This document shows positions 1 through 41,254 of a stretch of 41,254 bases of DNA, in pieces. Source of the stretch: Candidatus Omnitrophota bacterium (GTDB lineage: Bacteria > Omnitrophota > Gorgyraeia > 2-02-FULL-51-18). Position 1 is the first letter of the stretch; each line of letters opens with the position of its first letter. The translations under genes were made by a program, and so were the position numbers. Where the stretch lies: the NCBI GenBank assembly GCA_016206805.1, contig JACQQX010000022.1, positions 1 to 41,254 on the forward strand, given 5' to 3'. The notes beneath the pieces were generated by a model. It saw only the letters and a list, made by a program, of their open reading frames with translations, was not told the DNA's origin and did not search any database.

Positions 1-56
1 AAATTCAGGCGGTCCGCCATGCCTTGTGGAGGACCGCCACTTCGGCAAATGAAAAA

Positions 57-129
57 TGGACCTGAGCGGTCTCGACCCGCTGACCTCCTCATTGCCATTG
101 AGGCGCTCTACCAGCTGAGCTACAGGCCC
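57..129 (-). tRNA. tRNA-Ala (anticodon GGC)
   Basis: Reverse complement GGGCCTGTAGCTCAGCTGGTAGAGCGCCTCAATGGCAATGAGGAGGTCAGCGGGTCGAGACCGCTCAGGTCCA folds as a full cloverleaf; anticodon loop ATGGCAA gives GGC; G3:U70 alanine identity pair present; CCA not encoded. Confidence 0.95.
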
Positions 130-190
130 AGAAATCGCCATGGAATTTAGGGTTTTCAATATAACATAACTGCTGGTCAAATTAAAACGA

Positions 191-949
191 TTAGGCGAGA
201 AGGCCAATCAGGCCTATAGAGGCGGACCCTAAGACCGCGGCCAGGATGGTAGAGCGCGGGTGATGTCGAAAAGCCTCGCCCAAAAGCGCGTGAAACACCA
301 GAAAAACAAACCCTCCCCCCACATGCCCCAGCGCAAAACCCAAAGCGGGAGAAGCGCCGTCAGGAAAAACCATCATCCCGCAAATTCCTCCCGCCAGCGT
401 CGTGATAGCCTCCACGGAAAAGCTCAAAAAGAAAGATTTTGAACGGTTCATGCCGGAGCTGCGCGCCACCAGCGCCAGCGCAAGCCCTTCAGGAAGTTTA
501 TGATAGGCCACCGCGGAGAGAATCAAAAGTCCCGAGCCTTCCGGCAGGGCATGTCCACCCGAAATAGCCAGCCCATCCATGAAACTGTGAATGGAAAGCG
601 CGACAATCATGGGAAGTGTCACGGCTTTAAATTCGACTTCGGTATGGGTGGCCGCGCAAGCCGGGCAGATATGAAAAACAAACCGTGTGATGATCAGGAA
701 AAGCAGGTACCCCGAGACAAAACTCACCAGCGCCGACAATAAACCGGATAACGCGACGGACTCAGGAAAAATATCGAAGAGGGCCACGGCCAAAAGCGCG
801 CCGGCGGCAAATGAAATCAGCAGGCAAAGCCCCAGATGGCTTATCCGTTTAAAACCCACCGCGATGAAAGCGCCCGCCCCCGCCATCAGAACGGCCAACA
901 AGAGTCTTGCCATGAGTCCCATTCTCACAGACGGCCAATCAAAAATCAA
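191..949 (-). CDS. ZIP family metal transporter
   Basis: 252 aa multi-TM protein with IHSFMDGLAISGG and AYHKLPEGLALAL motifs typical of ZIP transporters. Start could be one of several N-terminal Met codons. Confidence 0.85.
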   Translation of the reverse strand: MIFDWPSVRMGLMARLLLAVLMAGAGAFIAVGFKRISHLGLCLLISFAAGALLAVALFDIFPESVALSGLLSALVSFVSGYLLFLIITRFVFHICPACAATHTEVEFKAVTLPMIVALSIHSFMDGLAISGGHALPEGSGLLILSAVAYHKLPEGLALALVARSSGMNRSKSFFLSFSVEAITTLAGGICGMMVFPDGASPALGFALGHVGGGFVFLVFHALLGEAFRHHPRSTILAAVLGSASIGLIGLLA

Positions 950-959
950 ATTAAAAAGA

Positions 960-1134
960 ATTAATTCTATTTTAACCGATTTTTCATACCCCTTTTGGTA
1001 TTCTCATAATTGAAAAGACCTCCAAGGATTTGGGTAAAACCAGATCAGCGGACAAAAGTCCGCGAGCGCTCGATGAGGGCGCACAGAGATCTTCCCGGCT
1101 AGCTGCGGAAAGCGACTGGCCGTTTCTGTTTTTA
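960..1134 (+). ncRNA. Candidate structured plus-strand small RNA
   Basis: Intergenic. AGATC(1042-1046)/GATCT(1088-1092) closes two perfect hairpins (GCGGAC-AAAA-GTCCGC 1048-1063; GCGCTC-GATGA-GGGCGC 1066-1082), followed by a GC-rich hairpin (1096-1122) and a U-rich tract. Promoter-like AT-rich sequence near 980-1010. Confidence 0.35.
1096..1134 (+). terminator. Rho-independent-like terminator
   Basis: cggctagctgc-ggaaa-gcgactggccg hairpin followed by tttctgttttt on the plus strand. Confidence 0.4.
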
Positions 1135-1145
1135 GACCCTCCGGC

Positions 1146-4100
1146 TTACGCCAGCCCCCGGGTATGGAGAGAATTTTCAAAAGCGGCTGTCAAATCGGTT
1201 TGGAAATCGGCAAAATCCCCCGCCTGCCAATCAAAAACCCTGGCCTCATGCGGCGTGGAAAAATAAAGAACCCCCTGCGCAGGCGCCTGGCCATAAAGCT
1301 CTTTGAACACAAGACCATACAATAAAAGCTGCAGCTGGTACGCCTTCGCTGTTTCCGGGATCTGGCCGGAGGTGACGCGATTGGTTTTATAATCCAAAAC
1401 CACCCACCGGCCATCCTGCCCCTGGAAAATCAAATCGATTTGCCCTTTCAGCAGCCCTCGCGGAGTGCGGTATAAAAAAGGCAGCTCCGGATAAACACGC
1501 TTGGCCTGGCGGATTTTTTCACCCCACGGCCCTTTCCAAAAACGGGACAGACTTTCGCGCATCTCCAAACGTTCGGGGCCCGTCAGGCTTCGGGTGAGAA
1601 TATTAAAAAGCGGCCAACGGGACACCTCGCGCGGCCTGCGCAACACCACCTGTTCCATGACATGATGGAAAATAGTTCCAAACTCGTTTCGGGGCGTGCC
1701 GTCCTCTTCCTCATTTTCAGACGGCTGCCAATCCCTTTCCATGACAATGTCTTTACCGGCCTGCCTGTCCGGCAGGCAGGCATCGGCCAAAAGATCAGAA
1801 ACGGTCAAATCCTGCACGATTTCATAATTTCTATAAAAGGGCTTAAGCCTTTTTTCCAAATCCTCCCCCAAAACCGTGTCGAGACGGGGGGATTGGGGCG
1901 GAGCCATTTGGCCGCCCACGGCTGGTTCCGGATCAGGCGTCAACATTGTCACCGGCAAACCGGTAAAGTCACGCGTCATGATATTTTCCATCTGGGCGTC
2001 CACAACCCCCGACAAAATTAAACGCTCTCGCGCTCTTGTCATCGCCACATACAAAAGCCTTTGGCTTTCCCCCTCTTCCCTGAATTGCCGGCGCCCTTGG
2101 ATTTCGAGAAAACTTCTATCCGGTAGCACAAGCCCCGTAAACGCGTCCCTCAACCTGGTTCCCAAACCATTGGCGGCATCCGCCACAAAAGCGTCGCTTT
2201 TGCCCTTAGGCCCCTTCCCACCCAAATCCGCGACAATCACACAATCAAACTCGAGCCCTTTGGCCGCGTGAATGCTCATCAGCGTCACGGCATTTTGGGT
2301 CTGGATTCGGGCCTCCGGCTCAAACGCCTCAGACTCCGAAATATTTTTCACCATTTGAATAAAATCCGCTATTCCCAAAATGCCTTGTCTTTCCATGTTT
2401 TGCGCGATGGCTTCAAGCTTGCGGATATTGGCCAGTTTTTGACGGCCTTCCTCCTGCATCAATGTTTTGGCTTCATAGTCGGTCGCGTTCAATGCTTCAT
2501 GGAGAATTTGAGAAAGTTTGACCTTATTTTTCTTGGACTTCCATCCCTCGAGCCGCTTGCGAAAGCTCGTCAATTTTTGGCGCTCGTCTTCCTGGAGATG
2601 GGGAACTTTTTCAGCGCTACTGACAGCCGCGAAAAGAGGCGTTTGGGGATTATCCATCTTCACATGCCGCGCCAGCCAAAAAAGAGTGTCGTCCTTGATT
2701 CCCACAAGCGGTGAGCGTAAAACTGCCGCCAGGGCGATGTCCTGGTCAGGGTTCTCCAAAAGCTCCAAAAGATGAAGCAAGTCCTTGGTCTCCGGTTTTT
2801 CATAAAACCCCGACCCCTTGACCGTAAAGTGCGGAATGCCCAGCCTTCCTAATTCGCTTTCAAAAAGGTAAGAAGCGGTTGTCGCGCGAAAGAGAATGGC
2901 AATGTCCTGGCAGGAAAATACACCCTCCTTCACGAGTTTATGGATATGCCGGGCAATCGCGCGGGCTTCTTTAACGCGTGCCTCTTCCAGGCTCTGCCCC
3001 TTGTCTTTCGGAATCCCCAGAATTTCCACACTACCCTCCGCGGGCGAAGCAAACACCTTTTTGGCCACCAAGGGCCGAAAAGCGGCCGCGGGATTGTTTG
3101 AAAAAATATGATTGATGACTTGAAGGATTTCCGGCCGCGAACGATAATTATCATCCAGCATGACCGTTTGTGTCCCGCCGCCTTCGCGGGAAAATCGCAG
3201 CAACACCTCAGGCTCCGCGAAACGAAAACCATACACCGACTGCTGGGGATCCCCGACCACAAAAAGATTCTTGGGACCGGCAATCCGTTCAATGATTTTG
3301 GCCTGCAAAGGACTGGTATCCTGAAACTCATCCACCATGACCAAAGAAAAGTGCTCCTGCAGGCCGGTTAACACGGCCTTATTTTTAGGCCCGGCCCCGG
3401 ACAGCAACTGATAAGTCATAGCCAGGAGATCTTCAAAATCGTAGGCTCCAAAGCGCATTTTTTCGATCTCAATGACCGCCCGGAAACGCTTAAAAAGCCT
3501 TACAAAATCGCTTTTAAAAGGCAGGGCCAGTTCATCCGTTTGCATGGCTGCCCAAGCGTCGATCCGGTCTTGTAACGCCGAAGCGGCTTCTTTATGGCGT
3601 GTTTTCCTTTCAAGGCCTTTTTTGGTCTCCAATATCCGGCCCAACCAACTGACATCCCTCCGACCGGCCTGGTCACTGAAGTACCGCGCCAGTTTCGCCG
3701 CCGAATCAGCGATGCGCCGGACCGTTGCCCCTTCCTCCCGGCCGTCAATAGAAGATAAAAGATGATGAAGGTCAGATACGATTTTTTTCTCCGCGGCCTC
3801 AAGCTCCTTGCGCAGCGCAGAATGGATTTTCAAAAGGCCGTCCTCGCCCAGCGCGCGGGTGGCGTCATAAAAACTCTTCAGCGTCTTTCGAAGCGATCCT
3901 TCCCCATATTCTTTCAACAACGACAGGAGGCCTTCATCCTCCGCTCCTTCTTCAAAAATACGGTCTAGCGATCTGGCGAAAAGAAGCTCTGCCTCTCCCT
4001 GACCCAATACCCGGAAAAAAGGATCGATGCCGCTTTCCACCGGATTTTCGCGGAGAATCCGCGCGCAAAAGCCGTGGATGGTGCTGATATACGCGTTTTC

Positions 4101-4352
4101 CAAATCCCGACGCAATCGGGCCAGCCCCCGGCGGTCGCACTCCCGCACGAGGCGGGACTTCATTTCGTTGGCGGCCTTATCGGTGAATGTAATGGCTAAA
4201 ATCCGCTTAGGATCCACGCCGCGCCCGGTAACCGCGCGCAGAAAACGCTCCACCAAAATCGTGGTCTTGCCCGATCCGGCGCCGGCCAAAACGCAAAGAT
4301 TGGACTGGAAGCTTTCGATCGCCTTCTTTTGGCTGGCCGTAAAATTATTCAT
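1146..4352 (-). CDS. addA: AddA-like UvrD/Rep-family helicase-nuclease
   Basis: Start MNNFTASQKKAIESF at 4352; Walker A LAGAGSGKTT; VDEFQDTSPLQ; VGDPQQSVYGFR; LLYVAMTRARERL; C-terminal RecB-like nuclease motif WVVLDYKTNR. Overlaps the upstream gene by 8 bp. Confidence 0.9.
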   Translation of the reverse strand: MNNFTASQKKAIESFQSNLCVLAGAGSGKTTILVERFLRAVTGRGVDPKRILAITFTDKAANEMKSRLVRECDRRGLARLRRDLENAYISTIHGFCARILRENPVESGIDPFFRVLGQGEAELLFARSLDRIFEEGAEDEGLLSLLKEYGEGSLRKTLKSFYDATRALGEDGLLKIHSALRKELEAAEKKIVSDLHHLLSSIDGREEGATVRRIADSAAKLARYFSDQAGRRDVSWLGRILETKKGLERKTRHKEAASALQDRIDAWAAMQTDELALPFKSDFVRLFKRFRAVIEIEKMRFGAYDFEDLLAMTYQLLSGAGPKNKAVLTGLQEHFSLVMVDEFQDTSPLQAKIIERIAGPKNLFVVGDPQQSVYGFRFAEPEVLLRFSREGGGTQTVMLDDNYRSRPEILQVINHIFSNNPAAAFRPLVAKKVFASPAEGSVEILGIPKDKGQSLEEARVKEARAIARHIHKLVKEGVFSCQDIAILFRATTASYLFESELGRLGIPHFTVKGSGFYEKPETKDLLHLLELLENPDQDIALAAVLRSPLVGIKDDTLFWLARHVKMDNPQTPLFAAVSSAEKVPHLQEDERQKLTSFRKRLEGWKSKKNKVKLSQILHEALNATDYEAKTLMQEEGRQKLANIRKLEAIAQNMERQGILGIADFIQMVKNISESEAFEPEARIQTQNAVTLMSIHAAKGLEFDCVIVADLGGKGPKGKSDAFVADAANGLGTRLRDAFTGLVLPDRSFLEIQGRRQFREEGESQRLLYVAMTRARERLILSGVVDAQMENIMTRDFTGLPVTMLTPDPEPAVGGQMAPPQSPRLDTVLGEDLEKRLKPFYRNYEIVQDLTVSDLLADACLPDRQAGKDIVMERDWQPSENEEEDGTPRNEFGTIFHHVMEQVVLRRPREVSRWPLFNILTRSLTGPERLEMRESLSRFWKGPWGEKIRQAKRVYPELPFLYRTPRGLLKGQIDLIFQGQDGRWVVLDYKTNRVTSGQIPETAKAYQLQLLLYGLVFKELYGQAPAQGVLYFSTPHEARVFDWQAGDFADFQTDLTAAFENSLHTRGLA
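1759..1781. repeat. 23-bp palindromic repeat inside addA, translated as CLPDRQAG
   Basis: gcctgcctg-tccgg-caggcaggc, 9-bp perfect arms, in frame in the AddA ORF (DACLPDRQAGKD). Confidence 0.75.
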
Positions 4353-7260
4353 AAATCGCTTTCCAGGTTTCAAAACGGCATACCGCGTCATAAGGGCAAA
4401 AATCACAAGACTTGGACTTGATCGCGATGTCTCCCGCCTGCAGCCGTCGGACAACGTCTTTAATGGACGCTTCGGCGTTCTTTAAAATAGCTTCGAACTC
4501 TCCCTTGTCGTACAGTTTCTTCCGGGAACCCGGGCCCAACGCGTCTCGCAGGCTTTCCTCAAAAAAGGATTCCTCGTCAGCGCTCTCAAGAAACCGAAGT
4601 TCGGCCCCCAACACTTCCAGACCCAACGACCGGCGGGCGGCCAAAACATAGAGAGGAAGCTGAAGACCCATGCCTTTTTCCCATTTCTTGCGCAAACCAC
4701 CGGCGCCGGCCGATTTTTTATAATCAATCACAATGCCCGCTCGGCGATCCGGCGACACATCCATCCGGTCTATTTTTCCCTCTATCGGAATGCCGTCAAG
4801 ATCTATTTGGAATTCGTACTCAAATTGGGAGGGCACAAAACCGCGCTGGATAACCAGCTCTTTCTCGCGCCGGGCAAAAAGCGACAGCATTTCTTTCATC
4901 CGTCTTGAAAAAATCTTTCTCCGGTAAAGCGGCTCATAGCCAAACGCCTCCGGCCGCGTCAAGCTTTCCAATTTTTGATGAAGCCGTGATGACACCTTAT
5001 CCTCATCACTCCAAAACGCAGGATTGGCGCGATCGGATTCGGGCAGCTCCTTGTAAAATTCCTCGATGGTTTGGTGCAAAAGGTCTCCCATCTGGCGATG
5101 TTCGAGGCCCTCGGGAGGCGGGGTCAAACGCAGCACGCGTTCGGCAAAATATTTAAACGCGCAGGTTGCGTAACTTTCAAGTTTTGTCGCGCTAAACGGG
5201 CCCCGCATCGCGCCAAAAAGCTGAAGGGCCTCGGGATCTTCGATGCGCGCGTGGACTCCGCTGAGACTCGCTTTGAATAAAATTTCAGCCATGCCCCTTG
5301 TCATGTCGCGTCCACTCTCCCATTCACCGGGCTCCGGCAAAAACTGTCCCACCGATTTAACCCGCTGCGGCACATGATCAAAACACTTGAGGGCCTCTTC
5401 GACAAAGAAAGACTTGAGCGCCGGCTTTTCCTCGGCGTCATGCGTGGAAAATGTTAGGTAAAGTTTCTCGCGCGCGCGGGTGGCCGCCATGTAAAAAAAG
5501 TAGCGCTCGCCGTCCACCCGCCAGAGGCGCTCTTCCAGCACCACTCCCTTGCGGTTCAAAACGCGCCGCTGCGCGTCTTTAAAGAGAGGGTCCTCGGAGA
5601 TGCTTTGAGGGAACCGTTTTTCCAAAAGACCGGAAAGAAAAACGACTTTATACTCCTTGGGCAGCGCCATAACGGCGTCATACACTTGAACCCGGTTTTT
5701 TCCATAAACTTTCACGGAAAATAAAGCGCCTTCAATGGCTATTTTGAGATGCGCCGCGCAAACCGCCGCGGAAAAACTCCGCTTCCGGGAAGCGCCATAA
5801 TAAAGCTCGCACTTTTTCAGCAAGGCTTTCAAAGCGTCGGGGATCTCGCCTCCCAGCCAGTCCAGGATTTCCCGGTTGAACGCTTTGACGGTCGAAGCCG
5901 CGAGCAGTTTTTTTTCAAATTCCATCAAATGCGAAAGCGGTTGCTTTTGGTCATCGGTTAAACGCTCCGATCCTAACAGCCCCTCCCAGGACAGACGGCC
6001 CTCACGGACATTCTCATTCTGCGCGGCCCGCTCCAACGCCAAAGCCCGTTCAAAATCGCTCCCATCCCGGAAGCAATTGGATTTCAAAACATAAAAAAGG
6101 TCTTCGCGCCGCCACCCTTCCTCTAAAAGTTTTAAAAACCGATGAAGTGTGGCGGCAGGACCCACCTCCATCAGCTTTTTACGCTCATGGATATGCACGG
6201 GGATATCAAAATCGGCAAAAACGGAGGCGATCAGCCCTTCGGTGTCCGCCACCTGTCGCAAGATGACGCAGATATCGCTGTAATGGAGCGTTTCTTCCCG
6301 GTAGAGTTTTTTGATTTCACGCGCGATCATCTCGATTTCCGTGCGCGGATCGGGGGACTCCAGCACCATCAACGCGTTCTCGGGATTTTTAAAAAGTGCG
6401 GGCTTGTCACAAAAAATGTTCCGTTCCAAATGCCGCAAAACGGGATTTTTCGCGCGGTGGTTTTCCGCGAATTCACCACTGACCACAAACCCCTCTTTTT
6501 CCAAAAACTCCCGCGTGCGGCGCGGATAGGTAAAAAGCGGAGGCCTCTCTTTCTTATCCTCCGGCATCGTCAGCGTCACCACGGTTTTCCTCGCCCAGCG
6601 CGAAACAAGGCCTATCAAAGCCTTCTGCGCGCGCGCAAAATCATAAAAACCGTCAAAAATCACAAGGTCCGCGGCCTCGCCCGAAAGACCATTAGCCAAA
6701 ATCTCCCGGATATCGTCTTCCGGCTCCCGCAAACCCAGTTTCTCAAGCTCCGCTTCCACTTTTTTAAACACCAGACAGAAATCCTTAAATTTCCCACGGA
6801 AGATGGGATCTTTCAGCAACGGCTGGGACAGCGTCTCAAATTCACGCACACTCAAAAGGCCCGTTTTAAACTCCCGAATGGCGTCGACCAGAAGATCCTG
6901 AAAACCGGCCAGCCCCTTCACCGCTTCAAAAGCGTCCAGACCGCCGGTCTCTTCCAAAACTTTTTTCAGCACCGCTTTGCGCAGGGAAGCGGTTGGACGG
7001 CTGGAAGCATGAAAACCCAGCATGCGGGAGGCGAAATCATTGATGGTGAGGATGTGCACGTTAAAAAGACCGGGAAGACCCTTTTTCAGCACAAGATTCT
7101 GGATGCGCTCGGCATGTTCCCGGCTGGGAAGAATAAAAAAAGCCCGGCTTTCAATGCCGGCGCTCGTTTTTAGGATTTCATTTTTGAAAAGCTCGATACA
7201 AGCGGTGGTTTTACCGGTTCCGGGGGGCGAAAGAAGGAGAACCTTTTTAAAAGGTCTCAT
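4345..7260 (-). CDS. addB: AddB-like helicase-nuclease subunit (PD-(D/E)XK, Fe-S Cys cluster)
   Basis: N-terminal LLLSPPGTGKTTA; helicase-like AATRAREKLYL; GIVIDYKKSAG nuclease motif; C-terminal KSKSCDFCPYDAVCRFE. Confidence 0.85.
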   Translation of the reverse strand: MRPFKKVLLLSPPGTGKTTACIELFKNEILKTSAGIESRAFFILPSREHAERIQNLVLKKGLPGLFNVHILTINDFASRMLGFHASSRPTASLRKAVLKKVLEETGGLDAFEAVKGLAGFQDLLVDAIREFKTGLLSVREFETLSQPLLKDPIFRGKFKDFCLVFKKVEAELEKLGLREPEDDIREILANGLSGEAADLVIFDGFYDFARAQKALIGLVSRWARKTVVTLTMPEDKKERPPLFTYPRRTREFLEKEGFVVSGEFAENHRAKNPVLRHLERNIFCDKPALFKNPENALMVLESPDPRTEIEMIAREIKKLYREETLHYSDICVILRQVADTEGLIASVFADFDIPVHIHERKKLMEVGPAATLHRFLKLLEEGWRREDLFYVLKSNCFRDGSDFERALALERAAQNENVREGRLSWEGLLGSERLTDDQKQPLSHLMEFEKKLLAASTVKAFNREILDWLGGEIPDALKALLKKCELYYGASRKRSFSAAVCAAHLKIAIEGALFSVKVYGKNRVQVYDAVMALPKEYKVVFLSGLLEKRFPQSISEDPLFKDAQRRVLNRKGVVLEERLWRVDGERYFFYMAATRAREKLYLTFSTHDAEEKPALKSFFVEEALKCFDHVPQRVKSVGQFLPEPGEWESGRDMTRGMAEILFKASLSGVHARIEDPEALQLFGAMRGPFSATKLESYATCAFKYFAERVLRLTPPPEGLEHRQMGDLLHQTIEEFYKELPESDRANPAFWSDEDKVSSRLHQKLESLTRPEAFGYEPLYRRKIFSRRMKEMLSLFARREKELVIQRGFVPSQFEYEFQIDLDGIPIEGKIDRMDVSPDRRAGIVIDYKKSAGAGGLRKKWEKGMGLQLPLYVLAARRSLGLEVLGAELRFLESADEESFFEESLRDALGPGSRKKLYDKGEFEAILKNAEASIKDVVRRLQAGDIAIKSKSCDFCPYDAVCRFETWKAIYE

Positions 7261-7300
7261 AATCCTGGGGATTAAAAAACTTTCTTAGGAATTTTGTCCG

Positions 7301-7600
7301 TTAAGCGCGGGGCTTTGAACGGACGACTTCGATAGCGGTGCGAAGTTCCCGCACGACATCGCCTTCGACCTTGTCTTCAACGACAAGCTTGCGCAAAAAA
7401 TCCTTTCCGCGGGTGCTTGTCGTGTACATCGGCCAAAGACGGTTCAAGGCCAGAGCCTTGATATCCTCAATCGCCCGGGTTGAAAAACTCTCCCCTTTGT
7501 ACTCCAGGAGCAAGTTCTTCAAAACATCGGCCGCCAACTCTTCCATATAGTTGGTGAGGTGAGTGTGGGTCGTTGTCTGTGTTCTGACGGCTGTTGTCAT
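7301..7600 (-). CDS. ComFB-like small protein
   Basis: 99 aa with HLTNYMEELAADVLKNLL and RAIEDIKALALNRLWPMYTT, resembling the NxMEE...DIxALALNxLPPxYxxT pattern of ComFB-family proteins. Confidence 0.6.
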   Translation of the reverse strand: MTTAVRTQTTTHTHLTNYMEELAADVLKNLLLEYKGESFSTRAIEDIKALALNRLWPMYTTSTRGKDFLRKLVVEDKVEGDVVRELRTAIEVVRSKPRA

Positions 7601-7643
7601 TTTCGTCCTTTATTGAGCCAAGTATACCTGAAAGGTTTTAAAA

Positions 7644-9401
7644 TTACAAATGCCCATGGGCCGTTTTTTGAAACATTTTGGCCGGGCGGCCAAAATAATA
7701 CCCCTGCCCCAGATGCACGCCGCAATTGAGCACCGCCTCATACTCCTCCCGCGTCTCAATGCCCTCGGCGGTGGTCATGGCCTGGATGCCGTTGGCGAAT
7801 AAAATCATCGAAAGAACGATTTGCTGCTTGGTGGGGCTGGTGTCAATTTGGCGAATGAGCGTGCGGTCAAACTTGATATAATCGGGCTTTAAAATCGCCA
7901 CGTCCCTCAGCGAGACCGCCCCTCCCCCCACATCGTCAATGGCCACCGAAAACCCCTGGGCCTTGAGCTCCGCCAAAGCGCTCCGCATCCTCTCAAAAGA
8001 CCTCAAAATACTCTGCTCGGTGACTTCGATGACAATATTTTTGAAACCCACGACCCCTCTTTCCGAAAATAAGTTTTTCATCAGTCCGGGATCGATCAGG
8101 GTTTCATGGTTTAAATTCAAAAAAAGCTTCCGATCCGTCGGAATAGCCTGCCCATTCATCAACGCGTAGTCCACGCACAGTTTATCCAGCTCCTTCACGC
8201 GGCCGGACTCGCGCGCCACGCTAAATAGAAGCGTCGCCTCGTCCAGCGGCGCCGAGCCCACACCCCGCGTCAGGGCCTCGTATCCAACGATTTGGCGCGT
8301 CGCCAGGTCCACGATGGGCTGATAAAAACTTTCGATTTTTTTGCCGCGCAGCAGCGCGCTGAAAAGCGCTTCATATTTATCGGAGGCGCGCGGGGCCGTC
8401 GAAACCGTAACGCTTTTCATTTTGGTCGGGAAATGGATTTCCAAAGACAGGTTTTCGGCGGTTTTCGCTTCATGACCGCTGCGGCGATATTTCACATAGC
8501 AGCTGCCGGGCAGGGTCTTCATGTACTTTTTCAACTCGCCGGCGATGCGGCTGATCTGCGTCATTTCGGTCAACGGCATGTGATCGTTGTGCACAATCGC
8601 GATGGAAACGCTCATCAACGGATATTGAGCCAACTCCCCCTGCTTATCGCGCTGAACCAGATACCCTTGCGAACGGTCTTTGGTGTCGTAAAAACCGCCG
8701 ATCACGGAGTCAAAACGCTCAATGATCGCCTGGGAAATGCGAACGGCCGTTTCGGACTCCGTGAGGATAATCAAATCATCCCCGCCCAAGTGCCCTAGAA
8801 AATCATTCGGATTCCCCTCTTTCTTCAGAACCTGTTCGGCGATTTCGCCCAGCCGTTGAATCACCTCATCGCCGCGCGCGTCCCCATAGGCGCTGTTGAA
8901 AGCGGCCAGATCGGAAAGATCGATGCAGCATACGGCAAAAAGTTTTTTCGACCGGATGGCCCGATCGATGCGAACAACGCTCGTGCGGGTGCCGGGAAGG
9001 CGCGTGACAGGATTCACATCCAGCTCGCTGACGCGCTGGACAAGCGCTTCCCGCACGTGCAGCAAAAGCTCTTCGGCCCCTTTGGCTTTTGGAAAACAAA
9101 AATCGATCCTTTCCTCACCCGCCTGAGCGTTCAGCGGCTCCGGGCGATCCACCAGAAGAATGATGGGAATGGCCTTCAGCACCATATCCTCTTTGATGCC
9201 CAGCGCGATATTGCGGCCGTCCTTATGCCCATAATCCTCATCGATCAAAATGAGATTGGGCACCTCGTCAAAAACTTTGGAAAGAATATTATTATCTTCG
9301 GGATAAATAACCGCGCATTGGATTTTCTTGAGGCAGAGGGCAAGCGAGTCGCGCCACTGGGACTGGGGGGCGATGAATAGGACTTTATTTTTTTTCTTCA
9401 C
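7644..9401 (-). CDS. REC-like + GGDEF (degenerate GGDDL) + EAL protein
   Basis: Receiver-like N-terminus KVLFIAPQSQWRDSLALCLKK...LILIDEDYG; HLGGDDLIIL; EAL motifs YEALTRG, VIEVTEQS, AIDDVGGG, YIKFDR, TAEGIET. GTG start at 9401 preferred over the ORF-track ATG at 9437, which overlaps accA. Confidence 0.85.
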   Translation of the reverse strand: MKKKNKVLFIAPQSQWRDSLALCLKKIQCAVIYPEDNNILSKVFDEVPNLILIDEDYGHKDGRNIALGIKEDMVLKAIPIILLVDRPEPLNAQAGEERIDFCFPKAKGAEELLLHVREALVQRVSELDVNPVTRLPGTRTSVVRIDRAIRSKKLFAVCCIDLSDLAAFNSAYGDARGDEVIQRLGEIAEQVLKKEGNPNDFLGHLGGDDLIILTESETAVRISQAIIERFDSVIGGFYDTKDRSQGYLVQRDKQGELAQYPLMSVSIAIVHNDHMPLTEMTQISRIAGELKKYMKTLPGSCYVKYRRSGHEAKTAENLSLEIHFPTKMKSVTVSTAPRASDKYEALFSALLRGKKIESFYQPIVDLATRQIVGYEALTRGVGSAPLDEATLLFSVARESGRVKELDKLCVDYALMNGQAIPTDRKLFLNLNHETLIDPGLMKNLFSERGVVGFKNIVIEVTEQSILRSFERMRSALAELKAQGFSVAIDDVGGGAVSLRDVAILKPDYIKFDRTLIRQIDTSPTKQQIVLSMILFANGIQAMTTAEGIETREEYEAVLNCGVHLGQGYYFGRPAKMFQKTAHGHL

Positions 9402-10353
9402 GCTTCTCAAAGACTCCCATCCGGCGAAATTTCTCATAACGCTTTTCGATCAGCGTGTCTTTGTCGAGCGGCAGGATATCTTTTAAGTTTTTTTTGATCG
9501 AGAGCTTGATGGACAAGGCGGTCTCAACCACATTGTTATGAGCGCCGCCCAGCGGTTCTTTGACCACTTCATCAATCAGTTTCAGCCCCAAAAGATCCTT
9601 GGCGGTGAGTTTGAGCGCCGCGGCCGCCTCCGGAGCTTTGGTGCGGTCCTTCCAAAGAATAGCGGCGCAACCTTCCGGAGAAATGACCGAATAATACGCG
9701 TTTTCAAGAACCATGACCCGGTCACCGACACCGATACCCAGCGCCCCGCCCGATCCGCCCTCCCCGATCACATAAACCAGGATCGGCACCCGCGCGCGCG
9801 CCATGTCGCGGATATTGCAGGCAATCGTATAGGCCTGTCCCCGCTCTTCGGCGCCAATGCCCGGATAAGCGCCGGGAGTATCGACCAGCGCCACAATAGG
9901 ACGGTTGAATTTTTCAGCCAGCTTCATAAGCCGGATCGCTTTGCGATAGCCTTCGGGATGCGCGCTGCCGAAGTTCCGCATGATATTTTCTTTGGCGTCC
10001 CGCCCCTTTTGATGGCCCAAAACCAACACCGTTTCCCCATCCAGCTTGGCAAACCCTCCGATCAATGCCTTGTCATCCGCATAGGTTCTATCCCCGTGAA
10101 GCTCCACAAAATCCGTAAAAATCTGATGAATATAATCCAGCGTGTAAGGCCTTTGAGGGTGACGGGCGATTTGCACGCGCTGCCACGGGGACAGATTGTG
10201 ATAGGTTTCTTTTTTGAGATGATCCAGGCGGGATTCGAGCTTTTTGACTTCCGTTTGGAGATTGAGATTGCCGTCCGCGCTGAGGCTTCTTAGCTCCGAG
10301 ATTTTTTTTTCCAGCTCCACGATCGGTTTTTCAAAATCCAGGACGGTGATCAT
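9385..10353 (-). CDS. accA: Acetyl-CoA carboxylase carboxyltransferase subunit alpha
   Basis: WQRVQIARHPQRPYTLDYI, FVELHGDRTYADDKALIGG, FGSAHPEGYRKAIRLMKLAEKF, DTPGAYPGIGAEERGQ. Confidence 0.95.
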   Translation of the reverse strand: MITVLDFEKPIVELEKKISELRSLSADGNLNLQTEVKKLESRLDHLKKETYHNLSPWQRVQIARHPQRPYTLDYIHQIFTDFVELHGDRTYADDKALIGGFAKLDGETVLVLGHQKGRDAKENIMRNFGSAHPEGYRKAIRLMKLAEKFNRPIVALVDTPGAYPGIGAEERGQAYTIACNIRDMARARVPILVYVIGEGGSGGALGIGVGDRVMVLENAYYSVISPEGCAAILWKDRTKAPEAAAALKLTAKDLLGLKLIDEVVKEPLGGAHNNVVETALSIKLSIKKNLKDILPLDKDTLIEKRYEKFRRMGVFEKREEKK

Positions 10354-10355
10354 GC

Positions 10356-10976
10356 CTAGTCGACAATCGTTACTTCGGTTCCGGGGGGAATGAGATCATA
10401 CAGCTCTTCCACTTCTTCATTTCTCATGCGCACGCAGCCGGAGGTGACCTGCTGTCCCAGCGTTTGGGGGTCCGTTGTGCCATGAATGCCGTAGGTGGGT
10501 TTACTGATCCCCATCCAGCGGGTGCCCAAAAGATTTTCGGGACTGCCGGGAGAAAGAGGCTGCGCCGCGCCCGTTTTGTACCAGGTGGGGTTTTCCAATT
10601 TATCGGTGATCTCGAAAACTCCCACCGGCGTGGAATTATTGATGCCGGTCGCCACCACATAGGTTTTTAAAATATCCTCATCCCCTTTTAAAATAAGCGT
10701 GTTCTGCGATTTATCGACCACAAGACTGAAGCGATAGGTGGGAACTTTCAATTTCTGCCCGGAAACCAGACGGTCGCCTTGTAAACCATTGGTCCTTTGC
10801 AGTAAACCAACCGTGACGCCATGTTTCTTGGCGATCACCGTCAAATTATCACCGGGCCGGACTTCATAAAGCGTGGAATGGGCGTTGAGCGCCTCTAAAA
10901 ATTCAACCGCGTAAACCAAACGGGCGCCGAAGAGGCAAAACGACAAAACAAACACCGCCGAAAAAATCTTTTTCAT
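10356..10976 (-). CDS. LysM + YkuD L,D-transpeptidase
   Basis: Signal peptide; LysM YEVRPGDNLTVIAKKHGV; catalytic YGIHGTTDP...SGCVRMRNEEVEELY. Confidence 0.92.
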   Translation of the reverse strand: MKKIFSAVFVLSFCLFGARLVYAVEFLEALNAHSTLYEVRPGDNLTVIAKKHGVTVGLLQRTNGLQGDRLVSGQKLKVPTYRFSLVVDKSQNTLILKGDEDILKTYVVATGINNSTPVGVFEITDKLENPTWYKTGAAQPLSPGSPENLLGTRWMGISKPTYGIHGTTDPQTLGQQVTSGCVRMRNEEVEELYDLIPPGTEVTIVD

Positions 10977-10979
10977 TCC

Positions 10980-11447
10980 CTACCCCTTATAAAAAATAAG
11001 CGCGACAACGATTCCCAGAGCGCATCCGGCGAAAACTTCCACCGGCGTGTGCCCCAAAAGCTCTTTCAATTGGGACTCCTGAAACCCCCGATGCGAATAG
11101 ATGTCTTCCAAAAGCCGGTTTAAAGCCTCCGCCTGCTTGCCGCTATGGCGCCGCACCCCCTGCGCGTCAAACATGGTGATCGAGGCAAAACCCAGCGCCA
11201 GCGCGAAAAGCCCCGAATCAAACCCGTAATAAAGGCCGGTTGAGGTGGTCAGGCACATGGAAAGGGCGGTATGGGAGCTGGGCATGCCGCCGGACCGGAG
11301 AAACCATTTAAAGTTAAAGCGCTTCTCTCGGGCAATCCCGGTGAGCACCTTGAATATTTGCGCCACGACCCAGGCAAAGAGGCTGGGGATGAACACCTTG
11401 TTGCGGCTAAATTCGGCGAAAAAAGACCCCGACTCTGCTAATCCCAT
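10980..11447 (-). CDS. Divergent PAP2 family protein (DUF212-like)
   Basis: SGGMPSSHTALSMCLTTSTGL, GVRRHSGKQAEALN, LGHTPVEVFAGCALG. Confidence 0.88.
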   Translation of the reverse strand: MGLAESGSFFAEFSRNKVFIPSLFAWVVAQIFKVLTGIAREKRFNFKWFLRSGGMPSSHTALSMCLTTSTGLYYGFDSGLFALALGFASITMFDAQGVRRHSGKQAEALNRLLEDIYSHRGFQESQLKELLGHTPVEVFAGCALGIVVALIFYKG

Positions 11448-11474
11448 GGCCCCCTATTCTAATCTTTACGGAGG

Positions 11475-12905
11475 CTATTTTCCAATACAAAATTGATTAA
11501 AAAGCGCGTCCAAAACATCGTCTGTCACCATTTCCCCAGCCAACTCTCCCAATGACTCCATCGCCATCCGGACGTCCGAGGCCACAAACTCCGCCGAGAA
11601 GCCGCCAAGGCAGGCCACCCGCGCCGCTTCCAGGCCCTTTGCCGCGCGATCCAAAAGATCCCGCTGACGCACGGTCGTCACGACGGCCTCCTGCGGAATC
11701 TCAGCCCGACCATTCAAGATAAAAGCTTCGATCGCGCGCTCAAGCGGCCTCACTCCTTCGGCCTCCACACAAGAAGTCCGAAGCAATGGCTCTCCCGCCC
11801 GCGCGACCAGCCCCTTCAAGTCCAACGCCAAAGGCAAATCTGACTTATTGAGAATAATCAGTCGGGGCCGCCCGTCCAATTCCCTCAAAACCGCTTCGTC
11901 TTGAGCCTCCCAGCCACGACTGGCATCCGTGACAAAAAGCACCAGGTCCGCTTGGGCAATCGCCTGTCGGGACCGCGCAACTCCCTCACGTTCAATCGGA
12001 TGCTCCGTCTCCTGAATTCCGGCGGTATCGACAAGTCTCACCGGAAAACCGGAAAGCTGGATCTCCTCCTCCACCACATCGCGCGTCGTGCCCGGGTAAG
12101 GAGTCACAATCACGCGATTTTTTTTGGCCAGTTGGTTCAATAAACTCGATTTGCCGGCGTTGGGTTTGCCGGCCAGGACCACTTTGAGTCCTCTTTTGGC
12201 CAGCAAACCCAGATCGGAGCTTTGGAGCAGCTGGTGAATGGTTTGGGTGATTTTTTCCAACTCCCGCGCCATTTGATCCGGCGGCGTCGGCGATAGATGC
12301 TCATCCGGAAAATCAATCGCCGCTTCCAGATGGCTGAGAATACGGATCAGGTTTTCTTTGACGCCCGCTATTTTCCGGGAAAGATGTCCATCAATGGCCG
12401 CGCCCGCGAACCGGCGCGCGGCTTGGGTTCTGGCTTGAATAAGATCGAGCACCGCCTCGGCCTGCAAAAGATCGATGCGGCCGTTCAAAAAGGCGCGCTT
12501 GGTAAACTCTCCGGGCGCGGCCAAGCGAGCGCCCTCTTTTAAAAGCGCTTCCATGATGGCCTGCAACACGGCGCTCCCTCCATGCGCGCTCAACTCCACC
12601 ACATCTTCACACGTATAACTTTTCGGCGAGCGCATCACCAGCGCGATCACCTCATCAATCAACCCTGTCCCCCTGTCATCTCGGGCGACCGAGCGAAGCG
12701 AGGAAGCCGAGGGATCAACCAGTTGCCCCAACTGAGCGGTAAATGTCTTCTGCTGTGATGGTAAAATCTTAGACTTGGGTTTAAAAACCTTATCGGCAAT
12801 CGCCAGCGCTTGAGGTCCACTGAGCCGGATCACCCCCAAACCCCCTTCACCGGGAGGCGTTGAAATAGCCGCAATCGTATCGCCGGGCAATTCTTTAAGC
12901 GTCAT
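11475..12905 (-). CDS. mnmE: tRNA modification GTPase MnmE, with a 15-aa repeat-derived insertion
   Basis: DTIAAISTPPGEGGLGVIRLSG; GKPNAGKSSLLNQL; YPGTTRDVVEE; DTAGIQETEHPIEREGV; C-terminal FNQFCIGK. Confidence 0.95.
   Translation of the reverse strand: MTLKELPGDTIAAISTPPGEGGLGVIRLSGPQALAIADKVFKPKSKILPSQQKTFTAQLGQLVDPSASSLRSVARDDRGTGLIDEVIALVMRSPKSYTCEDVVELSAHGGSAVLQAIMEALLKEGARLAAPGEFTKRAFLNGRIDLLQAEAVLDLIQARTQAARRFAGAAIDGHLSRKIAGVKENLIRILSHLEAAIDFPDEHLSPTPPDQMARELEKITQTIHQLLQSSDLGLLAKRGLKVVLAGKPNAGKSSLLNQLAKKNRVIVTPYPGTTRDVVEEEIQLSGFPVRLVDTAGIQETEHPIEREGVARSRQAIAQADLVLFVTDASRGWEAQDEAVLRELDGRPRLIILNKSDLPLALDLKGLVARAGEPLLRTSCVEAEGVRPLERAIEAFILNGRAEIPQEAVVTTVRQRDLLDRAAKGLEAARVACLGGFSAEFVASDVRMAMESLGELAGEMVTDDVLDALFNQFCIGK
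12675..12719. repeat. Dispersed repeat inserted in frame in mnmE
   Basis: gtcatctcgggcgaccgagcgaagcgaggaagccgagggatcaac, same family as 25807-25888; translated VDPSASSLRSVARDD. Confidence 0.8.
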
Positions 12906-14193
12906 GCTTTCTCCAGGATTCTCTGATTTCTCCCACCAGATACAGCGAACCGGTCACGACCACTAAGCCATTTTCCCCCGCCTCGGACTTGGCCCAGGTC
13001 AGCGCGTCCCAAGCGTCCTCTTCCACCCAGATTTCCCTGCCCATCGCTTCGGCGGCAAGCCCTATTCTTTTGGCCGGCAAGGCTCTTGGGTTTTTGGACT
13101 GCGTCGCCATCACGGTAATTCCTTCCAAAGCTTTCAAAATGCCTTCGATATCCTTATCCTCAGAAACGCCCAAAACCACCACCAGCTTGTCATAATGAAA
13201 ATGTCTTTCAAGGCCCGGTAAAAGTTTTTGAATGCTTTCGGCGTTTTGAGCCCCATCGAGAATAAGGATTGGCGATTCCGCGAGTTTTTCCATGCGCCCG
13301 GGCCAACGGGCATCCAAAACGCCCTGCCGGATCGCGCCTTCGGAGATCGTCCACCGCGTTTTTTTCTCCAAGGCCTTGGCCAAACCCACCGCCACCGCGG
13401 CGTTATCGATTTGGTGCCGGCCTAAAAGCCCGAGCTCCAGGTTCGGATAATTGCCCATGGGCGTTGAAACATCAAAACGCTGAAAACCGGGCCCGTGGCC
13501 GCGATCGAGCGCCTTGATCGATTCGCCCACCTGCCAGAGCTCCGCCTCCCGTTCACCGGCCGTCCGCTCGATCACCGCCGCCGCCTCCGGAACCTGCGGC
13601 GCCGACACCACGATTTCCCGACCCTTGATGATACCGCATTTTTGAACCGCGATCTTGGAAATGGTTTTGCCCAATTTATCCGTATGCTCCAGGCTGATGG
13701 GGGCCAGTCCCGCCACTTTGGCTTTAGCGATATTGGTGGAATCATAAAGCCCACCCATCCCCACCTCCAGCACCGCCACCTGGATTTTCATTGCTTTAAA
13801 ATGCGAAAAAGCCAGCGCCGTCAATATTTCAAAATAAGTCGGAAGGTTTCGTCTCCAGGAAGCCGTATCCAGAACCTTTCGGATGCGCGTCAAACATTCG
13901 GCCAGGCGCAACTCGCTGATCAAAAGCCCGTTCACCTGGATGCGCTCCCGCAAATCCTCCAGATGCGGAGACGTGTAAAGCCCGACTTTCAGATTTTCCA
14001 TCCGGAGAATGGAGCTTAAGAGCGCCGCGGTCGATCCTTTGCCCTTAGAGCCGGCGATGATCACCGATTCATAGGCATTCTGCGGATTGCCCAGCGCCTT
14101 GGCCAGCTCCCGCATTCGATCCAGCTGAACATCGCGGGGATACTCAAAGGACCGGTCTTTTTCGTAATTGATAAATGAGTTGAGGTAGTCCAT
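12895..14193 (-). CDS. folC: Folylpolyglutamate/dihydrofolate synthase
   Basis: Start MDYLNSFINYEKDRSFEY at 14193; IIAGSKGKGSTAALLSSIL; GLYTSPHLEDLRERIQVNG; LLGRHQIDNAAVAVGLA; ILDGAQNAES. Confidence 0.93.
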   Translation of the reverse strand: MDYLNSFINYEKDRSFEYPRDVQLDRMRELAKALGNPQNAYESVIIAGSKGKGSTAALLSSILRMENLKVGLYTSPHLEDLRERIQVNGLLISELRLAECLTRIRKVLDTASWRRNLPTYFEILTALAFSHFKAMKIQVAVLEVGMGGLYDSTNIAKAKVAGLAPISLEHTDKLGKTISKIAVQKCGIIKGREIVVSAPQVPEAAAVIERTAGEREAELWQVGESIKALDRGHGPGFQRFDVSTPMGNYPNLELGLLGRHQIDNAAVAVGLAKALEKKTRWTISEGAIRQGVLDARWPGRMEKLAESPILILDGAQNAESIQKLLPGLERHFHYDKLVVVLGVSEDKDIEGILKALEGITVMATQSKNPRALPAKRIGLAAEAMGREIWVEEDAWDALTWAKSEAGENGLVVVTGSLYLVGEIRESWRKHDA

Positions 14194-14241
14194 TGACCAA
14201 CACGTGAGTAATGAACGTTCATTACTCACGTGTTGGTCAAT
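14192..14241. repeat. 50-bp perfect palindrome at folC start codon
   Basis: attgaccaacacgtgagtaatgaac|gttcattactcacgtgttggtcaat, two 25-nt arms with no spacer. Confidence 0.97.
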
Positions 14242-14313
14242 AAGCTGAAATTGTGTCCACATCGGCGGGAAAAAGTTAGTGGGGATGGCCGAGAGGCCAT
14301 CCCCACAATAACA

Positions 14314-14538
14314 TTAGGTCTTCTTACACACGCAAGGACAGGCTTTGAAACAACTGATGAGTTTCAAAAGCCCCGCGATGCCTACAAGGCTATAAACCAC
14401 CCGGCTAGCCGTTGTCATCTCTCCCAAAAGGGCTGCCACAAAGTCTGTTTGCAGTATTCCGATGGCGCCCCAGTTAAGAGCGCCGATAATCACCAGCGCT
14501 CCGACGAGCTTACAAACAACGCAACCTTGATTGGACAT
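14314..14538 (-). CDS. DUF378-family small membrane protein
   Basis: MSNQGCVVCKLVGALVIIGALNWGAIGIL...RVVYSLVGIAGLLKLI; GGAGG ribosome-binding site just upstream of ATG at 14538. Confidence 0.88.
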   Translation of the reverse strand: MSNQGCVVCKLVGALVIIGALNWGAIGILQTDFVAALLGEMTTASRVVYSLVGIAGLLKLISCFKACPCVCKKT

Positions 14539-14617
14539 GCGACTGCCTCCTCTTTTGTTGAGCAAAAGACGATTACAGCGTGATTATACCGCACCTTCCT
14601 TACTTTGTCACTCCATG

Positions 14618-14755
14618 CGACCCTTCTCTCGAAGTCTCGGCGACGGTTGCGGTAACGAGGCCCGTATCGGTATTCGGTGACGGTGACGTCAAAGTCTGGG
14701 ACGAAAGACGCAGCCGATAGACGATACGGGCTTCGTCACCGCAACCGAAGGGTCG
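14618..14755. repeat. Imperfect inverted repeat / structured element
   Basis: ggttgcggtaacgaggcccgtatcg (14645-14669) pairs with cgatacgggcttcgtcaccgcaacc (14722-14746), two mismatches; outer cgacccttc/gaagggtcg pair (14618-14626/14747-14755). Confidence 0.7.
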
Positions 14756-14808
14756 TGAACTTTAGAGGGGTCGGGTGTGTTTTGGCCTAAAAGTGCCAGG
14801 TGTTGCCC

Positions 14809-14965
14809 CTGGGTTTGGTTTACCCCCTTTGGGCGACCTTTGAAACGCGAGCGGCCATGGAGTCCTGCCATTAGAATGGCAGGACGAGCGAGCGTTTCAA
14901 CGGAGTGTTATTTGCCTCTGAGGGGCAAATAACACGTTCGCACGAAGGGGGTAAACCAAACCCAG
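14809..14965. repeat. Nested inverted repeats forming a three-way-junction structure
   Basis: Outer 21-bp perfect arms 14809-14829/14945-14965; inner arms 14840-14848/14892-14900 with hairpin 14862-14872/14875-14885; 12-bp hairpin 14905-14916/14924-14935. Confidence 0.85.
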
Positions 14966-15013
14966 AGGTGGGGTTAGACGATCTCGGGTAAAGTTAGAGT
15001 AACGGAGAAACTA

Positions 15014-16567
15014 CTAGTGGCGGAAGTGGCGGATGCCGGTGAAGACCATGCTGATTTTGGCGCGGTTGGCGGCTTCGATGACGACCTCGTCCTGGATGGA
15101 ACCGCCCGGCTGAACGATGGCCCGGATACCGTACTTTTTGGCTAACACGATGGAGTCTGGTTTGGGGAAAAAACCGTCTGAAGCCAAAACCGCTCCCTTT
15201 GAGCGCTTCCCCGCTTTTGTAAGGGCCGCCCGGCAGGAGTCCACTCGCGAAGGCTGGCCCATTCCCAGCCCCAGCGTCATCCCCTTGGTGGCCACAACGA
15301 TCGCGTTGGACTTCACATACCCGCAAACTTTGAACGCGAACAAAAGATCTTCCATATCCGCTCGGGACGGCTTGGTCTTGGTCACGCATTTTAAATCCGC
15401 TAAAGACACGCCCTTGGTATCGCGATCTTGCAGCAAAACCCCTCCCCGCACTTTCTTAAAATCCCACTCCTCGCCGGCCCAGCCCGCGGCTACAGACAGG
15501 AGCCTTAAGTTTTTTTTGGTCTTCAAGAGCTCCAGAGCGTCTTTTTCAAATTGCCTGGCAATGACGCATTCCACAAAACCACTGTCGAGAATGGCGCGGG
15601 CCGTTTTTAAATCGACCGTGTGGTTGAATCCAATGATCGAGCCAAACGCCGAAACCGGATCGCAGGCCAACGCGTTCTTAAAAGCCACGAGAGAATTTTT
15701 GGCGACGGAAAATCCGCAAGGCCCCGTATGCTTGATGATGGCGCAAGCCGGTTCAGTAAAAGCGCTGACCATTTCCAAAGCCGCGTCCAAATCCAGGATG
15801 TTGTTGAAAGATAATTCCTTGCCGTTGAGTTTTTTCGCGCCAATCACGCCCCCCGGCGCCTGGCCGGAAGATGTCTTGTAAAGCGCTCCTTTTTGATGGG
15901 GATTCTCTCCATAACGAAGGTCCGCTTCTTTTTGAAACTGCAGGGAAAGCGCCGCCGGAAAACCGCCGCTTTCCCGGGAAGCGTTTCCGGAAAAAAAATC
16001 GCGAACCATTCCATCATAAAGCGCGGTCAACCGGAATACTTTAGCGGCCAGCAACCGGCGGGTTGGCTCCGTCAGCGTCATATCCTTTTCGCGGAGCTCT
16101 TTTAAAACCATTTCATAGTCCGCCGGGTCCGAGACAGCGGCGACGTATTTAAAGTTTTTGGCCGCGCTTCGAAGCATCGCCGGCCCGCCGATATCAATCA
16201 TTTCGATGATTTCTTCCTGGGGAGCTTTTGAGCGGACGGTCTCGGCAAAAGGATAAAGATTGACCACCAAAAGATCGATGGGCCGGATGCCGTATTCTTC
16301 GAGTGATTTTTCATGCGCCGCGTTGCCGCGGATGGCCAGAAGCCCGGCGTGGAGATTGGGGTGAAGGGTTTTCACGCGGCCATCCAGCATTTCCGGGAAA
16401 CCGGTGACTTGCGACACCTCTTTCGCCGGAACGCCCTCTTTTTTCAAAAGAGCGAAAGTTCCGCCGGTAGAAATAACCTCAACGCCCTTTTCGGTCAAAA
16501 ACCGGGCGAATGGGACTATTCCCTCTTTGTGGTACACGCTTAGGATCGCGCGTTTGATTTTAGGCAT
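15014..16567 (-). CDS. purH: Bifunctional AICAR transformylase/IMP cyclohydrolase
   Basis: RAILSVYHKEGIVPFARFL, ISTGGTF, DGRVKTLHPNLHAGLLA, DIGGPAMLRSAAKN, LRYGENPHQKGALY, SDGFFPKPDSI. Confidence 0.96.
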   Translation of the reverse strand: MPKIKRAILSVYHKEGIVPFARFLTEKGVEVISTGGTFALLKKEGVPAKEVSQVTGFPEMLDGRVKTLHPNLHAGLLAIRGNAAHEKSLEEYGIRPIDLLVVNLYPFAETVRSKAPQEEIIEMIDIGGPAMLRSAAKNFKYVAAVSDPADYEMVLKELREKDMTLTEPTRRLLAAKVFRLTALYDGMVRDFFSGNASRESGGFPAALSLQFQKEADLRYGENPHQKGALYKTSSGQAPGGVIGAKKLNGKELSFNNILDLDAALEMVSAFTEPACAIIKHTGPCGFSVAKNSLVAFKNALACDPVSAFGSIIGFNHTVDLKTARAILDSGFVECVIARQFEKDALELLKTKKNLRLLSVAAGWAGEEWDFKKVRGGVLLQDRDTKGVSLADLKCVTKTKPSRADMEDLLFAFKVCGYVKSNAIVVATKGMTLGLGMGQPSRVDSCRAALTKAGKRSKGAVLASDGFFPKPDSIVLAKKYGIRAIVQPGGSIQDEVVIEAANRAKISMVFTGIRHFRH

Positions 16568-17403
16568 TTTTTGAAATCTTGAGCCAGAATTTTTGTCATT
16601 TCACCCGGCAGGCCGCTGCCGATCCGACGACCGTCAATGCGAACGACGGGCAAAACTTCGGAAGAGGTGTTGGTAATAAAGCATTCGTCGGCGGTGTAAA
16701 ACTCATGCCGCGTTAAAAACGTTTCAAGAACGTCCCATTGGCGCCTGGCGGCCGCTTCCAGAATAACGCCGCGCGTGACCCCCTTTAAAATACCTGATGC
16801 GACATGCGGTGTCAAAAGCCTTTTTGACTTGATGATAAAAACATTGGAGACGCTGCCTTCGGCGACAAATTTCCCCTCGCCCAAAAACAAAAGCTCACGC
16901 GCGCCGGCCTGTCGGGCGTCCAAATGCGCCATCACCCCATTCATGAATTGCGAGGCCTTGATTTGCGGATCCTGGGACTTGAGCGGCCATCGCCGGGGCA
17001 CCACTGTTTTTAAATCGACGCCTTCGGTATACCACTCGGTGGGATAAGCGGCAAAAGGACGGACTGTCAGCGTCAACGCGCCGGCATCGGCGTTTTTCCA
17101 GTAAATGGAAAGGCGCAGGATTGCCTCCGGCATTTCCGCCTCTTTAAACGACCGCCGCGCCCAGGCCGCTAGCCGCGGAATCGACGCGATGCCTCGAGCG
17201 GCTCCGCGGCAGGACTCATGCAGCCGATTCAAATGCTGTTCCAAACGGAAAATTTTTCCCTCATAGGCTCTTAACGTCTCAAAAAAAGAAAGATTATCGA
17301 GCGCGTCCAGCGCCAGGGCCGCATCGCTTGAGGAAAGCGAGCGCGTTTTGCCGTCCAAAAAGGGCTTCGAGAACAGCTGTTGCTTTATAAAGGGTTTCGT
17401 CAT
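16540..17403 (-). CDS. pabC: Aminotransferase class IV (probable aminodeoxychorismate lyase)
   Basis: FFETLRAYEGKIFRLEQHLNRL, ELLFLGEGKFVAEGSVSNVFII, GILKGVTRGVILEAA, ECFITNTSSEVLPVVRIDGRRIG; adjacent to pabB. Start uncertain. Confidence 0.82.
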   Translation of the reverse strand: MTKPFIKQQLFSKPFLDGKTRSLSSSDAALALDALDNLSFFETLRAYEGKIFRLEQHLNRLHESCRGAARGIASIPRLAAWARRSFKEAEMPEAILRLSIYWKNADAGALTLTVRPFAAYPTEWYTEGVDLKTVVPRRWPLKSQDPQIKASQFMNGVMAHLDARQAGARELLFLGEGKFVAEGSVSNVFIIKSKRLLTPHVASGILKGVTRGVILEAAARRQWDVLETFLTRHEFYTADECFITNTSSEVLPVVRIDGRRIGSGLPGEMTKILAQDFKKCLKSNARS

Positions 17404-18697
17404 ATTCCTTTTCGGGTACCGAATCCGCCACAATGCCCGCGCCCACCGAAAGATGCGCGCGGCCCTGATGAATCAAGAGGCTGCGGATAATGATATTGAA
17501 ATCCATGTTGCCCGTAAAGCTAAAATAACCCATCGAACCCGTGTAGGGACCCCTCACACAGGGCTCAAGCTCATCCAGTATCTCCATGCACCGGATTTTA
17601 GGGGCCCCGGTAATCGTCCCTCCCGGAAAAAAAGCCTTGAGCGCGTCGACCGAATCAAGGCCCGCCTTGAGCGTCCCGCGCACATTGGAAACAATGTGCT
17701 TCACATGGGAATAGTCTTCCAGCGTCATCAGTTCATCCACCGCGACACTGCCATACTCAGCCACGCGCCCCATATCATTGCGCTCCAAATCCACCAGCAT
17801 GATATGCTCGGAGCGCTCTTTTTCACTCAAAAGAAGATCCAAGCCCGCCGCTTCATCCTGCGCGGCGCCCACCCCTCTTTGACGCGTGCCCGCAATCGGC
17901 CGCGTTTGAATAAGTCCCTCCTCGACTTTAACCAAACGCTCCGGAGAGCCGGAGAGGATTTGATAATCACCCGCATCGAAGATGCCGAAAAAAGCGGAAG
18001 GGTTGATCCGGCGAAGCCGGGCGTACACCGTTTCAACAGCCGCCTGAAAAGAAAAAGTAAACCGCTGGGACAAATTGGCCTGGAAGATGTCGCCTTTTTG
18101 GATAAATTGTTTAATCGTCTCGACTGATTTCAAAAAAACTTCGCGTGTCATGGAACACTGGGCCTTGGCTGGCTTAAGGAGCGCTTGAGATTCATCGCGG
18201 CCCGGGGCGCGTGACCGCGCGCTTGCGCTTTGAGTCTCCAAATCTTTTAAAGCCCTTTTTGTTTTTGCGAAACCGTAAACGGCTTTTTCCGCGTGATCAA
18301 ATACGATCCCCTCATCAAAGAGAAAAAAATGGACTTCCGGCAAGCCCAGATCATCATGGGGATGACAGCCTCCCGATTTCCTTTTTTCAATCCAATGCCG
18401 GGCCTCATAATGAATAACGCCCACCGCCCCTCCGGTGAAAGGCGGAAAACCGGATCGGGCTTCTGATTTTTTTTGGCGAAGACATTTTTTTAGGATCGCG
18501 AAGGGATCCGGCCCATTCTTTTGGGACCGGATTTCATCATAAGGCCGGCAAGCCACCAGCGAATAGCGGCCGGTATGGGGAGCCAGGCGCGCGCTTTCCA
18601 ACAACACTCCGGGCTTGCCTGGGGAACGCAGGAGCCGATAAACGGAAAGAGGGTCCAAGAAGACTGGGAGGCGTTCAAAAAAAGGAATTTGCGGCAT
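17294..18697 (-). CDS. pabB: Aminodeoxychorismate synthase component I
   Basis: KQFIQKGDIFQANLSQRF, SPERLVKVEEGLIQTRPIAGTRQRG, SEKERSEHIMLVDLERNDMGRV, FFPGGTITGAPKIRCMEILDELE. Confidence 0.93.
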   Translation of the reverse strand: MPQIPFFERLPVFLDPLSVYRLLRSPGKPGVLLESARLAPHTGRYSLVACRPYDEIRSQKNGPDPFAILKKCLRQKKSEARSGFPPFTGGAVGVIHYEARHWIEKRKSGGCHPHDDLGLPEVHFFLFDEGIVFDHAEKAVYGFAKTKRALKDLETQSASARSRAPGRDESQALLKPAKAQCSMTREVFLKSVETIKQFIQKGDIFQANLSQRFTFSFQAAVETVYARLRRINPSAFFGIFDAGDYQILSGSPERLVKVEEGLIQTRPIAGTRQRGVGAAQDEAAGLDLLLSEKERSEHIMLVDLERNDMGRVAEYGSVAVDELMTLEDYSHVKHIVSNVRGTLKAGLDSVDALKAFFPGGTITGAPKIRCMEILDELEPCVRGPYTGSMGYFSFTGNMDFNIIIRSLLIHQGRAHLSVGAGIVADSVPEKEYDETLYKATAVLEALFGRQNALAFLKRCGPGAGRAR

Positions 18698-18703
18698 GCA
18701 ATG

Positions 18704-18785
18704 TTAATGACAAATGACAAAATTCAAATGACAAATAAAATTCAAATTATAAAATTTTCAAATTTGGTCATTCATTTGTCATTTT
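18704..18785. repeat. AT-rich inverted repeat (ATGACAAATGACAAA type)
   Basis: ttaatgacaaatgacaaaattcaaatgacaaat...tttggtcattcatttgtcatttt between pabB and the lipoprotein gene. Confidence 0.6.
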
Positions 18786-19327
18786 AAAAAACTGATCTTT
18801 CTCTTTCTCAGTTTATTTTGTATCTTGAGGTTCTGTATTTCTTCGCTTAACGGCCTGATTTTTTCCGAAAGCATCAACACGCGCTCTTCCCATTTCTGGC
18901 GCTCCTGGACGGACAATGTAATCCCCTTACTCTCTTTCAAAACATGCTGCACATCCGCCAAGGTTTTCTGGTAGCCTTCCAATTCCTTCTCCTTGGCGGC
19001 AATCGCCGCGCTGGCCGTATCCATCTCGCGTTTCAAGGCGTTGCGGTTGGCGGCGATGGTCATCTCAAACTTTTCGATTTTCACGTTCTGCGCTTTGGCG
19101 TAACCGTCATATTCGGACCTGAGTTTTTCGATCTGAGCGTCCATGGCTTTCTTTCGGCCCAAGAGGTCGTCTTTGATCAACCGCGCTTCGGCGTGGATTA
19201 TATCGCGGAACTGGATCATTTGGCGGAACTGGGGATCCTCTTTGATAAGACGGTCCAGCTCTTCAGGCCCGTAAGGCGCGCAGCCCGTAACTAATAATAA
19301 TGTAAAAATGAATAAATTAAATTTCAT
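18779..19327 (-). CDS. Predicted coiled-coil lipoprotein
   Basis: Signal with lipobox LLVTGC; long charged helical region AKEKELEGYQKTLADVQHVLKE. Confidence 0.7.
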   Translation of the reverse strand: MKFNLFIFTLLLVTGCAPYGPEELDRLIKEDPQFRQMIQFRDIIHAEARLIKDDLLGRKKAMDAQIEKLRSEYDGYAKAQNVKIEKFEMTIAANRNALKREMDTASAAIAAKEKELEGYQKTLADVQHVLKESKGITLSVQERQKWEERVLMLSEKIRPLSEEIQNLKIQNKLRKRKISFLK

Positions 19328-19369
19328 GGATTTGAGTGTATCACAAACGGCGGGAAAATGTGTGCGCGG

Positions 19370-19448
19370 GTGTACGGGTTGACGGGTGTGCGGGTTAATT
19401 GAAATAATCCTTCAACCCGCACACTCGCCCACCCGCCAACCCGTACAC
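19370..19448. repeat. Imperfect GC-rich inverted repeat
   Basis: gtgtacgggttgacgggtgtgcgggtt ... aacccgcacactcgcccacccgccaacccgtacac. Confidence 0.65.
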
Positions 19449-19459
19449 TTCTTTATAGA

Positions 19460-20170
19460 TTATTTTCTCGATTTAAAGCTATCAATGAGTGATCCCACAT
19501 ACTTGGCCGCCATATCCTTGCAGCCCAGTCCGATGGCCAAACCGATGCCCAAAGCGATGGCCGCTAAGGTGAATTGGATCACCATATCGAACAAAGTCGT
19601 ATCGACTTTAAGCTGGCGTATCGCTTCGATGATGGTGAATACAATGATAACCGCCTGCGTCACCTGCCCTAAGGTTCTGGCTTGTTGCACGCGCGCGTTG
19701 GCCGCGGTGGTCCTCACCGTATTGCCCATGACGCTGGCGAAGAAAATGCCCAGCACCAGAATGAAAATGCTGGCGATGACGTTGGGAAGATAAAGAATAA
19801 CCTGATTGAGGAGCTCGGCGGCTACCGTGAGCTGAAGCGTATTGACGGCCGCCAGCACCACCACCAGCATGAGAAGCCAGTAAATGAGAACTCCGATGAT
19901 TTCCGAAAGGGTGTAATTGATGTCCCCCTTCGTCAGGATATTGGAAATGCCTATTTTTTCACTGACGGTGTCGAGTCTGGCCAGCTTCAAAAAACGGGTC
20001 ACAACGCGCTGAACCAGAGCGGCGATCAGCCAGCCAATAATGAGAATAAGAATAACACTGACCAAGGTGGGCAAGAACCCCATCACACGCGCCCACATCG
20101 CTTCAACAGGCTCCAAAACTGTGGTTTGCCAGTCAGTCACAGATATCTCCTCCTTTTTAAGAACCAACAA
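19460..20170 (-). CDS. Small mechanosensitive-channel-like protein with conserved TM helix repeats
   Basis: VILILIIGWLIAALVQRVVTRFLKLARLDTVSEKIG..., second TM repeat, AIALGIGLAIGLGCKDMAAKYV. Confidence 0.75.
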   Translation of the reverse strand: MLVLKKEEISVTDWQTTVLEPVEAMWARVMGFLPTLVSVILILIIGWLIAALVQRVVTRFLKLARLDTVSEKIGISNILTKGDINYTLSEIIGVLIYWLLMLVVVLAAVNTLQLTVAAELLNQVILYLPNVIASIFILVLGIFFASVMGNTVRTTAANARVQQARTLGQVTQAVIIVFTIIEAIRQLKVDTTLFDMVIQFTLAAIALGIGLAIGLGCKDMAAKYVGSLIDSFKSRK

Positions 20171-20237
20171 CTTAACTAAAGCCTAGCAAATCAAAACTTT
20201 TATGTCAAGTTCTAACCAATTTTAATCAATCCTGTCA

Positions 20238-20339
20238 CGGGGACGGTTCCTTTTAAGGCAAAAAGTGCCAGGTGTCCGTTCGGTAAAATTTTAAAAATTT
20301 TACACCTGGCACTTTTTGCCTTAAAAGGAACCGTCCCCG
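20238..20339. repeat. Inverted repeat with 38-bp perfect arms
   Basis: cggggacggttccttttaaggcaaaaagtgccaggtgt (20238-20275) and its exact reverse complement at 20302-20339. Confidence 0.97.
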
Positions 20340-20361
20340 CGTAAAACTAATGAAAATTTGG

Positions 20362-20976
20362 TTAGGAAGTTAGAGTGTTTTTGGAGAGGACTTTGAGATT
20401 TTTATCGAATTCGTAGATGATGGGAATGCCCGTAGCCAGGTTGAGCTCCAACACTTGTTCTTTGGTGAGTTTATCCAGGTGCATGATAATGGAACGGAGG
20501 CTATTGCCATGAGCGGCGACGATGATGTTTTTACCATCTTTCAGGTCTTTTTCAACCCTGGACTGAAAATAAGGCAGGGTGCGCGCCGCGGTGTCTTTCA
20601 GGCTTTCTCCACCGGGGGGCGCGATATCATAAGAACGCCGCCAGATTTTGACCTGGTCATCACCAAACTTTTTGGCGGTCTCCGCCTTATTCAGACCTTG
20701 CAAATCACCGTAATGACGCTCATTCAAAGCCTGATCTTTTTCTACCGAAATATTTACGCCCAAACGCTCTAAGATAATCTTTAAGGTGTGCTGCGCGCGC
20801 TGGAGCGCCGAGGTATACGCTTTGTCCAGATGAATGTTTTGTTTTTTAAGACAATCACCTGCGAGCTTCGCCTCCTCCACTCCCTTTGGAGACAAAGGCA
20901 CATCCACCCATCCGGTAAACCGGTTTTCCAGATTCCACTGCGACTCTCCATGACGAACCAGAACCAGAATAGACAC
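20362..20976 (-). CDS. gpmA: 2,3-bisphosphoglycerate-dependent phosphoglycerate mutase
   Basis: GTG start at 20976 after GGAGGTTTTT; LVLVRHGESQWNLENRFTGWVDVPLS, ALNERHYGDLQGLNK, AAHGNSLRSIIMHLD. Confidence 0.95.
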   Translation of the reverse strand: MSILVLVRHGESQWNLENRFTGWVDVPLSPKGVEEAKLAGDCLKKQNIHLDKAYTSALQRAQHTLKIILERLGVNISVEKDQALNERHYGDLQGLNKAETAKKFGDDQVKIWRRSYDIAPPGGESLKDTAARTLPYFQSRVEKDLKDGKNIIVAAHGNSLRSIIMHLDKLTKEQVLELNLATGIPIIYEFDKNLKVLSKNTLTS

Positions 20977-20997
20977 AAAAACCTCCGTTAAGTAGAC

Positions 20998-21082
20998 AGT
21001 AGTCAGTAGACAGCGTTCAGGGAAAACCAAAAACGTATTTTCTGATTTTCCCCTGTCTACTGAAACCTGTCTACTGACTACT
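20998..21082. repeat. Inverted repeat, 16-bp arms (agtagtcagtagacag)
   Basis: 20998-21013 and exact reverse complement 21067-21082; additional agtagacag/ctgtctact copies alongside. Confidence 0.9.
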
Positions 21083-22811
21083 AGTTGCAGATCACTAAAT
21101 GTTTTTCCTGCGGCAATTCCGCTGAAATCCGCTTCAGTACTTCCCCTTTCAAAAGTCTTTCCAATGCCGTCCGGCGTGTGGTGCCGATCATCACCGTATC
21201 CAGCTCCAGCTCTTTGGACGTTTTAACAATCGTTCCGCCCGGATCATCCCCCAAGTTCCATAAGGGCACGGCCGTGATGCCGTGTTTCTCAAATTCCTGC
21301 ACGACTTCATTGAGAACCGAAACCGATTCTTTCGCGGGCTCCACTTCGGTGGGATAGCCCCAGCCGGGAGGCTTTTCTTCCACAAAAAGCGTGTAAACTA
21401 CCTTCTCCCCTTTACCTCTGGCGTGCAGCGAAGCCTCCTCCACCAGCGAGGCGTTGGCTGTTTTCACGGCCACAAGCGTCGAACCCCGATAAAGCGGCAT
21501 GAGGTCGCGCGCCTCCTGCACGGTGAGCACATTGATGCCCAAGACCTCCGGCACCGCCACACGCGCGCGCTCCACCCACTGGGCGCCGGCACGCGCCAAA
21601 AGGCCAACGCCCAGAACGGTCGCGGCAAAAACAACCGCATGATGTTTTTCATAAATAATGGTGATTTCAATCGCCACCATGATCACCGCCGCCGCCCCCA
21701 AGATAAACCTTTCCGGTTTCTTGATGGTCAAATTAAAATTCGTGCAACAGGCGGTGAGATTAATAGCGATGGCCCCGACGACACCGATGGCATAAAGGGC
21801 CGCCAGACGTTCAACGCTATTCTCCAAAAGCAAAACCAAGGCCGGGACGCACACAGCCAAAAGAAGCGCAAACCACGGCATGCCATACCGGTTAAGGTTC
21901 GAGAAAATCGGCGGCAGCTCTTTGTCCTTGGACATCAGAAACATGATGCTGATCAGGTCCGTAATAGCCGTATTGCAGGCCGACAAAAGTAAAAGCGCCA
22001 TCACCACCGCCACCACTTTCCCGTACCAGGGAGCGATATAATGCTCACCGATTACGCGAATCATGTCTTCGGTGTGCCCAGTCAGTCCAGGGATCGCATT
22101 CATCGCCGCGCCCAAAATCAGCGAAATAACCGTAACCTCGATGAGCACCGGCACAATCGCGCGTTTGGCCGTGCGTTTGACAGGCTCCACCATGATTCCG
22201 GTTGTATTGGCAATGGCCTCTACGCCGGAAAGCGCTAACACAATGCCGACAAAACTTGTCCAATGCGCAAAAAAAGAACCTTGGGGAGGGGTGATCTGAA
22301 CCTCTTTTAAATGAGGAAAAACAGCCACGCAGAGAATGCCCAAAACGGAGACCATGGCGACAGCGATGAAGGCGGCGATATTGCCGCTCTTGGCAGGTCC
22401 AAAAATATTGATCAGTCCGATAAGAGTCAAAGCCCCTATCGCCCACAACTCCGGATGAGCAAAACCAATGTAGTGAAATGCGTCCAGACTGCTCAGTGAG
22501 GCGGTAACCACGTAATCCGCCACCAAAAGAAGCGCGCCGACAACCGCTAGGATTTTTGAACGATTACGAACCGCCGAATAAACTCCTCCGCCATCCGGAT
22601 AAGCTTTGCAAATAATAATGTAACAAAATCCGATGACAGCCGTGAGAGCGCTCATGGCCAAAAGATAAAACATCGAGGCGTGCCCGGCCAGCGCAAAAGC
22701 CAGACCCAAAACATAAGCCTTCGAAGTGCCCCAGTCCCCATACAGCATGGCGCTGGCCTGGTACCACTTGAGCTCGCGAGGTCTTTCGACTTTTTTCAAT
22801 AAAAGGGACAT
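21081..22811 (-). CDS. APC-family permease with C-terminal universal-stress-like domain
   Basis: Multi-TM MLYGDWGTSKAYVLGLAFALAG, CKAYPDGGGVYSAVRNRS; C-terminal VMIGTTRRTALERLLKGEVLKRISAELPQEKHLVIC. Confidence 0.83.
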   Translation of the reverse strand: MSLLLKKVERPRELKWYQASAMLYGDWGTSKAYVLGLAFALAGHASMFYLLAMSALTAVIGFCYIIICKAYPDGGGVYSAVRNRSKILAVVGALLLVADYVVTASLSSLDAFHYIGFAHPELWAIGALTLIGLINIFGPAKSGNIAAFIAVAMVSVLGILCVAVFPHLKEVQITPPQGSFFAHWTSFVGIVLALSGVEAIANTTGIMVEPVKRTAKRAIVPVLIEVTVISLILGAAMNAIPGLTGHTEDMIRVIGEHYIAPWYGKVVAVVMALLLLSACNTAITDLISIMFLMSKDKELPPIFSNLNRYGMPWFALLLAVCVPALVLLLENSVERLAALYAIGVVGAIAINLTACCTNFNLTIKKPERFILGAAAVIMVAIEITIIYEKHHAVVFAATVLGVGLLARAGAQWVERARVAVPEVLGINVLTVQEARDLMPLYRGSTLVAVKTANASLVEEASLHARGKGEKVVYTLFVEEKPPGWGYPTEVEPAKESVSVLNEVVQEFEKHGITAVPLWNLGDDPGGTIVKTSKELELDTVMIGTTRRTALERLLKGEVLKRISAELPQEKHLVICN

Positions 22812-22825
22812 CGTTCCTCTTTCAC

Positions 22826-22856
22826 AAAAAAAGGAGCCTACTGTTTAAGTAGGCCC
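22826..22856 (-). terminator. Rho-independent terminator downstream of the BI-1 gene
   Basis: Minus strand: GCCTACT-TAAAC-AGTAGGC stem followed after CTCC by TTTTTTT. Confidence 0.8.
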
Positions 22857-22886
22857 CCGATTCAATTGTTATTGCCAACCACTTCG

Positions 22887-23582
22887 TTAATCTCTTCGCT
22901 TGCCGAATATCCTTAAAAGAAGAATGAAGAGATTAATAAAATCAAGATACAGCGTCAACGCGCCCAAGATCGCCACGCGTTTTTCGGCTTCGGCGTTCTC
23001 ACAACCCGTCGCGCGGATGGCTTTGAGTTTCTGCGTATCGTAGGCGATAAGACCCAGAAACACGGCGATGCCGATAAAAGTCGTGACCCACATGAGAGCC
23101 GAGCTTTTCAGGAAAATATTGACGATACTGGCGATGATAACGCCGATAAGGCCCATGATCGCCAAGCCCCCCACTCCCGTCAGGTCTTTCTTGGTCGTCG
23201 CGCCATAAAGGCTGAAGAAAAAGAAAGTCCCGGCCGTCACGGCAAAAGTCGTGAGCACGGAAACCCCGGTGTACACCAGGAAAATGGAAGTGAGCGTGAT
23301 CCCGTTCAGAAAGGAATAGGCCAAAAAGAGCGTGGAACCCATCGCCACACTCATGCGCATCGCGGCGGCTGAAAACCAGATCACCAGTCCCAATTCCGCG
23401 ATCACCAAACCAATCAAAAGCGCGCTGTTGGTGAAAACGGCTCTGAGCAGATTGGGTTGTGACAAAAGCCAGAAGGAAGCGGCGGCGGAAACGACCAGGC
23501 CGCCGGCCATCCAAAGATACACACGGGAAAGAAAGTTGGATTCGGCGACCTGCGCCGAACGCGCTACCGATTGATTGTCCAT
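22887..23582 (-). CDS. Bax inhibitor-1/YccA family protein
   Basis: MDNQSVARSAQVAESNFLSRVYLWMAGGLVVSAAASF, LNGITLTSIFLVY, GLIAYDTQKLK. Upstream 18 codons in the ORF track are repeat-derived. Confidence 0.9.
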   Translation of the reverse strand: MDNQSVARSAQVAESNFLSRVYLWMAGGLVVSAAASFWLLSQPNLLRAVFTNSALLIGLVIAELGLVIWFSAAAMRMSVAMGSTLFLAYSFLNGITLTSIFLVYTGVSVLTTFAVTAGTFFFFSLYGATTKKDLTGVGGLAIMGLIGVIIASIVNIFLKSSALMWVTTFIGIAVFLGLIAYDTQKLKAIRATGCENAEAEKRVAILGALTLYLDFINLFILLLRIFGKRRD

Positions 23583-23597
23583 AAGTGCCTCCATATC

Positions 23598-23683
23598 GTC
23601 ATTGCGAGGAGGTCGCCTCGGCGGCCGACGAAGCAATCCCTGTTCAGAGATTGCTTCGGCCGCCGCGGCGGCCTCGCAATGAC
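23598..23683. repeat. Dispersed GTCATTGCGAG...GAAGCAATC palindromic repeat
   Basis: gtcattgcgaggaggtcgcctcggcggccgacgaagcaatc ... gattgcttcggccgccgcggcggcctcgcaatgac. Confidence 0.9.
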
Positions 23684-23690
23684 ATTTTAT

Positions 23691-24704
23691 TTATTCTATT
23701 GGAATCTTGATCTTCGTGCCCTTTTTCGGCCGGTCCGGATTGGGCAGTAAGTCCTTGTTGAACTCGTAAATCCTTTTCCACTGGCGGCCGTCGCCATACT
23801 CGCGCTTGGCGATACTCCAAAGCGTATCCCCCTGCTGGATCGTGACCTCGCGCGTATCGACTTTGATGTCGCCTTCAAAAAGCTGCCGCTCTTCGACAAC
23901 TTTCTTGTCCTCATAAAGACCCGCCTGAGAAGAAGGGATCATCACTTCTTCCACTTCAGCGATCATGAACTGGGCGTTGCGATCCTTCTGCATGCCCACA
24001 AGATCCGTGCGAGGCGCCATGGCGTCGAGCTTCCCGCGGCTTAAAATCCTGATCCGGTCTTCCGGCAAGCCCTGCTCGGTTAAAAAGTCTTTCACATTGG
24101 CCGCGCGTTTCTCACCCAGTTTCAGGTTGTGCTTCTCGGAGCCGCGGACATCGGCGTTGCCGGTGATGAGAATATCCGCTTCAGGGTGGCTGGTCATCGT
24201 CTCAAGCGCCTGCGTCAACGCTTCTTGAGCGTCATCGCGCAAAGCGGACTTGTCAAAATCAAAATAAACTTTCACGTTCTTGATCACTTTTTTGATCACC
24301 AGCGACGGCTTCATCTCGCCGGAGGAACTTTTGTAATCAAAAATGACTTTGCGCACATACACAAATCCTTGATTGCCCCAGGGCCGCGCCGATCCCGGGG
24401 TTTGCGGCCACCACCAGTAACCGCTGCGACCCTCGTCTTTCACCGGAGCGGGGCGCGCGTCCGTCGGCCACCAGGAAAACTTCTTGGCCATGCGGGCATC
24501 ATCATCTGTTTTGACTGGCGGGAAATTAATATCCACGCCTTGCGAAGAAGCCTCCGAACCGACAGCCCTCACTTCCGTCTTGGGAAATTGGCCGAGCGGT
24601 TCCGGCGACTCTTCCGAAGACAGGGGTCCCGCATCGGCAAAAGCGGCGGATGAAAAAACAAAAGCGGTTAAAAGAGCGGCGGGTAATATCAAAATTTGCT
24701 TCAT
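23691..24704 (-). CDS. OmpA-family protein with C-terminal LysM domain
   Basis: Signal peptide; VYFDFDKSALRDDAQEAL, ITGNADVRGSEKHNLKLGEKRAANVKDFL; LysM VTIQQGDTLWSIAKREYGDGRQWKRIYEFNK. Confidence 0.92.
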   Translation of the reverse strand: MKQILILPAALLTAFVFSSAAFADAGPLSSEESPEPLGQFPKTEVRAVGSEASSQGVDINFPPVKTDDDARMAKKFSWWPTDARPAPVKDEGRSGYWWWPQTPGSARPWGNQGFVYVRKVIFDYKSSSGEMKPSLVIKKVIKNVKVYFDFDKSALRDDAQEALTQALETMTSHPEADILITGNADVRGSEKHNLKLGEKRAANVKDFLTEQGLPEDRIRILSRGKLDAMAPRTDLVGMQKDRNAQFMIAEVEEVMIPSSQAGLYEDKKVVEERQLFEGDIKVDTREVTIQQGDTLWSIAKREYGDGRQWKRIYEFNKDLLPNPDRPKKGTKIKIPIE

Positions 24705-24852
24705 AAAGTCATCATCCTTGGTATTATTGGTGGAATTAAAACTCTCTGCGCTGCGGTAAAAACAGGATACTAAAGCTGCCCCCAGCAGTCAATGTTAATT
24801 GGTTCCTCAAGGTACCGCCTCAAGGTACCGGGGGTGCCGGGTGCGCCTGGCG

Positions 24853-25806
24853 CTACAAGGAGTTCAGGACATCAATCAACTGCCGTATCCGACTGTAACT
24901 GGACCGGTTAAAGGCAAAGATGATGCGTCCAAGACTCGGGTCTTTCTGGTCATCCTCCTCAACGGACTCCAATCGACGAAATTCCCCGTGAGACAAGATG
25001 TCCGCGAACTCCCCATTTAAACGCTCAATCGTCGCGTCGGCGATAGGTTTGCGAAACCGCATCAGGTATTCATCCTTAAAAAACCGCGCGGAATGGTAGT
25101 TTTTGTAAAAATGGACCACCTCTTCGGCGGCCTCTTCCATGTCCTGATAATGCCGAACGAGCGACAGGTCCTGCGGGGAAATCAACCGCTCCTCCGTGAG
25201 ATTTTTTTTCCAAAGCTCCAGCGTCGATGTCCAAAATGTGCCTCCGGGATTATCCGCCATCACGATGGGCCGCGGCATGGCCTTGCCCGTCTGGACGAGC
25301 GTCAGCGACTCAAAACCTTCGTCAAACGTTCCAAAACCGCCCGGAAACAACACGGTGGCCTGGGACTCTTTTAAAAACATAAGCTTTCGGGTGAAAAAAT
25401 ACTTGAAGTGAATGAGTTTTTCGTTGCCCAGGATCACGGGACTGGCCGCCTGCTCAAAAGGCAGCAGGATATTCAATCCGAAGCTGTTTTTCGCGCCGGC
25501 GCCGTCCATCACCGCTTCCATGATGCCGCTGGCGCCGCCTGTGATCACCATCCAGCCTTTTTTAGAAAGCCTCTTGCCGAAGTCACGGGCGTATCGGAAG
25601 ATCTCGTGATGCTTGGGCGTGCGCGCCGAGCCAAAAACAGCGGCTTTGGGAATGCCACGATAGGGTTTAAAAACTTTTAACGCGTAACGAAGCTCTTTGA
25701 AAGCGGTGTTGAGCAGCCGCAGCTCCATGACATCGAGTTTTTCCTTGCGGAGCTTGTCGATGTTGAGCAGCATGTCCTCATAAATGGCGTCGAGAGAAGA
25801 GTCCAT
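24853..25806 (-). CDS. LOG/TIGR00730-family Rossmann-fold protein
   Basis: KAAVFGSARTPK, WMVITGGASGIMEAVMDGA, ATVLFPGGFGTFDEGFESL. Start at 25806 preferred; the upstream extension MIPRLAALARDD is repeat-derived. Confidence 0.87.
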   Translation of the reverse strand: MDSSLDAIYEDMLLNIDKLRKEKLDVMELRLLNTAFKELRYALKVFKPYRGIPKAAVFGSARTPKHHEIFRYARDFGKRLSKKGWMVITGGASGIMEAVMDGAGAKNSFGLNILLPFEQAASPVILGNEKLIHFKYFFTRKLMFLKESQATVLFPGGFGTFDEGFESLTLVQTGKAMPRPIVMADNPGGTFWTSTLELWKKNLTEERLISPQDLSLVRHYQDMEEAAEEVVHFYKNYHSARFFKDEYLMRFRKPIADATIERLNGEFADILSHGEFRRLESVEEDDQKDPSLGRIIFAFNRSSYSRIRQLIDVLNSL

Positions 25807-25888
25807 GTCATCCCGAGCGAGCGCAGCGAGTCGAGGGATCAAGTTGATTCCTCGACTCGTCGCCTGCGGTAACTCCCTCGGAATGACA
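25807..25888. repeat. Dispersed GTCATCCCGAGCGAGCGCAGCGAG...GGAATGAC repeat
   Basis: Starts directly next to the LOG start codon; gtcatcccgagcgagcgcagcgagtcgagggatca ... cctcgactcgtcgcctgcggtaactccctcggaatgac. Confidence 0.85.
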
Positions 25889-25893
25889 ACTTT

Positions 25894-26922
25894 TCATTTC
25901 GCCAGAACGTAGGAGAAAATAAGCGGAGCGACAATGGAGGCGTCCGACTCGATCACAAAACGCGGGGTGTCGGAAGCGAGCTTGCCCCAGGTGATTTTTT
26001 CATTGGGCACCGCGCCGCTATAGGAACCGTAGGAAGTCGTGCTGTCGGAAATCTGGCAGAAATAACCCCAAAGCCGGCATTTTTCCTTCAAATCCTGCAG
26101 GATAAGCGGCACCACGCAAATCGGAAAATCTCCGGCGATCCCGCCGCCGATTTGAAAAAAACCAAGCGACTGCGTCGTCGTATTTTTTTTGTACCAGTCG
26201 ATGAGGGCGGCCATCTGCTCAACGCCGGACTTCACCACTTGAAAATTCGAAACGTCCTTGCGGATGACATTGGCGACAAAGATGTTGCCGAGTGTCGAGT
26301 CTTCCCAGCCCGGCGTGAAAATGGGGATATTTTTCTCACAAGCGGCCAAGACCCAGGAGTCTTTCGGATCGATTTCGTAAAACTTTTTGATGACGCCGCT
26401 CCGTAAAAGCTGGTACATGTACTCGTACGGAAAATAACGCTCACCCGCTTTGTCTGCTTTTTGCCAGAACTTTAAAACCTGCCGCTCGATGCGCCGCATC
26501 GCCTCCTCCTCGGGAATGCAGGTATCGGTGACGCGGTTCAAGCCCTTGTCGCGAAGCTCCTCCTCTTCGCGGTCGGAAAGGCTCCGATATCCCGGGACGC
26601 GCTTGTAGTGGTTGTGCGCGACGAGATTGAATATGTCTTCTTCGAGATTGGCGCCGGTGGTGCAAATGCCGTGAACTTTGCCTTCGCGTATCATGTCCGC
26701 CAGGGAAAGGCCAAGCTCACCGGTGCTCATGGCGCCGGCCATGGCGAAAAACATCTTGCCGCCGTCTTTTAGATGACGGGCATAGGCCTCCGCCGCGTCG
26801 ATGATGACGGCGGCGTTAAAATGACGATAATGGTGCCGGATAAATTCTTTGACCGCCGCGTAATTTTTTCCTGTCGCGGCGCTTGCAGCTTTCGGCTTGG
26901 ACGACTGCGTTTTGATTGGCAT
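25894..26922 (-). CDS. Deoxyhypusine-synthase-like protein
   Basis: FFAMAGAMSTGELGLSLADMI, ICTTGANLEEDIFNLVAHNHY, PIFTPGWEDSTLGN, FQIGGGIAGDFPICVVP, SYGSYSGAVPNEKITWGKL. Confidence 0.88.
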   Translation of the reverse strand: MPIKTQSSKPKAASAATGKNYAAVKEFIRHHYRHFNAAVIIDAAEAYARHLKDGGKMFFAMAGAMSTGELGLSLADMIREGKVHGICTTGANLEEDIFNLVAHNHYKRVPGYRSLSDREEEELRDKGLNRVTDTCIPEEEAMRRIERQVLKFWQKADKAGERYFPYEYMYQLLRSGVIKKFYEIDPKDSWVLAACEKNIPIFTPGWEDSTLGNIFVANVIRKDVSNFQVVKSGVEQMAALIDWYKKNTTTQSLGFFQIGGGIAGDFPICVVPLILQDLKEKCRLWGYFCQISDSTTSYGSYSGAVPNEKITWGKLASDTPRFVIESDASIVAPLIFSYVLAK

Positions 26923-26945
26923 TGGAATTATTTATAACACAGGGC

Positions 26946-27138
26946 TGTCATTCCCGCAACAGTCATTGCGAGTACCTCACGTCATTGCGAGCTCCTCTGG
27001 TCATTGCGAGGTCGCCGAAGGCGACCGAAGCAATCTATGTCGTCTCTAGCAGAGTTTGCTTCGGTCGCCTTCGGCGACCTCGCAACCGCTCCGCTCCTCG
27101 CAACCGCTCCGCTCCTCGCAATGACAGTTTCGCAATGA
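26946..27138. repeat. Nested dispersed-repeat cluster
   Basis: Successive gtcattgcgag heads, 30-bp perfect inverted repeat 27004-27033/27056-27085, and an 18-bp tandem duplication aaccgctccgctcctcgc. Confidence 0.88.
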
Positions 27139-27142
27139 CGGC

Positions 27143-29407
27143 TTACTGTCCCTTCATCAAATTGAGCGCGCAGCCGGCCCTGAACCATTCGACTTGCTCG
27201 GCCGTGAAAGAATGGATCACCTCGATATTTTCCGTCTTTCCGTTCGCGTGCTTCAATACCATCATGAGCGATTGACCCGGCGCAAGACCCGTCAGCCCCA
27301 GGATGGAGACCTTATCATTCTCCACAATTTTGTCGTAGTCCGCGGGATTGGCGAAACGCAGCGGCAAAAGCCCCTGTTTTTTCAAGTTCGTCTCATGGAT
27401 GCGCGCGAAACTTTTGGCGATGATGGCTTTGCAGCCGAGGTGCCGCGGCGACATGGCGGCATGCTCGCGGCTTGAGCCCTCGCCGTAATTCTCATCGCCA
27501 ATCACCACCCAACCCAGCCCTTCCCTTTTGTAGTCGCGGGCGGCGTCAGCGGCATGGGTTTCCTTGCCGCCTTCCAGCCAATGTTTCACGTTACCCGGTC
27601 GTGTCGTCCAGGCGTTATTGGCGCCCAACAGCATGTTGTCGGAAATTTTATCCAGATGCCCGCGAAACTTGAGCCACGGCCCTGCCGGCGAAATATGGTC
27701 GGTGGTGCATTTGCCTTTGGCCTTTAAAAGGATGTAGAGATCTTCGAAGTCTTTCGTGTCCCAGGGATTAAAGGGTTCGAGTTTTTGAATCCGGTCGCTG
27801 ACCGCATTGATCAAAACCTGGACTTTTTCGCGCTCAGCCGGATCCAAGGGCGCGATAAACCCGCTCTCTCCGGCGGCATAACCCTTCGCGGGAAGCTCGG
27901 GCGACGACGGGGGCGTCAACAGCACTTCCTTACCATCAGGCGTTTTCAGTTTGTCCGTCAGAGGATTAAAATCCAGCCGGCCGGCGATGGCAAAAGCCGT
28001 CACGATCTCGGGAGACGCGATAAAAGCCAGGGTTTCCGTATTGCCGTCATTGCGCGCCGGGAAATTCCGGTTAAATGAAGTGATGATGGAGTTTTTTTCG
28101 CCTTCTTTGATGTCATCGCGTTTCCATTGCCCGATGCAGGGGCCGCAGGCATTGGCCAAAACCGTGCCGCCCATTTTTTCCAGGGAGGCCATCTGCCCGT
28201 CACGGCGAATGGTGTTGTGAATCTGGTCCGAACCCGGCGTGATGAGAAAATAACATTTGGACTTAAGACCCGCCTTTTTGGCCTGATCCGCCACATGCGC
28301 GGCGCGGCCGATGTCTTCATAGGAAGAATTAGTGCAGCTTCCGATCAGCGCGGCGCGGATCTCAACGGGATAATTCTTCTCACGAACCTCACGGGCAAAC
28401 TGAGAAACAGGACGCGCCAAATCAGGGGTGTGAGGACCCACCACATACGGCTCGAGCGTTGAAAGATCTATCTCAATCACCTCGTCATAAAAGTTTTTAG
28501 GGTCTCTCTCGACTTCGGGATCAGCCCCTAGAAACTCCCGGTGCTGATCAGCCAGCTCGGCCACCTGGCTTCTTTTGGTCATCTTGAGATAATCCGCCAT
28601 GCGGTCATCATAAGGAAAAACAGAGGTGGTCGCGCCCAGCTCCGCGCCCATATTGGCAATCGTTCCTTTGCCCGTGCAGCTGATGGATCGCGTGCCCGGA
28701 CCAAAGTATTCGACGATTTTGTCCGTGCCGCCTTTAACCGTGAGAAGACCGCAAAGTTTTAAAATCACGTCCTTGGCAGACGCCCAACCGCTCAAACTTC
28801 CTTTGAGGTGAACGCCGATGAGTTTGGGACATTTCACTTCCCAAGAAAGACCCGACATCACATCCGCCGCGTCAGCACCCCCTACACCGATGGCCAGCAT
28901 CCCCAGACCTCCGCCATTGGGTGTATGGGAATCGGTCCCGATCATGAGCCCACCCGGAAAAGCGTAATTTTCCAAAATCACCTGGTGAATAATACCCGCG
29001 CCCGGCTGCCAAAAACCGATGCCATAACGCATCGAAGCCGTTCTTAAAAAATCATAAACCTCTTGATTGACTTGGAGGGCTTTTTTGGTGTCTTCCAAGG
29101 CGCCATGCCGCGCCTGGATCAGGTGATCGCAGTGAATCGTGGTGGGAACCGCCGCGGATTGGCGCTCGGCCAGCATGAACTGCAAAAGCGCCATCTGCGC
29201 GGTGGCGTCCTGCATGGCCACGCGATCGGGATAAAGCGAGAGATAGCTGACGCCGCGCGTAAACTCCTGATTTTTCAGGTCTGACGCGTGATACGCCAGG
29301 ATCTTCTCAGACAGCGTCAAAGGCCGCGCGAGTTTCCTGCGCATCACGCCATCCCGCGCTGAAAAAGTCGCGTAAAGATTCTTTATCTGCGTTTCATATT
29401 CGTTCAT
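27143..29407 (-). CDS. Aconitate hydratase, mitochondrial-type subfamily
   Basis: [86 protein letters not shown]. Confidence 0.95.
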
Positions 29408-29424
29408 GCCGACCTCCAACGGGG

Positions 29425-29577
29425 TCATTGCGAGCGCAGCGCTGTGCCCGCCAGCGCTTTGTGGCGGGAAGCAATCTATGCGATCACAGAGATTGCTTCG
29501 TCGTCACTACGTTCCTCCTCGCAATGACCATGCCTATCAGGTCATTGCGAGGTCGCCGAAGGCGACCGAAGCAATCT
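29425..29577. repeat. Dispersed repeat array, copy 1 flanking the GIY-YIG gene
   Basis: Contains 29486-29577, nearly identical to 29867-29957. Confidence 0.9.
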
Positions 29578-29860
29578 ATGCCAACTGCAAATCTTTGTAT
29601 TCGGAATTAAATGACTCTATCAACTCTAGCTTTTTCCTGCGCGATCCCGCTTTAATTTGTTTCTCGCGCGAGATGGCGTTATAAGCATCATTGAACATCT
29701 CATAATAAACCAATTTTGTCACATTGTACTTGGATGTAAACCCTTCGACTAACTTATTTTTATGCTCATAAACCCTTTTGGGAAGATCGTTGGTCACGCC
29801 GGTATAAATAACCGTATCCCCAGGATTCATCATCATGTAAACATAATAATTTTTACCCAT
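29576..29860 (-). CDS. Small GIY-YIG nuclease-family protein
   Basis: KNYYVYMMMNPGDTVIYTGVTNDLPKRVYEHKN...FTSKYNVTKLVYYEMFNDAYNAISREKQIKAGSRRKKLELI. Confidence 0.93.
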   Translation of the reverse strand: MGKNYYVYMMMNPGDTVIYTGVTNDLPKRVYEHKNKLVEGFTSKYNVTKLVYYEMFNDAYNAISREKQIKAGSRRKKLELIESFNSEYKDLQLA

Positions 29861-29866
29861 GGCTTG

Positions 29867-30013
29867 ACAGAGATTGCTTCGTCGTCACTGCGTTCCTCCT
29901 CGCAATGACCATGCCTATCAGGTCATTGCGAGGTCGCCGCGGCGACCGAAGCAATCTCTGTAAGAATGATATGACAAAGATTGCTTCGGTCGCTTCGCTC
30001 TCTCGCAATGACG
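29867..30013. repeat. Dispersed repeat array, copy 2 flanking the GIY-YIG gene
   Basis: acagagattgcttcgtcgtcactgcgttcctcctcgcaatgaccatgcctatcaggtcattgcgaggtcgccgcggcgaccgaagcaatct, plus a further inverted copy to 30013. Confidence 0.9.
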
Positions 30014-30021
30014 ACTGAGCG

Positions 30022-30345
30022 CTAAACTTCCAATCCAAGATTATGGGTTTCTGCTTTCATATCCAAAAAAATTTTTAAAATGGCCTCGAGGGAATCTTTT
30101 TCGGGATCTTGATACTGTCCTCCGAGCGCCTCCCGCAGCCTTAAAAGCTCTCTTGTGAAATTAAAGTCCGCTCGCGCCGTCTCAACCGTCAGATCCAGGA
30201 GGTCCAGCGCCCGCTCGATGGACAGCCGCGTCAGGTCCGCGTCTTCCGCCGCCAGGTTTTTCGCGCGCGTCAGCTCCGACGCCACGTTGAGAAGCCTCGT
30301 CCCCAGCGGCATGGCGTTCCATCGTTCCAACGAAATCGTCGTCAT
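30022..30345 (-). CDS. Hypothetical helical protein
   Basis: 107 aa; overlaps the upstream gene end by 4 bp. Confidence 0.6.
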   Translation of the reverse strand: MTTISLERWNAMPLGTRLLNVASELTRAKNLAAEDADLTRLSIERALDLLDLTVETARADFNFTRELLRLREALGGQYQDPEKDSLEAILKIFLDMKAETHNLGLEV

Positions 30346-30686
30346 AAGATTAGCTTATCCAGAACCGCCTTGACTCTACCGCGAGCTTTTTCGTCCTTGA
30401 GTTCCATTGAACGATTCCCCGCCGAAGGCCGGATATTGATCATCGACGTGTATTCGATGCGCGGTGCGGCCCCATCACTACCCGGATACACATTGCCTCC
30501 CCAGAGATTTTTTTGGGAAGAACCTTTCTGCAAAAGCACGGCCTCGGCGTCCGAATGCAGCTCCCCGCCCATGGCGAGGATCCCCTTTTCAACATCGGCG
30601 ACAAACTTCACCATATCCGAAAACGGTTTCCCCAAAAAACCTCTCAAGCCGTCCGGGGAAATTTTCTGAGTGATAATTTTAATCAT
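30342..30686 (-). CDS. DUF5674-like protein
   Basis: Start MIKIITQKISPDGL; MVKFVADVEKGILAMGGELHSDAEAVLL, LWGGNVYP, INIRPSAGNRSMEL. Confidence 0.7.
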   Translation of the reverse strand: MIKIITQKISPDGLRGFLGKPFSDMVKFVADVEKGILAMGGELHSDAEAVLLQKGSSQKNLWGGNVYPGSDGAAPRIEYTSMINIRPSAGNRSMELKDEKARGRVKAVLDKLIL

Positions 30687-30718
30687 TATAATTTGATTAT
30701 AACAAAGATTTATCCAAA

Positions 30719-31000
30719 TCAGATTTGGAAATTTCTCAGGTAGTTTTGAACCTGCCGGTGGTCGCCGACCATTGCGAAACTGATCAGGCCTTTTTCCTTT
30801 ACCCAAACAATGCGTATCTTGTCGCTGACTCGGCCCTCGAAGCTGAGCCTGCCGATTTTTTTAATGCGCAAACCATACCGCGCCTGGCCGGTCTCCAGGT
30901 AATTTTTGATCTCTTTATCGGTTTGGATGATCTGTTTTTGAAGGGCGGTATCGGCGGCGTCAAAAGCCTTAAGATACGCCGGCCGATAAACGAATTTCAC
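30719..31000 (-). CDS. RelE/ParE-superfamily toxin-like protein
   Basis: MKFVYRPAYLKAFDAADTALQKQI...GRVSDKIRIVWVKEKGLISFAMVGDHRQVQNYL; 4-bp overlap with the antitoxin gene. Confidence 0.75.
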   Translation of the reverse strand: MKFVYRPAYLKAFDAADTALQKQIIQTDKEIKNYLETGQARYGLRIKKIGRLSFEGRVSDKIRIVWVKEKGLISFAMVGDHRQVQNYLRNFQI

Positions 31001-31275
31001 TTTTTAAGTCGGTCTTGGAGGAACCTGTCGGCTTCTTGGCGGGATTTTAGGATTTTTTCCTGCGGTCCGATACGAAGCGCTTCTTTTTCAAAGCGATCGA
31101 TCGCCTCATCTGAAATCTTCTCTTCTATGACCACACGCACCGGCCGCAAAAGAATGGCGTGCCGGCGTTTGTCGTACTCAGCCTCAAAAGTATCGTCTTG
31201 CCGGCCAATGCCGGCTTTCTCGAGAATCGCCTTGGGAAGGGTCAACTGATTTTTACTGGTCCGCCTGACAAGCAT
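30997..31275 (-). CDS. AbrB-like antitoxin
   Basis: MLVRRTSKNQLTLPKAILEKAGIGRQDDTFEAEYD, typical AbrB-fold N-terminus. Confidence 0.72.
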   Translation of the reverse strand: MLVRRTSKNQLTLPKAILEKAGIGRQDDTFEAEYDKRRHAILLRPVRVVIEEKISDEAIDRFEKEALRIGPQEKILKSRQEADRFLQDRLKK

Positions 31276-31329
31276 GGTAATGTCTCCTTACTTAAAGGAT
31301 ACATTACTAATGCCCATTTTGTCAAGCTT

Positions 31330-34300
31330 TTAAGCCGCCGACCCCACGGCGGCCAGGCTGGCGACCACCTCAAAAACCTGTTGGCCGACGTTGAAGGCGA
31401 CCGGCTGAATGGATAATTGAATGCGGTAAATCCGCGCCGACCCGTTCTCGGTGTTGACCACAAGAAAATATTTTTCGAATAGAATCGTTACCAATATCCC
31501 CGTGCCGCGGTAAATCAGCCGGCTCAGAAGACGGCCGAGCGGCGAATCGATCCGATAGGTGCCCTTCTTCTCCAAAGCTTCCATGATGCATGATTCAATC
31601 TCTGCTTTGCCGGGATAAACACGATAGCCCTGGTCGGTGAACTCTCTGCCGGTCGGCATGATTCTGCCTCCCATCGCGGCGATCGTATTGACAAACGCCT
31701 GGTCTTCTCCGACATCCGCAAGAATAACCACATGATACCTCAGAAGCCGGCTTCTATGAATCGCTTGACCGTTCTCGCCGACAAAATATCCGCGTTTTTC
31801 GTTCAGTCGGACAAAACGGACAAATTCATGCTCAAAACCAAGGCCCGTTCCTTGTCCTCGTTCCCGAATCAAATTCTTTACCTCTTGAATTTTTGAAAGC
31901 AATCTATCCGGACTGCGCGTATCACGGTCAATAAGAACCAGCACCTGGCGGTTTTCTGTTTGAAGGGGCCCTAAACCTCTGAGAAATTGAATGAACATCT
32001 TGTCCCCAAAGCGCTCGTCCGCCATCACCTGCATGGCTATCTTGAGCGCTTCTTTATGTTCTTCGGTCACGGCCGGTGAGACCGGCGCTTTAATGGCCCG
32101 CCCCTTCGACTTGGCCTCAAGCCGCCGCTGGATGGCTTTCTGAAGGAGATAGCTTGTGATCGGAACTTCCCCAAAAACGGCATAATGACCTTCGGCATCT
32201 TTATCGTGTAAATCCAAAAGCTCAAAACGCGCGGGTCTTGTGCCGCGATCATCCAGAACAAGCCTGACAGCCACATGCCTGTTGATTTCCACATGAAACG
32301 GAATGATTCTGCCTCTTTTTAATTCGTCCGCCTGTCTCACAAACATATCGGCTAAAATTTCCCGCGCTTTAGGACCCACCTCAGCCGCGTTGGCCACCCG
32401 CTCCCGCGGCAAAACCGTTCCCAGCCTCAAGTCGCTCAAGAAGCTCCGCCCAGGCGCAATAAATTGCGCCCCTACGGGGCCCCTCCCGTCATTGCCAGCT
32501 GCCGCTGCGGGCCAGTCATTGCGAGGCGCCTTCGGCGCCGAAGCAATCTCTGCCCGCCTCAACGTGTCCCCCACCCCTGTCATTCCCGCCACCCCTGTCA
32601 TTCCCGCGGAAGCGGGAATCGGTTTTTCCATAACGCCACCGCTTGCCGCCGTCTTTGCCGCCCCGGGCGCCGGGAGCGTCACCGCCAATCCCGCCGCCCT
32701 TAAGCGCCTGCCCAACCCACCCGGCCCGGCGACCCGCGCGAGCCTGGCTGAAGACACTTCGGCCTCCGCCAGCCGTGCAGGGCGCCCGATCTCGTCGCTT
32801 TCACCGAACACGAAATAGACGTTCCCCAGCTGATCCGGATGGTTCAATAACCACATCATTTCATTTTTTGTGACACCGGCTTCCGCATGGGTATTGAGCC
32901 CTGATGGGACAACGAAAACGATCGCCCTATTATCAGCGATTATGCTTTCCATAAATCGATCATGGTTTTCTTCCGTGTCGCGAAGATGAAGGGCCCCATA
33001 GGCGTCCGGCCAACTGACAAGATTAAGGTCCGTTACCCATTTCTGCGTTTGGAGGTCGCTTAACCCCAATAAATAACCTCCGCTAGCCGCTTCGCTGTGA
33101 TTTCTTAGAAAATCATCTATAAGAAATACGCCTCTAGACCGTTCTTTAAGAATAGAAACAACCGCGGGGATCAAATTCTCATTTTTTTCATTGAGAGACG
33201 GGAGTAACTCCGATTGCACGGCCAAATCAGGAACCTCACTTTGGTCAACAGCTTGCAAGAGCTCAGGCGCAATAAATCGCGCCCCTACGGGTCCCCTCCC
33301 GTCATTGCGAGCCCCCGCTGCGGGCCAGTCATTGCGAGGCGCCTTCGGCGCCGAAGCAATCTCTGCCTGCCCCAACGGATCCACCGGCCCGGCGACCCGC
33401 GCGAGCCTGGCTGAAGACGTCTTAAAAAGCGGCTGCCCGATGTATAAGGGCTGTGCTTCAGGGTCATGGGCAAGCCCGCTAAGATCATTCACCTCCTTGA
33501 TGCCGAACCCGCCGATTTCGTCGCCGGTTGCTTTTTGAATAAATTCTTCATACGTCTGAGTGGTCATGTAGAACTTTTTTTGCTTAAGATAGGCGTTTGG
33601 AACTGATCCTTCAGCAGGAGAAAATTCGTAGTCTTTTTGCAGTACGCTCATCATAACCAGATTCCGCGTCAACGGGTGCGTCTGCTTCACATCCGGAAAA
33701 GTTTCAAAGAATTTATTCAATAACGGCCTCAAAAGTTGTCGGCCTCTCAACGCAGGATTGATATAGACCCCCCGCATCCCTTGAGGCCGGCCCGACGCAT
33801 CCGAGATCTCGATGCTGTAAGCGAATAAATCTGGCATGGCAAAGCCACCCGTTCGCTTGCTCTTATCAACCCATAATTCAAGCCGCCGGGCACCCTTTTC
33901 ATAGTCAATCACCTTGAAGGGTGTGAAAAACAGGTCATCAATCGCTAAGGGTTCCAACTCCTCCGTTCTGTCCTCAAAAGCATCCAGCATTAAAAACCAA
34001 TCGTATGTCCCCTTATCAACCGACAACTTAACAGCATTCTTGTCTCTCTCGCGTTTTAAAAATTCACTGCTTCCTTCCGGTGAGCTCGCATAACTTTGAA
34101 GCAAACGCGCGATGCGCGAAACAGCGCCATGAGCTATTTGCATTTGCTTGATCCATTCACCATATGAATCACCGTTTGAGAAGCCAAGATCCAATATCAT
34201 AGTGGGATAGCTATACATCGGGGCGGAATTATTGATAACATCAACCGTCTCAGCAGGCCAACCATTGGTCAGGGTTTCAATGACAACCCGCTCGCCGAGT

Positions 34301-37300
34301 TTGCTGAGATTTCTCTCATTCCGTTTTTTAGATGCCTCTTTACTGATGTTCTCCGCATCTTCTCGAATCGCGGCAAGCGCGGCTCTATCGGGGTTATTTG
34401 GATCTAGTTTATATAGATTTTCTCCAATTGGATTGAGTCCTTGCAGAAGGCCTTCAGACCATTCTCGGGCAAGGTTCTTCGCATTTCGTTCTTCTTCCGG
34501 CGTCCACCCTTCCGGCTTTTCATCGGTAATGAAATTGGATTTATCGCTCTCCGCCAGCCGCGCGCCGGCGCGCTGCAGAGGAATTTGAAATTTAGCGCCC
34601 TTATTTTCATGTCCTCCATTGACGTTCTGAACCTCTATTGTTTTCGCGCCATGCATTTTAACGATTTCCCACGCCTCCGCCATGCCAAGACCGCCTTTTT
34701 CTTCAACCGTCCCGTCAGGTGTTTTCTTGTTTTTTGCGGATATTCCCAGCTCGAACATCTTAGGTCTGCCGTTTGAGCTGGGTCTCAAAAACTCCGGCGG
34801 AATGCCCCCCGCATTATCAGTTATAACGAGAGCGACGCCCCCGCCCTTTTCCATCGCTTCGATCATGACGGTCACCTTCCTATTTGATCTCCCGGCAACA
34901 TCATCGGTATTTTTTATGATTTCCCCCAAAGCCCGGCGAAGCAAGTGAGGCTGCGCCAACACCCGCAAGCCTTTGTCTACACGGTTCTCGATCCCCACTT
35001 TCACTTTGGGCTCTTCGCCGGCTTGAAGCAGACCGATAAGATCTCCAATAAGATCCCGCAGACCGATCTCCTTCAAAATCAAATCGCCGTTGATAAACTC
35101 GATCTGTGATTCGATAATTTCTCTGATAATGGAAGCGCTTTTTATAATCCGCTCTTTCTGCCTTTTCTGCCTTGCATCCACGAGATCCTGCTTCTCGCAC
35201 CATTGGATGATAGTCTCCAGTTGAGCTTGATACGTCATGAGCGCTAAAACCAGCTTTTCCACTTGCTCAAAAGTGATAATAGGTCTGAAGTCGGTTCTGA
35301 AAGACCGAAAGCGCTCAATATCGGTTCTGAGCTTATTGTGAATATCGTTTGCGCGATTCACGGCGTTAAAAAATCCTTCATTATCGGCTTCAACCAGCTT
35401 GGCCCTGATCGCTCCCGCGTTTAAGCTGAGCGTATTTTGGGGCTGCGTTATCACATCCAGTAGGGCGTGACCCAGCACACTTCTCAGCGCAATCTCGGTT
35501 CGTTGAATACGCTCCAATTCCAAGCGGCGTTTTTCGATAAAATGATCAAGCGCGGGATCCGCTTCTCCCGTTTGCTTCTCGTTAACGACGCTATTAATGA
35601 AATCGGAGAAATCGCGATAGTACCCCTCGCCCACGCTGCCGATTTTTTCCCTATACAGACGCCGCTCACCGTATCGAATCCTTTCGATCGACCATGAATC
35701 TCCGGCGTCAACAACGCGCAGAACAGGGCTTATATTGCCATTTAAATTAAATTCAAAAAATGCAGGTTGTCGCGCCGACGTATGAAGCGGTAAACCTCTA
35801 ATCCACTCGAGAAACGGAGGGGTCATCAAGGCCACATCGTTCCGTGAGACTGCCGCCAGCCGGGCTCCGGCGGTCGCTTTTTTCAAGTGAACGCGGATGC
35901 GCTCAATCCGATTGAGAGCCTCTTGGCGAAGCCGTAAAGGATACGTTTTGCGGGCTTTTTTCGCGCGGAGATTCATTTTTGCGGTATTGAGATATTCCTC
36001 GGCGGCTTCCAAGCCGCCGCTTTTCATCGCGACAAAGGCGCCGTCAAGCTGGCTTAAAAGGCGGAGACGCAGGATCCATTCCTCCGCGATGGCATCCTCA
36101 TTTTCGAGTATTTCCGGGTAAGGCCTCAAAATCGGCGCGATCGCCCAATATTTTAAAAGCGCCCGTTCTTTATCAAAAACCCCGGGGGCCCAAGTGAGAT
36201 AGTAAAATCTGACGGCGGCTTCCGGATCCATCATATCGGGAAGCTTCGCCACTCCCGTTTCTTTATGCAGCCGATGATACAGATTGAGGAAAAAGACCTT
36301 GTCCGAAAACCGGCTGTCCGACGTTAAAAGAGGAACGACTCTGTCGACCAAAACCTGAAATTCTGGCCTTTGGACATCCACGGCCGCCGCCTCTTCCTCG
36401 CTGATATCCAGGCCCTGAAGAAGAACTTTCCGCGGCTTGGGAAACTGCAGGCTGTAGGCCACAATCGTCCTTATCGTCTCAGGCTCGATCTGCGCGTGGG
36501 TCAGGGCCGGGCCGCCTTTCTGCCGCTGTCTTTTCCATCGCGTCTCAAGAAATTCGATCAGCATCCTCAAGGCGACAACCCGATCCCTTTGCTCCTGCCC
36601 AAAAAGACCCGCCGCAAGCTCATCATATGCCCTCCCGTAGCTTTCGACCCTTTTCAGGATTTGATTTTCATAGGTTGAGGCAGGACGATCCGCGGCCGTT
36701 CGCGAGATAGCGGCCGGCGCAGGCAATGGCCCAATCTTCGGTCTTTTCGGCGGAGACGGCGCAAAAGCTGAAATGAGGAAAAGCGACACCATGAGGCCAA
36801 CCAGCGACGCGCCAACCCCGACCGCCGCCGCGGATGGCGGAATAAAATTCGGAAGACTCCTCGACCTGGCAAGCCTCGCGCCGACACCGGCCCCTTGCGG
36901 GGTCGTGTTGCGGGGCTGGATCATTTCAAATCTGACGACAGTCGGCTCGACGTTCGTCGGAGGCACGAACACACTAGAATCGGAAAGATCATTTCGAGTT
37001 TTGCCGTCCAAATTGAAATATTCGCTAACGGCAAATGGCTGCCGGTAGTCCGTTATGACACGGCCCATGGCTTCGCGCACCGCGACAAGATTTCGCCGAA
37101 GGGTGAGATTGAAAAGACGCCCCTTTTCATGCATAATTGGAACGAGGCGCTGGACTTTGCCGAGGCGGATTTGAGGGCCAACTGGCAGAATTACGTGGAT
37201 CGTTTCAAGAAGGAGCTGAAATGAGCGAGAAAGAGTTGTTTGAAAAAAATCTGGAATTATCAACTGAGTTTTCAAAATACCTGCTGACACATCCGGAACT

Positions 37301-40300
37301 TGAGACGCAGATCCCGGAAAATGCCCAAGTGGTGTTTCTCCTGGATAGTGACCCTGAGTTGAGCCGAAAGAACCAGGATCTGGCCCGAAAACAAAAGGCG
37401 CAAGGCCAGTCGGTTCTCTTTGTTCGGGTGAAAGGCCTCCGCGAGGAAGTGTCCCGCCTAATCGACCCCCATCTGGAACCAAGCCCGGCGCTCTAACTCC
37501 CACGCCCAGCCCTCTGTCCACTGGCCACTGATTTCTGGGTCCTGCCCCTTCGCCCGCCAGCCTCGCTCCCCTTCCGCCTTCCGTCTCCGGTCTTCCGCCT
37601 GTTTTTGTCGCCAGCCTCGCCGGTTTTCCGCTTCCCTCTTCCGTCTCACCTCTTGCCTGCTTTTGAGTCATCCGCGCGGCAAAAGTTGTGGTCGTACGGG
37701 ATGCATTGTGAGCGGTAAGCGCCACGGCCGCGACGTATTTCATCGCCTCCGCAAATGTCCCCACGGCGTCATGCGTAAAATCCGCCGAGTGCGCCACAAA
37801 ACCCTCATCCCATAACGCCTGTTCCTTCCGTCTCATAAGCTCTTCCAGCCAATGAGCCAGTTCATGAATGATGGTATTAGCGGCATTTCGTCCCAACCCT
37901 CGCGCCAATCTTTGGTTTAAAAACATCGCCTGCTTTCCACGATAGACTCCGAAAGCACCTGCAAAACTTACGTCACCGCCGACCAAAAGTATTTCTTGAA
38001 TCCCAAAATTTTTTCTTATGGAAGTGGCCATCCGAAGAAGCTCTTTTTCCTCGGAGGTATACTGATCTGGATCTATGACGATCTTTTCCGGGTTCCTCAT
38101 TAGCAAACGAAACGATTGAAAGAATAAAGCCTGACTCACTTTTTCTCCGCCATGGGGCAGATCTTCCAAAGCGGGAATCCTGCCAACGGAATAGCCATTG
38201 GCTCTCATGAGTGCCGCCTGTTCGCTGGCAAGAGATTCATCCACCTGTTTTTGTATTGCCAGTCGGCGTAGAAATAAGCTTGTTTTTCCCCCCTGTTCTA
38301 CGGTTACCTCGAGAAGAAGCATGAGCCTGACGAATTTTTTTTCTTTGTCCAATTTTCCGGGTTCGGTGAGAAAACTCGCCAATTCATTTAGACTGACACT
38401 CCGGTAGTTTTCTTGGTTTATTTTTGAAGCGAGCCCTATGACACCCCGGTCGCCGGTATCGATGGAATTCCAATAACTGTCGTTTGTCTCCCAATCGATC
38501 GGAAATCCTTCAAATACAAACTGAGGACTTGTCTGGGTCAATGTTTCGTGAACAATGGCTTTGTAAAACTCCGCCGCCACGTATTTTTGAATGGTAGGGA
38601 GATACTCGTCCTCATGCTCAAAAGCGCTACGATTTCGGATGAGCGGGAGAGGGATTTGGAGAATAACTCCGAGCTCTCTGAAATGTTTCCGAAGTGGCGC
38701 CGGCACGAGGGCCATGTACTCTTCTTTTAAATCTCGAACTCTTAAGCCCCTTTTATCGACGATTTGGAGCGGCATATCCCTAGCGCTTAAAATTCGGAAT
38801 TTGCCGAAATTACGAGCCTCTTTCTCTCCCGGTTTCACCGCAAAAAAATCAGACTCGCTTAATACCCGATAATCCACCGTCAATGGCTGTCTTTTCCCTT
38901 CCGAGTCGACAAAGTAAATATGAAAATCATCGTGCTGGGCAAGACCGGCGAATGTTTTCCACGCCCTATGGGAAAGCATTTGATCCAGTTCCGGCACGGT
39001 ATTTTCAACCAGCTTCACGCGCCGGACCGTGTTGCCCATTGGCACCCCTTCCAAATTAGTAATACGCCTTCTACCCGTCAGTGCCAATCTTTTAGGAGCG
39101 CCTGAATCATCCTTGGTCAGGGTAAATGTATACAGGTAAGCCCTGTGAGAATTTCGATTGATAATCTCCACCCTGTCCGTTCCTTGGTGTCTTGTATATT
39201 TGCCCGTTCCGAAGAATCCAGCCAGGTCTATTTGAGCCCCTTCTGCTTTGGTGGATTTAGGAATAATGAGCGCATCTTCCTCATCAGCGCCGGGTCCATT
39301 ATCGGAAGCTTCTTCCACGTACTCTTCTATGCCGTCATCTCTCTTCTGGAGATAATAATCGACAACAAGTTCTCCTTTTTGTCCAAGCGTCGCGTCCCAA
39401 GAGTTTTGGGTGATTTCAGCGGTATGAGCCCCTTCTTCACGCTGGACTGTGACATTCTTTAAAATTTCAGCTTCCCATGCATCAGAACGGGGTGGCAAAT
39501 CATCTAAATTTTCAAAGAGTCCATCGAGTCCATCGCTCGTCTCATAGCCACCCTTTTTTTGATGTTGTTGGATCCATTTCATAATTTGAGATATCTCAAT
39601 GCCATCGACCGGTAGGGGAGTATCTTCTCCCTCAGGGACAAATCGTTCCGCCCGGCGAAGTTCAGGTACATCATTTGAAAGAAAGACCATAAACGGCCTT
39701 GCCGCTCCCAGCTCATGGGGCTTGTCGGGCCAGTCCAAATAATCCATCGCTTGCCTTATCGGAAGTGAGGAAAAAGCTCTCCATAACTGGTTCAAAAATG
39801 CTTTTTTTGTTTCAGGCTTTTTATCCAAAATGCGACTTAATTGTCCCGACGCCTCAGGTTTTTTCTTTATCGCCTCCGACAAAAACTGAAGGATGTGAGT
39901 TGTGTCCGACAATCCCGCCCAGCCTTCCGTAGCTTCTTCGAGAGCCTCGACAAAATCACTCACGGTTGAAATCATGGCCAAATGTTCCCGGCTATGCAGG
40001 GTAAAACCATAAGCGAGGCTCTTAAAAAGCCTCTCGTTAATATCCTCCTGCCCGATGTCCAATTCGCCTTTTGCCGCCAAGTCGAATAAACTCTTAAAAA
40101 GGTTCAAGGTGTAATTTTTTTGGTCTTGAAATGGTTCCACGGATATGCTCGAGGCCTGGGAAGCAAGATAAGCCCCCAAAAGCTGGGTGATCTTTTGCAT
40201 TCTCAAGCGAAAAATCTTAAACGGTAAGTCTGACGCGCTTAAATCCAGCTCATGACCTTCGGCAGCAAGTTGAAGCCTGTGAAGAATCTCTGTTTCTTGC

Positions 40301-41254
40301 TTTTCATAAAGAGCGTTAATCAACGGTTCAAGTAGACGCAAGACCTCTTCCCTGAATTCGGTCGGAATGAGCTCAAAATAGGACTCATAAGCTGCCCTTG
40401 CTTCCTCGATAAATTTATCGCGCACGGGAAAAACATGATCGGTCCACAGTGTTTGAATTTTGGATTCGGGACCGGTGATGGAGGAGACGGCAGGGCCGAG
40501 GCCTGGGAGGGCATCCAGCTTTCCCGCTTTGGCTTTTGTTAGGAGAAGATCGATCGCTTTTTCTTTCTTTACGGGATCGGTGATGGAAGGGACGGCAGGG
40601 CCGAGGCCCCAGAGGGCAGGCCCATGTCCCGCTTTGGCATTTGTTAGGAGAAGATCGATCGCTTTTTCTTTCTTTACGGGGTCGGTGATGGAAGGGACGG
40701 CCAGGCCGAGCGGCCAAAGGGCGTCCTCATCTTCCGCTTCGGCTTTTGTTAGGAGAAGATCGATCGCTTTTTCTTTCTTTACGGGGTCGGTGATGGAAGG
40801 GACGGCAGGGCCGAGGCCTACGAGGGCGCCCGGCCATTCCAATAGAGCTCGTGCTAAGAGCATATCGATCGCTCTTTCTTTCTTTACGGGATCGGTGATG
40901 GAAGGGACGGCAGGGCCGAGGCCTGCGAAGGCGAACTTGTCTCCCCCTATGGCTTTTGTTAGGAGAAGATCAATCGCTTTTTCTTTCTTTACGGGATCGG
41001 TGATGGAAGGGACGGCCAGGCCGAGGCCTAGGCGGGCCTGCCGCTTTCCCGCTTCGGCTTCTGTTAGGAGAAGATCGATCGCTCTTTCTTTCTTTACGGG
41101 ATCGGTGATGGAAGGGACGGCAGGGCCGAGGCCCCGGCGGGCAGGCCCATCTCCCGCTTTGGCTTTTGTTAGGAGAAGATCGATCGCTCTTTCTTTCTTT
41201 ACGGGATCGGTGATGGAAGGGACGGCAGGGCCGAGGCCCAGGAGGGCAGATTCA
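31330..41254 (-). CDS. Giant multidomain protein (partial at its N-terminus)
   Basis: Uninterrupted frame from the TAA at 31330 to the window edge. The track starts it at an internal Met (40863), but the frame stays open through more 105-bp repeats. Contains Sel1/TPR-like repeats, GHKL ATPase, HExxH motif, TM segment, histidine-kinase-like ATPase, GNAT-like segment and GARLA linkers. Confidence 0.85.
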   Translation of the reverse strand, partial: ESALLGLGPAVPSITDPVKKERAIDLLLTKAKAGDGPARRGLGPAVPSITDPVKKERAIDLLLTEAEAGKRQARLGLGLAVPSITDPVKKEKAIDLLLTKAIGGDKFAFAGLGPAVPSITDPVKKERAIDMLLARALLEWPGALVGLGPAVPSITDPVKKEKAIDLLLTKAEAEDEDALWPLGLAVPSITDPVKKEKAIDLLLTNAKAGHGPALWGLGPAVPSITDPVKKEKAIDLLLTKAKAGKLDALPGLGPAVSSITGPESKIQTLWTDHVFPVRDKFIEEARAAYESYFELIPTEFREEVLRLLEPLINALYEKQETEILHRLQLAAEGHELDLSASDLPFKIFRLRMQKITQLLGAYLASQASSISVEPFQDQKNYTLNLFKSLFDLAAKGELDIGQEDINERLFKSLAYGFTLHSREHLAMISTVSDFVEALEEATEGWAGLSDTTHILQFLSEAIKKKPEASGQLSRILDKKPETKKAFLNQLWRAFSSLPIRQAMDYLDWPDKPHELGAARPFMVFLSNDVPELRRAERFVPEGEDTPLPVDGIEISQIMKWIQQHQKKGGYETSDGLDGLFENLDDLPPRSDAWEAEILKNVTVQREEGAHTAEITQNSWDATLGQKGELVVDYYLQKRDDGIEEYVEEASDNGPGADEEDALIIPKSTKAEGAQIDLAGFFGTGKYTRHQGTDRVEIINRNSHRAYLYTFTLTKDDSGAPKRLALTGRRRITNLEGVPMGNTVRRVKLVENTVPELDQMLSHRAWKTFAGLAQHDDFHIYFVDSEGKRQPLTVDYRVLSESDFFAVKPGEKEARNFGKFRILSARDMPLQIVDKRGLRVRDLKEEYMALVPAPLRKHFRELGVILQIPLPLIRNRSAFEHEDEYLPTIQKYVAAEFYKAIVHETLTQTSPQFVFEGFPIDWETNDSYWNSIDTGDRGVIGLASKINQENYRSVSLNELASFLTEPGKLDKEKKFVRLMLLLEVTVEQGGKTSLFLRRLAIQKQVDESLASEQAALMRANGYSVGRIPALEDLPHGGEKVSQALFFQSFRLLMRNPEKIVIDPDQYTSEEKELLRMATSIRKNFGIQEILLVGGDVSFAGAFGVYRGKQAMFLNQRLARGLGRNAANTIIHELAHWLEELMRRKEQALWDEGFVAHSADFTHDAVGTFAEAMKYVAAVALTAHNASRTTTTFAARMTQKQARGETEEGSGKPARLATKTGGRPETEGGRGARLAGEGAGPRNQWPVDRGLGVGVRAPGLVPDGGRLGGTLPRGGLSPEQREPTGLAPFVFGPDPGSFGSTQGHYPGETPLGHFPGSASQVPDVSAGILKTQLIIPDFFQTTLSRSFQLLLETIHVILPVGPQIRLGKVQRLVPIMHEKGRLFNLTLRRNLVAVREAMGRVITDYRQPFAVSEYFNLDGKTRNDLSDSSVFVPPTNVEPTVVRFEMIQPRNTTPQGAGVGARLARSRSLPNFIPPSAAAVGVGASLVGLMVSLFLISAFAPSPPKRPKIGPLPAPAAISRTAADRPASTYENQILKRVESYGRAYDELAAGLFGQEQRDRVVALRMLIEFLETRWKRQRQKGGPALTHAQIEPETIRTIVAYSLQFPKPRKVLLQGLDISEEEAAAVDVQRPEFQVLVDRVVPLLTSDSRFSDKVFFLNLYHRLHKETGVAKLPDMMDPEAAVRFYYLTWAPGVFDKERALLKYWAIAPILRPYPEILENEDAIAEEWILRLRLLSQLDGAFVAMKSGGLEAAEEYLNTAKMNLRAKKARKTYPLRLRQEALNRIERIRVHLKKATAGARLAAVSRNDVALMTPPFLEWIRGLPLHTSARQPAFFEFNLNGNISPVLRVVDAGDSWSIERIRYGERRLYREKIGSVGEGYYRDFSDFINSVVNEKQTGEADPALDHFIEKRRLELERIQRTEIALRSVLGHALLDVITQPQNTLSLNAGAIRAKLVEADNEGFFNAVNRANDIHNKLRTDIERFRSFRTDFRPIITFEQVEKLVLALMTYQAQLETIIQWCEKQDLVDARQKRQKERIIKSASIIREIIESQIEFINGDLILKEIGLRDLIGDLIGLLQAGEEPKVKVGIENRVDKGLRVLAQPHLLRRALGEIIKNTDDVAGRSNRKVTVMIEAMEKGGGVALVITDNAGGIPPEFLRPSSNGRPKMFELGISAKNKKTPDGTVEEKGGLGMAEAWEIVKMHGAKTIEVQNVNGGHENKGAKFQIPLQRAGARLAESDKSNFITDEKPEGWTPEEERNAKNLAREWSEGLLQGLNPIGENLYKLDPNNPDRAALAAIREDAENISKEASKKRNERNLSKLGERVVIETLTNGWPAETVDVINNSAPMYSYPTMILDLGFSNGDSYGEWIKQMQIAHGAVSRIARLLQSYASSPEGSSEFLKRERDKNAVKLSVDKGTYDWFLMLDAFEDRTEELEPLAIDDLFFTPFKVIDYEKGARRLELWVDKSKRTGGFAMPDLFAYSIEISDASGRPQGMRGVYINPALRGRQLLRPLLNKFFETFPDVKQTHPLTRNLVMMSVLQKDYEFSPAEGSVPNAYLKQKKFYMTTQTYEEFIQKATGDEIGGFGIKEVNDLSGLAHDPEAQPLYIGQPLFKTSSARLARVAGPVDPLGQAEIASAPKAPRNDWPAAGARNDGRGPVGARFIAPELLQAVDQSEVPDLAVQSELLPSLNEKNENLIPAVVSILKERSRGVFLIDDFLRNHSEAASGGYLLGLSDLQTQKWVTDLNLVSWPDAYGALHLRDTEENHDRFMESIIADNRAIVFVVPSGLNTHAEAGVTKNEMMWLLNHPDQLGNVYFVFGESDEIGRPARLAEAEVSSARLARVAGPGGLGRRLRAAGLAVTLPAPGAAKTAASGGVMEKPIPASAGMTGVAGMTGVGDTLRRAEIASAPKAPRNDWPAAAAGNDGRGPVGAQFIAPGRSFLSDLRLGTVLPRERVANAAEVGPKAREILADMFVRQADELKRGRIIPFHVEINRHVAVRLVLDDRGTRPARFELLDLHDKDAEGHYAVFGEVPITSYLLQKAIQRRLEAKSKGRAIKAPVSPAVTEEHKEALKIAMQVMADERFGDKMFIQFLRGLGPLQTENRQVLVLIDRDTRSPDRLLSKIQEVKNLIRERGQGTGLGFEHEFVRFVRLNEKRGYFVGENGQAIHRSRLLRYHVVILADVGEDQAFVNTIAAMGGRIMPTGREFTDQGYRVYPGKAEIESCIMEALEKKGTYRIDSPLGRLLSRLIYRGTGILVTILFEKYFLVVNTENGSARIYRIQLSIQPVAFNVGQQVFEVVASLAAVGSAA
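32453..32554. repeat. Translated dispersed-repeat array, copy B
   Basis: ggcgcaataaattgcgcccctacggggcccctcccgtcattgccagctgccgctgcgggccagtcattgcgaggcgccttcggcgccgaagcaatctctgcc. Confidence 0.92.
33266..33367. repeat. Translated dispersed-repeat array, copy A
   Basis: Same about 102-bp sequence with about 4 differences from 32453-32554. Confidence 0.92.
34570..35500 (-). other. Histidine-kinase-like region with HATPase domain inside the giant ORF
   Basis: LGHALLDVITQPQNTLSLNAG; LRRALGEIIKNTDDVAG; LVITDNAGGIPPEF; EEKGGLGMAEAWEIVKMHG. Confidence 0.85.
36895..37224 (+). CDS. DUF7718-like small protein, antisense inside the giant ORF
   Basis: IGKIISSFAVQIEIFANGKWLPVVRYDTAHGFAHRDKISPKGEIEKTPLF...NEALDFAEADLRANWQNYVDRFKKELK; stop overlaps the next gene's ATG (ATGA). 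Start uncertain. Confidence 0.65.
   Translation: MRGRVAGLDHFKSDDSRLDVRRRHEHTRIGKIISSFAVQIEIFANGKWLPVVRYDTAHGFAHRDKISPKGEIEKTPLFMHNWNEALDFAEADLRANWQNYVDRFKKELK
37221..37496 (+). CDS. DUF5647-like small protein, antisense inside the giant ORF
   Basis: MSEKELFEKNLELSTEFSKYLLTHPELETQIPENAQVVFLLDSDPELSRKNQDLARKQKAQGQSVLFVRVKGLREEVSRLIDPHLE; AAGGAGCTGAA ribosome-binding site upstream. Confidence 0.75.
   Translation: MSEKELFEKNLELSTEFSKYLLTHPELETQIPENAQVVFLLDSDPELSRKNQDLARKQKAQGQSVLFVRVKGLREEVSRLIDPHLEPSPAL
37852..37866 (-). other. HExxH metallopeptidase-like motif in the giant ORF
   Basis: NTIIHELAHWLEELM. Confidence 0.7.
38550..39460 (-). other. GHKL (Hsp90/MORC-like) ATPase region in the giant ORF
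   Basis: HTAEITQNSWDATLG (N box), EASDNGPGAD (DNGxG), AGFFGTGKYTRHQG (G2-like). Confidence 0.75.
40466..41254. repeat. Tandem 105-bp (35-aa) Sel1/TPR-like repeats
   Basis: Landmark acggg[a/g]tcggtgatggaagggacgg recurs at 40571, 40676, 40781, 40886, 40991, 41096, 41201, exact 105-bp period; a degenerate unit near 40466; continues off the window. Confidence 0.96.

Follow-up and report, generated by a model that had tools for sequence, protein, structure and literature searches.

A giant open reading frame (ORF) of Candidatus Omnitrophota contains what is probably a junction between two modules of a very large modular protein, where a linker with a short border motif has been duplicated together with palindromes, giving repeats through which modules may be exchanged. 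The ORF occupies positions 31330–41254 on the minus strand of the window, by which we mean the whole stretch of DNA analyzed (contig C4, 41254 bp), and it is open to the contig end, so that it encodes at least 3307 residues. The source genome (G000) is a draft in 73 contigs, and all of the genomes compared with it are also drafts. The in-frame insertion of palindromes and the duplication of linker plus palindrome are directly visible in the DNA; sequence statistics show the border motif to be selected as protein, and the content of the slot between the repeats differs between genera of the family.

Anatomy of the duplicated linker and palindrome array

All features of the giant ORF described here lie on the minus strand. 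Linker A (33384–33418) encodes SSARLARVAGP, with the border motif SARLA at 33400–33414, and is followed by array A (33261–33383), which is built from in-frame dispersed palindromes (AEIASAPKAPRNDWPAAGARNDGRGPVGARFIAP). The bracketed module (32756–33265) comprises ∼170 residues with an α/β fold, without a known family, and has a PARLA motif (32767–32781) at its end. Linker B (32721–32755) is the same DNA as linker A, with SARLA at 32737–32751, and leads through a spacer found in copy B only (32573–32720), and a tandem repeat at 32567–32607, to array B (32448–32572) and the C-terminal domain (31333–32450).

The two linkers are identical at 35 of 35 bp, as the first-pass annotation had reported, and within the window their DNA is found at these two sites only, even when three mismatches are allowed. 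The arrays, for which ∼96% identity over ∼102 bp had been claimed, are indeed nearly identical at the positions given (33266–33367 and 32453–32554), the exact value being 95.1% (97 of 102 positions); compared by BLAST over 125 bp, they are 91% identical. The linkers are offset by 663 bp (221 codons) and the arrays by 813 bp (271 codons), both multiples of three, which confirms that the two copies are translated in one frame of the giant ORF. Each array does have its linker, but the layout is asymmetric: a gap of 16 bp separates linker A from array A and one of 166 bp separates linker B from array B, the latter containing two GTCATTCCCGC-type repeats in an extra spacer of ∼150 bp that is absent from copy A. 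The domain of ∼230 residues said to be bracketed by the repeats corresponds to a folded module whose unique part, from array A to linker B, is 510 bp (170 residues), whereas the two arrays lie about 237 residues apart.

In a predicted structure that covers linker A, array A, the module, linker B, and array B, pLDDT values are ∼33–45 in the linkers and arrays and ∼90 over most of the module core, and the module modelled alone has a mean pLDDT of 73.5. The linkers and arrays are predicted to be disordered and the module to be a folded α/β domain. Searches of Pfam, NCBIfam, PDB sequences, and PDB folds returned nothing significant for the module. Seven other genomes among the 285 sampled from the phylum contain distant homologs (∼26–40% identity), as do named Omnitrophota records; one of these homologs lies in an ORF of 370 residues, and none was found in the 12 other genomes of the family.

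Homologs of the module 5′ of linker A (33420–34551) are found in G002 and in a 10,727-residue frame of G012, in both cases between GARLA motifs. This module is preceded in the giant ORF by a GARLA motif (34552–34566), and a HATPase_c domain of the histidine-kinase type (34576–34950) stops three residues short of GARLA. Three further GARLA motifs of the giant ORF are located at 35854–35868, 36868–36882, and 37555–37569. At the contig end, a 105-bp tandem repeat (40467–41249, 7.5 copies) is in frame with the giant ORF; its 35-residue unit ends in ...VPSITDPVKKEKAIDLLLTKAKAG, and a similar repeat array is found in G003 (L091). Other giant ORFs of the same genome also carry in-frame internal duplications, at 8190–8398/8493–8701 in L049 (95% identity) and at 5199–5582/6912–7265 in L046 (79%).

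A probable border pentapeptide and the question of cleavage

What the first-pass annotation missed is that the peptide motif of the linker is itself remarkable. GARLA occurs 98 times, where ∼0.4 would be expected, in the 22 giant frames taken from G000, G003, and G012, accompanied by AARLA (58), GARMA (18), GARLS (10), PARLA (8), and SARLA (4), and the motifs of this set are spaced at a median of 316 residues. A slightly larger set of 27 giant frames of the family (90.5 thousand residues) has 193 instances of the pattern [GA]AR[LM]A, and it is found 185 times in giant frames (85 thousand residues) against seven times in shorter ORFs of the same stretches (76 thousand residues), several of which are cut by contig ends. 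The giant frames in these counts were chosen because they held motif matches. Whole-genome counts, which are independent of the choice of frames, gave 84 matches against 9 for the control pattern in G003 and, more weakly, 38 against 19 in G000. The same count in G012 showed no excess (154 against 149), the background there likely being raised by GC content, and in other families genome-wide counts revealed no excess of the GARLA-type pattern comparable to this one.

The 102 GARLA sites are written in 84 DNA spellings and their flanks are unconserved, from which selection on the peptide rather than on the DNA follows. A function of the motif as a DNA site, whether for recombination or chi-like, was ruled out because its codons vary freely. 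No motif lies inside a Pfam domain, where 6.4 would be expected (p = 0.0017). A match to a PfkB-type kinase in G003 ends ∼6 residues before GARLA, and other modules resemble GH77, GT2, phosphoglycerate dehydrogenase, a methyltransferase, and a beta-CASP RNase. The pentapeptide most likely marks module borders in these giant proteins.

A different pentapeptide takes the place of GARLA in giant ORFs of another family of the phylum, f46 (L084 and L104–L115). The giant frames of f46 contain RSEVR (61), RSEMR (38), RSEIR (9), and RSELR (7), against ∼0.4 expected for the four together. The 106 RSE[VM]R sites are spelled in 79 ways at the DNA level, in a linker-like context similar to that of the GARLA type, and the whole-genome count of this motif in G043 is 215 against 21 for the control. 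Small samples of giant frames from four other families (G199, G205, G148, and G177) contained no dominant pentapeptide.

Polyproteins are single ORFs with recurring cleavage sites between their products. The giant ORFs resemble them in that several enzyme-like modules stand in one ORF with a short recurring motif between them, and differ from them in that the motif changes between bacterial families and that cleavage by a protease is here a hypothesis. Tentatively, then, the giant ORFs could be precursors that are cut at the pentapeptide by a dedicated protease, freeing separate enzymes and regulators, in which case the duplicated linker would be mainly a duplicated cleavage site. Several complete proteins appear to stand in one ORF, bounded by a conserved site (the borders being set by homology and completeness being approximate), the motif is exact and short within otherwise unconserved linkers, and the modules resemble whole enzymes, the kinase match that stops just before GARLA among them. 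Moreover, five [GA]AR[LM]A sites are followed by a Tat-like start, where 0.8 would be expected. A hydrophobic stretch comes after 12.4% of the motifs, compared with 2.1% that are preceded by one and 4.3% at random. Both patterns are as would be expected of new N termini. Tat-like RRxF signals soon after a GARLA-type motif were seen inside the giant ORFs of L045, L051, L052, and L073.

Against this, the same Tat and hydrophobicity test was negative for RSE[VM]R, the giant frames sampled in four families have no dominant pentapeptide, and GARLA also occurs outside any giant ORF, in an ordinary ORF of 492 residues in the window (11478–12953, minus strand) that we take to be MnmE-like from a stretch of its protein sequence. 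It is on account of the RSE[VM]R result and of the MnmE-like ORF that cleavage is put forward here as a hypothesis, with the GARLA-type motif as a plausible cleavage site. Extended to the phylum, the proposal would be that Omnitrophota giant ORFs are polyproteins cut at a lineage-specific pentapeptide by a cognate protease, with palindrome-bearing linkers enabling module exchange by recombination; we regard this too as possible, and somewhat less than probable. Cleavage would supplement the module junction described at the outset, which is still the best explanation, and would not replace it. Collectively, the data on the motif suggest that the giant proteins of the family consist of exchangeable modules and that they may be cleaved into separate products.

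Palindromes and probable module exchange between genera

The arrays are composed of dispersed palindromes that are read through in frame within the giant ORF (AEIAS...PRND). Shuffled sequence would be expected to give 0.7 near-matches to their GTCATTGCGAG core within the window, where 21 are present, and a genome-wide search found ∼40 partial matches to the array, mostly outside long ORFs; most of the array is thus not private to the giant ORF. The array matched nothing among phage sequences or in Rfam. Intergenic clusters of dispersed palindromes are located at 23590–23690, 25800–25890, 26990–27090, 29460–29590, and 29860–30020, several of them as inverted pairs, and the stretches 29486–29580 and 29867–29960 are 96% identical. 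Within giant ORFs the palindromes show no clear clustering around the motif (of 13 copies, 4 lie within ∼65 residues of it), which leaves the idea that they target the border motif unsupported.

As short palindromes in many copies, mostly intergenic and often in inverted pairs, these elements resemble REP/BIME sequences, and they differ from them in that some copies are translated in frame inside a giant ORF. In this last respect they resemble the Rickettsia palindromic elements (RPEs), described as palindromes that lie in frame inside coding genes and are translated (Ogata et al. 2000, 2002, reviewed in PMC10969869), since here too genome-dispersed palindromes have some copies in frame within coding genes. 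RPEs, however, are ∼150 bp long and reside in unrelated metabolic genes, whereas palindrome cores of ∼40 bp are combined here in the linkers of giant proteins, and a module is enclosed by two copies of the linker with its palindromes; the comparison with RPEs is one of arrangement alone.

It could be that selfish palindromes simply landed at random in coding sequence that tolerates them and that one of them was copied by local duplication, with no exchange of modules. The membership of the arrays in genome-wide repeat families, the lack of any clear clustering of in-ORF copies at the motif, and the precedent of the in-frame palindromes of Rickettsia all speak for this account. We nevertheless consider it less likely than not, as the 35-bp linker, which is not dispersed, was duplicated together with the array, and as in-frame repeats bracket a module in three genera, one slot being filled by different modules.

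The comparison between genera centers on the C-terminal domain, which is common to the window genome and to G006, another genus of the family, at 33% identity. Directly 5′ of this domain G006 has a different module, of membrane type with hydrophobic stretches, flanked by two in-frame copies of an SSA(A)R-type linker plus an IASAPAAPRND palindrome (87% identity over 82 bp and 89% over 99 bp). A counterpart of this membrane-type module (36% identity) is found in G001 beside other neighbors, where 119-bp in-frame repeats (76% identity) made up of another palindrome flank it and a GARMA motif is present. The slot before the shared C-terminal domain therefore differs between G000 and G006, and the G006-type module is located elsewhere in G001. 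Different modules in one slot and one module in different slots, each between in-frame repeats, support module exchange at the scale of genera, and different modules in the same slot of two genera are consistent with recombination between the repeats.

Part of the case for the repeat-mediated domain shuffling proposed in the first-pass annotation is retained on this evidence. Direct repeats stand in frame around a folded module, the flanking copies are in frame with one another in G006 as well, and the bracketed module is not invariant, homologs of it having been found in only seven other genomes of the 285 and in none of the 12 other genomes of the family. Genera differ in the module that fills the slot, in a comparison in which the window genus is represented by one genome, and recombination is the step that we infer. 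The two genera could also have duplicated their linkers independently and for other reasons. Linker duplications that start at the border motif, kilobases apart within the same ORF, were also observed in L066 and L071 of G003 and in L113 of G043.

We propose the following course of events for the module junction. Disordered linkers between folded modules carry a border motif that is specific to the lineage ([GA]AR[LM]A type, here SARLA) and selected as protein, and generic dispersed palindromes have inserted in frame into these linkers, which tolerate them. Duplication of a segment of linker and palindrome has placed one module between in-frame direct repeats, and homologous recombination between these repeats may cause the module to be lost, duplicated, or swapped without a frameshift. 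The motif itself would mark sites at which modules are separated or recognized, possibly by a protease. That the duplication is an artefact of short-read misassembly is very improbable: the contig does end in a tandem repeat and belongs to a fragmented draft, but 5 of 102 positions and the ∼150-bp spacer distinguish the two copies, the ORF is open through both, and the independent assembly of G006 has the same layout.

Meaning for the giant proteins of Omnitrophota

The roles of Omnitrophota giant ORFs have been called poorly understood (Seymour et al. 2023; PMC10066038). The ORF described here resembles those of that study in its great length, few annotated domains, and phylum, and differs from them, as far as the passages of that study on giant ORFs, motifs, repeats, and polyproteins go, in its recurring border pentapeptide and repeat-flanked modules, which do not appear there. 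A survey of huge proteins noted that some could be cleaved and that motifs recognized by proteases are hard to predict (PMC11573180). A literature search on the palindrome, GARLA, Omnitrophota polyproteins, and bacterial polyproteins with cleavage motifs found nothing relevant among the papers listed. The arrangement of repeats around the module is, in our judgment, a novel variation on known kinds of repeat. A strict border pentapeptide, if proven to be a processing site, would to our knowledge be new for bacteria.

A strict, lineage-specific border motif of this kind supplies sites that can be put to the test directly and splits the giant ORFs into modules for individual annotation. The repeat-flanked module, in turn, offers a concrete route by which giant proteins may gain and lose parts while the reading frame is kept.

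Follow-up and report, generated by a model that had tools for sequence, protein, structure and literature searches.

Two-gene modules of the toxin-antitoxin type very likely lie antisense in the linkers of giant genes throughout the phylum Omnitrophota, and a DUF7718-DUF5647 cassette nested in a giant minus-strand ORF is the case described here. That the cassette is nested in this way, with the host frame under selection, is almost certain. A cassette read backwards is a general way of living within another gene and not a freak, because about 29 Omnitrophota genomes have the same arrangement, which there involves several toxin-antitoxin families. The gene-internal architecture is well supported; the function we infer.

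The cassette and its host gene

The following features were located in the window, that is, the whole stretch of 41,254 nucleotides that was analysed.

31330-41253, minus strand: giant ORF; 3307 aa when read to the contig end and 3177 aa when counted from its first ATG (40863)
33400-33414, minus strand: SARLA linker motif, adjoining a translated interspersed repeat (33301-33440)
34552-34566, minus strand: GARLA linker motif
34576-34950, minus strand: HATPase_c domain of the giant ORF (PF02518, E 2.9e-09)
35854-35868, minus strand: GARLA linker motif
35875-36867, minus strand: host module after the cassette, membrane anchor and helical domain (homologs in G013, locus L011, and in G004)
36868-36882, minus strand: GARLA linker motif after the cassette (host orientation)
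36895-37224, plus strand: DUF7718 gene (gene 1), 109 aa from TTG, PF24839 match
36895-37496, minus strand: part of the giant ORF antisense to the cassette, about 200 residues, free of stops and in codon register with DUF7718
37210-37215, plus strand: AAGGAG ribosome-binding site of the DUF5647 gene, inside the 3' end of the DUF7718 gene, from the sequence
37221-37496, plus strand: DUF5647 gene (gene 2), 91 aa, ATG within the ATGA overlap with gene 1, PF18882 match and family alignment
37555-37569, minus strand: GARLA linker motif before the cassette (host orientation)
37609-37623, minus strand: PARLA linker motif
37633-38523, minus strand: host module before the cassette, HELAH metallopeptidase-like, by similarity to a giant ORF of G020

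An earlier note had taken the two plus-strand proteins to be genuine, and profile searches agree: the DUF7718 protein matches PF24839 at E 2.1e-29 (101.9 bits, curated Pfam cut-off 25) and the DUF5647 protein matches PF18882 at E 3.3e-26 (91.3 bits, curated cut-off 27), with abundant homologs. NCBIfam gave no match for either protein, and PADLOC gave weak matches only. The DUF7718 protein retains all invariant residues of the family alignment; residues quoted in the note as KNLELSAEF actually read KNLELSTEF. The coupling of the two genes through an ATGA overlap (37221-37224) was confirmed, and the AAGGAG ribosome-binding site proposed there holds for gene 2, gene 1 having none. The sole start of the DUF7718 gene is the TTG at 36895, and neither an ATG nor a promoter was found in its start region or upstream. 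The cassette genes are intact in most copies, and in most relatives the cassette has a sigma-70 promoter, near the consensus and predicted to be leaderless, that lies 5-9 bases ahead of the start and points against the host gene. Judged from its sequence, the window copy, in which the relatives' promoter and start codon are missing, is probably silent or in decay, with its reading frames still intact.

Because the giant ORF is open as far as the contig end, its true start lies off the contig. Its length of at least 3307 aa places it among the Omnitrophota giant ORFs by the criterion of a very long ORF, and loci L019 (JACPCP010000014.1) and L025 (CAKKQZ010000096.1) fix the phylum as Omnitrophota. 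Its modules are homologous to those of giant ORFs of relatives. The HELAH metallopeptidase-like module shares 49% identity with a G020 giant ORF (51.5% over 359 columns), and the G013 homolog of the post-cassette module has ARLA and a membrane anchor before the matched domain, without the cassette. No strain-level empty site was found for the window cassette, the nearest homologs sharing single modules only; a scan of genome contigs with the host segment gave no relative, and among host homologs none conserves the antisense segment without the cassette. A Pfam scan of the host frame through the cassette gave HATPase alone and no intein splicing domain, and NCBIfam gave only histidine kinase matches below the cut-off.

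The cassette lies between two linkers, at 37569-37555 and 36882-36868, as the note had stated for GARLA; what recurs is more precisely the protein-level motif [GSP]-ARLA, which occurs 8 times in the giant ORF against 0.25 expected. GARLA was rejected as a DNA repeat, because the codons of the motif vary; the genome contains the exact 15-mer only once.

Cassettes in general are located in linkers between the modules of polyprotein-like giant ORFs, the linker motif in the window being ARLA. At L165, a paralogous host segment (89% over 1240 bp) stops at the cassette edge, and the L156 cassette lies between 91-bp direct repeats of the linker. Flanking direct repeats are present at some cassettes (L035, L036, L117 and L156) and absent at others; a target-site duplication was therefore rejected as a general rule, and no insertion mechanism is claimed. 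The linkers that hold cassettes also take up interspersed repeats.

Openness of the host frame

In Omnitrophota, nearly all DUF7718-DUF5647 copies lie antisense within a giant ORF and in codon register, and the host frame is consequently open across the cassette. This register is the only one in which synonymous codons can always avoid stops. In the window the giant frame passes through the whole cassette without a stop, as had been noticed earlier, and the antisense stretch corresponds to residues 1123-1323, counted from the ATG.

The partner gene was recognised in 72 of 80 DUF7718-DUF5647 loci, and among these 72 pairs, drawn from genomes of 85,462 species, the back strand in codon register is stop-free over about 590 bp in nine: the seven Omnitrophota records without exception, a MAG labelled Chlamydiae and an Elusimicrobium. 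Omnitrophota pairs are stop-free at G+C down to 36%, at which unrelated pairs mostly contain 3-12 stops. The back-strand ORF at stop-free loci is mostly 501 to more than 6633 aa long, compared with a median of 89 aa when all copies are counted. In L070 and the Elusimicrobia copies, the back strand is open, yet these do not lie within a giant ORF.

The open host frame is neither chance nor a one-off. When both window genes were synonymously recoded with the codon usage of the giant ORF, the minus frame stayed open in 0.14% of trials, and with the usage of the other window genes in 1.5%; of nine embedded loci, eight kept the frame open in 0.01-0.14% of trials and the ninth in 7%. Codon choice at the embedded loci shows that stops are avoided through alternative codons for Leu and Ser: TTA and CTA account for none of 64 Leu codons (about 21 expected) and TCA for none of 36 Ser codons (about 6 expected), so that about 27 Leu and Ser codons reading as host-strand stops were expected and none was seen. 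Third-position identity at conserved residues is 0.51 in embedded copies and 0.50 in free copies of similar G+C. By this comparison conservation of the antisense peptide was not seen, and since the two values agree, nothing appears to be conserved beyond the avoidance of stops.

Other families embedded in giant genes

A Pfam scan of the back strands of giant ORFs gave families of the toxin-antitoxin type only (HicA, DUF433, DUF5615, DUF4258, DUF2283 and DUF7718/DUF5647), with 51 such gene matches antisense and none sense. In Omnitrophota samples of 30 loci per family, picked by score, HicA is embedded antisense at 10 and DUF433 at 17, whereas the transposase Y1 is embedded at none; neither HicA nor DUF433 is embedded in sense at any of 60 loci. 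Because copies within one clade are not independent events, these counts of embedded loci are to be read with that limit. Outside the phylum, in control genomes reached through the loci, DUF433 is embedded at 1 of 30 loci against 17 of 30 inside (Fisher p 8e-6). The embedded HicA and DUF433 loci are in register in 24 of 27 cases (p 3e-9), the other registers being used at 3 of the 17 DUF433 loci. In the window genome's own other giant ORFs, L013 and L016, no such family was found in register.

The first of two readings offered in the earlier note, in which a foreign cassette was taken up backwards into a linker of the giant protein, is strongly supported: many unrelated giant ORFs show the arrangement, the frame of the host is open against expectation, and even the decayed cassettes L121 and L122, with in-frame deletions of DUF7718, leave it open. 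The toxin-antitoxin type, the phylum-wide pattern with other families, and the missing promoter and start of the window copy lie beyond what that note saw.

Possible role of the modules

DUF7718-DUF5647 is probably a toxin-antitoxin module, so called by association. Like type II systems, it consists of small, co-directional, overlapping genes (109 and 91 aa in the window), and its distribution is patchy, with multiple copies per genome (10 of 386 Omnitrophota genomes, five copies in G281); a promoter of its own is absent from the window copy and present in most relatives. A PDB fold search gave no match for DUF7718 and a weak match of DUF5647 to 2dbs, TTHC002 (E 0.09, TM 0.63), and no literature on the pair was found.

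The host protein would be translated through the cassette, which it would tolerate as a spacer. An insertion that disrupts the host frame would be lost, and cassette lineages whose back strand is already open would spread best. Once in place, a module may addict the cell to the surrounding giant gene, whose many repeats make it prone to deletion. We tentatively propose that the putative module stabilises the giant gene rather than merely riding in it. It is likewise conceivable, if short of probable, that several toxin-antitoxin families have adapted to gene-internal life, with a stop-free complementary strand, a host that reads through and a cell addicted to the gene, as a class of passenger set apart from inteins, introns and integron cassettes.

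The modules might instead be selfish hitchhikers of the linkers, whose loss is costly to the cell and which bring no gain to the giant gene. This pure tolerance has an appreciable chance of being correct, since the cassettes sit in linkers that receive interspersed repeats as well and some of them are decaying (L121, L122 and the promoterless window copy). Up to four or five modules per giant ORF and the retention of the catalytic His in all 16 embedded HicA proteins speak against it, but are also compatible with selfishness. Regulation of the giant gene by antisense transcription from the modules' own promoters accords with the sigma-70 promoters of most DUF7718 cassettes, but it is improbable, because antisense promoters alone need neither intact toxin genes nor several families, and the window copy has none. 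A function of the antisense peptide within the giant protein, with the plus-strand genes as by-products, is very improbable: the frame is open even where DUF7718 is mostly deleted, but embedded and free copies agree in third-position identity. The other reading of the earlier note, two genes joined by a luckily open antisense frame, is barely credible, for although the stretch has no host-like domain and its coding profile is that of the antisense of the cassette, in-register openness is repeated across unrelated giant ORFs and toxin-antitoxin families, the per-locus chance is mostly below 0.2%, the upstream host module has no stop, and the frame re-enters the next ARLA module.

The proposed stabilisation of giant genes by nested modules has a parallel in the Vibrio superintegron, where a toxin-antitoxin system has been proposed as a stabiliser, and where, as in other mobile elements, such cassettes have their own promoters and lie inside long arrays (PMC12548467, PMC11014356). 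Integron cassettes, however, lie between genes and are mobile by attC sites, whereas the Omnitrophota cassettes are antisense inside one open protein-coding ORF. Inteins and group I/II introns likewise persist inside genes since the host product survives, but they remove themselves from protein or RNA; the Omnitrophota cassette has no sign of splicing and is apparently translated through backwards. Antisense overlapping bacterial genes are typically young, lineage-specific small ORFs. Those of E. coli O157:H7, for example, also have a protein encoded on each strand of a single stretch (PMC9927249), but the Omnitrophota cassettes belong to known conserved families and are nested repeatedly and in register.

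Giant genes of Omnitrophota are among the longest reported and are poorly understood. Seymour et al. (2023, PMC10066038) characterise the giant ORFs as exceeding 20 kb, with few annotated domains, many membrane helices and poor conservation; the parts of their account considered here make no mention of toxin-antitoxin modules, back-strand genes or lineage-specific linker motifs (ARLA, [AS][AS]SP[VLI], DGG). If addiction modules nest in many giant genes, they would offer a concrete and testable answer to how long, repeat-rich genes survive against deletion. The embedded loci make up a large natural collection in which known protein families overlap antisense over long distances, following a simple register rule. 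They also carry a warning for annotation: a gene caller that does not permit long overlaps will probably miss or disrupt one or the other at such sites, the giant gene or the toxin-antitoxin genes.

Giant ORF and cassette in the window

The two plus-strand genes proposed in the earlier note both lie within the open minus-strand frame and overlap by ATGA as described there, and an HMM search assigned them to DUF7718 and DUF5647 with Pfam scores well over the curated cut-offs. The good AAGGAG ribosome-binding site also claimed holds for gene 2 and not for gene 1, for which TTG is the sole start and no sequence resembling such a site was found before it.

Features of the window, and giant ORFs elsewhere in its 1.39-Mb genome
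41253 to 31330, minus: giant ORF, open frame of 3307 aa (3177 aa from the first ATG), without a start on the contig
36895-37224, plus: gene 1, DUF7718 (E 2.1e-29)
37210-37215: AAGGAG, ribosome-binding site for gene 2
37221-37496, plus: gene 2, DUF5647 (E 3.3e-26)
32481-32780 and 33301-33440: interspersed repeat translated within ARLA linkers
23645-23683, 29541-29582 and 29922-29960: further copies of this repeat, outside the giant ORF
L013:3621-16721 and L015:636-17999: ARLA-linked giant ORFs with ordinary metabolic enzymes as modules

The DUF5647 model of gene 2 shows a weak likeness to TTHC002 (2dbs) of Thermus thermophilus, itself of unknown function (TM 0.63, 21% identity, E 0.09).

The giant ORFs resemble separate proteins strung together; one in the same genome joins starch synthase, a GH15 glycosidase and sigma-70 region 4, and another joins dihydrodipicolinate synthase and a metallophosphatase. 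Modules are separated by AR[LM]A in the family and order to which the window belongs, by [AS][AS]SP[VLI] in genomes G244, G281 and others, and by DGG in G243, and this layout is seen in the window (31330-41253) and at loci L010-L018, L115-L119, L122, L156 and L163. Linker-motif counts greatly exceed expectation (for example, SSPV 12 versus 0.07), and a membrane anchor follows shortly after the motif at the start of several modules; the motifs could be polyprotein cleavage sites. The cassettes are placed in linkers or close by. The metallopeptidase-like module preceding the window cassette is 51.5% identical to that of a G020 giant ORF, in which an HD domain follows without a cassette, and in G013 the counterpart of the module after the cassette comes straight after ARLA.

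Openness of the host frame

When both genes were recoded synonymously, the minus frame remained open in 1.5% of recodings under the codon usage of the other window genes (two per-gene values multiplied) and in 0.14% under giant-ORF usage, percentages that by themselves are only suggestive against chance. It is the comparison across loci that decides the question. A DUF7718 scan over genomes of 85,462 species yielded 80 loci, with a DUF5647 partner recognised in 72. Nine of these pairs (seven from Omnitrophota records, one from a MAG labelled Chlamydiae and one from an Elusimicrobium) have a back strand free of stops in the DUF7718 register, and the rest carry 1 to 12 stops, mostly 3 or more. 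The back-strand ORF of the Omnitrophota copies reaches well past the pair: in most it measures at least 1806 aa, and one exceeds 6633 aa, against a median of 89 aa across all copies. The exceptions are L070/L123 (Omnitrophota; 205 aa, barely spanning the pair), decayed fragments with back-strand stops in G065 and G070, and L036 and L037 (Elusimicrobia; 232 and 200 aa). In G281, five separate contigs each have a giant ORF with a DUF5647 cassette antisense inside it. In a tree built from 82 pairs, the nine embedded copies (antisense inside a giant ORF) all belong to a single well-supported clade of 16; their distribution needs only four changes of state, and each of 500 shuffles needed more.

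The codons that read as stops on the host strand in this register (TTA, CTA and TCA) are absent from DUF7718 of the nine embedded copies tested: TTA/CTA encode 0 of 64 leucines and TCA 0 of 36 serines, where about 21 and 6 are expected from codon usage at the same loci. Third-position identity is 0.51 in embedded and 0.50 in free copies at G+C 0.33-0.42, and 0.49 versus 0.42 at higher G+C, where embedded pairs number only four. Because embedded and free copies agree equally at other synonymous sites, conservation of the antisense peptide is not seen; judged from these codons, what is kept is the openness of the host frame. At L121 and L122 an in-frame deletion has removed most of DUF7718, and the host frame is open nonetheless.

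Other families of toxin-antitoxin type

HicBA and DUF433-DUF5615 are toxin-antitoxin pairs, established or well accepted as such. When back strands of giant ORFs were read in register, through stops, against Pfam, those scanned matched DUF433, DUF5615, DUF4258, DUF2283, HicA, DUF5647 and DUF7718 and no other family; two giant ORFs of the window's genome gave no match. At L122, one ORF (at least 6633 aa) contains complete HicBA, DUF433-DUF5615 and DUF4258-DUF2283 together with a decayed DUF7718-DUF5647, and in the window's genome HicBA lies antisense in a 5788-aa ORF (contig C38) with ARMA and ARLA motifs on either side. With local profiles, 51 genes of these families were antisense in giant ORFs and none sense, and the register was kept by 16/16 HicA and 7/7 DUF433. 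At L119 (G281:C94, oriented about 7140-7870), the partner of DUF5647 is an aspartic-protease-like ORF (DTGA motif) joined to the DUF7718 end; this pair is antisense with the host frame open, and is possibly a hybrid module.

Control samples comprised the best 30 loci by score per family search, chosen irrespective of genomic context. HicA was embedded in 10/30 and DUF433 in 17/30 (14 in register); Y1 transposase, mobile and not addictive, was embedded in 0/30, and DUF433 outside the phylum Omnitrophota (48 genomes) in 1/30, a 412-aa ORF in G+C-rich DNA. Fisher p values were 8e-6 (DUF433 inside versus outside the phylum) and 1.5e-6, with some loci sharing a genome or clade; the register bias was 24/27 (p 3e-9, loci likewise not fully independent), and sense embedding was 0/60.

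Activity, maintenance and spread of the modules

The catalytic histidine is retained in 16/16 embedded HicA, and a ribosome-binding site accompanies 17/18 embedded HicB and 7/7 embedded DUF433. Most DUF7718 cassettes have a -35/-10 pair with 17-bp spacing; because the -10 element ends 5-9 bases ahead of the start codon, a leaderless mRNA is suggested. Predicted promoter scores are 8 to 12 of 12 in 10/11 relatives, those of L036 and L123 being equalled by shuffles in over 10% of trials. No such pair was found at L120 or in the window copy, which, though its reading frames are intact, is probably no longer expressed.

The bias in orientation and family is best accounted for by modules that act as addictive passengers, which once inside would be difficult to lose and would be tolerated only if the host frame survives. 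In-register antisense is the sole back-strand register in which every stop lies opposite a leucine or serine codon that has synonyms, which explains the in-register bias; any protein can be encoded there without closing the host frame. Because internal repeats are plentiful in giant ORFs (L165, L115), a nested addiction module would make deletion costly, much as a toxin-antitoxin system has been proposed to stabilise the Vibrio superintegron by penalising deletion (PMC12548467).

The components are known, both the modules themselves and addiction as a mechanism, and the arrangement, a gene-internal, back-strand niche, appears new. Outside subscription journals and preprints, full-text searches turned up no mention of DUF5647 or DUF7718, and the titles and abstracts listed on toxin-antitoxin systems with Omnitrophota or on nested antisense genes described no modules nested in giant ORFs; giant-ORF passages in the Omnitrophota survey (PMC10066038) do not mention them.

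In the MAG labelled Chlamydiae (L035, JACPWU010000046.1), host segments are repeated on both sides of a cassette within a giant ORF, reflecting either interphylum transfer within PVC or a misassigned contig. The Elusimicrobium cassette (L036) has 37% G+C in a contig of 57% G+C, is flanked by 134-bp direct repeats (85%), and looks like a recent arrival.

Follow-up and report, generated by a model that had tools for sequence, protein, structure and literature searches.

The window, a stretch of 41,254 nucleotides, is the entire contig C4 of an Omnitrophota genome, and its end falls inside a tandem repeat array encoded by one giant ORF. The features of this ORF, on the window and on the contig C69 that appears to continue it, are as follows.

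31330-41253, minus: C-terminal 3,307 codons of the giant ORF, an open frame
34602-34951, minus: HATPase_c (GHKL ATPase) in the same ORF, limits approximate (Pfam PF02518, E=3.4e-8, residues 1017-1127 of window:34600-37998)
40474-40503, minus: C-terminal half unit GLGPAVSSIT, the end of the array
40504-41238, minus: seven full units of 35 aa (105 bp), no indels (Tandem Repeats Finder and unit alignment)
41134-41160, minus: variable block 1, KAGDGPARR
41029-41055, minus: variable block 2, EAGKRQARL
40924-40950, minus: variable block 3, IGGDKFAFA
40819-40845, minus: variable block 4, LLEWPGALV
40714-40740, minus: variable block 5, EAEDEDALW
40609-40635, minus: variable block 6, KAGHGPALW
40504-40530, minus: variable block 7, KAGKLDALP
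41239-41253 (listed to 41254), minus: end of the preceding unit (ESALL); the array goes on into contig C69
C69 17189-25789, plus: putative remainder of the giant ORF, assigned by an 88-base overlap and a continuous frame

Tandem Repeats Finder gives a period of 105 bp, 7.5 copies and 0% indels at 40467-41249. This bears out the preliminary description of the locus, which spoke of seven units of exact period; the seven nine-codon sequences that it quoted are correct to the letter and in their order, and the Ala (GCC) that it regarded as fixed at the seventh position of the block is invariant in all seven units. Its near-constant frame stands at a mean identity between units of 92% for nucleotides and 89% for amino acids over the 26 codons (n=7), with the reservation that K/R, P/L, L/M, T/A and G/P replacements and a few synonymous changes occur there. 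The second codon before the variable block also varies (K/E/R/N), and unit 4 is the most divergent of the seven. Inverted repeats were sought within the array and none was found. A 265-codon open frame runs antisense to the array (40460-41254, plus strand); as a candidate gene it was set aside, being taken as a by-product of the 105-bp (3n) period, and it is the minus frame that holds the 3,307-codon ORF.

In a protein search of the same genome the array was found on only one other contig, at the end of C69. C69 and C4 share an exact terminal overlap of 88 bases, 16 of which belong to a variable block, and when the two are joined across it the frame runs without a stop for 6,147 codons. The join would make one giant ORF of about 6,145 aa, counted from the ATG. 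Extension of the contig had been proposed as the way to further units, and the array does carry on past 41254; C69 supplies one more unit, so that a direct join gives eight units plus the half unit, and further identical units may have been lost by collapse of short reads. A signal-peptide-like segment (MRKIKVVLKSIALVLVAAFVVQELAWAAP) opens the giant protein, which has four further hydrophobic segments and, judged from its sequence, is probably exported. Besides the HATPase_c match listed above, which lies over its cut-off, Pfam scans placed a second, weak HATPase_c upstream of the array and RamC_N just under the cut-off, and the other matches in the whole ORF were at chance level. A PDB sequence search with the regions flanking the array returned no significant relative. 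Short linkers (TGGRPETEGxRLA, GARLA and GARMA) recur between regions of the giant protein (31330-41253, minus, and L006).

The first 600 or so residues of the giant protein form a domain that is present in 16 of the 16 genomes of the order that were searched, often in many copies, and for which a Pfam search gave no match over a cut-off. Named records with this domain are nearly all from Omnitrophota (contigs CAMDWQ01 of G003, JAHFFN01 of G011 and JAJVIE01 of G012 among them); the rest are a few from Elusimicrobia and isolated ones under other labels. A homologous domain starts long ORFs, and the present ORF belongs with these Omnitrophota giant ORFs by its shared N-terminal domain. The domain (IIHIQDAHSNLSGQEN ... 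GGYHTxHL) gives up to 39 matches per genome (own genome, G001 to G015) and sits in ORFs of up to 12,701 codons.

The array was modelled by AlphaFold2 from a single sequence as an alpha/alpha solenoid, with a pLDDT in the array of about 90-96. In the predicted unit, helices of 16 and 13 residues alternate with two turns of 3 residues each, the longer helix coming first. In the model the variable codons begin with the final residue of the long helix, take in the whole of the ensuing turn and end five residues into the next helix, and they are predicted to align along one edge of the solenoid. A profile built from these units and those of G003 matched, among solved structures, 8sxq (E=8.2e-8), c5321 (4bwr; 1e-6), SEL1L (3e-6) and then 6ork, and the alignment pairs the conserved A-x3-L-G of Sel1-like repeats (SLR) with the fixed Ala of the block and the L-G after it. 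The earlier equation of the fixed Ala with the Sel1-like Ala is therefore supported by the profile (E=8e-8) but not by Pfam: the Sel1 family (PF08238) has no match in the array nor anywhere in 13 family genomes, and a Pfam scan of the array found no family. The SLR proteins LpnE (6deh), c5321 (4bwr) and SEL1L (5b26) are among the top six Foldseek matches, with weak E values and mixed neighbours, and the structural neighbours given by VIA-align are general alpha-solenoids.

With the Sel1-like repeat proteins c5321, HcpC, LpnE and SEL1L the array has in common the alpha/alpha solenoid, which here is a predicted superhelix, the A-x3-L-G motif and the A...G spacing (PMC3851747, PMC4746701). It differs from them in escaping detection by Pfam Sel1 and in having units that are nearly identical in DNA. 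Sel1-like repeats are 36-38 aa long with an intra-repeat loop of about 7 residues, whereas the present unit has 35 aa and both of its turns have 3 residues. The 7-residue loop occurs in most repeats of c5321, but its atypical repeat SLR9 is laid out 13/3/16/3 (PMC3851747), and this equals the layout predicted for the array unit. The array is Sel1/TPR-like and is kept out of PF08238.

Variation among the units is unevenly spread. Mean identity between units falls to 59% for nucleotides and 32% for amino acids in the nine-codon block (n=7), and the nucleotide differences per site are 0.413 there as against 0.080 in the frame. The strongest contiguous run of nine codons, codons 20-28, holds 64% of all pairwise variation and coincides exactly with the nine codons to which the preliminary description had confined it. 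When column diversities were permuted, a contiguous nine-codon run that strong, at any position, arose with p=0.001, which speaks against variation being equal across the unit; the diversities of block and frame also differ by the Mann-Whitney test (p=0.00025, or 0.00019 without unit 4). The proposal of a homogenised scaffold with concentrated variation is thus supported, for a comparison that covers seven units from one MAG, the one genome for its genus.

Our preferred reading, to which we would give a probability of roughly 0.5, is that of a divergent Sel1/TPR-type solenoid whose scaffold is homogenised by recombination and one recognition edge of which is under diversifying selection. The recombination, the selection, the binding and its partner are what we infer, and they would act as follows. 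The near-identical 105-bp units would be a substrate for unequal crossing-over or gene conversion, which would keep the scaffold uniform and leave the number of units changeable. Point substitutions at edge residues would be retained through diversifying selection, and the edge, as a working hypothesis, may bind a varying partner, for instance a molecule on the surface of a host or prey cell. The variable patch would then be a diversified binding surface.

The strongest rival is relaxed constraint on tolerant turns. Here a recent tandem expansion has frames homogenised by conversion and edges that tolerate change, and the block is a relaxed spacer with neither diversifying selection nor a role in recognition; we regard this as the less favoured reading but as a serious possibility. 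The variable sites are indeed turn and helix-end residues, which are structurally tolerant, and the buried-type positions A19, A26, L30 and G31 are conserved. A relaxed spacer predicts a pN about equal to pS, however, and the block has a pN of 0.47, a pS of 0.24 and a pN/pS of 1.95, a Nei-Gojobori style estimate from seven units only, based on about 35 pairwise synonymous differences in non-independent pairs. Neutral evolution simulated on random trees, with the total number of differences matched, reached 1.95 in 0.6% of runs (p about 0.006). The corresponding values in the frame are 0.063, 0.125 and 0.50. Also against a relaxed spacer, the third codon base at codons 20, 21, 22 and 24 is constant across units despite amino-acid change, so that cassette exchange or undirected hypermutation fits less well than stepwise replacement under selection. 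The synonymous divergence is in its favour: pS in the block is twice that in the frame, and gene conversion that spares the block, or multiple hits, may therefore explain part of the contrast.

Related arrays were found by profile search in only one other of the 384 genomes of the class, that of G003 (CAMDWQ01, Omnitrophica LH-05nov19-156), which is of the same family but another genus. They lie in a 3,443-aa ORF that has the same N-terminal domain (29% identity over 608 columns), within a contig of 167,291 bases in which the order of units is resolved. The unit has 34 aa and a different frame (SLTxSQQSEIYPILKT), and is about 27-35% identical to the 35-aa unit. Identical arrays in diverged strains would have spoken against recent diversification; this relative, from another genus and not a strain, has a different array. 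The per-position diversities of the two arrays are correlated (Spearman 0.65, p=3e-5), a value reached by none of 33 circular shifts; both vary at matching turn and helix-end sites, and the core Ala, Leu and Gly are mostly kept. The differences per site in G003 are 0.26 in the frame and 0.42 in the block. The G003 arrays are older or less homogenised, and the codon-position pattern of their block is flat (0.31/0.38/0.32), as a relaxed spacer would have it.

Beyond G003, a peptide-pattern search of genome and viral contigs found no relatives. When 1.3 Mb of giant-ORF loci, taken from this genome and from others (Omnitrophota and some Elusimicrobia), were scanned for tandem arrays, no such array came up, which makes the trait rare and patchy, and a search of the same loci with the repeat profile added nothing further. 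The sole find of the scan was an unrelated low-complexity PGGGQQMGNR array (PGPQGGPGGGQQMGNR), in a short ORF at L058 1700-1936 (G000:C55).

It is also conceivable that the assembly produced the pattern: if identical units were collapsed by short reads, and strains perhaps merged as well, only units with distinct blocks would be left as separate copies and the diversity would be exaggerated. The contig ends in the array, its overlap with the partner contig is only 88 bases, the 78-bp shared frame is near the scale at which reads become ambiguous, and no two of the seven units are identical. We nevertheless consider this explanation unlikely: the blocks must still exist somewhere in the sample, and the G003 arrays vary at the same positions in the interior of a 167-kb contig. 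Slightly less likely again is that the giant ORF is decaying and the array is filler without a function. The array contains no Pfam domain, and palindromic repeat elements are read in frame elsewhere in the ORF, but the ORF stays open for about 6,145 codons, the pN/pS in the constant part of the units is 0.5, the predicted fold is confident and the diverged relative in G003 retains the same pattern. Targeted mutagenesis by a diversity-generating retroelement, which the packing of variation into a short block might recall, was rejected as highly improbable, as the 88%-complete genome has no reverse transcriptase (PF00078) and no second DNA copy as a possible template, and the changes are not adenine-specific.

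The preferred reading, a homogenised scaffold with a diversified edge, has parallels in known proteins. TAL-effector repeats are helical units of 34-35 aa with a near-identical scaffold, in which two variable residues read DNA. They resemble the array in unit length, in scaffold and in having a variable block per repeat; the likeness is one of layout and does not extend to DNA binding. The repeats of fungal NOD-like receptors (NLR), which are of WD, ANK and TPR type as in Podospora HET-D/E, are near-identical within one gene, have a few positions each under diversifying selection, as is proposed for the array, include TPR/ANK solenoids and are proposed to undergo concerted evolution (PMC4986451, PMC12222747). 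In fungal TPR/ANK units of high internal conservation the positively selected sites lie on the binding face (PMC4986451). These receptors are, however, eukaryotic, intracellular and equipped with a NOD ATPase, whereas the protein carrying the array is bacterial and probably exported, and a Pfam scan of the whole giant ORF found no NACHT or NB-ARC. The variable block is contiguous here (turn plus helix ends), in contrast to the concave-helix positions of the fungal repeats, and the mean amino acid identity of whole units, at 74% (frame 89%), falls short of the >85% over >=100 aa by which the NLR repeats are defined.

The Omnitrophota have giant proteins that rank with the largest known from bacteria and whose functions are obscure. 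In the passages of PMC10066038 that deal with them, the giant ORFs of this phylum resemble the present one in their signal-peptide-like start and few annotated domains; they are called poorly conserved, and those passages make no mention of homogenised repeat arrays. The same passages report host-dependent lifestyles and giant-ORF adhesins and suggest a role in cell-cell contact. Taken with the signal-peptide-like start of the protein and the fungal parallel, this suggests that the protein may recognise a partner which varies and which sits on another cell. Tentatively, and with more doubt than attaches to the preferred reading itself, a recombining array in a giant exported protein of some Omnitrophota, its scaffold homogenised and one edge diversified from unit to unit, might be a bacterial counterpart, by analogy, of the fungal NLR recognition repeats, serving in host or prey recognition. 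If so, the scaffold-constant, edge-variable mode of the fungal NLRs would have arisen in bacteria with Sel1/TPR-like repeats as its scaffold. Repeats that are both homogenised and diversified draw attention to the part of such a protein where contact with a changing partner may take place. The array, a compact domain of 300 residues, is suited to expression and testing.

Palindromic repeat elements (GTCATTGCGAGG...CGAAGCAATCTCTG) were also observed. They lie inside the giant ORF at 32448-32594 and 33261-33407, and between genes or at gene edges at 23599-23683, 26962-27143 and 29423-30011. Those within the giant ORF are translated in frame (e.g. AEIASAPKAPRNDW), and one more is found in the N-terminal domain on C69. 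They are reminiscent of the Rickettsia palindromic elements that occur inside genes.
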